The notes under the pieces were generated by a model. It was not told the DNA's origin. It saw nothing but the letters and a program-made list of their open reading frames with translations, and did no database searches. DNA of 36,458 nt from an uncultured Clostridium sp. (GTDB taxonomy: Bacteria; Bacillota; Clostridia; Clostridiales; Clostridiaceae): contig NZ_CAMQZG010000034.1 of NCBI RefSeq assembly GCF_947039605.1, positions 1 to 36,458 of the forward strand. The letters are read 5' to 3'. Of the stretch, positions 1 to 36,458 are shown piece by piece (within the stretch, counting starts at the first letter, position 1; each line of letters starts with the position of its first letter). The translations under genes and the position numbers were made by a program.

Positions 1-50
1 GATCTACACAGGCGAAGACACTCTTTCCCTACACGACGCTCTTCCGATCT
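1..50. other. Illumina sequencing adapter (contamination)
   Basis: Bases 18-50 match the TruSeq read 1 primer sequence, ending in the familiar CTCTTCCGATCT. Bases 1-9 match the end of the P5 arm (GATCTACAC). The eight bases 10-17 (AGGCGAAG) sit where the i5 index belongs, and I recall this octamer as TruSeq HT index D505. The sequence is synthetic and was left on the contig end; the genomic sequence starts at 51. Confidence 0.98.
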
Positions 51-555
51 CATCTATATTAACATGTCCATTTGTATATAATTTTTTATAATCATGGCTA
101 TATGTATGATTTGCTAGTGCATTTCCTGATTTTATAGTATTTATAAGTCTTTTATCGGAATCCTCAGCTTCTAAACTATCACCTAAAACAAAAAATGTTC
201 CATAAACACCTTCATTTTTTAATATTTTAACAACTTTATCTGTATTTTCAGATGGTCCATCATCAAATGTTAAAAAAATTTGTTTTTCATCACCTATATA
301 TGGATTTTCTAATATTTTTGAAACATCACTAGCTTTCACAGAGTAATCTTTTGCTGAATATATTATATTTCCTTTACTCACTATATCATCATCTTTTTTA
401 ATTTCTTCTGTGGCTATGTTTTCCTCTGTGCTTTCTTCATTCTCTAAAGCTAATGATTCTGTTATTAGCTTATTATCTTTTCCATAACTTAAATTTAAAC
501 TTACAATTCCAATACTTATAATTCCTACTAAAACCCCTAACTTGACTCTGCTCAT
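51..555 (-). CDS. Polysaccharide deacetylase (NodB domain), 3' end lost to adapter
   Basis: Predicted surface enzyme that removes acetyl groups from N-acetylglucosamine in peptidoglycan or another polysaccharide. An N-terminal signal or anchor helix (about residues 5-24) is followed by an acidic linker and the start of the NodB homology domain. Motif 1 is TFDDG (96-100, catalytic base and metal Asp) and the zinc-binding HxxxH lies in NHTYSHDY (149-156). About 168 genuine residues are visible. The reading frame runs on into the adapter and stops at 4-6, giving a false tail with GRASCRERV. The rest of the domain (motifs 3-5) is missing, so activity cannot be judged. Start ATG at 553-555 is preceded by an AGGGGG site. 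Its neighbour upstream is separated by a terminator, so it probably has its own promoter. Confidence 0.9.
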
Positions 556-703
556 CTTTACCCCCTAATTTTTCCAATTTAATTAACTTATATAAGTTTA
601 CTTCCTAAATAGCCCTAAAAAGAAACAAAATAGTATCTTTTTAGGTTATTATTATCAATTTATTAAATAATTAACATTTTTAATAAATTGATAATATTTA
701 CAT

Positions 704-748
704 ATAAAAAAAGACCAGATATAGCATCTGCTACACCTAGTCTTTTTT
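704..748 (-). terminator. Intrinsic terminator of the B12 cassette, overlapping the last codons
   Basis: AAAAAGAC and GTCTTTTT arms pair over about 14 positions including wobbles, with T-runs on both strands. The higher-coordinate arm encodes the last residues (KKD) and stop of the ECF S-component gene. It can act in both directions. Confidence 0.8.
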
Positions 749-1252
749 TATCATATCACTGCCAAGAGTTTTTCTTATAAGCATTCTAAATGGTTCATAT
801 AGAAATATAGCTGCTACTACTGTACATGCTACATTTCCTATTGAAACTTGAAACCCCATAAAAATTTTTAATAAAAGAGCCTTTCCATAAAGCCCCCCAG
901 TTAAAAGATATGGTAACTCTATAAAGGTTCCTAATAAGAATGATAATATTCCTGCTAAAATAAAATATACGATTCTATTTTTAGTTATATTAGCTACAAA
1001 AGAATATAAAAGTATATATTGTGGAAATACTACAAGATACATTATACTCCAAGGCCCTATTCCTTTAGTTAGCATTACTATTAAAGTAAAAACTACTACT
1101 GCAAAATAAGATACTCTTGTTTTAAGAGTGGTCCCATATACTAAAATTATAAAACTTACAAGTTCTATATAATCAACAAATGAGCCTAAAAAATAAACTA
1201 CATATAAAAATACAGCAAGTGCTGATGTTCTAGTTATCTCTTTTGCACTCAT
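737..1252 (-). CDS. ECF transporter S component, probably for cobalamin or a related corrinoid
   Basis: A 171-residue integral membrane protein with about six hydrophobic segments, the size and layout of the substrate-binding S subunit of energy-coupling-factor vitamin transporters. It would work with a shared EcfAAT module that is not in this window. The substrate is inferred from its neighbours: it overlaps the stop of a DUF4430 (transcobalamin-like) gene by one base (TAATG), so the two are translationally coupled, and a PduO-like corrinoid adenosyltransferase gene lies just upstream. Cobalamin S components such as CbrT of Lactobacillus are known. Family assignment is fairly safe; substrate is inference. 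No cobalamin riboswitch-like leader is seen ahead of the operon. Confidence 0.8.
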   Translation of the reverse strand: MSAKEITRTSALAVFLYVVYFLGSFVDYIELVSFIILVYGTTLKTRVSYFAVVVFTLIVMLTKGIGPWSIMYLVVFPQYILLYSFVANITKNRIVYFILAGILSFLLGTFIELPYLLTGGLYGKALLLKIFMGFQVSIGNVACTVVAAIFLYEPFRMLIRKTLGSDMIKKD

Positions 1253-1695
1253 TACATTTTATCTGTATAAACAAATGTTACTGTTGATTCTTTTCCAAGT
1301 ATAACATCTTTTACACCTGGTGCATTCCCTATTGTATAAGTCTTATCTGGAGTTTTTGAAGTAAATCCATACATCCACCAAGGACCTTTAACCATGCTAG
1401 GTGTATTTAATCCTTCAAGTCCCATAAGATATGGACCATATTTTGTACTTGTAATATTAACCTTAAGAGCTTCTTTATTTTCAGTTAAGAAAGCTTCAAG
1501 AGTTGTTGCATTTGTATGATAAACCTCATTTTTAACTAAAACTTTGTTATTAACTTGGTCCTCTACTGTTACTGTTACTGTCTTATTACCCTTTTGAGCT
1601 GTTCCAAATAGATGTTTTTGACTTACACCAATTGCGACTGCTGCTATTACTATTATTATTATTGCTATTATAATTTTTGAACTTAATTTTTTCAT
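1252..1695 (-). CDS. DUF4430 (transcobalamin-like) membrane-anchored protein
   Basis: A 147-residue protein with one N-terminal membrane or signal helix (about 8-26) and an extracytoplasmic domain of about 110 residues. The order of conserved pieces, a TTLEAFL segment, YGPYLMGLEG and GPWWMYGF, is that of DUF4430 (Pfam PF14478), which is related to the C-terminal beta domain of transcobalamin and intrinsic factor. A role in capturing corrinoid at the cell surface and handing it to the S component encoded next is an inference from the fold and gene order. AAGGAGA lies 9 bases before the ATG. It sits 35 bases after the adenosyltransferase-like gene in the same operon. Confidence 0.85.
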   Translation of the reverse strand: MKKLSSKIIIAIIIIVIAAVAIGVSQKHLFGTAQKGNKTVTVTVEDQVNNKVLVKNEVYHTNATTLEAFLTENKEALKVNITSTKYGPYLMGLEGLNTPSMVKGPWWMYGFTSKTPDKTYTIGNAPGVKDVILGKESTVTFVYTDKM

Positions 1696-1730
1696 TTAAT
1701 AATTCTCCTTATTATTCAGTTTTAAAATAA

Positions 1731-2240
1731 CTAAACACCATATGATTTAGAAACAAATGGTATCTCATCTACATCATTTAATCTATTAATTTCTACTGCC
1801 ATTACAAATAATACATTCGTCATAAGATTTGCAAAATCAATTAATATATTATCAAATTTAATTCCCTTATTTTTCATTACATAAAGATTTCTACAAACCT
1901 TTTTAGCCTCACCTCTTGCTATATGATACTCACATGCAAGTGCACACCCTGTTGGTAATACAAAACCATTTACTCTCTCTTTTGTAAGTTCCCTATACTT
2001 ATCCATAATTGAAAGTCCTTTTTCGATATCCTCATCCATAACTGCAAGTTTTCCTCTTACAGACCCATTTAGATGAAGTGACATTTCCATAAGCCAAAAT
2101 GTATCATCATAAAGTGGTGTATTCATTGATAATATTTTTCCAATAACTGATGAAAGATAATCACTTAATACTTCATGGTCTACACTTCCAAAATCCTCAT
2201 TTAAAAAGGGGTATGATATTAAATCTATATTTTTAGCCAT
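1731..2240 (-). CDS. Divergent PduO-type cob(I)alamin adenosyltransferase-like protein
   Basis: A 169-residue soluble helical protein. The segment FVLPTGCALACEYHIAR (about 93-109) followed by KKVCRNLY corresponds to the PduO family motif F-PGG--LA--LH-AR---RRAER, and the C-terminal ANLMTNVLFVMAVEINR resembles the family's last helix. PduO enzymes transfer the adenosyl group of ATP to cob(I)alamin. The glycine-rich N-terminal ATP loop (TxxGDxGxT) is absent and the usual PGG is PTG, so the protein may be a weak enzyme, or a corrinoid carrier rather than a catalyst. It is the first gene of the predicted B12 operon with DUF4430 and ECF-S genes. Start ATG has AGGGGG 6-10 bases upstream. Confidence 0.65.
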   Translation of the reverse strand: MAKNIDLISYPFLNEDFGSVDHEVLSDYLSSVIGKILSMNTPLYDDTFWLMEMSLHLNGSVRGKLAVMDEDIEKGLSIMDKYRELTKERVNGFVLPTGCALACEYHIARGEAKKVCRNLYVMKNKGIKFDNILIDFANLMTNVLFVMAVEINRLNDVDEIPFVSKSYGV

Positions 2241-2346
2241 AACTTCCCCCTAACTTTCGACATTTTTTATTTTAACAATACACAGTATATCAAAGATTTT
2301 TTAACAAGTAAAACATATTATTAAAAAAATAGCAATAAATGCATGA

Positions 2347-2384
2347 AAGAAGAAGTTATTTGCTAAAGCAAATAACTTCTTCTT
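2347..2384 (-). terminator. Perfect 17-bp hairpin after the HTH gene
   Basis: AAGAAGAAGTTATTTGC pairs with its exact complement around a 4-base loop. It overlaps the stop codon of the gene at 2383-2808. The T-run after it on the minus strand is weak (CTTCTTCTTTCA). Confidence 0.65.
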
Positions 2385-2808
2385 AAAACCATTTTTTCTT
2401 TTTATGTCTTTCAACTCGTTTTATTAAAGATGAATTTCTGTATTTCTCTTCCTTTTGAGTAATATTTTCTTTTTCATTAAATTTCAAATTCAAGATTTCA
2501 CTTTTTAATAATATTATAGTTTCATCCTTTTTAAAAATATCTAATTTCAAAAAATCTCTTTCTTTTTGAATATTAAAAACTTCTTTTTTTAAAATCATTA
2601 TTTCATTCTCATATTCAAGCGTATTTTTATATTCTATTTTTTCTATATCAATTGCTTCTAAAAGTTTCCTGATACCTTCTTCTTTTATATATGTTATTCC
2701 CTTTGCCTCATATTTATAATCTGCAAAATCTTCTTCTTGTATCTCTTTATTTATAATCAAACTACTAATATTTAATTCTTCACTTACTTCAAATATAGAA
2801 TATCCCAT
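2383..2808 (-). CDS. Small protein with MerR-like HTH start and coiled coil, function unknown
   Basis: 141 residues. The first 30 residues (GYSIFEVSEELNIS and on) look like a DNA-binding helix-turn-helix of the MerR or excisionase kind. They are followed by a charged region and a long coiled coil (about 60-115) with heptad-spaced I and L, then a very basic tail (KRVERHKKKKWF). The arrangement recalls small DNA-binding or partition-associated proteins of plasmids and phages, but I cannot assign a family. Start ATG is preceded by AAGGGG. It lies next to a decayed lgt fragment, which suggests that this stretch has been rearranged. Confidence 0.6.
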   Translation of the reverse strand: MGYSIFEVSEELNISSLIINKEIQEEDFADYKYEAKGITYIKEEGIRKLLEAIDIEKIEYKNTLEYENEIMILKKEVFNIQKERDFLKLDIFKKDETIILLKSEILNLKFNEKENITQKEEKYRNSSLIKRVERHKKKKWF

Positions 2809-2874
2809 TAAGTACTACCCCTTATAAAAATTTGTTTTATACTTATTAATTCTACTAAAGCAATTTAAAATCCT

Positions 2875-3084
2875 TTAAATTTTTACTTTTTTTCTATTTA
2901 TCATTATAATTCTTATTGCTGCAATAAAAGATATCACAAATATATCTATTACCCTATCAAAACTCTTCTCTCTATACTTACAATTTATATATGTTATTAT
3001 AAATGCTAACATTATACCACTTGCAATTATAACTCCATACCACCTTACATCGAAATTACCTATACTAAATGCTACTGGATTCAA
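2875..3084 (-). pseudogene. Decayed lgt: N-terminal fragment of prolipoprotein diacylglyceryl transferase
   Basis: The first part, MNPVAFSIGNFDVRWYGV (1-18), is the characteristic N-terminus of Lgt, the membrane enzyme that attaches diacylglycerol to the cysteine of prolipoproteins. Similarity continues for about 55 residues (one and a half membrane helices, then FDRVIDIFVISFIAAI) and ends in a short basic tail. Intact Lgt has roughly 250 or more residues, so all catalytic arginine and glycine motifs are missing. The start is TTG (3082-3084) after a GGGGGG site. No further Lgt pieces are seen at 2809-2874. The organism encodes lipoproteins (for example at 23110 and 24334), so a full lgt copy must exist elsewhere. 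Confidence 0.8.
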
Positions 3085-3164
3085 AAAAACGCCCCCCTTA
3101 ATTTCTATAAGTCAATTTTAATATGGAATTGTCGAGATTACATGTGATTTTTATTAACAAAAAT

Positions 3165-3189
3165 AAACTAGTTAATAATTAACCAGTTT
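3165..3189 (-). terminator. Terminator after the 206-residue gene
   Basis: AAACT-GGTTAAT and ATTAAC-TAGTTT arms form an 11-bp stem with one mismatch, followed on the minus strand by ATTTTTGTT. Confidence 0.6.
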
Positions 3190-3208
3190 ACCTTGAACTA
3201 TATATAAA

Positions 3209-3829
3209 TTAGTAAGGAAGCTTATCTAAAAGCTTTACCTTTATTTCATCTTGATACTTTTCTATATGCTCACAAATATCAAGGAATCCACCCATACACA
3301 GGTTTAATCTCCCAAGTTCCTGTTCTAACATATCTAAATGATCCATTTCTTTATATTCGTTATACATACGCTCTAAATACATTTTTGTATTTTTTGCATA
3401 TTCAACAGATAACATAATCATCTGCCCTTCTGATAATTCAAAGTTTATAAAATCTATAACTTCTTCAATTTTTTTTATTGGAATATCTTTAGTAACTTTT
3501 GAGAGTTTATTATAAATATTAGCACATTTTTTCACAAGACTCTCATCTGCCCCATATGACTTTAACTGTTCTAAAAAAATGTTTGAATCCTCTATAGTAA
3601 TAACTAATTGTCCATTATCCTGAGTTAATATAGATATAGCTGTTGATGGAATTATAACATTTTTTATAAAACTTAAAACATCTGTTATACTATCAAAATT
3701 ATAAAACTCTGAAAAAACAAACTCACTATCATTATTAATGAGTGAAAATCTTAAAAGTTCTCTCTCTACACTAAAATTTGTTTCATTTAATTCTAAAATA
3801 TCTTTTAATCTTAATAATTCTTTATCCAA
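3209..3829 (-). CDS. Conserved-looking cytoplasmic protein of unknown function
   Basis: 206 residues, no signal or membrane helix, acidic and rich in helix-forming residues. The N-terminal half contains a mixed segment (STAISILTQDNGQLVITI) and the C-terminal half is helical with cysteines at about 179 and 187. I do not recognise a family. The start codon is TTG (3827-3829), supported by AAGGAG 8 bases upstream. It has its own terminator on each side (3165-3189 and 3855-3877), so it is probably a single-gene transcript. Confidence 0.6.
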   Translation of the reverse strand: MDKELLRLKDILELNETNFSVERELLRFSLINNDSEFVFSEFYNFDSITDVLSFIKNVIIPSTAISILTQDNGQLVITIEDSNIFLEQLKSYGADESLVKKCANIYNKLSKVTKDIPIKKIEEVIDFINFELSEGQMIMLSVEYAKNTKMYLERMYNEYKEMDHLDMLEQELGRLNLCMGGFLDICEHIEKYQDEIKVKLLDKLPY

Positions 3830-3854
3830 ATTTTTCTCCTTCTTAAAAAAAAAT

Positions 3855-3877
3855 AAAAGGGGTCAAAAACCCCTTTT
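3855..3877 (-). terminator. Strong intrinsic terminator of the exonuclease-like operon
   Basis: AAAAGGGGT pairs with ACCCCTTTT around a 5-base loop, followed on the minus strand by TTTTATTTTTTTTT. Confidence 0.9.
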
Positions 3878-3880
3878 CAC

Positions 3881-4303
3881 TTAAAGTTTAACACTTAATA
3901 ATAAGTGATCTAATGCATAACCTTTTAGATTATCATTTTTAAACATTTCAACCATTTTAAAAACAGTCATTCTAATATCAAAATCTTTATCTTTACCATA
4001 TTCGTTTGATAAAAATGTATATATATACTTCAACATTTTATGACCTGATTTTTTATAATCTTCTTTTTCAAGTTCATAAGTTAACTTGATTTTCTCTGTT
4101 TCTTTATCTGTAATATATGATCCTGTAACTGTTTTTAAAGTTTCTGAAAACTCTCTATTTATAGCTATTCTAAAATCTTTATTGCACTCACTATTTAGTT
4201 TTCTATCTAATAACCCAACTAAATAACCGTAACTTTCTCCCATAAAACTATTATATCTTGCATTTAATATTGAATCGTCATTTCCTACTAATTTATATTT
4301 CAT
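3881..4303 (-). CDS. Small cytoplasmic protein of unknown function
   Basis: 140 residues, soluble, mixed charge, largely helical by composition, with no motif I recognise. The ATG at 4301-4303 follows a clear GGGAG site. It lies 90 bases after the DEDDh-exonuclease-like gene with no visible terminator between them and is followed by a strong one (3855-3877). It is therefore probably the last gene of the transcript 5990-3855 and may work with that protein. Confidence 0.6.
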   Translation of the reverse strand: MKYKLVGNDDSILNARYNSFMGESYGYLVGLLDRKLNSECNKDFRIAINREFSETLKTVTGSYITDKETEKIKLTYELEKEDYKKSGHKMLKYIYTFLSNEYGKDKDFDIRMTVFKMVEMFKNDNLKGYALDHLLLSVKL

Positions 4304-4393
4304 TAATGTCTCCCTTTATGTCTACTATATTTTTTACTGTTTATAAAGTTTTATGTTACTATTTAGTCTTGTTTTTTTCGTGTTACTTATCTG

Positions 4394-5647
4394 TTAGTTA
4401 CCCATTTCTTCTAAAATACTTAGTTTTGTTGTATAAGTTTTAAAAGCATGACCATTATCATATTGATCTAATATGTTTTTACATTTGATAATAAGAAGTT
4501 TTATTTCCTCTTCTTCAAGTGGTTTTATGTCTTCCTTAAATTGTTCAAAATCATCATGACTTTCCATTAAAATTGCTGTAAGCTTTGCATCAACTTTTGC
4601 TTCATCGAATTTTTTTTCTTTCTTTTGAAGTATATCCATGCATTCCTTGACCGACTTAACCTTTAGTCCCCAAGTACTATTTATCTCTTCAGCAAGTTTT
4701 CTTACTTCCCTATAAAGTATTAACCACTTATCATTTACATTTATCTCACTAAGTTTTATACCACTCTCTAATACTTTACCTTTGAACTCTTTTATTATTA
4801 TGACCATAGCTTTTATAAGTCTTTGAAGATCCTCATTTTTGTAAACTTTTAAATCTTCAGCACTTGTAGCTGAGCATACCCATTCAATAAAATCTTTCTT
4901 TGATAAAATAATAGAATATAATTTTTCTCTTTTTATCTCTATTCTATAAGCTATTTCACTAAGCTCACTTTCGATATTTTTCTCTTCAGAGAAGAATATA
5001 TCTTTTATTAACTTCGCATCAGCTAATGATTTAGTTTTAGTTGTATCATTAATTTCTTTTTTGTTCATTAATACAAGATACGTATCAGTTAATGAAAATT
5101 TCTTTTTGCTAGAAAGTTTCTCTCTTGAATACTGAACATCAAAATTTGAAGTTCTATCAAGATTCATGATAACTCGTTCTCTAGCAATACTAGAATAATA
5201 ACTTATGTCCTTTAAAAGATTTATTATATAGTTAATTTTTTTGTCTAATCTACCTCTTAATATTCTTTTAGCTCCAGTTAAAAGATCCTTTGAATATCTT
5301 GAATAAATATATATTCTCTTTATATCACTTTTTTTAAGATAAGTATAAAGATTTTTTATACTCTCCTCAAGTGATGTCCCATTATTATCTACTTCCCTCT
5401 GTGTTATCCCCGTATATTCCACAATTTCTTTTGTTAAAAAAGTATTTATACTTGGTTTAACAAGACAAGTAAACTTATCATCTTTCTGATCTTTAAATTT
5501 ATAACTCGAAACCAAAAATCCATCATCATTCAATTTATAACTATCCTCAATTGGGGCAGTTATACATGAAATCTCAATTATTTCATTTACAAAACTTGTA
5601 TCGTAGGGTTTTCTAGTAAACTCTAAATCTAAAAAAGCAATCTTCAT
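4394..5647 (-). CDS. DEDDh 3'-5' exonuclease-like protein lacking the usual histidine
   Basis: 417 residues. The N-terminal 220 residues fit the RNase T/DNA polymerase III epsilon exonuclease fold. Exo I is DLE (D7, E9); the segment P..NTFLTKEIVEYTGIT (65-82) is the family's typical KP...I..TGI block; D121 fits Exo II; D210 in SLADAKLI fits Exo III. In active DEDDh enzymes a histidine stands five residues before the last Asp; here that position is Thr (about 205), so catalysis may be impaired or use another residue. Residues 221-417 are a helical, charged extension with no recognised domain. Start ATG has AAAGGAG upstream. Between small unknown genes at 5739 and 3881. Confidence 0.7.
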   Translation of the reverse strand: MKIAFLDLEFTRKPYDTSFVNEIIEISCITAPIEDSYKLNDDGFLVSSYKFKDQKDDKFTCLVKPSINTFLTKEIVEYTGITQREVDNNGTSLEESIKNLYTYLKKSDIKRIYIYSRYSKDLLTGAKRILRGRLDKKINYIINLLKDISYYSSIARERVIMNLDRTSNFDVQYSREKLSSKKKFSLTDTYLVLMNKKEINDTTKTKSLADAKLIKDIFFSEEKNIESELSEIAYRIEIKREKLYSIILSKKDFIEWVCSATSAEDLKVYKNEDLQRLIKAMVIIIKEFKGKVLESGIKLSEINVNDKWLILYREVRKLAEEINSTWGLKVKSVKECMDILQKKEKKFDEAKVDAKLTAILMESHDDFEQFKEDIKPLEEEEIKLLIIKCKNILDQYDNGHAFKTYTTKLSILEEMGN

Positions 5648-5738
5648 TGTTATCTCCTTTCACAATCAATATATCTTATAGTATTCACAAATTTCGTAAT
5701 TTAAATTTATAAATTTAAAGAATATAGAGATTAATTTT

Positions 5739-5990
5739 CTAAAGATATATTTCCGTAAGTCTTCTTACTCTTAATTCAGCCTCATAAAAATCGTAACTGC
5801 CTGTCCCGAAATAACTATTGTAAAGTTCTTTACATTTAGCCTTTAAATTTTTATTTGCTTCACCAAGTGCAAGTATCATATTAAGAAATTCCTCTTTATC
5901 AAACTTATCAAGTCTTAAACTTCTTATAGTATCGAAACTCAATATGTCATTAAGCAGTACACTACTTAAAGCTATGCTATCTTTCCCCAT
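5739..5990 (-). CDS. Small acidic/helical protein of unknown function
   Basis: 83 residues without signal or membrane helix. Sequence pattern is helical (for example FDKEEFLNMILALGEANK) and no family is recognised. It is very probably real, because the ATG is preceded by a near-perfect GGAGGTGA site. It is the first gene of the run leading to the exonuclease-like gene 91 bases downstream. Confidence 0.6.
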   Translation of the reverse strand: MGKDSIALSSVLLNDILSFDTIRSLRLDKFDKEEFLNMILALGEANKNLKAKCKELYNSYFGTGSYDFYEAELRVRRLTEIYL

Positions 5991-6426
5991 ATCTTGTCAC
6001 CTCCATCTTTTGTAAAAATAAATATATTTTATTATTTAGCCTGTACTTTTATAATAAAATTTTTCATTATTCTAATTCTAACACATTTTTAATACAATAT
6101 TCCAAGTTTTTTTTTCAAATGTGCTTATATTTGATACCAACTAAAAATTATCGTCAAAAATTTTGTGCAATAAATAATAAATTATACAGAAAATTCTATT
6201 TTTTTTGATTTTATAATAAATTTTAAACTATTTTTTTATTATCAAACATATCTATCTCATTTAAAATTGTTATAAGATTAATTTCTACTCCTAGACAAAG
6301 ATATTATTAAGACTTATATTAGTACTTGTCTAAGGATTACAGCAATTATTTTTAAGTTTCATAAAATCCGTAAAGATATATTACATTTGAAAGGATGATT
6401 CTATGGAATGAATCATCCTTTTATTT
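5991..6426. other. 435-bp AT-rich gap with possible plus-strand structured RNA
   Basis: No convincing open reading frame. It holds the upstream region of the minus gene at 5739-5990. It also has an inverted repeat (TCCTAGACAA at 6289-6298 against TTGTCTAAGGA at 6326-6336, one bulged base) and a 12-bp terminator-like hairpin at 6390-6421. The hairpin has its better T-tract on the plus strand. Confidence 0.5.
6390..6422. terminator. Hairpin terminator between 6427 gene and upstream gap
   Basis: AAAGGATGATTC pairs with GAATCATCCTTT. The plus-strand tail is CTTTTATTTTTAA (good); the minus-strand tail is CTTTCAAATG (weak), although the only adjacent gene end is on the minus strand. Confidence 0.7.
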
Positions 6427-7299
6427 TTAATCTCTATAATTATAACTACCATCCTCGCACTCTGTAAAAACTCCTTCCCCTGTAGAAGTGAAAATTATAT
6501 CTCCACATTCATCAGATCTATGAACCTCTATATTTCGCTCATTTAATTTATCCATAGTGACTTTATTAGGGTGTTTATATCTATTCCCCTCCCCAACAGT
6601 AATAACCGCATATTCTGGTAAAACAATATCTAATAGCTCATCACTTGTACTAGTTTTTGAACCATGATGACCAACCTTTAATACATCTACATCTTCTAAT
6701 AAATCTAATATTTCAATCTCTGTTTCACTATGTGCATCACCTGTAAAAAGAAATTTATCCTCTCCATTCACAAAAAGTGTAACTAAAGATTCATCATTAA
6801 TATCATGGCCACCATTTGTATTATATATTCGCATATATGAAAAATCGCCCAATTTAATTTCATCATTTTCTAGAGGAACTTCCGTTAGCATATTTTTATT
6901 TTTTATACTTTCGATTAAATCATTATATGTTTTTGTTTCATGAACTCTGCTTGGCATATATATTTTTTTTACATTAATTTCATCTATAACATTATCTAAC
7001 CCACCTATATGATCTGCATGAGGATGCGTTACTATTATATAATCTAGAGTATCTATATTTTCATTTTTTATATAACTAACCAAAAATTCTTCATCATTAT
7101 TATCCCCTCCATCTATCAATATATTTTTTTCTCCAAGTATTAAAATTGCATCACTATTTCCAGTATCAATAAAATGAATTTCTGCTTTTGAATTGCTAAT
7201 ACTAGGAATTGTTTCATTTATAATTACTGTTCCACCTGCTAAACATGTAATTCCAATCCCTACAGCTATCTTTTTAATACTCTTTTTTGTTAATTTCAT
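6427..7299 (-). CDS. Membrane-anchored ComEC-like metallo-beta-lactamase-fold hydrolase
   Basis: 290 residues. One N-terminal helix (about 10-28) should anchor or secrete it. The rest is a metallo-beta-lactamase domain of the ComEC/Rec2 C-terminal kind: metal ligands in THPHADH (91-97), the GDA motif (187-189), GHHGSKTS (210-217) and a later KHPN (242-245). Free-standing proteins of this group are thought to be extracellular nucleases or phosphodiesterases, while in ComEC the domain is linked to the DNA uptake channel. No channel domain is present here. ATG has AAGGTGA upstream. It stands alone between two terminators. Substrate unknown. Confidence 0.88.
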   Translation of the reverse strand: MKLTKKSIKKIAVGIGITCLAGGTVIINETIPSISNSKAEIHFIDTGNSDAILILGEKNILIDGGDNNDEEFLVSYIKNENIDTLDYIIVTHPHADHIGGLDNVIDEINVKKIYMPSRVHETKTYNDLIESIKNKNMLTEVPLENDEIKLGDFSYMRIYNTNGGHDINDESLVTLFVNGEDKFLFTGDAHSETEIEILDLLEDVDVLKVGHHGSKTSTSDELLDIVLPEYAVITVGEGNRYKHPNKVTMDKLNERNIEVHRSDECGDIIFTSTGEGVFTECEDGSYNYRD

Positions 7300-7346
7300 G
7301 TTATCACCTTACTATAAAATTTCTTACTATAGTATATTAATAATCA

Positions 7347-7380
7347 AAAAAAAAGACACTTATAAATAAGCATCCTTTTT
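7347..7380 (-). terminator. Intrinsic terminator after the SUKH gene
   Basis: On the minus strand AAAAAGGATGCTTAT folds on ATAAGTGTCTTTTT (15 pairs with wobbles, 2-base loop) and runs into nine T residues. Confidence 0.85.
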
Positions 7381-7394
7381 AAATATTCTAAACT

Positions 7395-8180
7395 TTAATA
7401 TTCATCTTCTTCATAACTAGATGAATATTCATCCTCTTCCTCGTCTTCTCGATAGCTATCATAACCATCTTCTTCTTGAAAATCATCATATTCTCTTGTA
7501 TTATATGAAACATCCATCTCATCATACATATTCTCTGAACCTTTGTAAGATGCTTTTATATTAAATAAATATTTATCCAAGAAATTCAAAAGCTCTATAG
7601 TATCATCTTCTCTATCTTCTATAACCTCAATTTCTTCATCTAGTTCAAGTCCATTGCACTCATATATCATTATTGTATCTTTTAATAATACCTCTATGCT
7701 ACTACCTAAAACATATTTAACTGAATTTGCTTTAGGATCACCAATATTTATTACCTGTCCTATAGTGCCCTCTTTGCCTGGATTAAGATCTACTGCAAGA
7801 TATGTATTCATATTATTATATGCAAAAGGTATCCATTTTTCATCAAAACCTATAGTTTTAACCTTGCCATCCTCTGAAGATTTAAATTCTATGTTATCTA
7901 ATTGACCTGCTTCTAAAATCTTCTTATTTGACTTCCATTCAGTTAACATATCTTCTAATGAAATAAGTTCAAATCCTAAAATAGCACCCAGTCCAACAGT
8001 TCCGTTGTTAGATAAATATAAAGCTTTCAATTCACTTGGAAACTTTATATTCATAACATCTTCAACTTCTTCTATCTTTGTAATTCTAACACCTCTATCT
8101 AATGAGTCTATTGAGAATGTTTTTATATTTTCTTCCATTATTTCTAAAATTTCTTCCCATAATGATTTAACTATCTTCAT
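7395..8180 (-). CDS. SMI1/KNR4 (SUKH) family protein with acidic tail
   Basis: 261 residues. Residues about 35-180 carry SUKH landmarks: FPSELKALYLSNNG (47-60), a WIPFA core (about 116) and LAVDLNPGKEGTIGQVI (about 128-144). SUKH proteins often act as immunity proteins against polymorphic toxins in bacteria, but many are of unknown role. The last 80 residues are a low-complexity, strongly acidic region (Glu, Asp, Tyr and Ser), such as DEEEDEYSSSYEEDEY, which could mimic nucleic acid or bind a basic partner. No toxin gene is adjacent. AAAGGAG precedes the ATG. A second SUKH gene with a different C-terminus is at 26072. Confidence 0.85.
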   Translation of the reverse strand: MKIVKSLWEEILEIMEENIKTFSIDSLDRGVRITKIEEVEDVMNIKFPSELKALYLSNNGTVGLGAILGFELISLEDMLTEWKSNKKILEAGQLDNIEFKSSEDGKVKTIGFDEKWIPFAYNNMNTYLAVDLNPGKEGTIGQVINIGDPKANSVKYVLGSSIEVLLKDTIMIYECNGLELDEEIEVIEDREDDTIELLNFLDKYLFNIKASYKGSENMYDEMDVSYNTREYDDFQEEDGYDSYREDEEEDEYSSSYEEDEY

Positions 8181-8307
8181 TGCAATTCTCCTTTGTCAAA
8201 ACGCCTAAATTCATCAAAACCATTCAGAGTTTTTGTCGTTTTATTTGTTTTTTATTTTGTTACTTTTAATTATAATAAAAAATCTGCTCGAATTCTACAT
8301 ATTTTTC

Positions 8308-8353
8308 AAAAAAAGAAGAAGAAAAAGCATCTTGCTTTTTTTCTTCTTCTTTT
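8308..8353 (-). terminator. Terminator after the 170-residue gene
   Basis: A purine arm AAAAGAAGAAGAAAAAGCA faces TGCTTTTTTTCTTCTTC around a 3-base loop; the minus-strand tail is TTTTTTTGAAAAA. Confidence 0.8.
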
Positions 8354-8355
8354 CT

Positions 8356-8868
8356 TTATGACTGACTATTATTTGTATTTTGTGCACCTGCAAGAACATT
8401 TTCAGCATCTGAAATAGCTCTCATTGCATTTTGATAATTCTCTACTGTTTGACCTGGATTTTTATCATACCCATTAGTTGCTATTTCATTAGCATCTGTT
8501 ATTACTTGTTTATAAGATGGTTGTACTTTAGATTCTAAGACAGTTTTTATCTGAGTATATCTATCTTGACCAATATCACTTTTCACACTGTCTAAATCAG
8601 TAATCATTCCTGTGAATAATGAATCTTGACTTCCACCAATTTGTTTAATTTGGCTTTTTAATTGTGCTATATCAGTTGTTTCTTCATCTTTATACAGGTT
8701 TGTTGTAAGTTCCTGCAACTGATTTAATTTTTGAACCTGTGTTTGAGAATAAGTAGATGGGTCTACATTACTAGTAGATGTTTTAGGTTTTGTAAAAACA
8801 CCTGCTATAAGTATACCAATTCCAAGTATAATCGCTATTATAATTCCTATTTTTTTACCTTTTGTCAT
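8356..8868 (-). CDS. Membrane-anchored helical protein of unknown function
   Basis: 170 residues. A single N-terminal helix (about 6-25, IGIIIAIILGIGILIAG) follows a short basic stretch, so the remaining domain lies outside the membrane. That domain is helical, rich in Gln, Asn, Ser, Thr and Asp, and lacks cysteine. No family recognised. AGGAG lies 10 bases before the ATG. The gene at 8967-9485, also an N-anchored helical protein, is 98 bases upstream with no clear terminator, so the two may be co-expressed. Confidence 0.65.
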   Translation of the reverse strand: MTKGKKIGIIIAIILGIGILIAGVFTKPKTSTSNVDPSTYSQTQVQKLNQLQELTTNLYKDEETTDIAQLKSQIKQIGGSQDSLFTGMITDLDSVKSDIGQDRYTQIKTVLESKVQPSYKQVITDANEIATNGYDKNPGQTVENYQNAMRAISDAENVLAGAQNTNNSQS

Positions 8869-8966
8869 TTGTTAAAGTCTCCTAAAAGTAAGTTTTTTTT
8901 GTTATTTCAAATATAGTCTCATAATTCCTCTTAATTCTATCACAACTTAATTTTTTTATAAACCTT

Positions 8967-9485
8967 TTAGTTAATTTCAAATGTTTCTACTAATTTTTCT
9001 ATCTTTAGTTTAGTTTCTAAAATTTCCTTTTCTTTTATTGATGCTTCTTCATATTTTTCTTTTGTATTCTTAATAATATATTCCTCACACAAGCCTATAT
9101 AATCTCTAACTAAAGTATTAAATATAGTTACCTCATTTCTAAATAAATCTAAATTCAAAAATTCTTTTTTATCTTTTACAGCTTCTAACTTATCATTTAA
9201 CTGAGCTATTTCAACTAAATTCATTTTCACTCTAGAACTATCTTTTTGAGCCTCAATTTCTGTTTTTAATGTACTTATATCTACAGATATAGTATTTATC
9301 TCTTTTACTATATATTCTACAAACCCACCGCCTTTTTTGCTTATTATAGCCGTTGTTTCTATAACTATAGCCTCTTCCTTATGATTAGATATATACTCCT
9401 CTACGCTAGACTTAGCCACTAAAATAACATTCGTTCCCCAAAATACTGCTACAGCTAAAAGTAATAATTTTAATATTTTTTTCAT
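8967..9485 (-). CDS. Secreted or anchored coiled-coil protein of unknown function
   Basis: 172 residues with a basic start and hydrophobic segment (about 5-24) that could be a signal peptide or anchor. The remainder is charged and helical with coiled-coil character (for example residues 65-105 and 140-168). No motif recognised. ATG is preceded by TAGGAG. It is the first gene of the minus-strand run that ends at 8356, and it is divergent from the secreted protein at 9717. Confidence 0.6.
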   Translation of the reverse strand: MKKILKLLLLAVAVFWGTNVILVAKSSVEEYISNHKEEAIVIETTAIISKKGGGFVEYIVKEINTISVDISTLKTEIEAQKDSSRVKMNLVEIAQLNDKLEAVKDKKEFLNLDLFRNEVTIFNTLVRDYIGLCEEYIIKNTKEKYEEASIKEKEILETKLKIEKLVETFEIN

Positions 9486-9615
9486 TATTAACTACTCCTA
9501 AATTTTTTTTCAAATCATTTTATTTATTATATGATTCATTATACATAATTAGTATAATTTTACATCATTTAACAGTCAATTGTTTGTCGAACGACTTTTA
9601 TCTTTTTTGTAATAA

Positions 9616-9677
9616 TTTAGTAATACTTAAATTGTAAATAAATTTTTGAAAAGTTTTATAATTTAAGTATTACTAAA
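9616..9677. promoter_or_regulatory. 18-bp perfect inverted repeat upstream of secreted protein gene
   Basis: TTTAGTAATACTTAAATT (9616-9633) is repeated in inverted form at 9660-9677 with 26 bases between. A TATAAT-like sequence lies at 9657-9662. The inner core TTAGTAATA also occurs as a palindrome upstream of the paralogous gene at 10548, which suggests an operator for a common regulator. Confidence 0.55.
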
Positions 9678-9716
9678 CATAAAAAATTTAAGAGATAAGA
9701 AGAAAGGGTCTAGCAA

Positions 9717-10400
9717 ATGAAAAAATCACTTATAACTATCGGACTTGCAACTACATTAATAGTTGGTGGCACAGCAATTTATTCTGTAAATCAAAATCCT
9801 TTAAAAAATAAAAATATATCTTATACACAAACTTTAAAGACCTCCCAAACACAAAAAAATATACTCACAAATAATTCAACCATTACTAACATTGCAAACT
9901 TATCAAAAAAAACCACGACCTCGTCTTCACTTAATAATTCTGAAACTTATGCTAGACTTCAAGAAATAGTTAATAAAACCTCAGATAAAAATACTGCTTT
10001 TATTACAAATCTAGATGATTATAAAATTATAAATGGGCATAAATATTATAATGTTTATGAATATTATATAGGTGAAAAATCTAAAGATTGGATTTGTAAT
10101 GGAAACTATAGTAACTTTATAGGTGCAAGATATTTAGATGTAGATGGTCATGGACTCAATAAACAATTCAATCAAAGTTTTCCAAATAAATCATTAGCTC
10201 AAAAAAAAGAATACCTAGAAATGCTTGCAAAACAATTTTCTAAGTATATTCCTAATAATTCTTCAAAGATTTCAATAGACATGAATAAAAAAATCGACTT
10301 TGAAGGTTATCAGTGTTACTTTGTCACTATAGGTTCTAAAAGTTTTTATATGACACCAGCAGGATTTATATATATAAATAAACAGCAATCATTTTATTAA
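9717..10400 (+). CDS. Secreted protein of unknown function, paralogue of the next gene
   Basis: 227 residues with a typical signal peptide or anchor (about 4-24). A long Ser/Thr/Asn/Lys linker (about 35-75) is followed by a domain containing TNLDDYKIINGHKYYNVYEYY (about 100-120). A matching block, VNLNNFVTYEGIRYYRVYNYY, occurs in the protein at 10548, so the two are diverged copies. A single cysteine pair (in WICNG and YQCYF) might form a disulfide. AGAAAGGG precedes the ATG. Family not recognised; likely a surface or secreted factor. Confidence 0.7.
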   Translation: MKKSLITIGLATTLIVGGTAIYSVNQNPLKNKNISYTQTLKTSQTQKNILTNNSTITNIANLSKKTTTSSSLNNSETYARLQEIVNKTSDKNTAFITNLDDYKIINGHKYYNVYEYYIGEKSKDWICNGNYSNFIGARYLDVDGHGLNKQFNQSFPNKSLAQKKEYLEMLAKQFSKYIPNNSSKISIDMNKKIDFEGYQCYFVTIGSKSFYMTPAGFIYINKQQSFY

Positions 10401-10462
10401 AACTAAAAAACAGTACCCTAAAAGTAGTGTTTTATTTTACTTTTTTACTTTTTCTTAAACAA

Positions 10463-10527
10463 TTAGTAATATATATGGCTATATTACTAAATTAAAAAAC
10501 TATATATTTGTATTAGTAAATATATAG
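10463..10527. promoter_or_regulatory. Two palindromes in the promoter region of the 10548 gene
   Basis: TTAGTAATATA (10463-10473) is inverted at 10480-10490 with a 6-base spacer. CTATATATTT (10500-10509) is inverted at 10518-10527 with an 8-base spacer that contains another TATTAGT. The TTAGTAATA half-site is shared with the repeat at 9616-9677. Confidence 0.5.
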
Positions 10528-10547
10528 AGAACAAAAGGGGATAACAA

Positions 10548-11501
10548 ATGAAAAAGATATTAATCTGGATTTGTATACTAGCCTTTGCAGGTATTATAGA
10601 TACTTGTTTTTATGTGATTAAATCTAGTGAAAGTATTGAAAATATGCATAATACTACTGTAGCACAAACTACTGCAACTGGAATGCAAACACCAACACAT
10701 GCAAAACCTAAAGAAAGTGTCGTAGGCGCTTTATTTTCAAGTGATGGACCTTCACATTCTAAGCTTGTATCAGAAAATGCAAAATATAATTTAACAAATT
10801 CTGAAATGGAACTTTATAATAACTCTGCAACATTTTCAGCAGCAGCAACTACTTTATATACTAAATTAGAAGAAAGTGTATATACCTCTTATAACGTAGA
10901 TAAATTAGGGTATAGAACAGTTGTTAACTTAAATAATTTTGTTACTTATGAAGGAATTCGATACTATAGAGTTTATAATTATTATTCAATGCCAATGGAA
11001 GGTACTTTAGCTAATCCAGAAGGATTAACAAATCCTAACGGAACTATCTATAATTATACTGGCCTTTTAAGTACATATTACATTTGTGCATCAGGACAGC
11101 AATTAAATGTTAAAGAAGCTCAATCTGATGGGACACAAAACCCACTAAATTCTGGTCTTTCACAAACTCAAACTGAAAATCAAATAAAAAAAGTCATGAC
11201 TGAGTATGTAAAAGGTAAAACCTCTATGCCAGGTGTAACTGCTTCTGTGTATTTAAATTCAAATACTATAGTTTCAGGTAAAACTTATTATCAGACTACT
11301 CTAACATGCCCAAGTGGAAAACAAAACGAATTCCAACTTAGAGGTTCAGAACATGAAGCAATAATGTTTGCAGATCCAAGCGGAAGAATATGGCAAACAA
11401 AAGATCAGGCATATTTATATTCTGGATATTACTATGAAGGTTTAAGATTTGATGGACAAACATTCTTCTATAACGCTTTTAATAAAAAGTGGGGTAAATA
11501 A
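10548..11501 (+). CDS. Larger secreted paralogue of unknown function
   Basis: 317 residues. An N-terminal helix (about 3-24) serves as signal or anchor, followed by a Thr/Ala/Pro-rich linker to about 65. Two similar blocks follow: VNLNNFVTYEGIRYYRVYNYY (about 126-146) and, near 248-262, GKTYYQTTLTCPSGK; each resembles part of the neighbour at 9717. The C-terminal region is aromatic and glycine-rich (YLYSGYYYEGLRFDGQTFFY), consistent with a beta-rich extracellular domain. GGGG lies 9 bases before the ATG. No enzyme motif recognised. Confidence 0.7.
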   Translation: MKKILIWICILAFAGIIDTCFYVIKSSESIENMHNTTVAQTTATGMQTPTHAKPKESVVGALFSSDGPSHSKLVSENAKYNLTNSEMELYNNSATFSAAATTLYTKLEESVYTSYNVDKLGYRTVVNLNNFVTYEGIRYYRVYNYYSMPMEGTLANPEGLTNPNGTIYNYTGLLSTYYICASGQQLNVKEAQSDGTQNPLNSGLSQTQTENQIKKVMTEYVKGKTSMPGVTASVYLNSNTIVSGKTYYQTTLTCPSGKQNEFQLRGSEHEAIMFADPSGRIWQTKDQAYLYSGYYYEGLRFDGQTFFYNAFNKKWGK

Positions 11502-11540
11502 AAAAACAAACCAGCATTTTCTAAATGCTGGTTTGTTTTT
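11502..11540. terminator. Bidirectional terminator between converging genes
   Basis: AAAAACAAACCAGCATTT pairs perfectly with its complement over 18 bp around a 3-base loop; both strands end in T-runs. It serves the plus gene ending at 11501 and the minus gene ending at 11539. Confidence 0.92.
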
Positions 11541-12729
11541 ATTTTAATTTATTTTTAGCATAAGATAATGCATTCTCTAAATTACCATTATCTTTACCTG
11601 CACCTTGTGCTAAATAATGACCTCCGCCACCTTTTCCATCTATTAATGTTATACAATCTTTAAGCATAGAACCCACATTAATATTTTTAATATTCTTAGA
11701 TGCTGCAAATACTATATTTACTCTACTCTCATTTTTAACTGCAAATAAAATAACTATATTTTCTTCTTCTGTAAGTTTTGTAGCAAGTCTACTTATATAC
11801 TTAATATCTTCATTTTCATATATTTTTTCTATAAGCGCAATACCTTGAATATTTTCTGCACCCTCAAGCATTTCTTTCATTTCATACTTTGCGATATCTT
11901 GTTCTACTTTTAATTTTGATGATAATGCTTCTGAAAGCTTTTCATGTATATTTTTTATACTATTTATTGCTTCTTTTTCATTACTACTTAAATATTTACA
12001 AATTTCTCTTGCAAACTCATCTTTACTTAATGCATCATCAATAGCTCTTGTTCCTGCAAGATATTCTATTCTTGTATTTCCTTTATTTTTCTCAAACTTT
12101 TTAATCTTTATATGTCTAAGTTCAATAGTTGATGCGGGGTGTAAACCACAACAAGCATTTATATCTAAATCACCAATTTTTAAAATTCTTATTTCATCCT
12201 CAGTGTTTGGAAGTGCTCTTCTTATTTTTAATTTTTTAAGTTCTTTTTTTGTAGGTGTTAAAAACTCAACTTTAATAGCCTCGCTAATTTTTTCATTTGC
12301 AAGCTTCTCTACATCTCTAATTTGCTCCTCTGTAAGTATTCCTTCAATATCAACTGTACTAATTTTTTCACCTAAATGAATACTTACTGTATTTACATTA
12401 AATAAAGTATAAAAGCATCCTGATAAAACATGTTGCCCAAAATGCTGCTGCATTCCATCAAATCTTCTATTCCAATCAATTTCACATTTTACTCTATGTA
12501 TCTTTATAGGTTTTTTTTCTGTTACATGATAAACTACTCCATCTTTTTCATAAATATCTATAACTTCATGATTATCTATTTTACCTCTATCTGCAGATTG
12601 TCCACCGCCACCTGGGAAGAATGCTGTTTTATCTAAAATAACATGAAATCTTCCATTCTCTTCTTTTACTTCTTCTACCTCAGCTACAAATTCTTTTATG
12701 TACTGATCTTCATAATAAAGTTTTTCCAT
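11539..12729 (-). CDS. AlaX-type alanyl-tRNA editing protein with DHHA1 domain
   Basis: Trans-editing enzyme that hydrolyses mischarged Ser-tRNA(Ala) (and possibly Gly-tRNA(Ala)), protecting translation. In the 396-residue protein, FFPGGGGQSADRG (38-49) and the zinc ligands HFGQH (96-100) and CCGLH (193-197) match the editing domain of alanyl-tRNA synthetase. Residues about 250-396 form a helical linker and a DHHA1 domain with GKGGGGHYLAQGAG. The length marks it as a long AlaX form, without the aminoacylation domain. An upstream in-frame TTG at 12744 would add five residues, but GGAGG lies between it and the ATG at 12727-12729, so the ATG is the start. Confidence 0.93.
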   Translation of the reverse strand: MEKLYYEDQYIKEFVAEVEEVKEENGRFHVILDKTAFFPGGGGQSADRGKIDNHEVIDIYEKDGVVYHVTEKKPIKIHRVKCEIDWNRRFDGMQQHFGQHVLSGCFYTLFNVNTVSIHLGEKISTVDIEGILTEEQIRDVEKLANEKISEAIKVEFLTPTKKELKKLKIRRALPNTEDEIRILKIGDLDINACCGLHPASTIELRHIKIKKFEKNKGNTRIEYLAGTRAIDDALSKDEFAREICKYLSSNEKEAINSIKNIHEKLSEALSSKLKVEQDIAKYEMKEMLEGAENIQGIALIEKIYENEDIKYISRLATKLTEEENIVILFAVKNESRVNIVFAASKNIKNINVGSMLKDCITLIDGKGGGGHYLAQGAGKDNGNLENALSYAKNKLK

Positions 12730-12746
12730 TTGTATATCCTCCAAAC

Positions 12747-12795
12747 AATTTATATATAGTTTATTATATCAGATAAAATAAACTATATATAAATT
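12747..12795. promoter_or_regulatory. Perfect 19-bp inverted repeat in the alaX leader
   Basis: AATTTATATATAGTTTATT (12747-12765) and its exact complement (12777-12795) are separated by 11 bases. The repeat ends a few bases upstream of the GGAGG site of the AlaX gene, so it could be an operator or an mRNA hairpin acting on translation. Confidence 0.55.
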
Positions 12796-12830
12796 TTTAG
12801 ATTATTTACTACTCACTCTAAGTAGTTTTT

Positions 12831-12870
12831 AAAATAAGAATACTATTTCTTATTTTAGTTTTTCTTTTTT
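12831..12870 (+). terminator. Orphan plus-strand terminator-like hairpin
   Basis: AAAATAAGAA (12831-12840) pairs with TTCTTATTTT (12847-12856) and is followed on the plus strand by AGTTTTTCTTTTTTT. No plus-strand gene precedes it closely. Confidence 0.5.
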
Positions 12871-13197
12871 TGTATAAGTTCCTTGTTTAATATACTTTCA
12901 ATTTTTTATGATATATATCTTCATTTACGAGTATTTCTTTTACGATTAAATAAAGTTACTGAAATCCAAAAGAAAAAACAATAATCTTAATTTTCAATTT
13001 CCCCCATAAATATAAGCAATCATAAAATATTTATATTTCCTAAAAGTCAAATTACAAATATTTCTTTTTTTAGTTTTATTCTTGTTACTTTGAAGATTTA
13101 ATACTTTTTTTCTTTATAAATTGAAAATTTTACCTATTTATTTTCAATTAACCTATGTTTTATTAAATTTTGTTTCTTTTTCGTAAAATTTTTTTTA

Positions 13198-13226
13198 TTG
13201 ATATGTAAAAATAGTTAGTGTACTAT
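13198..13226 (+). promoter_or_regulatory. Sigma-A-type promoter of the permease gene
   Basis: TTGATA (13198-13203) and TACTAT (13221-13226) are 17 bases apart, predicting a start near 13233 and a leader of about 40 bases with a GGAG site before the ATG. Confidence 0.65.
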
Positions 13227-13272
13227 TGAATAGTAATGCAAAATAAAATTTAGTTATTTACAGGAGATAAGA

Positions 13273-14400
13273 ATGAATTCGAAAGATTTAGACAAAAATA
13301 AACTCACTGAATTCTTGAAAAAGGAAATAATATTAATCATAGCCGTAATATTAGCTATAATTTCGTCGTTTATATCTATGCCAAAGCTTAGTTATATAAA
13401 CTTTAAAGATTTAATACTTTTATTTAACTTAATGGTTGTTATAACTGGTCTTAAAGAATTTAAACTTCTAGACTTTATAGGAACAAAACTTCTACATAGG
13501 GATAAGAGCTTAAAGAGAATATATGCTGTAATGATATTTTTAACTTTCTTTAGTTCAATGCTTATAACAGATGATGTTGCTCTTATAACATTTGTACCGC
13601 TTAGTTTAGTTTTAGCTAAAAAAGCTAACTTTAACCCTGTAAAGCTTATAGTATTCCAAACAATAGCTGCAATCACAGGTTGTTCTTTAACACCTATGGG
13701 TAGCTCACAGAATCTATATATCTTTACACACTTTAATCTTACAAGTTCAGAATTTTTTGCAGTAACACTTCCAATAACAATAGTATCCTTTTTACTTTTA
13801 GTTGGATTTGTTATGTTCCAAAAAAATAAAACTTTAGATGTAAGTCTTGATGAAGTTGTAATTAATCAAAAGAAATTAATAGTTGTTTACTTAATATTAT
13901 TTTTATGTGTATTAGCATCTGTATTTCATTTAGTAAATTATAGATATGCTTTTGCAGCCGTAATAATTATTACTCTTATAATAGATAAAAAACTATTCCT
14001 TAGAGTTGATTATTCACTATTATTAACATTCACAGCATTTTTCGTATTTATTGGTAATGTATCTGCAATACCAGTAGTTAAAACTGTGATTTCAGGTCTT
14101 TTAGTAAATAATGTTCATACTTACTTTATAGGACTTGGAATAAGTCAGGTTATTAGTAACGTTCCTACAACATTACTACTTTCACCATTTACACATAATT
14201 ATCGTGCATTACTTCTTGGTGTAAATAATGGAGGCCTATTCTCACTTATTGGTTCTATGGCTAGTATAATTTCTTACAAATTTGCTATATCAGGAACAAA
14301 GACAACTCCTGGAAAATATATAGGAACATTTGCAATATACAGCTTGATAAGTCTTGCGGTATTAGTACCTGCATCATATATCATAATTAAATTCCTTTAG
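13273..14400 (+). CDS. SLC13/ArsB-type anion permease
   Basis: 375 residues, very hydrophobic, with about ten membrane segments. The paired landmarks MLITDDVALITFVPL (about 96-110) and QVISNVPTTLLLSPF (about 290-304), and the GSSQNLYI loop (about 142-149), are those of the ion transporter superfamily that includes ArsB, NhaD and SLC13/CitM proteins (Pfam PF03600). These export arsenite or move dicarboxylates, citrate or sulfate with Na+ or H+. The substrate is not decided by sequence, and no arsR, arsC or citrate enzyme gene is nearby. A TTGATA/TACTAT promoter precedes it and a hairpin terminator follows, so it is a single-gene unit. Confidence 0.8.
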   Translation: MNSKDLDKNKLTEFLKKEIILIIAVILAIISSFISMPKLSYINFKDLILLFNLMVVITGLKEFKLLDFIGTKLLHRDKSLKRIYAVMIFLTFFSSMLITDDVALITFVPLSLVLAKKANFNPVKLIVFQTIAAITGCSLTPMGSSQNLYIFTHFNLTSSEFFAVTLPITIVSFLLLVGFVMFQKNKTLDVSLDEVVINQKKLIVVYLILFLCVLASVFHLVNYRYAFAAVIIITLIIDKKLFLRVDYSLLLTFTAFFVFIGNVSAIPVVKTVISGLLVNNVHTYFIGLGISQVISNVPTTLLLSPFTHNYRALLLGVNNGGLFSLIGSMASIISYKFAISGTKTTPGKYIGTFAIYSLISLAVLVPASYIIIKFL

Positions 14401-14412
14401 AATTTAGGGCTA

Positions 14413-14466
14413 TTCATTAATGATATTTAGGATTTAACTTAATCATTTATGAAATGGTCTTTTTTA
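14413..14466 (+). terminator. Terminator of the permease gene
   Basis: TTCATTAATGAT pairs with ATCATTTATGAA (11 of 12 positions) around a 17-base loop, followed by TCTTTTTTATT. Confidence 0.7.
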
Positions 14467-14483
14467 TTAAAATTACATAATTA

Positions 14484-14528
14484 GAAGGGACTTTTATAAA
14501 ACTGATTAGCAGTATTATAGTCCCTTTT
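14484..14528 (+). terminator. Hairpin in the leader of the MgtC-like gene
   Basis: GAAGGGAC and GTCCCTTTT bracket an imperfect AT-rich stem, followed by TTTTACC. It lies 42 bases before the MgtC-family start codon and may be a second terminator or an attenuator. There is no room for an M-box riboswitch. Confidence 0.45.
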
Positions 14529-14570
14529 ACCATATACAAAAATATTTTAACTAATAATAAGGAGAAATTT

Positions 14571-15257
14571 ATGGCGCTTACAAATTATATGCTTACAAAT
14601 ATAAGCCTTCAATTTGACTTTGTACTAAGGCTTATTCTTGCTGCGTTCCTTGGAGGGCTCATTGGATATGAGAGAAATATACGTTCAAAAGAAGCTGGAC
14701 TTAGAACTCATATGCTTGTATCTCTTAGTTCTGCACTGCTAATGCTTGTATCTCAATATGGTTTTTTTGAAGTCATTCAAAAATATGTAGAAGTTGATCC
14801 TAGTCGTATTGCTGCTCAAGTTGTTTCTGGAATGGGATTTCTTGGTGCTGGTGTTATTTTTAAAGAAAGAGGTTCAATAAAAGGTTTATCGACAGCTGCT
14901 GGACTTTGGGGTGTTGCTGCCATTGGACTTGCCGTTGGCTCTGGTCTTTATATTCTTGGAATTGCCGCTACTATTTTGATTTTACTTGCTTTTGAAGTTG
15001 TAAATAAAGTTTCTAAAAAATCTTATACTTTAAGTATTGAATTACAAGTTGTAGCAACAGATTTATCATACTTAGAACTTAAAGATAATATTAAAAAAAA
15101 TTATAATAACATTATGTCTTATAGAGTTGAACACCAAGAATTTGGTGAGGTTGTAAACTTAAAATTCAGAGTTAAAAGTGAAGAGGATTTTAAAATTATA
15201 TTAGATGATATTCATTCTATTAAAAATTTAACACTAGATTACTATGAAATAATCTAA
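14571..15257 (+). CDS. MgtC/SapB family membrane protein
   Basis: 228 residues. The N-terminal 140 residues are the MgtC domain with about five helices and the usual motifs: GGLIGYERNIRSKEAGLRTH (28-47), MLVSL, AAQVVSGMGFLGAGVIF (about 81-97) and LSTAAGLWGVAAIGLAVG. Residues 150-228 form a soluble ACT-like C-terminal domain. MgtC proteins modulate membrane ATP synthase, phosphate or magnesium homeostasis in pathogens; in Gram-positive bacteria the role is less clear. It is not itself an Mg2+ transporter. AAGGAG lies 7 bases before the ATG. A bidirectional terminator follows directly. Confidence 0.9.
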   Translation: MALTNYMLTNISLQFDFVLRLILAAFLGGLIGYERNIRSKEAGLRTHMLVSLSSALLMLVSQYGFFEVIQKYVEVDPSRIAAQVVSGMGFLGAGVIFKERGSIKGLSTAAGLWGVAAIGLAVGSGLYILGIAATILILLAFEVVNKVSKKSYTLSIELQVVATDLSYLELKDNIKKNYNNIMSYRVEHQEFGEVVNLKFRVKSEEDFKIILDDIHSIKNLTLDYYEII

Positions 15258-15294
15258 AAAATAGACAAGTATTTTATTTATACTTGTCTATTTT
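15258..15294. terminator. Bidirectional terminator, 15-bp perfect stem
   Basis: AAAATAGACAAGTAT pairs with ATACTTGTCTATTTT around 7 bases; it separates converging genes ending at 15257 and 15297. Confidence 0.9.
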
Positions 15295-15296
15295 AT

Positions 15297-15836
15297 TTAA
15301 AGACCATTTCTACACCATCTAACAAAACTATCACAATTATTTATTGCAAGATTATATCTATTTTCCCCAAGCCTACTATAAGCCCTCTTAATTGCATCTC
15401 TTTTCCTATGATGTCTTGGACTCTGACTTTCATTTTTTATAAATATCTTTTCTCCACATGCAAAATCTAAAAGTGAAGTTTCAGATACCTTTTCTTTTAA
15501 ATAATGTACTACTTTCCCTTTACCTACATATATTCCATGATGTGTATAAAAACATCTTTGGACATATAAATGCTCACCTATACTATAACAAAACTCTTCA
15601 TTATTCATATGTCTTGTAAGTCCATATATTGTAGCTTCTGTTCCATTTTTAGCTGTATCAACAAAATTATTAACTTTACTTATAACATCTCCATAAGCAG
15701 GGTTTATAGCTATACATTTCCTCTCTATCCCTCTTCTATTTTCCTTACTAATATTTTTCACCTTATTTATTACTGGTTTAGCCCCATTCCCTACTTTTTC
15801 TAAGAATTCACCAATATTCTTTTTTGAAAATTTCAT
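15297..15836 (-). CDS. LRAT-domain (NlpC/P60-fold) putative acyltransferase or hydrolase
   Basis: 179 residues, no signal peptide. Residues about 86-178 carry the lecithin:retinol acyltransferase (NC domain) signature: a GEHLYV start, HHGIYVGKGKVVHY with the catalytic histidine (H100) and second histidine (H111), and the nucleophile in NNCDSFVRWC (C168). Members of this circularly permuted NlpC/P60 superfamily act on lipid acyl groups or peptide bonds. The N-terminal 85 residues are basic and unfamiliar. GGGGGAG lies before the ATG. It stands alone between divergent and converging genes. Bacterial LRAT proteins are little studied, so the substrate is open. Confidence 0.8.
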   Translation of the reverse strand: MKFSKKNIGEFLEKVGNGAKPVINKVKNISKENRRGIERKCIAINPAYGDVISKVNNFVDTAKNGTEATIYGLTRHMNNEEFCYSIGEHLYVQRCFYTHHGIYVGKGKVVHYLKEKVSETSLLDFACGEKIFIKNESQSPRHHRKRDAIKRAYSRLGENRYNLAINNCDSFVRWCRNGL

Positions 15837-16034
15837 TTAAACTCCCCCTGTCATCTCTCATATGTCTTAATATTATTATAAGATAAAATTATAAATTTTT
15901 TTTAACCTACGAATTAATTATTTATAAACAATATATGATATATCTATTCAGTCAATTTCATGTTAAACTATAATAATGGAAACGAAGATTAAAAGACATT
16001 TACTATTTAGTAAGATGTTGAAAGGATTGTTATA

Positions 16035-17090
16035 ATGACAAATGCACCAAAGGCAATAAGATTAGAAGGCATGAAAAATTTATCAGGTAAGAAGGAAGAT
16101 AAAGATAATATTTACTTCTACCTAGATTTTAGATTTAATTTACATAAGATGGGTGATTCAGCTAGTGGAGTTTCACTATATAGAATTACACCTATTAACT
16201 TTGATAATATGCTATTAAAAACTTTTAGTAAAAAAACATTTCCTGCTAAAGGATTTTCAACAATAGAAAGTACTAATGTAAAAAAAAGACTTAAAGATAT
16301 CTTTGATCAATTAGTAGCAGTTAAAGCTAAAAAAGATACTGCAAGAAAAGCTTATGAAAAAGCTAAAAGAGAAGGAACTCTTCCTGAAGAAGAACCTGTA
16401 CTAGCTAAAGAAGATAAACCAGTAAGAAAAGGACAACATCTTGAAAGAAGTGAATTCAGAAGAAAACTTGCTGAAAAGAAGAATCCCAAAGTTGCTGCAG
16501 ACTCTTATAGAACTTACCCATCAAAGGTAAAATCAGAATCTACTGAACCAGCTAAACCTGCTAAAGCAACTGGACATAGTTTTGATAAAGCTTTCGGAAA
16601 AGCTAGACATATCAAAAAGAATGAAGATTTTAAAAGAGATAGAAACTTTGAAAAGAATGAATCATTTAACTTTGATAAAGAAAAAAAGGTAGCTACTGAT
16701 AAACCTTATAGCAAAGATAAATCATTTAGTAAGGATAAATCTTATAGCAAAGATAAATCATTTAGTAAGGATAAACCTTATAGCAAAGATAATTCATTTA
16801 GTAAGGATAAATCTTATAGCAAAAATAAACCTGCTGGTAAATTTGATTCAAGAGATAATCAAAAATCTTTTAATAGAGAAGATTCATCTGCTGCTGGAAT
16901 GAATAAATTCAACAAAAATAGCAGAGAATTTAGCAAAGACTCTAAAGATTCTAAATTTGATAATGAAAGTAAATTTAATAGAAGTTCAAAGCCTGCAAGT
17001 AAAAATAAACCTGCTGGTAAATCTTTTAGTGGTTCAAATCCATTTAAAGGTAAAGGTTCTAGACCTACATCAAGTAGAAATAACTACTAA
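16035..17090 (+). CDS. Basic protein with disordered repeat-rich C-terminus
   Basis: 351 residues. Residues 1-100 may be a small folded domain (DNIYFYLDFRFNLHKM and on); no family recognised. Residues 100-351 are low-complexity, rich in Lys, Ser, Asp and Asn, and strongly charged. A 12-residue unit, (P/S)YSKDKSFSKDK, is repeated 3.5 times (about 224-265), and the tail resembles the basic C-termini of RNA-binding proteins such as DEAD-box helicases. A role in nucleic-acid binding or condensate formation is only a suggestion. AAAGGA precedes the ATG, and TATAAT at 15969-15974 could be its -10 element. No signal peptide, so cytoplasmic. Confidence 0.65.
   Translation: MTNAPKAIRLEGMKNLSGKKEDKDNIYFYLDFRFNLHKMGDSASGVSLYRITPINFDNMLLKTFSKKTFPAKGFSTIESTNVKKRLKDIFDQLVAVKAKKDTARKAYEKAKREGTLPEEEPVLAKEDKPVRKGQHLERSEFRRKLAEKKNPKVAADSYRTYPSKVKSESTEPAKPAKATGHSFDKAFGKARHIKKNEDFKRDRNFEKNESFNFDKEKKVATDKPYSKDKSFSKDKSYSKDKSFSKDKPYSKDNSFSKDKSYSKNKPAGKFDSRDNQKSFNREDSSAAGMNKFNKNSREFSKDSKDSKFDNESKFNRSSKPASKNKPAGKSFSGSNPFKGKGSRPTSSRNNY
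16704..16829 (+). repeat. 36-bp tandem repeat, 3.5 copies, inside the basic protein gene
   Basis: Units at 16704-16739, 16740-16775, 16776-16811 and a half unit at 16812-16829. Units differ by one to three bases, so the expansion is recent. Each encodes 12 residues and the frame is kept. Confidence 0.95.
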
Positions 17091-17098
17091 TTAAATTA

Positions 17099-17148
17099 TA
17101 TCTAACGAAGGGCTACTTAATTGATTTTAAGTAGCCCTTCGTTAGATA
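17099..17148. terminator. 22-bp perfect hairpin after the basic protein gene
   Basis: TATCTAACGAAGGGCTACTT and two more bases pair exactly with 17127-17148 around a 6-base loop. Neither strand has a T-run directly after it, so it is an atypical terminator or another hairpin element. Confidence 0.6.
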
Positions 17149-17185
17149 CTATATTAAAAAACTTTAAAATAAGGGAGATTTATTT

Positions 17186-17536
17186 ATGAAAAATGATTAT
17201 ATGCTTGATTTAGTAGAATCTTTTGGAAAAGGACTTGCAGATGTCCTTTTTGATGTAGAAACTGAAATTGAACCAATTATTATAGAAGATATGTCTGATA
17301 AAGATATGGTCTATCTAATTATTAAACGAATGCTTTCTACTAGTAAATATAACGAAGCCGAAGATTTTTTATTTAGCTATGCAACTGCTAACGCTGATAA
17401 AGATATTTTAGATATCGCAAAATATTTTTATGCTGAGTTATCTAAAACATCTGATGCCACTTTAACCCAAAATAGTTTTTCTAGAGAAGAAATTTCTCAA
17501 GGACTTACTGATTTTAAAAACAAATTTAGTTTATAA
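17186..17536 (+). CDS. Small soluble protein, DUF6483-like
   Basis: 116 residues, acidic, helical, no signal. The start, NDYMLDLVESFGKGLADVLF, and the following helical repeats (NEAEDFLFSYATANADKD, resembling tetratricopeptide helices) recall the DUF6483 family of Firmicutes; this match is from memory and not certain. The role of that family is unknown. AAGGGAG precedes the ATG. Confidence 0.6.
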   Translation: MKNDYMLDLVESFGKGLADVLFDVETEIEPIIIEDMSDKDMVYLIIKRMLSTSKYNEAEDFLFSYATANADKDILDIAKYFYAELSKTSDATLTQNSFSREEISQGLTDFKNKFSL

Positions 17537-17617
17537 TTCCTTAACTAAAATTCCATTTTAAGGTAATTTATTAGTGTTAAAATCTTCTTTTAATATATTA
17601 TACAAAAGGAGATTCTC

Positions 17618-18856
17618 ATGAGTAAAATTAAAAAGCCATTACTTACACTTGGTGCTATTGGAGCTACTTTCTTTCTTGTAAATACCTCATTAAACAAATT
17701 TGATGAAGTTCTTGCTAGGTCTAATATAAACACAGAACTTGAAACATCTAATATTGAATTATCACTTAATCAAAAAAAAGATAGTTTAAATCAGAAAATC
17801 ATTCCTTTAAACAAAATAGTTGGGGATGACACTATAAAAATAATATTTGAAGATTATATGATAGATGGAGATAATATACTTATTGGAATTTCAGAGATAC
17901 AAAATTTAGAACCTTCAGACTATAAAGTTCAAAGTCCAGATGACTATAAAGAATACTTAACCTTCCTTAAATCTGAGTTTTTAAAAAATAAAGATAATCT
18001 TAATAAATTTGGACAAGTTGTAGATTCTATGAAAATTGATATTTTTGATGGAAAAGAAATTGATATAGAGGCTTTTAATCTACCAGAAGATATAGATTTT
18101 TTAGAAATGCTTCTTAAAAAGCTTGAAAAAGCTTATGATTGGGGATTATCTGATGAAGGTTTTTATACTACTCTAGAGGAGCAAATGTTTCATGTAGGAT
18201 TTGAACCTTTTGCTACAGGAGAATTATCAGTTTTGGTTAATAATCAAAAAGTTGAATTAAATCTTTTTGATTCTCCTGTTTCTCTTAATGAAGATTATTT
18301 AGATAAGCTCAACTTCAATATTTCTAAAACTAAGAATACTACTTTAAAGCATCTAGACTCAATGAAAAATAAAACTGAGCAAAATTTTAATATTAAAGAA
18401 TATACTATTGGCTTTAGAATACCTGAAGAATTTAAAAAAACGACAGATTTAAACATCTCAATATCTTTTAATAACTTTAAAATTTCTGAATATTATCCTG
18501 TTACATATGATAAAGAATTTAAAACTAATTTTACTATAGATACAAATGATTTAGATGAAAACTTTAAAGTAATAAAACTTACTACTGATGCTTCACTAAA
18601 AAAAGATAATATAGAATTCCTTGAATATAGAGAAACAGATTATACGAGTGAATTTATTTATGAAATTAAAGGCTCTAGCATAGGTCCTGAACTGCTAACT
18701 TATACACCACTAACTTTTAGTGCTGTTACTGATGAATATTCAAAAGATAGAACTGTTCGTTCTATTAAATTTAATAAAATCACTGCTGAATCTGTAGATG
18801 TTAACCTTGCGAAAAGTCATGATGATGCTAGAATTATAAATATTAAGTTAAATTAA
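17618..18856 (+). CDS. Membrane-anchored extracytoplasmic protein, function unknown
   Basis: 412 residues. One N-terminal helix (about 6-23) anchors or exports it. The rest is rich in beta-type sequence with repeated immunoglobulin-like stretches, such as NISISFNNFKISEYYPVTY (about 279-297) and IKLTTDASLKKDNIEFLEY. The layout recalls DUF4179/DUF5643-type outer domains of Firmicutes, but the anti-sigma zinc finger of such proteins is missing, and I cannot confirm the family. AAAGGAG lies before the ATG. It is followed by a bidirectional terminator that it shares with the EET locus end. Confidence 0.6.
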   Translation: MSKIKKPLLTLGAIGATFFLVNTSLNKFDEVLARSNINTELETSNIELSLNQKKDSLNQKIIPLNKIVGDDTIKIIFEDYMIDGDNILIGISEIQNLEPSDYKVQSPDDYKEYLTFLKSEFLKNKDNLNKFGQVVDSMKIDIFDGKEIDIEAFNLPEDIDFLEMLLKKLEKAYDWGLSDEGFYTTLEEQMFHVGFEPFATGELSVLVNNQKVELNLFDSPVSLNEDYLDKLNFNISKTKNTTLKHLDSMKNKTEQNFNIKEYTIGFRIPEEFKKTTDLNISISFNNFKISEYYPVTYDKEFKTNFTIDTNDLDENFKVIKLTTDASLKKDNIEFLEYRETDYTSEFIYEIKGSSIGPELLTYTPLTFSAVTDEYSKDRTVRSIKFNKITAESVDVNLAKSHDDARIINIKLN

Positions 18857-18862
18857 TTATAT

Positions 18863-18906
18863 GAAAAGAGGGATAAAAGTATATTAATGCTTTTACCCCT
18901 CTTTTA
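18863..18906. terminator. Bidirectional terminator at the end of the EET locus
   Basis: AAAAGAGGG-ATAAAAG pairs with CTTTTA-CCCCTCTTTT (one wobble/mismatch), with T-runs on both strands. Confidence 0.85.
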
Positions 18907-18923
18907 TCTAACTATATAACATT

Positions 18924-19892
18924 CTAATATTCTCTCTCTAAAAGTTGTTGTGTAACCTCTTTTAGTATATCTCTATATTCATTCTCTGGAAGCTTACTTA
19001 TATTTTTAAATGCCTTTGAAGTATACTTTAGTGCTAATGCTTTGGCCTCTTCTACAGCACTACTATCTCGTACAATATTCATTATAAGTTCTATATCCTT
19101 ATCACTATACTCTTTTTTATCTAAAATATCATTTAATTCTTTTATATTCTTTTTTTGCGCCATTAAAAGAGGTAATGTGTATACTCCATCTTTTAAATCA
19201 TTAGAACAGTCTTTTCCTGTTTTAAAACTATCTACTGAATAATCTAATATATCATCTATTATCTGAAAAGCCATCCCTATATTATGCCCTATCTCCCAGA
19301 ACAATCTACAAGTTTTTTTACTACATTTGCTCTCTGCTGCACCAAGATATAAACTTAAAGAAAATAACTTTGCTGTCTTTCCTGATATTCTCTTTAAATA
19401 TTCCTTTACAGTTACATTTCTATCATACCTTGAATTTAGTTGTTCTACCTCTCCAAGACATATATCAGTCATAACCTTTGTATCAAGTTCTATCCCTCTT
19501 TCTATTGAGGATGTTGTAGCTAATATTTTAAAACATAAACAGAATAAGTAATCCCCTATATACACCGCATAATTTTTCCCATGCTTTGCCTGAACAGTTT
19601 CTTTCCCACGACGAAGCATTGCATCATCAATTACATCATCATGCACAAGTGTTGCCATATGAAACATTTCTATAACTGCTGATATCGCTACTGTTCGCTC
19701 CTCATTATACTCACCAAATTTTGATGCGATTATAACAAAGGCTGGTCTTAACATTTTCCCACCCGCTTCTAACATTTCTATAATACTCTCTTGTATTACT
19801 TTATCTTTACATTTTGAATTTTTTCTTATCTGATTTCTAACTTCATCTAATTGTTTATCAATTATAGGATAATCATTCCAAAAATTATTCAT
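18924..19892 (-). CDS. Polyprenyl diphosphate synthase (EET-locus DmkB-like)
   Basis: Trans-prenyltransferase that extends farnesyl or similar diphosphate with isopentenyl diphosphate to make the side chain of (demethyl)menaquinone. 322 residues, the usual length. GGKMLRP (44-50), the first aspartate-rich motif DDVIDD (85-90) and the second DDILD (212-216) are intact. The residues at positions -4 and -5 before the first motif are small (Thr, Ala), which fits a long-chain product. It lies next to ndh2 on the same strand, as in the Listeria EET locus, where DmkB supplies a separate demethylmenaquinone pool. The partner prenyltransferase (DmkA) is not in the window. GAGGGG precedes the ATG. Confidence 0.93.
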   Translation of the reverse strand: MNNFWNDYPIIDKQLDEVRNQIRKNSKCKDKVIQESIIEMLEAGGKMLRPAFVIIASKFGEYNEERTVAISAVIEMFHMATLVHDDVIDDAMLRRGKETVQAKHGKNYAVYIGDYLFCLCFKILATTSSIERGIELDTKVMTDICLGEVEQLNSRYDRNVTVKEYLKRISGKTAKLFSLSLYLGAAESKCSKKTCRLFWEIGHNIGMAFQIIDDILDYSVDSFKTGKDCSNDLKDGVYTLPLLMAQKKNIKELNDILDKKEYSDKDIELIMNIVRDSSAVEEAKALALKYTSKAFKNISKLPENEYRDILKEVTQQLLEREY

Positions 19893-20041
19893 TTTATCCC
19901 CTCATCTTTTCTGTTAAATTTGTTATTTTACGTATGCTATACTACTATTCTAATATAAAACACTATACTTTGGTGATTAACTTTTTCAAAATTTTTTCTA
20001 TAAAAATTATCTTTCTGTTTATAATTTTGAGATAAATATCC

Positions 20042-20071
20042 AAAAAGGAGCTATTTTACTAGCTCCCTTTT
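20042..20071 (-). terminator. Terminator after ndh2
   Basis: AAAAAGGAGCTA faces TAGCTCCCTTTT around 6 bases; the minus-strand tail is CCTTTTTGG. It would separate ndh2 from the polyprenyl synthase gene. Confidence 0.75.
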
Positions 20072-20080
20072 ATGATTATC

Positions 20081-21997
20081 TTATTTTAAGTTTGTTGTTT
20101 TCCCATGAATATCATACATAGGCTCTCTTTTTCCCATCCAGAAGTTACCTGTAAACTTACTTATCATAGGCATTACATAATAATCTAAACCAAATGTTCT
20201 TCCTGCACCTTGCATTAGAGCTATACTTCCAAATGTAAACCATAAGATTTCCCATCCTGCCATAGCTGATAATATAAAGTTAACAGTCATAAATGCTGAT
20301 GCTGCACTTGCAAGGAATGTAAATAATCCAGCAATTAATGCAAGACCAATTGCAATTTCTGTAATTACAACTATTCTTTGGAACCATACTGCAATTTCTG
20401 GTGTTGGCATCATAAATTCCATCATGCTCTCATAAATACCTGGCATTTCTTTAAATATAGGAGCTGGCATATTTGTTGTAGCCTCTGCAGCCACGCTTGC
20501 TCCTGTAACTCCATCTTGAAGCCATGTAAATGGCATTTTAACATTTCCCATCTTCATCCAACTATCCCATCCAATAGTTAAGTTTGATGCTAATACTTCA
20601 AAATATTCAAATATTCCATCTGCCTGTCCAGCTTTTTCTAAAGCTTTCTTAAATGTTTCTTCACCTATAAGCTTTTTAAACCCTTCAAGGAACCAAAGTG
20701 CTCCTATATAAAGTCTTAAAGGTATTAGCCATAGTCTATTTCCTTTTGAAGCTAAATGTCCTCTTAAAATACATCTTCTCTCTTTCATAGCAAAGAATTC
20801 ATGTTGAAGGTAATTATATACCGCATGTACATCATTAACTTGAACTAAATAAAACATATTGATAATATGCTTCATAACCATTGCAAAGAATCCTGAAAGT
20901 TTAAAGCCCATAAGATCTGCTACTGCATATCTTCCACCAATTGAAACCATAAATCCATGATAATTAGGTTTAAACTCCACTTTTTCTTTTTTCTCTATAT
21001 CTGCAATTATATTTTTAGCCGCTGTTATTGCTGTTTGTTCTGCTGCCTCAACAATTTGTGGGTTTCCTTTACCCTCTTCAACTTCTATATATGCTATATC
21101 ACCTACAACATAAACATTTTCCTTTCCGATTGCTTCCATATACTTGTTAGTAGCAAATCTTCCAGCTCTTGCTTTTTTAATTTCTAAAGACTCTAAATCT
21201 TTATTTGCTTGAATACCACAAGTCCATATTAGAGTTTCAGTTGGAATTACCTCTCCACTTTTAAGTTTTATATTTTCTTTTTTAACTTCTACTATTGGCG
21301 ATTCTTTTAAAATTTCAACTTTATGCTTTATCATATACTTTTCAGCTTTATCAGCTTGTTTTCTATCAAGCATATTAAGTATTGTAGACATAGCCTCAAC
21401 AACTAATATTCTAATTTCATTTACATCCACTCTATACTCTCTAGCAAGTGTTTCTTTCCACTCTAAAAGTTCTCCTGCCATTTCTATACCAGTAAATCCT
21501 GAACCTGCTACCACAAAAGTAAGCATTCTTTTTCTTATTTTTTCATTTCTTTCAAATGAAGCTTTCTTTACTCTATCTTTAATATGAGCTTTAATTTTTA
21601 AAGCATCCTCTAAAGACCATAATGTAAATGCATTTTCTTTTACCCCCGGAACGCCAAAAAATGCTGGCTCACTTCCAGTTCCAATTATTAAGTAATCATA
21701 ACTAAAACTTCCATTGGTTGTTTTAACTATTTTTTTCTCACTATCAACATTCTCTATAAGGTCAACTACTACATCAACTTTTGTTCTGTGAAATATTCTT
21801 GATAACTCAATTTTAACAGACTCCTTTGGAACTCTTCCCCCAGCAACTTCATGAAGTTCTGTCATAAGAGTATGATAAGGATTTTTATCTATTAACGTAA
21901 TAGTTACATCCTTATTCTTTTTATATTTTCTTGCAAGCTTTTTTGCTGCATGAACTCCAGCATAACCAGCTCCTAAAACAACTATATTTTTTGTCAT
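20081..21997 (-). CDS. ndh2: Type II NADH dehydrogenase with C-terminal DoxX-like membrane domain (EET Ndh2)
   Basis: Oxidises NADH and reduces quinone at the inner face of the membrane without pumping protons. Residues 1-400 are a two-dinucleotide-binding-domain flavoprotein: FAD site GAGYAG (9-14), NADH site VAGSGFTGIE (163-172) and the FAD-contacting VYVVGD (295-300). Residues about 425-615 are a membrane region with four or so helices and a DoxX-like segment (AGLFTFLASAASAF), absent from ordinary NDH-2 (about 400 residues). This long form, 638 residues here, is the one found in Listeria flavin-based EET, where Ndh2 feeds a dedicated demethylmenaquinone pool. Context agrees: ApbE, FMN-lipoprotein, EetA- and EetB-like genes adjoin. 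AGGGGG precedes the ATG. Confidence 0.93.
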   Translation of the reverse strand: MTKNIVVLGAGYAGVHAAKKLARKYKKNKDVTITLIDKNPYHTLMTELHEVAGGRVPKESVKIELSRIFHRTKVDVVVDLIENVDSEKKIVKTTNGSFSYDYLIIGTGSEPAFFGVPGVKENAFTLWSLEDALKIKAHIKDRVKKASFERNEKIRKRMLTFVVAGSGFTGIEMAGELLEWKETLAREYRVDVNEIRILVVEAMSTILNMLDRKQADKAEKYMIKHKVEILKESPIVEVKKENIKLKSGEVIPTETLIWTCGIQANKDLESLEIKKARAGRFATNKYMEAIGKENVYVVGDIAYIEVEEGKGNPQIVEAAEQTAITAAKNIIADIEKKEKVEFKPNYHGFMVSIGGRYAVADLMGFKLSGFFAMVMKHIINMFYLVQVNDVHAVYNYLQHEFFAMKERRCILRGHLASKGNRLWLIPLRLYIGALWFLEGFKKLIGEETFKKALEKAGQADGIFEYFEVLASNLTIGWDSWMKMGNVKMPFTWLQDGVTGASVAAEATTNMPAPIFKEMPGIYESMMEFMMPTPEIAVWFQRIVVITEIAIGLALIAGLFTFLASAASAFMTVNFILSAMAGWEILWFTFGSIALMQGAGRTFGLDYYVMPMISKFTGNFWMGKREPMYDIHGKTTNLK

Positions 21998-22142
21998 ATT
22001 TCCCCCTATTTATCCTATTATGTATTTCACTAATATTCTAGCTACATTAACAAAGCTTGTCTATCTACTATAAACTCCCAATTAATAGTTAGTATCTATC
22101 ATTTCATATTTGTTATCGCCTATAATTAGCCATTCAAAAGAG

Positions 22143-22196
22143 GTTATGGTATCTTTTATGCACTTTTAGTTATTCAAATTATCTATGAACCATAAC
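22143..22196 (-). terminator. Possible terminator after the LysR gene
   Basis: GTTATGGT and ACCATAAC (8 bp plus a wobble) enclose 38 bases; the minus-strand tail is CTCTTTTG. A second pair, TTAGTTATT/AATAACTAA, is interleaved. The loop is long, so this is tentative. Confidence 0.35.
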
Positions 22197-22208
22197 TTTT
22201 TTCAATAA

Positions 22209-23096
22209 CTAACCTACACTTTTAATTTCATTTAAAAATATTCTGTCTTGATTACATTCTTTTAAAATAAGTTCTATTTCTTTAGAAAATTTAGTTATTT
22301 TTCTTTTTATTGATACATCTAAGCTTTTTTTATAAATTACAAACAAATCATATTTCAAATTATATTTTTCTATATTTAGCTCATAAAAATCCGAAGATTT
22401 TAACTCTTCTAAAACTGCAATTCTTGGCACTACCGCAGCTGTATTATCACCATCCAAATAATTTTTTACAGTTGACAACGAATTTGTTATAAATTTTACA
22501 TTTCTTTCTTTTATATCATTAAGGCACTCTGTCCCATCATCTAATAATGCAACATTTAATTTTTTAATTGAACTTATACTAATTTTCTTTCTACTTATTA
22601 AAATAAATTCATCACTACCAATATTTTTTGATATAATATCAGAATCTTCTATTTTTTTTGTTCCAACTATTACATCTGTATTATTATTTATAATAGATGA
22701 ATGCCAATCTTTATCTATCTGAGTGCTAAGCTTTAAATCTAAATCACCAAAGATATTAAACATCTTGCTTGAAATATTAGAAACTAAAAACTTACTTGAT
22801 ATGCTTGATATATTTATTCTTACATCATTTTTTAACTTTGTAGAAATTTCCATATCCTGAAAAAGTCTTTCATAACCTGATAAAATATTCTTTGCATGCT
22901 TATAAAGTATCTCTCCCTGTGCTGTTATCTCAACACCTCTATTACTTCTTTCAAATAAACTTGCACCAAGCTCTAATTCAAGCTTTGATAGCTGCTGACT
23001 AAGAGCTGGTTGTGATATATGTGACTTACTTGCTACTTTTGTTATACTTTTTAGTTCTGCTACCTGAACAAAATATTTTAAACTATCTATTTGCAA
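22209..23096 (-). CDS. LysR-type transcriptional regulator within the EET locus
   Basis: 295 residues. The N-terminal winged helix-turn-helix is typical: FVQVAELKSITKVA followed by SHISQPALSQQLSKLELELG (about 26-45) and FERSNRGVEITAQG. Residues 90-290 fit the effector-binding domain. Its start is TTG (23094-23096) with AGGGGG 8 bases upstream. It begins only 13 bases after the apbE stop, so the two form an operon, and ndh2 follows. Location suggests that it controls the EET genes; the co-inducer is unknown. Listeria's locus, as I recall, has no such regulator. Confidence 0.92.
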   Translation of the reverse strand: MQIDSLKYFVQVAELKSITKVASKSHISQPALSQQLSKLELELGASLFERSNRGVEITAQGEILYKHAKNILSGYERLFQDMEISTKLKNDVRINISSISSKFLVSNISSKMFNIFGDLDLKLSTQIDKDWHSSIINNNTDVIVGTKKIEDSDIISKNIGSDEFILISRKKISISSIKKLNVALLDDGTECLNDIKERNVKFITNSLSTVKNYLDGDNTAAVVPRIAVLEELKSSDFYELNIEKYNLKYDLFVIYKKSLDVSIKRKITKFSKEIELILKECNQDRIFLNEIKSVG

Positions 23097-23109
23097 TCTA
23101 GATTCCCCC

Positions 23110-24141
23110 TTAATTCATAACTTTAAAGTCTTCATTTAAAAGATTAAAACTATCTTTTATTCCTACACTTTTATAAATTTCTTTACTATTTGATACAAAA
23201 ATTGCTTCTACACCATCAATACTTTCAATAAACTCTAGTCCCTCATCAATTCCCTTAGTAAAAACTAAAGTAGATAAAGAATCTGCATCTATTGATTTAT
23301 CGGCTATTATAGTCACACCTGCAATTTCAGTTTCATAAGGATATCCTGTTTTAGGATCTAGCACATGGTGATATTTTGCATCTCCATCTTCTATATATCT
23401 CTCATATACACCTGTTGTAACTATTGATTTATCAGATAAAAGTATACTTCCTATTGCACTCCCTCTATCAGCAAAAGGATTTTGAACTCCTATTTTCCAT
23501 TTTTGATTTTTAGCCTTTTCACCCATAACATAAATATTTCCCCCAAGGTCTATTACAGCTTTTTCTACCCCCTCATTTTCAAGTACTTCAACTACCTCAT
23601 CAGCTGCATATCCTTTTGCAATACTTCCAAGGTCTAAAATCATTTCTTTCTCTTCAAGAAATACCTCCTCATCATTAATTTTCACTTTACTATAATCTAT
23701 ATTTTCTAAAACTTCCTTAATTTCGTTCTCTGTTGGAACTTTTGCCTCTGGAAGTCCTATACTCCAAAGTTTAACAAGTGGCCCAATGCTTATGTCATAA
23801 CTTCCTTTAGATAAATTAGAATAATGAAGTCCTTTTTCAATTATCTCAATACTATCTTTACTAAGTTTTACAGGTCTTACCCCTGCATTTTTATTTAGCT
23901 CCCCAATCTCTGTTCCCTCTTTATTTATAGAAACTGTATCCTCAATTTCTTTTATTCTCTCAAATGCCTTGTTTATAGATTCTTCATTTTCATGATTATA
24001 TAAAGTTATCTTTACAGATGTCCCCATAAATAACTCTGTTCTACTCATCGCTTCTACTTCATTATCTGAGCCCCCCTTAGAACATGCAGATAAAGTTAAC
24101 CCCATTGTAATTATTAAAAAAAAGATGCTTTTTCTAAGCAT
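23110..24141 (-). CDS. apbE: FAD:protein FMN transferase, ApbE-family lipoprotein (EET FmnB-like)
   Basis: Takes FMN from FAD and links it to a threonine of a partner protein outside the membrane. The 343-residue protein has a lipoprotein signal peptide with lipobox LSAC (C20), then the ApbE domain: DLGSIAKGYAAD (170-181), HHVLDPKTGYP (258-268) and metal-binding DADSLST (285-291). Its likely substrate is the FMN-binding lipoprotein encoded upstream at 24334. An in-frame TTG at 24156 would add five residues, but GAGGTG sits just before the ATG at 24139-24141, so that ATG is chosen. Operon with the LysR gene. Confidence 0.95.
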   Translation of the reverse strand: MLRKSIFFLIITMGLTLSACSKGGSDNEVEAMSRTELFMGTSVKITLYNHENEESINKAFERIKEIEDTVSINKEGTEIGELNKNAGVRPVKLSKDSIEIIEKGLHYSNLSKGSYDISIGPLVKLWSIGLPEAKVPTENEIKEVLENIDYSKVKINDEEVFLEEKEMILDLGSIAKGYAADEVVEVLENEGVEKAVIDLGGNIYVMGEKAKNQKWKIGVQNPFADRGSAIGSILLSDKSIVTTGVYERYIEDGDAKYHHVLDPKTGYPYETEIAGVTIIADKSIDADSLSTLVFTKGIDEGLEFIESIDGVEAIFVSNSKEIYKSVGIKDSFNLLNEDFKVMN

Positions 24142-24274
24142 AATTTCACCTCGCAAAACTCACTTTTTGTATTTTTTTGTCATTACCTGATTATACAGTA
24201 CTTTTAATAAATTTATTTTAAATGCACTATTATTTAATTCTTTATTTACAGAGTGTCTATTTGTAAATAAAAAA

Positions 24275-24300
24275 AGCCATATTGATAATTCAATATGGCT
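24275..24300 (-). terminator. Strong terminator after the FMN-lipoprotein gene
   Basis: AGCCATATTGA pairs with TCAATATGGCT around 4 bases and runs into TTTTTTTATTT on the minus strand, so the lipoprotein gene is transcribed alone or in excess over apbE. Confidence 0.9.
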
Positions 24301-24333
24301 CTATATCTATTTAATTTTTAAATTTTCAAATTC

Positions 24334-24813
24334 TTACTTAACTTCTACTAATTCTTTTTCTGTATTTCCTTCATTTGCATTAGTTATAGCTTCACTAATT
24401 AAAGTTTTAGCTTTAGCTGATGAACTTGTAGCACCACTAACCGCATCAAATTCAGCTGATTGCTTAGCCATAACAGCCTCTTCAATTGCAACTTCATACT
24501 TAGCTGGACTTGTTCCTGCTTTTTCTTGCATCATTTCATTATACCCAGCATCTTCTCTTTTATCACCTTTTTCTGTGAACTCATTGTATTTAACCTCTAC
24601 AATCTTTCCACCTTCAAATTTAACACTTGCTCTAGCTTTTCCACCATTCTCATCAGCATCTTTAGTTTCAACTTCATATAACCCATTAGTGATAGCACCC
24701 TCAGTTGTCTCTGTAGATGTTCCTTCAGTTTTTGCTTCTTCATCTCCACCACATGCAGCAAATGTTAATGCAGCCATTGGTAATAATAACATAGCTAATA
24801 TTTTCTTTTTCAT
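24334..24813 (-). CDS. FMN-binding lipoprotein, PplA-like electron carrier of EET
   Basis: Extracellular lipid-anchored flavoprotein expected to pass electrons from the membrane to outside acceptors. Signal peptide with lipobox FAAC (C21), a Thr/Glu-rich linker (to about 40), then one FMN-binding domain ending in DAVSGATSSS (123-132), where T129 is the expected site of covalent FMN attachment by ApbE. Listeria PplA has, as I recall, two such domains; this 159-residue protein has one. Start ATG, with AGGGGG upstream. Its promoter region is shared with the divergent EetA/EetB-like genes and contains the palindrome at 24897-24916. A strong terminator follows. Confidence 0.92.
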   Translation of the reverse strand: MKKKILAMLLLPMAALTFAACGGDEEAKTEGTSTETTEGAITNGLYEVETKDADENGGKARASVKFEGGKIVEVKYNEFTEKGDKREDAGYNEMMQEKAGTSPAKYEVAIEEAVMAKQSAEFDAVSGATSSSAKAKTLISEAITNANEGNTEKELVEVK

Positions 24814-24896
24814 AATTCTAGTCCCCCTATTTTTAATGAATTAAATTTCAAGTCAAATTTTGGACTTAAAATTCCTTATGTCTGATTATATAACCA

Positions 24897-24916
24897 ATTA
24901 ACTATTTTTAGTTAAT
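24897..24916. promoter_or_regulatory. Palindrome between divergent EET promoters, candidate LysR operator
   Basis: ATTAACTA-TTTT-TAGTTAAT is a perfect 8-bp inverted repeat. On the minus strand a TATAAT (24890-24885) lies 6 bases away, so the palindrome covers the -35 region of the FMN-lipoprotein promoter. A possible plus-strand -10 (TATACT, 24984-24989) lies further on. Confidence 0.45.
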
Positions 24917-25025
24917 AAGAAAATTTTATACTACATTCATTTTTCCTATTACTACTATTTTTCGTTCTCTTTTAAAATGATATTATACTTTATTAAGTAA
25001 ATTTTAAAATAAGGTGGCTATACAA

Positions 25026-25424
25026 GTGAAAATTCTAAAAAAACTAGATATAGTAGTTATCCTTTTTCTTATTATAATATCTTTTACTCCACATATAATT
25101 TTAGCTAGGTCTTTAAATAAGGATTATGATACAAAATATGTGGAAATTAAAGTGGATAATAAAGAATATAAGTCTATTAATATATCTAATATAGCAAGTA
25201 CACAAAAATTTGAAATTAAAACTGATAAATCACTTAATATAATACATATAGAAAAGGCTACAGTTAAAATTATACACGCTAACTGCAAAGACTCATTATG
25301 TGTAAAACAAAAATCTATTTCTAAAGTTGGACAAAGTATTATTTGCCTACCAAATAAAGTCGTAGTAGAAATTAAAGGAGATATGAATAATACTTCAGAT
25401 GAAGATATTATTCTTTCACATTAA
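25026..25424 (+). CDS. NusG domain II-containing membrane protein (EetA-like)
   Basis: 132 residues: one N-terminal helix (about 6-25) and an extracytoplasmic NusG-II domain with the typical core C-KDSLCVKQ (about 86-95) and GQSIICLPNKVVVEIKG (about 104-120). In flavin-based EET loci a protein of this kind (EetA) is paired with a Gx transporter-like protein (EetB), and both are needed to move electrons from quinol to the outside, by an unknown mechanism. A GTG at 25014 is in frame, but AAGGTGG at 25011-25017 is the ribosome site for the GTG at 25026-25028, which I take as start. Two bases separate it from the next gene. Confidence 0.87.
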   Translation: MKILKKLDIVVILFLIIISFTPHIILARSLNKDYDTKYVEIKVDNKEYKSINISNIASTQKFEIKTDKSLNIIHIEKATVKIIHANCKDSLCVKQKSISKVGQSIICLPNKVVVEIKGDMNNTSDEDIILSH

Positions 25425-25426
25425 AT

Positions 25427-25954
25427 ATGCAAAATATAAAAAAACTAAAAGATACTAGAAAATTAGTCTATTTATCACTTTTAACATCACTTGCTTTAAT
25501 ATTATTTATCTTTGAATCAATGATTCCTATGCCAGTTATAACACCTGGTGCAAAACTTGGGCTTGCAAATCTTATAATAATGGTATCCATATACACCCTT
25601 GATTCATATAAAGATGCGCTAAAAGTCCTTTTACTTAGAATTTTTATTGTTTCATTATTTTTTGGAACACCATCCATGATTATATATAGCCTTAGTGGTG
25701 GCCTTTTAAGTTTTGGAATAATGATTTTTCTAAAGAAATTCTTTGGAAAACATCTTTCACTTATAGGAATAAGTGTAAGTGGTGCTGTCTTTCATAATAT
25801 AGGACAACTCTTTGCAGCTTGTCTTATACTAGAAAATTTTGGAGTAATGCTATATTTACCAGTATTATCACTTGCAGGAATCGGAACAGGTGTATTTGTT
25901 GGTATTTCAGCTGATTTTATGATAAAACATCTTAACAAATTACTATATAAATAG
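25427..25954 (+). CDS. Gx transporter family membrane protein (EetB-like)
   Basis: 175 residues with five or six membrane helices and the family mark PGAKLGLANLIIM (about 40-52). The family (Pfam PF07456) is often mislabelled heptaprenyl diphosphate synthase component I, but is an ECF S-component-like membrane protein. With the EetA-like gene directly before it (2 bases apart, no separate ribosome site, so translation is coupled) it forms the EetAB pair of flavin-based extracellular electron transfer. Proposed role: electron transfer from demethylmenaquinol across to extracellular flavin. Transcribed away from the rest of the locus. Confidence 0.88.
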   Translation: MQNIKKLKDTRKLVYLSLLTSLALILFIFESMIPMPVITPGAKLGLANLIIMVSIYTLDSYKDALKVLLLRIFIVSLFFGTPSMIIYSLSGGLLSFGIMIFLKKFFGKHLSLIGISVSGAVFHNIGQLFAACLILENFGVMLYLPVLSLAGIGTGVFVGISADFMIKHLNKLLYK

Positions 25955-26021
25955 TAATTTGTTTTCTTTATAAAAGTTGAAAAACACTTAGATATAAAAG
26001 AAAAAAGATGTAAAAAAAAGA

Positions 26022-26058
26022 AAGAAGGTGCTATATCATTGTGATATAGCACCTTCTT
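26022..26058. terminator. Bidirectional terminator, 17-bp perfect stem
   Basis: AAGAAGGTGCTATATCA pairs with its exact complement around 3 bases. The minus-strand tail TTTCTTTTTTTT is strong and ends the SUKH-LRR gene; it also closes the EetAB transcript. Confidence 0.92.
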
Positions 26059-26071
26059 CACTATCATAAAT

Positions 26072-27241
26072 TTATCTAACATTATTTAAAATTATCTTTG
26101 TTGTCTCACCAATATCTCTTATAAAATCTAAACTTTCAAGTCTCATACTATATATATCAAGCTCTCTTAACCCATGTAACTGCCCAAGTGATTTTGTATT
26201 TTCTATAATAACATTACGTAATTTTAATTTATGAAGTCTTTTAAGTTCTATAAATGCAACTACATCATTTAAATTTATATCCTCTAATGTTAACTCTAAA
26301 AGATATCTTATATACTTGAAATTTTCTATTTCTTCATCACTTAATGCATAACCTGATATTTCAAGTTCTCTTAAATCCTTTAAGTTTGAAAGGTATGAAA
26401 GACCTTCTATTTCTCTTGCTACAATTCTAAGTCTTCTTAAATTTTTCATGTATCTTACTATTTCAAGGGATATAGTATCAAGTGCTCCAAATAACCCTTT
26501 TGATAAACTTAATATTTTTACCCTCTCAAGGTTTGCAAGGGATATTTCACCATTTGATATTTTTGTTTTTTGGAATACTACAAGATTATTAAAGATTATC
26601 TCCCACTGCTTATCAATCTTTATCATAATTACTTCTCTCTTACCTGTAGAAAGCTCAACTCCATATACATAAGCATTTCCCTTATTCCATGACACAACAC
26701 TTATATTTTCTATTTCTTTAACTTCTAATATGCCATTACTTAATTTATCTAAAACTAAATCTAAAAAATCATCAAAACTATCAGCAATTAAATATGCTTC
26801 ATTCTTTTCTGTATTAATAACTATAACCTGTCCATACTGTCCATTTACATCTGGATTTAAATCAAGTGCTAAATACTTTCCCTGAAAATCTTCCGCAAAA
26901 GGAATCCACTCTTTTTTATATTCACCAACTTTGAGTATTCTCATATTATCATCTTTTATATTTATTTTTTTCTCTTTTATTTGTTCAATCTGACTATTTA
27001 TGCTATCTATGTCCATCCACTTCATCCCAAGCATACTTCCATACATCTTACCTTCTGCTTCTCCATTATATAGAAGATATAAGTTTTTAAACTCTTTAGG
27101 TAAATTTGTTCCTGCAACCTCTTCTAAACCCTCTAACATTGCCTCTGTTGCTGGAATATTTAATAATTCATGTATACTCTCTATGTAATTACTTAATTCG
27201 TCGATAAATTTACATTTCCCTAAATTTTCTTTTACTTCCAA
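26072..27241 (-). CDS. SUKH (SMI1/KNR4) domain fused to leucine-rich repeats
   Basis: 389 residues. The N-terminal 180 residues are a SUKH domain: LPKEFKNLYLLYNGE, KKEWIPFAEDFQGKYLALDL and NPDVNGQYGQVIVI resemble the SUKH protein at 7395. Residues about 240-389 are irregular leucine-rich repeats (LRRLRIVAREIEGLSYLSNL, LRELEISGYALSDEEI, LHKLKLRNVIIENTKSLGQL). Such a fusion could be an immunity or interaction protein, with the repeats binding a partner; no toxin gene is adjacent. A GTG at 27256 is in frame, but GGAGG (27249-27253) lies between it and TTG at 27239-27241, so TTG is preferred. Cytoplasmic; stands alone, ended by a strong terminator. Confidence 0.8.
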   Translation of the reverse strand: MEVKENLGKCKFIDELSNYIESIHELLNIPATEAMLEGLEEVAGTNLPKEFKNLYLLYNGEAEGKMYGSMLGMKWMDIDSINSQIEQIKEKKINIKDDNMRILKVGEYKKEWIPFAEDFQGKYLALDLNPDVNGQYGQVIVINTEKNEAYLIADSFDDFLDLVLDKLSNGILEVKEIENISVVSWNKGNAYVYGVELSTGKREVIMIKIDKQWEIIFNNLVVFQKTKISNGEISLANLERVKILSLSKGLFGALDTISLEIVRYMKNLRRLRIVAREIEGLSYLSNLKDLRELEISGYALSDEEIENFKYIRYLLELTLEDINLNDVVAFIELKRLHKLKLRNVIIENTKSLGQLHGLRELDIYSMRLESLDFIRDIGETTKIILNNVR

Positions 27242-27341
27242 AATAAAATCCTCCACCTTTAAACATATTCTCTAATCAAACTACTTATTAACATAATTTT
27301 ACCATATTTATGGCAATTGTAAAAATTATTTTATCATACAA

Positions 27342-27371
27342 AAAAAGACAAACTTTAACGTTTGTCTTTTT
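27342..27371. terminator. Terminator of the ABC exporter operon
   Basis: AAAAAGACAAAC pairs with GTTTGTCTTTTT around a 6-base loop; T-runs on both strands. Confidence 0.88.
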
Positions 27372-27383
27372 AAAATTACAATA

Positions 27384-29177
27384 TTAGATTAAACTTCTGT
27401 CGTACCACTTACTTTGAGCATCATACATTGTCTTATATTGTCCATTAATGCTTAAAAGTTCTTCATGAGTACCTATTTGTAATATCTCTCCTTTGTCTAA
27501 AACAACCACTCTATCAGCTATTTTGACAGTTCCCATCCTATGAGTTACTATAATTGCTGTTTTGTCCTTTGAGAGTTCTTTAAATTTATTAAAAATCTTC
27601 CCTTCTTCGACAGGATCTATAGCTGCTGTTGGTTCATCAAGAACGATAAAATTATTAAATTTGTATAGACTTCTTGCAATAGCAACTCTCTGCCACTGTC
27701 CACCAGATAAATCAGTTCCTCCAAATTCCTTAGATAAAAGTGTATCAAGTCCATTTTCAAAACTTCTACTATTCACCTCAATATCTGTTTCATCAAGCAC
27801 ATCTAAAACTTTTTCATCTTTGCTATTATTAATATCACTAATTGTAATATTTTCTCTTAAATCAAATTTATATCTTTCAAATTTTTGGAATACTGCTGAA
27901 GTATTTTTAAATATAGATTCATTAGATATATTCTTCATATCATAACCATTAATTAAAACTTCTCCTTTTGTTGCTGGATATAACCCAATCAACACTCTCA
28001 TAAGAGTGCTTTTCCCTGCTCCATTAGAACCAACAATTGCAATAGTTTCTTTTGCATCAATCTTTAAATTTATATCTTTAAGAATTAAAGTATCACTCTG
28101 TGGATATGAAAATGATATATTTTTAAGTTCTAAACTTGGAGCATTAGTAAACTCAATTTCTTTTCCACCCTTTTCAGGAATCTCTAAAAATCTAACAAGA
28201 TTTTTAACACTTCCAAGTTCTTGTGCTAAGCCTCCTATTTGAGAACAAATAAGTTCTTCTGCCATTCCAAATATCATTTCAATTGATGTTAAAACTGCTG
28301 TAAATGCCCCTACTGTTATTTTTCCATCCATCAAACTTCTAAATAATAAATATAATGTTAGTCCATAACCTACAATGGTAAAAGACTTCATTAATATCTC
28401 TAATGTATTAGACTTTTTTTCTGCCTTCCATATCTTTTCATTTAAACTTTCTAATGAATTTTCATATCTTTTATTAAAATATTTAAATCCACCAAGTAGT
28501 CTTGTTTCTTTAAAAAACTCTCTATCTATAAGATATTTTTCATTATACTCAAATTCTCTTCTAAGAGGTGCACTCTCATCTTCAAGCTTTGCAAATATCT
28601 TAATCCTAATAACCTGATTTATAATAACTGGAATAAAGGCACATAATATTACTAAGCTTAAAATTGGATTAAGCTTATATAAATAAATGCTCATAAAAAT
28701 AAAATAAGATAAATATCCTGTTAATATTAATATCCCTGTAAATACAAGATGAACTACACCATATGCACCATTATTAGCTTTATTTATATCATTTAACCTA
28801 CTTGTATCCTCAAATTCTATAGTTTGAATTCTAGATACTTTTTTATTAACTATATTAGTAATGTAACCTGCTGCTTTACCTGAAAGTATTGTTGCCTGTG
28901 CATTTAAAACTGCATTTATCAAATGACCTACTAAAAGTGCTACTCCAAGCATTATTCCAAATAATACTGCTTTTTCTATACTGCTTTCTCCATTAACCAA
29001 GATACTTGCTTGATCAAAAAACTTCTCTGTAAAATACGTAATAGAAAACCATGATATGCTTATCAAAAAACCTACTACTATACAAATAATCATCCCTGAT
29101 TTACTTGCTTTTACCATCATAGGTATCACTGTCTTAATTACTTTTAAAATCGAAATATCATTATCTTTTTTTAACAT
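27384..29177 (-). CDS. ABC exporter subunit (transmembrane + ATPase), second of a pair
   Basis: 597 residues with six membrane helices (to about 310) and one nucleotide-binding domain: Walker A GSNGAGKST, signature LSGGQ followed by WQRVAIA, Walker B FIVLDEPTAAIDP and H-loop in THRMG. It pairs with the product of the gene just upstream, whose stop it overlaps by 7 bases (ATGTTAA), to make a half-transporter heterodimer of the multidrug/lipid/peptide exporter class. A GTG at 29186 is in frame, but AAGGAG places the start at ATG 29175-29177. Substrate unknown; no bacteriocin precursor or protease domain is present. Confidence 0.92.
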   Translation of the reverse strand: MLKKDNDISILKVIKTVIPMMVKASKSGMIICIVVGFLISISWFSITYFTEKFFDQASILVNGESSIEKAVLFGIMLGVALLVGHLINAVLNAQATILSGKAAGYITNIVNKKVSRIQTIEFEDTSRLNDINKANNGAYGVVHLVFTGILILTGYLSYFIFMSIYLYKLNPILSLVILCAFIPVIINQVIRIKIFAKLEDESAPLRREFEYNEKYLIDREFFKETRLLGGFKYFNKRYENSLESLNEKIWKAEKKSNTLEILMKSFTIVGYGLTLYLLFRSLMDGKITVGAFTAVLTSIEMIFGMAEELICSQIGGLAQELGSVKNLVRFLEIPEKGGKEIEFTNAPSLELKNISFSYPQSDTLILKDINLKIDAKETIAIVGSNGAGKSTLMRVLIGLYPATKGEVLINGYDMKNISNESIFKNTSAVFQKFERYKFDLRENITISDINNSKDEKVLDVLDETDIEVNSRSFENGLDTLLSKEFGGTDLSGGQWQRVAIARSLYKFNNFIVLDEPTAAIDPVEEGKIFNKFKELSKDKTAIIVTHRMGTVKIADRVVVLDKGEILQIGTHEELLSINGQYKTMYDAQSKWYDRSLI

Positions 29178-30952
29178 GCATACCACTCCTTTTGACTTTC
29201 ATACATATTTGCATATACACCATCAAGTGATATAAGCTGCTCATGTGAACCTTCTTCTGCAAGCATCCCATCATTTATAACAAATATCTTATCACATATT
29301 TTAGTAGACCCAAGCCTATGACTTATAAATATAGTAGTTTTCCCCTTGCTTATATCCTCAAAACTTTCATATACTTTACTCTCACTTATAGGATCAAGTG
29401 CTGATGTAGGCTCATCAAGTATTCTAAGACTTGCATCACTAACCATAGCTCTTGCCATTGCAATTCTTTGCCACTGACCACCTGATAAATCAATAGAATC
29501 TTCCTTAACTTTTCCAAGTTCTGTTGCTATACCGTCATCAAGTGATGCAATAAAATCTTTTAAACCTATAATATCTATAGCATTTTCAATTTCTTCTAAA
29601 TGAGTTGTATCTACTAATTTATTAATATTTCCAACCTCTATATTTTCCTTTATACTCATATAATACTTAGCAAAATCTTGATAAACTAGGGCTGTAAGTG
29701 ATTTAATTTGTCCACTCGTATATTCTTTAATACTTTTATCATTAATTAAAATATCTCCTTCAAAATTACTATATAATCCTGTTATAAGCTTTGTAATAGT
29801 AGTTTTTCCACATCCATTAGCTCCAACTATAGAATAATGCTTTCCATTTTCAATTTTTAAGGATAAGTTTTTAAATATATAATTCTCACATCCATCATAC
29901 TTAAATGATACATTCCTAAACTCTAAAGTTTTAAAATCTAAACTCTCTTCTCTTAAATCTAATGAACCCTTTTCTTCTTCAAGCCCTGCCATTTCTCTTA
30001 AATCTTTAAAATACTCCATATCAAAAGCAACATTTTTTATAAATGAAGATAATGTCCATGACATATCATTTATAAGTCCCATAGTTCCATTTCCAATAGC
30101 TACAAAATTCCCTATTGAAATTCCTCCACTTGCAAGAGGGAATAGAAAAACAATGATAGTTAATATAACAGCAATAGATGTAATAATACTTCCAAGCTTT
30201 GCTCTATAAATCCACTTTACATTAACATCTGCTTCCTTTTTCCTAACATGTTCATAAATACTTTGCCACTTATCACTTAAAGTATTTCCATACGAAAATA
30301 AATTTCTTTCATAAGCAGCTTCTCTACTTGTCAGTGTTGCTCCTATATAATCAGACTTTCTTCGCTCCTTCGCTACTTCTTTTTCAACCTCGTATGCCTT
30401 ATTACCACTTTTTACTGATAAAATAAAGAATGGTACACATACCGCAAACATAATAATTACTGAAGTTATAGAATAAGTTAAAAGTACAACTAAAACTCCT
30501 GTAATCTTTAATATTAATGAAATTAAGTTAAGTAAATTAAGATAAGCATCTCTAAGTCTTATCTCTATATCTTTAGTAGTTCTCTCTATAAGATTCCAAG
30601 TGTCCTCTGACTCAATATAAGAATATTTAAGACTAGCCACCTTCCTTGTAATCTCTACCCTATAACCTTTTTTAATCTTTAGTGACATGCTTGTACTAGC
30701 AAATAAGATAACCTTTGCAAAAAGCCAATCAATTGCTACTACACTTACTAGCATAAAAATTGATAAATAAATTTTATCCACACCCATCTTGCCATTAAGT
30801 ATTGCAACTGCCTTATTAACAAAATCAGTTACTAAAAACATTTGAATCATAGGTACAAATCCACTAAATAATCTTTGTACCAAAATAATAAATGCTTCAA
30901 ATTTTGCATACCTAAAAGGTATTCCTATAACATCTTTAAAATATAACTTCAT
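29171..30952 (-). CDS. ABC exporter subunit (transmembrane + ATPase), first of a pair
   Basis: 593 residues. Six membrane helices (to about 300), then the ATPase domain: Walker A GANGCGKTT, LSGGQWQRIAMARAM, Walker B LRILDEPTSALDP and ISHRLG. Both this and its partner keep the catalytic Glu and consensus signature, whereas many heterodimeric exporters have one degenerate site. An ATG at 30964 is in frame, but GGAGGGG lies directly after it and serves the ATG at 30950-30952, so the shorter form is chosen. First gene of the operon; the region 30965-31080 should hold its promoter but I see no convincing one. Confidence 0.92.
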   Translation of the reverse strand: MKLYFKDVIGIPFRYAKFEAFIILVQRLFSGFVPMIQMFLVTDFVNKAVAILNGKMGVDKIYLSIFMLVSVVAIDWLFAKVILFASTSMSLKIKKGYRVEITRKVASLKYSYIESEDTWNLIERTTKDIEIRLRDAYLNLLNLISLILKITGVLVVLLTYSITSVIIMFAVCVPFFILSVKSGNKAYEVEKEVAKERRKSDYIGATLTSREAAYERNLFSYGNTLSDKWQSIYEHVRKKEADVNVKWIYRAKLGSIITSIAVILTIIVFLFPLASGGISIGNFVAIGNGTMGLINDMSWTLSSFIKNVAFDMEYFKDLREMAGLEEEKGSLDLREESLDFKTLEFRNVSFKYDGCENYIFKNLSLKIENGKHYSIVGANGCGKTTITKLITGLYSNFEGDILINDKSIKEYTSGQIKSLTALVYQDFAKYYMSIKENIEVGNINKLVDTTHLEEIENAIDIIGLKDFIASLDDGIATELGKVKEDSIDLSGGQWQRIAMARAMVSDASLRILDEPTSALDPISESKVYESFEDISKGKTTIFISHRLGSTKICDKIFVINDGMLAEEGSHEQLISLDGVYANMYESQKEWYAC

Positions 30953-31084
30953 ATACCCCTCCATATAAAACCTATATTTAACATATTAACCTTTTTTTGT
31001 AGAATAGAAGTGCATTTCATAAATTTTTTTTAATATTCAAATTTTTTTAAGAAAATATCCAATAAACCTGTATTTTATTCAAAA

Positions 31085-31117
31085 AAAATAGCTATACCAT
31101 TATGATATAACTATTTT
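31085..31117 (-). terminator. Terminator after the GNAT gene
   Basis: AAAATAG-C-TATA faces TATA-A-CTATTTT; the minus-strand tail is eight T residues. Confidence 0.8.
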
Positions 31118-31129
31118 ATATTCTTTCAT

Positions 31130-32056
31130 TTACTTACTACATAAAGTACCTTTTTTTCTTTTAATAATATCTTCAAATATTTTTATTTTCCTTAAATTCA
31201 CACTTGTCCAATATCCTAAAATATCTTTTTCTATAAACCCTCTTTTTTCATACATATGATAAGCAATTTTATTCTTCTTTATCACTACAATTTCTATCTT
31301 ATCTATACCCCTACTTTTTATAAAAGATATAGCCGTTTCAAGAATTTCTTTCCCAAAACCAGCACCTCTGTAACCTTTGATAAGTCCAATATCAAAAGTT
31401 CCTTTACATGCATCAATTTCAATATTTATAAACCCTATAAAATTATTATTTTTCTTTACTAAAAAATAATAATTTTCATCTTTTTCATTATTTAAATATT
31501 CTTCTACATCCGCTCTAGAATGATACATTCCATGTGGCATATCACAAAAAGCACTATTAATTGTACTTAAATATATTTCTTTATTTTCTTCTACTAAAGG
31601 TATAAGTTCTAAATTTATCTCTCCCTGCACAAATTCATCTAACACCATACTTGTAGCATAATAATCATACTTATATCCAAGTATATCAAAAATCCCTAGA
31701 AGCCCTGTACTAAGACATAAATAAACTTCCTGTGCCCCATACTCTTTTGATATTCTAATTCCCGTCGCAATTAAATCTTTAACAGCAAGTGCCTTATTTA
31801 AATACCCCTCACAAACATCAATTTTATAAATATATGTAGTTTTAAGTTCTTTACATGATTCTAGAACTACCTGTGCTGTTCCTATAACTTTTCCATTTGA
31901 AAAATATATAAAACTACCTCTTCCATAATCATTTATCTTCTTTTTGAAAATATTATCTAGATCCTCTATACTTTTTCTTGTTGTTATTTTTCTAAAAATA
32001 AATCTCTTAACCCGCTCTTTTTCTGTATTATCTAAATCTAAATAGCCTTTTATCAC
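31130..32056 (-). CDS. Double GNAT-domain N-acetyltransferase
   Basis: 308 residues. The C-terminal half (about 155-290) is a clear GNAT domain with the acetyl-CoA loop KGYRGAGFGKEILETAISFI (about 234-253) and the motif B region IAYHMYEKRGF (about 268-278). The N-terminal half (about 10-140) looks like a second, degenerate GNAT fold (FIYFSNGKVIGTAQVV, then helices), as in two-domain acetyltransferases. It would acetylate an amine of a small molecule or protein; the substrate is unknown. Start is GTG (32054-32056) with GGGGG 9 bases upstream. Possibly transcribed with the oxidoreductase gene at 32105, 48 bases upstream. Confidence 0.88.
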   Translation of the reverse strand: MIKGYLDLDNTEKERVKRFIFRKITTRKSIEDLDNIFKKKINDYGRGSFIYFSNGKVIGTAQVVLESCKELKTTYIYKIDVCEGYLNKALAVKDLIATGIRISKEYGAQEVYLCLSTGLLGIFDILGYKYDYYATSMVLDEFVQGEINLELIPLVEENKEIYLSTINSAFCDMPHGMYHSRADVEEYLNNEKDENYYFLVKKNNNFIGFINIEIDACKGTFDIGLIKGYRGAGFGKEILETAISFIKSRGIDKIEIVVIKKNKIAYHMYEKRGFIEKDILGYWTSVNLRKIKIFEDIIKRKKGTLCSK

Positions 32057-32104
32057 AAAATTCTTCCCCCAATTTCTTATCTAAAATTTTCTAAATACTC
32101 AGAT

Positions 32105-33121
32105 TTACTTTAACCCTTTAATCCCTTCTTCTAATATCTTCATTTGAAGTAAAGTTTGTTTATCAGTTATAGTTTTTTCTTTCTTTTCAATTATAGCTTT
32201 ATATAAATCATCATAAACTCTTCCATAATCGCCATTTACAGATTTAACTTTCTCCTCATGTACAATTCCTTCTCTATCTATATAAGTTAATATTCCATAA
32301 TGTTTTTCTTCATCAACACCAAAATCTTTATTACTCGGCATATAAAAATCTTTCAAGTTTTCTTCCTGTCTATCCTTAGTGTGCTTTACAAAGCATCCTT
32401 TCTTTCCATACACTACAAAGCTAGGTCTTTCTTTTATTCTAAAATAGCTAGATTTAACTGAAACTTTTAAAATTCCATAATATAAATCTAAATCAAAGTA
32501 ATCATTCATTCTTCCATTACCTAAAAGCTGTCTTACATCATAATTAATTTTATCTGGCTCACCAAAATAACTTATAACCTGATCTAAAGTATGACAAGCG
32601 TGTCCATATAAATATGACTCACCTATACTAAATCTATTTATTCCCTCTGGAGTTTCTGGTCTATAGTAATCAAAATGCATTTCTATTTCTAATAAGTCAC
32701 CAAGTTTCCCTTCCTCAATAACCTTTTGAACTGTTAAAAAATCACTGTCAAATCTTCTATTTTGATATGCTTGCACTATCAGATTTTTACTCTTTGCAAT
32801 CTCAAAAATCTCTTTAGATTCCTCTAAAGTTTCCATAAAAGGCTTTTCTACTAAACAATGTTTTCCACTTTCTAAAACAAGTTTTGCATATTCAAAATGG
32901 CTATTTAACCCAGTACAAACTACAACCATATCAATCTGTGTATCACTAAGTAGCTCATTTATATCTGATGTATATTTGACATTGTCAATTCTATCCCAAA
33001 CTTCATTTTTAGGATTTCTTTGATAAATCATTTTTATCTTTATATTCTCTCTCTCAAGCACAAATGGACTATGATATCTATTCGTACTCTTACCATTTCC
33101 TATGTAACCTATTGTAATCAT
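32105..33121 (-). CDS. Gfo/Idh/MocA family NAD(P)-dependent oxidoreductase
   Basis: 338 residues. An N-terminal Rossmann fold (TIGYIGNGKSTNRYH, loop similar to GxGxxx) contains the family mark EKPF (about 91-94) in HCLVEKPFMETLEES. The C-terminal part is the usual beta-sheet substrate domain, with YLYGHACHTLDQVISYFG placing the expected catalytic histidine near 175-178. Such enzymes oxidise or reduce sugars, inositols or related compounds. It is of the subtype that includes E. coli YhhX-like proteins; the substrate cannot be told. AGGAGTG precedes the ATG. Divergent from the small gene at 33282. Confidence 0.9.
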   Translation of the reverse strand: MITIGYIGNGKSTNRYHSPFVLERENIKIKMIYQRNPKNEVWDRIDNVKYTSDINELLSDTQIDMVVVCTGLNSHFEYAKLVLESGKHCLVEKPFMETLEESKEIFEIAKSKNLIVQAYQNRRFDSDFLTVQKVIEEGKLGDLLEIEMHFDYYRPETPEGINRFSIGESYLYGHACHTLDQVISYFGEPDKINYDVRQLLGNGRMNDYFDLDLYYGILKVSVKSSYFRIKERPSFVVYGKKGCFVKHTKDRQEENLKDFYMPSNKDFGVDEEKHYGILTYIDREGIVHEEKVKSVNGDYGRVYDDLYKAIIEKKEKTITDKQTLLQMKILEEGIKGLK

Positions 33122-33209
33122 ATTATCACTCCTACTTTATATTCTTTCTTCTATTATATAACAAATTACAAACTTCTTAAATTTTTCTCTTAAATAATAA
33201 CTTAATAAT

Positions 33210-33226
33210 TTCTTAATCATTAAGAA
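33210..33226. promoter_or_regulatory. Palindromic operator-like site upstream of 33282 gene
   Basis: TTCTTAAT-C-ATTAAGAA is a perfect 8-bp inverted repeat centred on one base. A TATAGT (33250-33255) that could be the -10 element lies 23 bases downstream. It sits in the divergent region between the oxidoreductase and the small gene. Confidence 0.5.
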
Positions 33227-33281
33227 GAAATTTATGGAATAATAATAACTATAGTATATATAAACTCAAAGGAGAGTATTT

Positions 33282-33641
33282 ATGAGAAAAATAGTAATTA
33301 TATCTAAAACTGTAACAGGTGCAAAACCAATACCTGTTGGAGATGAACTTGGAATTAACATACTTAATCCTTTCAAAAAAAGCTTTGCTAGACTCTTAAA
33401 GGATAAATTATCAAAAGAAATCAAAGAAAACAATCTGGATTATACCATTGAAATGGACCAAAGTTATGATGACCTAAAGGTCTTACTAGATAATGATGCT
33501 CACTTACTTTTAATTTCTCCACTTATAGCAAAATTTGTTGATGTAGATGATATAAACGAATTTGAATTTTATCAATTAACTGAAAATGAATACTACAATA
33601 CAAATACAGAAAATGTTCTTGCTTACCTAAAAGCATTTTAA
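33282..33641 (+). CDS. Small soluble protein of unknown function
   Basis: 119 residues, no signal peptide. A predicted alternating strand-helix order (RKIVIISKTVT, then a helix, DYTIEMDQS, HLLLISPLIAKFVDV) looks like a small Rossmann-like or PTS IIB-like fold, but the catalytic Cys P-loop of IIB proteins is absent, so I do not assign it. AAAGGAG lies 8 bases before the ATG. A palindrome at 33210 suggests that it is regulated. Confidence 0.6.
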   Translation: MRKIVIISKTVTGAKPIPVGDELGINILNPFKKSFARLLKDKLSKEIKENNLDYTIEMDQSYDDLKVLLDNDAHLLLISPLIAKFVDVDDINEFEFYQLTENEYYNTNTENVLAYLKAF

Positions 33642-33643
33642 TA

Positions 33644-33682
33644 AAGACGCCTCTTCTATAAATTTTAGAAGACGTTTCTTTC
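33644..33682 (+). terminator. Probable terminator after the 33282 gene
   Basis: AAAGACG..TCTTCTA faces TAGAAGA.GTTTCTTT with internal mismatches, followed by a T/C-rich tail. Confidence 0.55.
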
Positions 33683-33710
33683 TCTATAAATTATTTGCTA
33701 AATCTCCTAA

Positions 33711-34049
33711 TTTGTCTTTATATTAATCTTTTTTAAAAATATTTATTATGATCATCTAAGAAAAGAAAAAAAGTATGATACAAATAATAATATAAATATT
33801 GAAGATATTATTATTGACTTTAAAACCCCTGAATTTATCCTAAATGAAAATGAAGAAAACATCGTGCTTTATAAGGAAATTGACGCTTTAGATGAACCTG
33901 GTAAAAGTGTTTTAATACTTCACTTACTTCATGGTATCTCTCTTAAAAACATCTCAAAACTATATAAAAAAGGTGAAAGATGGGGGCGTGTAACTTTTTA
34001 TCGAGCAAAGATTAAACTCAAAGAAAGGATTGTAAGTAATGAAAAATGA
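33711..34049 (+). pseudogene. 5'-truncated ECF sigma factor (region 2.4 remnant plus region 4)
   Basis: An open frame runs from the stop at 33708-33710 to 34049, longer than any start codon allows: the only standard start in it is GTG at 33864, without a good ribosome site. Upstream codons in frame read FKNIYYDHLRKEKK, which fits the end of sigma region 2.4, and the linker. LYKEIDALDEPGKSVLILHL and GERWGRVTFYRAKIKLKER fit region 4 (the -35 binding part). Regions 2.1-2.3, needed for core binding and -10 recognition, are missing. The frame overlaps the anti-sigma start by 11 bases, the normal sigma/anti-sigma coupling, so this is a decayed sigma gene of an operon. Confidence 0.75.
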
Positions 34050-34974
34050 TTGTGATATTATAAATGACCTATTACCAAATTATGTTGAAGATATTTGTAA
34101 TGATACTACTAATGCATATATACAGGAACATCTATCTACCTGTACAAATTGTAATGCTATATATGAAGCTATGAAAATGCCTAACACCTTAGATATAACG
34201 CAAATAAGTGAAAAAAAGGCCTTTTCTAAAATAAAAAATAAACATAGAAACCAATTAATTAGTGGAATATTTATTTCTCTTATACTCTCACTATTACTTG
34301 GAACTACTCTAGTTTCTAACTTTACAAAATTTAGATTTAATGCTTATTTAAAATCACACTATCCACAATATAACCTAGAATTATCAAATTTTAGATATGA
34401 AGATTTGCAAACTTTAGGTTTCGGTACTGGTGGTTCCTATATAGCCGATGTTTATGCTAAAGATGAAGAAGCTAACCCTGACTTAAAATTTTCTATATCG
34501 ACTCATGGCTTTTTATTAAAAATAACAGATAACTACCACTATCAAATTGAGCAAACTAAAATACCAACTAAAGACAGACTTCTTGATGCTTATATAAAAG
34601 ATGTTAAATATACTCTAATTCATAAATTCCCCGAATTAAAATTAGACTATATCAATGCAACACTTGATTATAATCAACCAGATAACTTAACCCTTAATAA
34701 TCCATATAATAAATCAATAGATAGTGAAATTCCAATTCAATTATCTATAGCTTTTTATAGCGATACTTATAATTCAAATGAATTATCCCAAACTATAGAT
34801 TCTATTATCAAAATACTAAAAGAAAATGGTTTTAATCCTGAACTATACAATTTTGATATTTTAAATTCACAAAACGAATCTACTTTTATTGATAATATCT
34901 ATCCAAACTATAAAACTACAAATGACTTAGAAAATATTATAAAGCAATACTTAAAATCATCTGATATAAAATAA
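34039..34974 (+). CDS. Zinc-finger anti-sigma factor, membrane-spanning
   Basis: 311 residues. The N-terminus holds the anti-sigma zinc finger with H31, C35 and C38 (EHLSTCTNC). One membrane helix follows (about 72-93) and then an extracytoplasmic domain of about 215 residues with no recognised family. Such proteins hold an ECF sigma factor at the membrane until an envelope signal arrives. The start overlaps the end of the truncated sigma frame (ATGAAAAATGA). The cognate sigma gene is broken, so this protein may now be idle or may bind a sigma factor from another locus. Confidence 0.85.
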   Translation: MKNDCDIINDLLPNYVEDICNDTTNAYIQEHLSTCTNCNAIYEAMKMPNTLDITQISEKKAFSKIKNKHRNQLISGIFISLILSLLLGTTLVSNFTKFRFNAYLKSHYPQYNLELSNFRYEDLQTLGFGTGGSYIADVYAKDEEANPDLKFSISTHGFLLKITDNYHYQIEQTKIPTKDRLLDAYIKDVKYTLIHKFPELKLDYINATLDYNQPDNLTLNNPYNKSIDSEIPIQLSIAFYSDTYNSNELSQTIDSIIKILKENGFNPELYNFDILNSQNESTFIDNIYPNYKTTNDLENIIKQYLKSSDIK

Positions 34975-34984
34975 TTATAAATAT

Positions 34985-35057
34985 AAGAAGCTATCTCAAA
35001 GTTTAATCATCTACAATATATTATTGTACAATGACTTAACTTTTGAGATAGCTTCTT
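34985..35057. terminator. Long stem-loop between converging genes
   Basis: AAGAAGCTATCTCAAA (34985-35000) pairs exactly with 35042-35057. The inner part continues with GTTTAATCAT/ATGACTTAAC (8 of 10 pairs) and ACAATA/TATTGT. The whole 73 bases are one extended hairpin; tails are only moderately T-rich. It may be a terminator or a small palindromic element. Confidence 0.65.
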
Positions 35058-35136
35058 ACTTTTAAGCTTTATATTCTAAAATAAATCTTAGAACTCCACT
35101 ATATTTAATTTAGAAAATTGTATTTTTCAAAAATAC

Positions 35137-36458
35137 TTACTTATTAAACTCAGGTGTATTAAATGTAAATACATCATTAGAATCATATAGATAACTTAAT
35201 TTGTTTATATAATATGCAATATTACTTGCATAGTCTATCTCTGTTGCATATTGATGCCACATGTTATCTACTGAACTATTTATATATCTAAGTTCATATG
35301 GTGTAGCTTGTTTTATCTGATTTCTTATATACTGTGTTGATAAGAATTTAGCTGCTCCATCTATAGCCTTAGGAATGCTTGTCCATCCATGATTATATGC
35401 ATAACTTGTTGCTCCAACTGTTGGATCATTATCATATGCACCAATTCCAAATAAATTATAAACCTTAACTGGTTTATCTAATTTTTTCATTACATAAATT
35501 TTATTTCCATTTTTCCCATAAACTAATTTATTATCTTTATATTCTGGAACTAATGCCTCAGTTATAGTAATACCTTTTGCAAAATTACTACTTCCTTTAC
35601 CTGTTTCAAGCATTGACTGAGATATAAAGTATAATGGATCTATATTATAAAGTTTTGCTGCATTTATAAAGTTTTGTGCTTGTCCACTAAGCATCCCTTT
35701 ACCATTTAATTCTTTAGCAAGCCCTTGCTCATTTACATCTCTATAACTCGCTACATTTAAAAATTGGTATACAGATTTTGAATCATTTGGATTTATATGA
35801 CTTTTAAGATTAGTAACTTGTTCTTTGCTTAAATTTTTCCCCATTGATGCCTTATACTCTTTAATTTCTCCTGCAACATACTTATCCATAGTCATGTTAT
35901 AATGAACTTTAGTATATTTACTTGCTATAACCGTAACTTTTTCTATTATAGTTGTTGTTAACCCCTGTGGGCTTGTTGCTATAATCTTAACTATATACTG
36001 CCCAGGTGCATTAGTATTTACATTACCACTATAACTTATACTAGCCCCCTCATTTACTGTTGCATTTAACATTGAATTATTATACATAGCACCTTGATTT
36101 ATAGTTTTAGAATTTGCGTCTATTATTGGTGCTGTAAGCACTCCTCCTATCATTACCCCTTGATTATTAAACTTATAAATTTTATTATCTATTGTTTGTA
36201 ATCCCCTTACTTGTTGTCCATTATTTGCAAAGTAATAGTTTACTCCCCACTCATGAACCCATCCTGTTATCATTATGCCTTGGTCATTAAATTTATAAAC
36301 ATGATTATCTATTGTTTGCCATCCTGTTTGCATTATTCCATGATTATTAAAATTATAAACTTTATTACCTATTGTTTGTAATCCTCTTACTTGTTGTCCA
36401 TTGTTTGCAAAGTAATAGTTTACTCCCCACTCATGAACCCATCCTGTTATCATTATGC
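35137..36458 (-). CDS. Cell-wall hydrolase: GH73-type glucosaminidase with cell-wall-binding repeats (5' end outside window)
   Basis: Partial; the frame is open at the window end. Visible order (N to C): cell-wall-binding (choline-binding-type) repeats of about 20 residues with the pattern GW..I...VYYF...G; an immunoglobulin-like domain (about 105-175, ending in IIEKVTVIA); then a beta-N-acetylglucosaminidase domain (about 185-435) with the probable catalytic Glu in QSMLETGKGSSNFAKG and the GATSYAYNHGW block. It would cleave peptidoglycan glycan strands in growth, separation or lysis, outside the cell; the signal peptide is upstream of the window. Repeats normally lie at an end and serve in wall attachment. 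Confidence 0.9.
   Translation of the reverse strand, partial: IMITGWVHEWGVNYYFANNGQQVRGLQTIGNKVYNFNNHGIMQTGWQTIDNHVYKFNDQGIMITGWVHEWGVNYYFANNGQQVRGLQTIDNKIYKFNNQGVMIGGVLTAPIIDANSKTINQGAMYNNSMLNATVNEGASISYSGNVNTNAPGQYIVKIIATSPQGLTTTIIEKVTVIASKYTKVHYNMTMDKYVAGEIKEYKASMGKNLSKEQVTNLKSHINPNDSKSVYQFLNVASYRDVNEQGLAKELNGKGMLSGQAQNFINAAKLYNIDPLYFISQSMLETGKGSSNFAKGITITEALVPEYKDNKLVYGKNGNKIYVMKKLDKPVKVYNLFGIGAYDNDPTVGATSYAYNHGWTSIPKAIDGAAKFLSTQYIRNQIKQATPYELRYINSSVDNMWHQYATEIDYASNIAYYINKLSYLYDSNDVFTFNTPEFNK
36181..36458 (-). repeat. 180-bp period near-identical repeat coding cell-wall-binding units
   Basis: Bases 36181-36278 and 36361-36458 differ at only 3 of 98 positions. The period is 180 bases (60 residues, three binding units). 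The second copy is cut by the window end, so more copies may follow. Confidence 0.95.

Follow-up and report, generated by a model that had tools for sequence, protein, structure and literature searches.

A Listeria-type flavin-based extracellular electron transfer locus without dmkA in a clostridial genome and a lead on its quinone supply

Flavin-based extracellular electron transfer (EET) is known from Listeria, whose genes are ordered dmkA-fmnB-pplA / ndh2-eetA-eetB-dmkB. The quinone of Listeria EET was called an 'unidentified demethylmenaquinone' in the text available from one report (PMC9094743). Lactiplantibacillus plantarum has the EET genes, needs an outside quinone and uses DHNA, according to the available parts of two reports (PMC9888254, PMC10746273), the second of which expects quinone uptake via 'yet to be identified' pathways. 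PF07456 is given as the family marker for EetB, an FAD exporter, in the portion of a further report that was available (PMC9973259).

In the window, the whole 36,458-nucleotide stretch (contig NZ_CAMQZG010000034.1) of an uncultured Clostridium sp. draft genome with 99 contigs, 97.6% completeness and 3.7% contamination, gene content and synteny confirmed positions 18924-25954 as a Listeria-type flavin-based EET locus, as an earlier note had proposed. The arrangement is shared with Listeria and with other clostridial flavin-based EET loci, and domain matches placed the six parts named in that note (polyprenyl synthase, Ndh2, ApbE, FMN-binding lipoprotein, EetA and EetB) at the positions listed in Table 1. 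The accompanying claim that all parts are present, matching the Listeria parts list, held for these six but not for DmkA, which is found in 15 of 15 Listeria loci and is absent here. The system is of a known kind, here in a new version without dmkA, and comes with a testable lead on quinone supply. A LysR-type regulator, unmentioned in the earlier note, lies inside the interval.

Table 1. Features of the EET locus, in window positions.
Feature	Position	Strand	Evidence or detail
dmkB-like long-chain polyprenyl diphosphate synthase, 322 aa	18924..19892	-	PF00348 219 bits
Intrinsic terminator-like hairpin, ndh2/dmkB interval	20041..20072	-	13-pair stem
ndh2, type II NADH dehydrogenase, long form (638 aa) with a membrane domain at the C terminus	20081..21997	-	PF07992
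ndh2/LysR gap, 211 bp, without dmkA	21998..22208	.	candidate LysR site 22167-22209
LysR-type regulator, 295 aa	22209..23096	-	PF00126 74.5 bits
apbE/fmnB flavin transferase lipoprotein, lipobox LSAC	23110..24156	-	PF02424 294 bits
Intrinsic terminator-like hairpin 3' of pplA	24273..24302	-	
pplA-like FMN-binding lipoprotein, one domain, DAVSGAT with T129	24334..24813	-	PF04205 29.3 bits, cut-off 22
Divergent pplA/eetA intergenic region	24814..25013	.	conserved block 24910-24952 and -10-like TATAAT
eetA, membrane-anchored NusG domain II protein	25014..25424	+	PF07009 (NusG_II) 104 bits
eetB, predicted ECF-S-like FAD exporter subunit	25427..25954	+	PF07456 157 bits

Among NCBIfam models, DmkB matched that of heptaprenyl diphosphate synthase component II best, with 263 bits against a cut-off of 457. 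Ndh2 combined a Pyr_redox_2 domain (145 bits) with a DoxX/DoxD-like part at residues 517-615 (28 and 26 bits) and hydrophobic segments within 542-579, which identified the extra C-terminal membrane domain. ApbE had the features of an exported flavin transferase, and its nearest solved structure was 7esa (E 1.8e-93), which we take to be Listeria FmnB. The nearest solved structure to PplA was 3o6u, CPE2226 (E 5e-26), and with NF041941, the PplA exception model of 302 positions, PplA scored 76.7 bits, under the cut-off of 325, and matched one domain only. GAT at PplA residues 127-129 agreed with the earlier prediction of T129 as the flavinylation site, T129 lying in DAVSGAT in keeping with the motif consensus. 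ApbE, FMN_bind and PF07456 each had a single match in the draft genome, all at this locus, and EetA had one N-terminal hydrophobic segment. On sequence and relatives, the eetA start is probably GTG 25026 rather than 25014, and ATG 24141 is the likelier start of apbE. Four terminator-like hairpins were found in the region, against 1.8 expected, and an Rfam scan of the window gave no match. Ten ECF-S (PF12822) matches in the genome are RibU candidates; at two of nine loci, read on the plus strand only, the ORF was read.

A close Ndh2 relative, defined in this analysis by E < 1e-50, was present in 22 of the 58 genomes searched, the present one included, and 40 of the 79 named loci examined, Listeria loci among them, had all six core genes within the flanking sequence, which argues that the gene set is not due to chance. 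LysR lay within the flanks of 25 of the 79 loci, and dmkB in the ndh2 locus at 15 of 16 related loci, once as a partial ORF. EetB exceeded its cut-off in all 22 Ndh2 genomes and also in 18 of the 36 genomes without a close Ndh2, so EetB alone is not EET-specific. A MenA-like gene was found in 20 of the 22 genomes with a close Ndh2 versus 1 of the 36 without (Fisher p 2.5e-12, a value too small owing to shared descent, with MenA-like matches spanning more than one UbiA clade).

In Clostridium mediterraneense (G002, L095), the nearest relative compared, dmkA lies between the LysR gene and ndh2 (L027:11093-12037), and the corresponding gap in the present locus holds no dmkA ORF. The genome-wide look for dmkA suggested in the earlier note, carried out with the C. 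mediterraneense DmkA, returned from the present genome solely a UbiA-family protein, here called UbiA2, encoded on another contig (C35) and 31% identical. A second UbiA, on contig C24, was rejected as DmkA because its score as a decaprenyl-phosphate phosphoribosyltransferase, 272.5 bits, exceeds the cut-off of 234. The stretches around the dmkA-like gene of two other genomes, G083 and G105, held no other EET gene.

For head-group (DHNA) synthesis, the search of the present genome covered MenD as the one Men enzyme, with a best score of 70 bits against a cut-off of 244, and MqnA/D (PF02621), with no match. MenD was over its cut-off in 1 of the 22 Ndh2 genomes and PF02621 in none. The lack of MenD over the cut-off and of MqnA/D suggests that the quinone head group is probably supplied from outside. 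Absence of a demethylmenaquinone pathway, which the earlier note had regarded as speaking against EET, was found in part: MenD is under its cut-off, MqnA/D gave no match, and the sole MenA-like gene is a diverged and unlinked UbiA. By comparison with L. plantarum, the head-group gap weakens a claim of self-sufficient EET, not one of EET fed an outside quinone or flavin. DmkA was not taken as locus-defining because L. plantarum dmkA mutants keep EET, nor was own DHNA synthesis, because Listeria has it and L. plantarum is without it.

UbiA2, the genome's only MenA-like gene product, is encoded in an intact operon within a conserved six-gene module that includes a sugar-type ABC importer and a cytosolic SBP-fold protein. 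Of the 12 organisms compared, seven had the module within the EET cluster, with two different gene arrangements and, in two cases, 12 and 1 bp separating it from dmkB; in the other five, the present one among them, it was not adjacent to EET genes. Four genomes (the present one, G122, G081 and G120) had an EET cluster together with UbiA2 as the sole MenA-like match (E <= 1e-8). In a tree of 52 of 53 sequences, read on both strands, UbiA2 formed a lineage apart from type-1 DmkA and from a menD-linked MenA; one earlier alignment had taken in 14 of 26 sequences, mostly because the plus strand alone was read. The first Asp motif of UbiA2 is altered to an NExxA type (AExxG in the present genome), versus NNYxD in type-1 DmkA, so UbiA2 may not prenylate DHNA. 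UbiA2 had no match on plasmids, and its profile found none among PDB sequences at E <= 0.1. For the SBP-fold protein, MqnA/D or Thi5 enzyme folds tied with plain binding proteins. The GC content of C35 was 0.28-0.30, close to the 0.27 of the window; a foreign origin of C35 is possible in principle, given the draft assembly and its contamination estimate.

An alignment of 13 intergenic regions, one of only 28 bp, identified a conserved block upstream of pplA, which may be a LysR operator. A second candidate LysR site, upstream of ndh2, had a score reached by 2 of 1000 shuffles. The block was scored with a matrix from which the tested site was left out (11 regions including C35, not all independent). 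It recurred upstream of the UbiA2 module in L203, L204 and L206 (2, 4 and 10 of 1000 shuffles) and upstream of the ndh2-dmkB-module run in L205 and L207 (19 and 10 of 1000), but not upstream of the unlinked modules of C35, L208 and L209 (180, 742 and 155 of 1000) or upstream of ndh2 in L095 and L203 (657 and 480 of 1000). A block shared by pplA/eetA and C35 was dropped: it was matched by 0 of 200 shuffles with the own site in the matrix and by 852 of 5000 with the own site out, and 59 of 729 tiles of the present genome scored as high as the C35 site. The block is thus seen where relatives carry the module in the EET cluster, and not at C35; together with the altered first Asp motif, this leaves the role of UbiA2 an inference. 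Gene identities, synteny, the single ApbE and FMN-binding matches, the absence of dmkA at the locus, the MenD and MqnA/D negatives, and the conservation and linkage of the module in relatives were read from sequence.

The reading we prefer, at a probability of roughly 0.75, is an Ndh2-quinone-EetA-PplA electron chain with an outside head group and prenylation by UbiA2, in which all activities, the electron path, the acceptor, the importer cargo and the role of UbiA2 are inferred. NADH would be oxidised by Ndh2 with reduction of a membrane quinone, FAD would be exported by EetB, and FMN from the exported FAD would be attached by ApbE/FmnB to T129 of PplA. The reduced quinone would then hand its electrons to PplA, either by way of EetA or alongside it, and PplA would pass them on to Fe(III), free flavins or further acceptors outside the cell, which would regenerate NAD+ for fermentation. 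DmkB would make the polyprenyl tail, the head group would probably come from outside as a DHNA-like precursor, the prenyltransferase step, performed by DmkA in relatives, would here most likely fall to UbiA2, and precursor import may run through the ABC importer of the C35 module. Counted for this mechanism were the domain matches, the match of ApbE to 7esa, synteny with the named loci and with 16 further related loci, the single ApbE and FMN_bind, the co-occurrence of Ndh2 and MenA-like genes, the rarity of MenD and PF02621 in Ndh2 genomes, the cluster-linked modules and their regulatory block, the four genomes with UbiA2 as sole MenA-like match, and the FAD export described for EetB. Counted against it were the EET genes of C. 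mediterraneense without UbiA2, the PplA score far under the NCBIfam cut-off, the altered motif and separate lineage of UbiA2, the importer's binding protein with its likeness to a sugar binder, the five unlinked modules, and Clostridium intestinale, which has a related locus and cannot reduce Fe(III) oxide according to the accessible text of one report (PMC13134045). The UbiA2 module is proposed as the quinone-acquisition arm of these EET systems, and literature searches found no description of such a module for EET. A tentative suggestion, which we hold to be doubtful, is that in some clostridia, including this one, a dedicated ABC importer takes up a quinone precursor, the divergent UbiA2 prenylates it in place of DmkA, and the cytosolic SBP-fold protein acts as a sensor or enzyme.

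At somewhat less than even odds, the module may instead be unrelated to quinones, a sugar importer and a prenyltransferase for some other lipid co-transferred with EET clusters: the closest match of the importer's binding protein is one that binds manno-oligosaccharides (E 2.7e-36), the first Asp motif is altered, and the module stands alone in five organisms, with no regulatory block found in the three of these tested. It is also conceivable, if rather improbable, that no prenylated quinone is involved and that Ndh2 reduces DHNA-like quinones or flavins of neighbouring organisms, which shuttle to PplA or iron, dmkA being dispensable and dmkB a relic or put to other use. The loss of dmkA from a cluster whose neighbours are syntenic fits such a scheme, as do the L. 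plantarum dmkA and dmkB mutants, which retain EET with DHNA or riboflavin in the part of the report available (PMC9888254); however, an intact dmkB is kept beside ndh2, the UbiA2 operon is intact, and most Ndh2 genomes keep a MenA-like gene.

A decaying, inactive locus, with the loss of dmkA as its first step, is unlikely. The related locus of C. intestinale DSM 6191 has no apbE within the 17.9 kb read, but the seven reading frames of the present locus are intact, the T129 motif is kept, and identity to the nearest relative is 61-82% for ApbE, PplA, EetB, DmkB and Ndh2 and 44-49% for EetA and LysR. It is very improbable that the FMN lipoprotein, ApbE and EetB work for a different flavinylated system, for example Rnf or a NosR-ApbE module: EetB does occur in genomes without a close Ndh2, but PplA shares its locus with dmkB and a long Ndh2, and the single FMN_bind match in the draft genome disfavours Rnf or NosR as the real ApbE client.

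The locus and the UbiA2 module bear on the question of which quinone feeds flavin-based EET. MenD is not over its cut-off in 21 of the 22 Ndh2 genomes, PF02621 is in 0 of 22, and seven organisms link EET to an importer and a prenyltransferase, so the question becomes tractable in named species and can be addressed genetically, for example in Clostridium sardiniense and Clostridium thermobutyricum.

Compared with Listeria, the proteins of the locus are 52% (Ndh2, over 633 aa), 44% (FmnB/ApbE), 31% (PplA), 40% (EetA), 43% (EetB) and 47% (DmkB) identical to those of L. farberi. PplA has one domain here and 159 aa versus 303, a LysR gene lies inside the locus versus 0 of 15 Listeria loci, eetAB is divergent from the other genes, the locus has no dmkA, and the genome has no MenD over the cut-off. 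L. plantarum carries dmkA, unlike the present locus, and no UbiA2 module is mentioned for it in the available parts of the reports. The NosR-ApbE module proposed for iron-reducing Clostridium, as far as the accessible text describes it (PMC13134045), shares the ApbE-dependent flavin route but uses a NosR-type FMN protein rather than PplA and Ndh2, whereas the present genome has no second FMN_bind match. C. mediterraneense shares the order eetB-eetA / pplA-apbE-LysR-[dmkA]-ndh2-dmkB, with an Ndh2 82% identical, but carries dmkA within that cluster and another dmkA-like gene at a separate site, and no UbiA2 was found in it. C. sardiniense (L096/L206) and C. thermobutyricum (L104/L205) are likewise without type-1 dmkA in the cluster and have UbiA2 as the sole MenA-like match; in these two species the UbiA2 module lies within the cluster, whereas in the present genome it lies on another contig.

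Six genes of the Listeria EET (extracellular electron transfer) parts list, encoding DmkB, Ndh2, ApbE, PplA, EetA and EetB, were identified in the window, as the earlier note had claimed, while dmkA, encoding the quinone prenyltransferase of related EET loci (type-1 DmkA), was absent from the locus. Terminator-like hairpins were found 3' of pplA and 3' of ndh2, suggesting that pplA, apbE-LysR, ndh2, dmkB and eetAB are probably five separate transcripts. The solved structure closest to ApbE was 7esa (E 1.8e-93), which we take to be Listeria FmnB, and that closest to the FMN-binding lipoprotein was 3o6u, CPE2226, presumably a C. perfringens protein. T129 of this lipoprotein lies within DAVSGAT.

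Features of the window and of other loci
Feature	Contig or locus	Position	Strand	Description
LRAT-family protein	window	15297-15836	minus	PF04970
ORF	window	16035-17090		encloses the 36-bp repeat; Lys/Ser/Asp-rich product, no Pfam match
Tandem repeat	window	16698-16829		36-bp unit, 3.7 copies, 93% match
412-aa protein	window	17618-18856		convergent with dmkB; no Pfam or NCBIfam match
dmkB	window	18924-19892	minus	
ndh2	window	20081-21997	minus	
Candidate LysR operator	window	22167-22209		upstream of ndh2
LysR regulator	window	22209-23096	minus	
apbE	window	23110-24156	minus	
pplA	window	24334-24813	minus	
Candidate LysR operator	window	24910-24952		upstream of pplA
eetA	window	25014-25424	plus	
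eetB	window	25427-25954	plus	
SUKH-1 (SMI1/KNR4) protein	window	26072-27256		just 3' of eetB, where the UbiA2 module sits in some relatives; LRR-like C-terminus
Glucosaminidase-domain protein	window	35137-36453		contig end; choline-binding repeats, 60-bp tandem repeats
UbiA2 module	C35, same genome (L212:282-6092)	8282-14092		tight run of six intact genes
EET genes of C. intestinale DSM 6191	L117	7162-12785		pplA, ndh2, eetA, eetB, dmkB, LysR

The gene order of the EET locus was shared by Clostridium mediterraneense (Ndh2 82% identical), which has in addition dmkA between LysR and ndh2, where the window has a 211-bp gap. The genome search for dmkA proposed in the earlier note, with C. mediterraneense DmkA as query, found only a UbiA gene on contig C35 (31% identical, E 2.1e-11). 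The draft genome (3.5 Mb, 99 contigs) contains two UbiA matches, one on contig C24, a decaprenyl-phosphate phosphoribosyltransferase over that model's cut-off, and that on C35, which is MenA-like and under every cut-off (UbiA2). No MenD over the cut-off was found in the draft genome (top match 70 bits vs 244, a strength shared by many matches in the compared genomes, taken for acetolactate-synthase-type enzymes), nor any match to PF02621 (MqnA/D). PF07456 had a single match. ApbE and FMN_bind had one match each, both at the EET locus, and thus there is one candidate client for the flavin transferase.

UbiA2 is encoded in a module with an ABC ATPase, a family-1 binding lipoprotein, two permeases and a 273-aa substrate-binding-fold protein with no hydrophobic segment. 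It was 59-66% identical in nine further genomes (206 searched at family level) and was also present in Romboutsia weinsteinii and Faecalimicrobium dakarense, giving 12 organisms, own included; within the stretches retrieved, UbiA2 had the same neighbours in each, with the six-gene module complete in ten and partial in the latter two. In seven of the 12 the module lies within the EET cluster, either followed by convergent eetB-eetA and then a pplA-to-dmkB run (five) or in the order ndh2-dmkB-module, with dmkB-module spacings of 12 and 1 bp (C. thermobutyricum and an uncultured Clostridium). It stands away from EET genes in the other five (the window's genome, G076, G083, G105 and G101); EET loci are present in the window's genome and G076 (C. 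nigeriense), the two of these examined for them. In a tree of 52 UbiA sequences, UbiA2 formed a separate clade (support 0.99) that includes neither type-1 DmkA nor the MenA lying near menD in genome G019. With UbiA2 as query, a second MenA-like match at E <= 1e-8 was found in G076, G083, G087, G105 and G113 and none in the window's genome, G122, G081, G120 and G101; absence of a second gene from these five is likely, not certain, because the query reaches type-1 DmkA only at about 1e-10. No description of a linkage of EET to this module was found in open-licence papers.

A conserved block upstream of pplA, kept in relatives, resembles sequence upstream of ndh2, and both are candidate LysR operators. 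When scored against 1000 shuffles with a matrix made without each organism's own site, the block recurred upstream of the window's ndh2 (2/1000 shuffles reach the score), of the module in L203, L204 and L206 (C. sardiniense) and, in L205 (C. thermobutyricum) and L207, of the ndh2-dmkB-module run (2 to 19/1000 in these five). It did not recur in this test upstream of ndh2 in C. mediterraneense and L203, or upstream of the stand-alone modules on C35, L208 and L209. Co-regulation of EET genes and module is supported for cluster-linked modules alone, because the block recurs there and not at the three stand-alone ones scored, that of the window's genome included.

Close Ndh2 (E < 1e-50, a chosen threshold) was detected in 22 of 58 genomes, own included, and any match at E <= 0.001 in 51. 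A MenA-like match (E <= 0.001 to UbiA2), spread over more than one UbiA clade, was found in 20/22 close-Ndh2 genomes vs 1/36 others; among the 22, MenD exceeded its cut-off in one and PF02621 in none. EetB was over its cut-off in all 22, yet also in 18/36 others. Within the fetched flanks of 79 named loci, the best of 550 relatives, many of them ended by contig ends, DmkB was found in 76, EetB in 63, ApbE in 61, PplA and a MenA-like gene in 58 each, EetA in 53, LysR in 25, and all six core genes together in 40; dmkB shares the locus with ndh2 in 15 of 16 fetched relatives, one a partial ORF. The presence of such a locus in Clostridium has precedents, since these best 79 include at least 30 Clostridium-titled loci by our own grouping. 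The island probably moved between families by horizontal transfer, as suggested by Ndh2 identities of 78% in R. weinsteinii and 77% in F. dakarense, which we take to belong to another family.

According to passages of studies on Listeria and L. plantarum, Ndh2 starts the chain and FmnB flavinylates PplA (PMC9888254, PMC9973259, PMC10746273, PMC9094743), FAD export requires EetB (PMC9973259), outside DHNA feeds EET in the quinone auxotroph L. plantarum (PMC9888254, PMC10746273), and its dmkA is dispensable for much of EET (PMC9888254). By analogy, the locus would encode such an EET chain (probability about 0.75), supplied by a quinone precursor from outside. UbiA2 might substitute for DmkA, although a quinone role for its module is a tentative proposal that we consider less likely than not.

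The case of Clostridium intestinale cautions against predicting the phenotype from Ndh2 and EetAB alone. In 17.9 kb of strain DSM 6191, apbE was not found, and a passage of a 2026 paper describes C. intestinale, in a strain that may differ, as lacking NosR-ApbE and incapable of Fe(III) oxide reduction (PMC13134045). These observations are consistent with ApbE being required, and the species may offer a natural test of that requirement.

By its gene content, the locus belongs to the Listeria type of flavin-based EET loci. Listeria loci carried DmkA, DmkB, PplA, EetA and EetB in 15 of 15 cases, with ApbE called in 13; the window's locus differs from this type in its lack of dmkA and its one-domain PplA.
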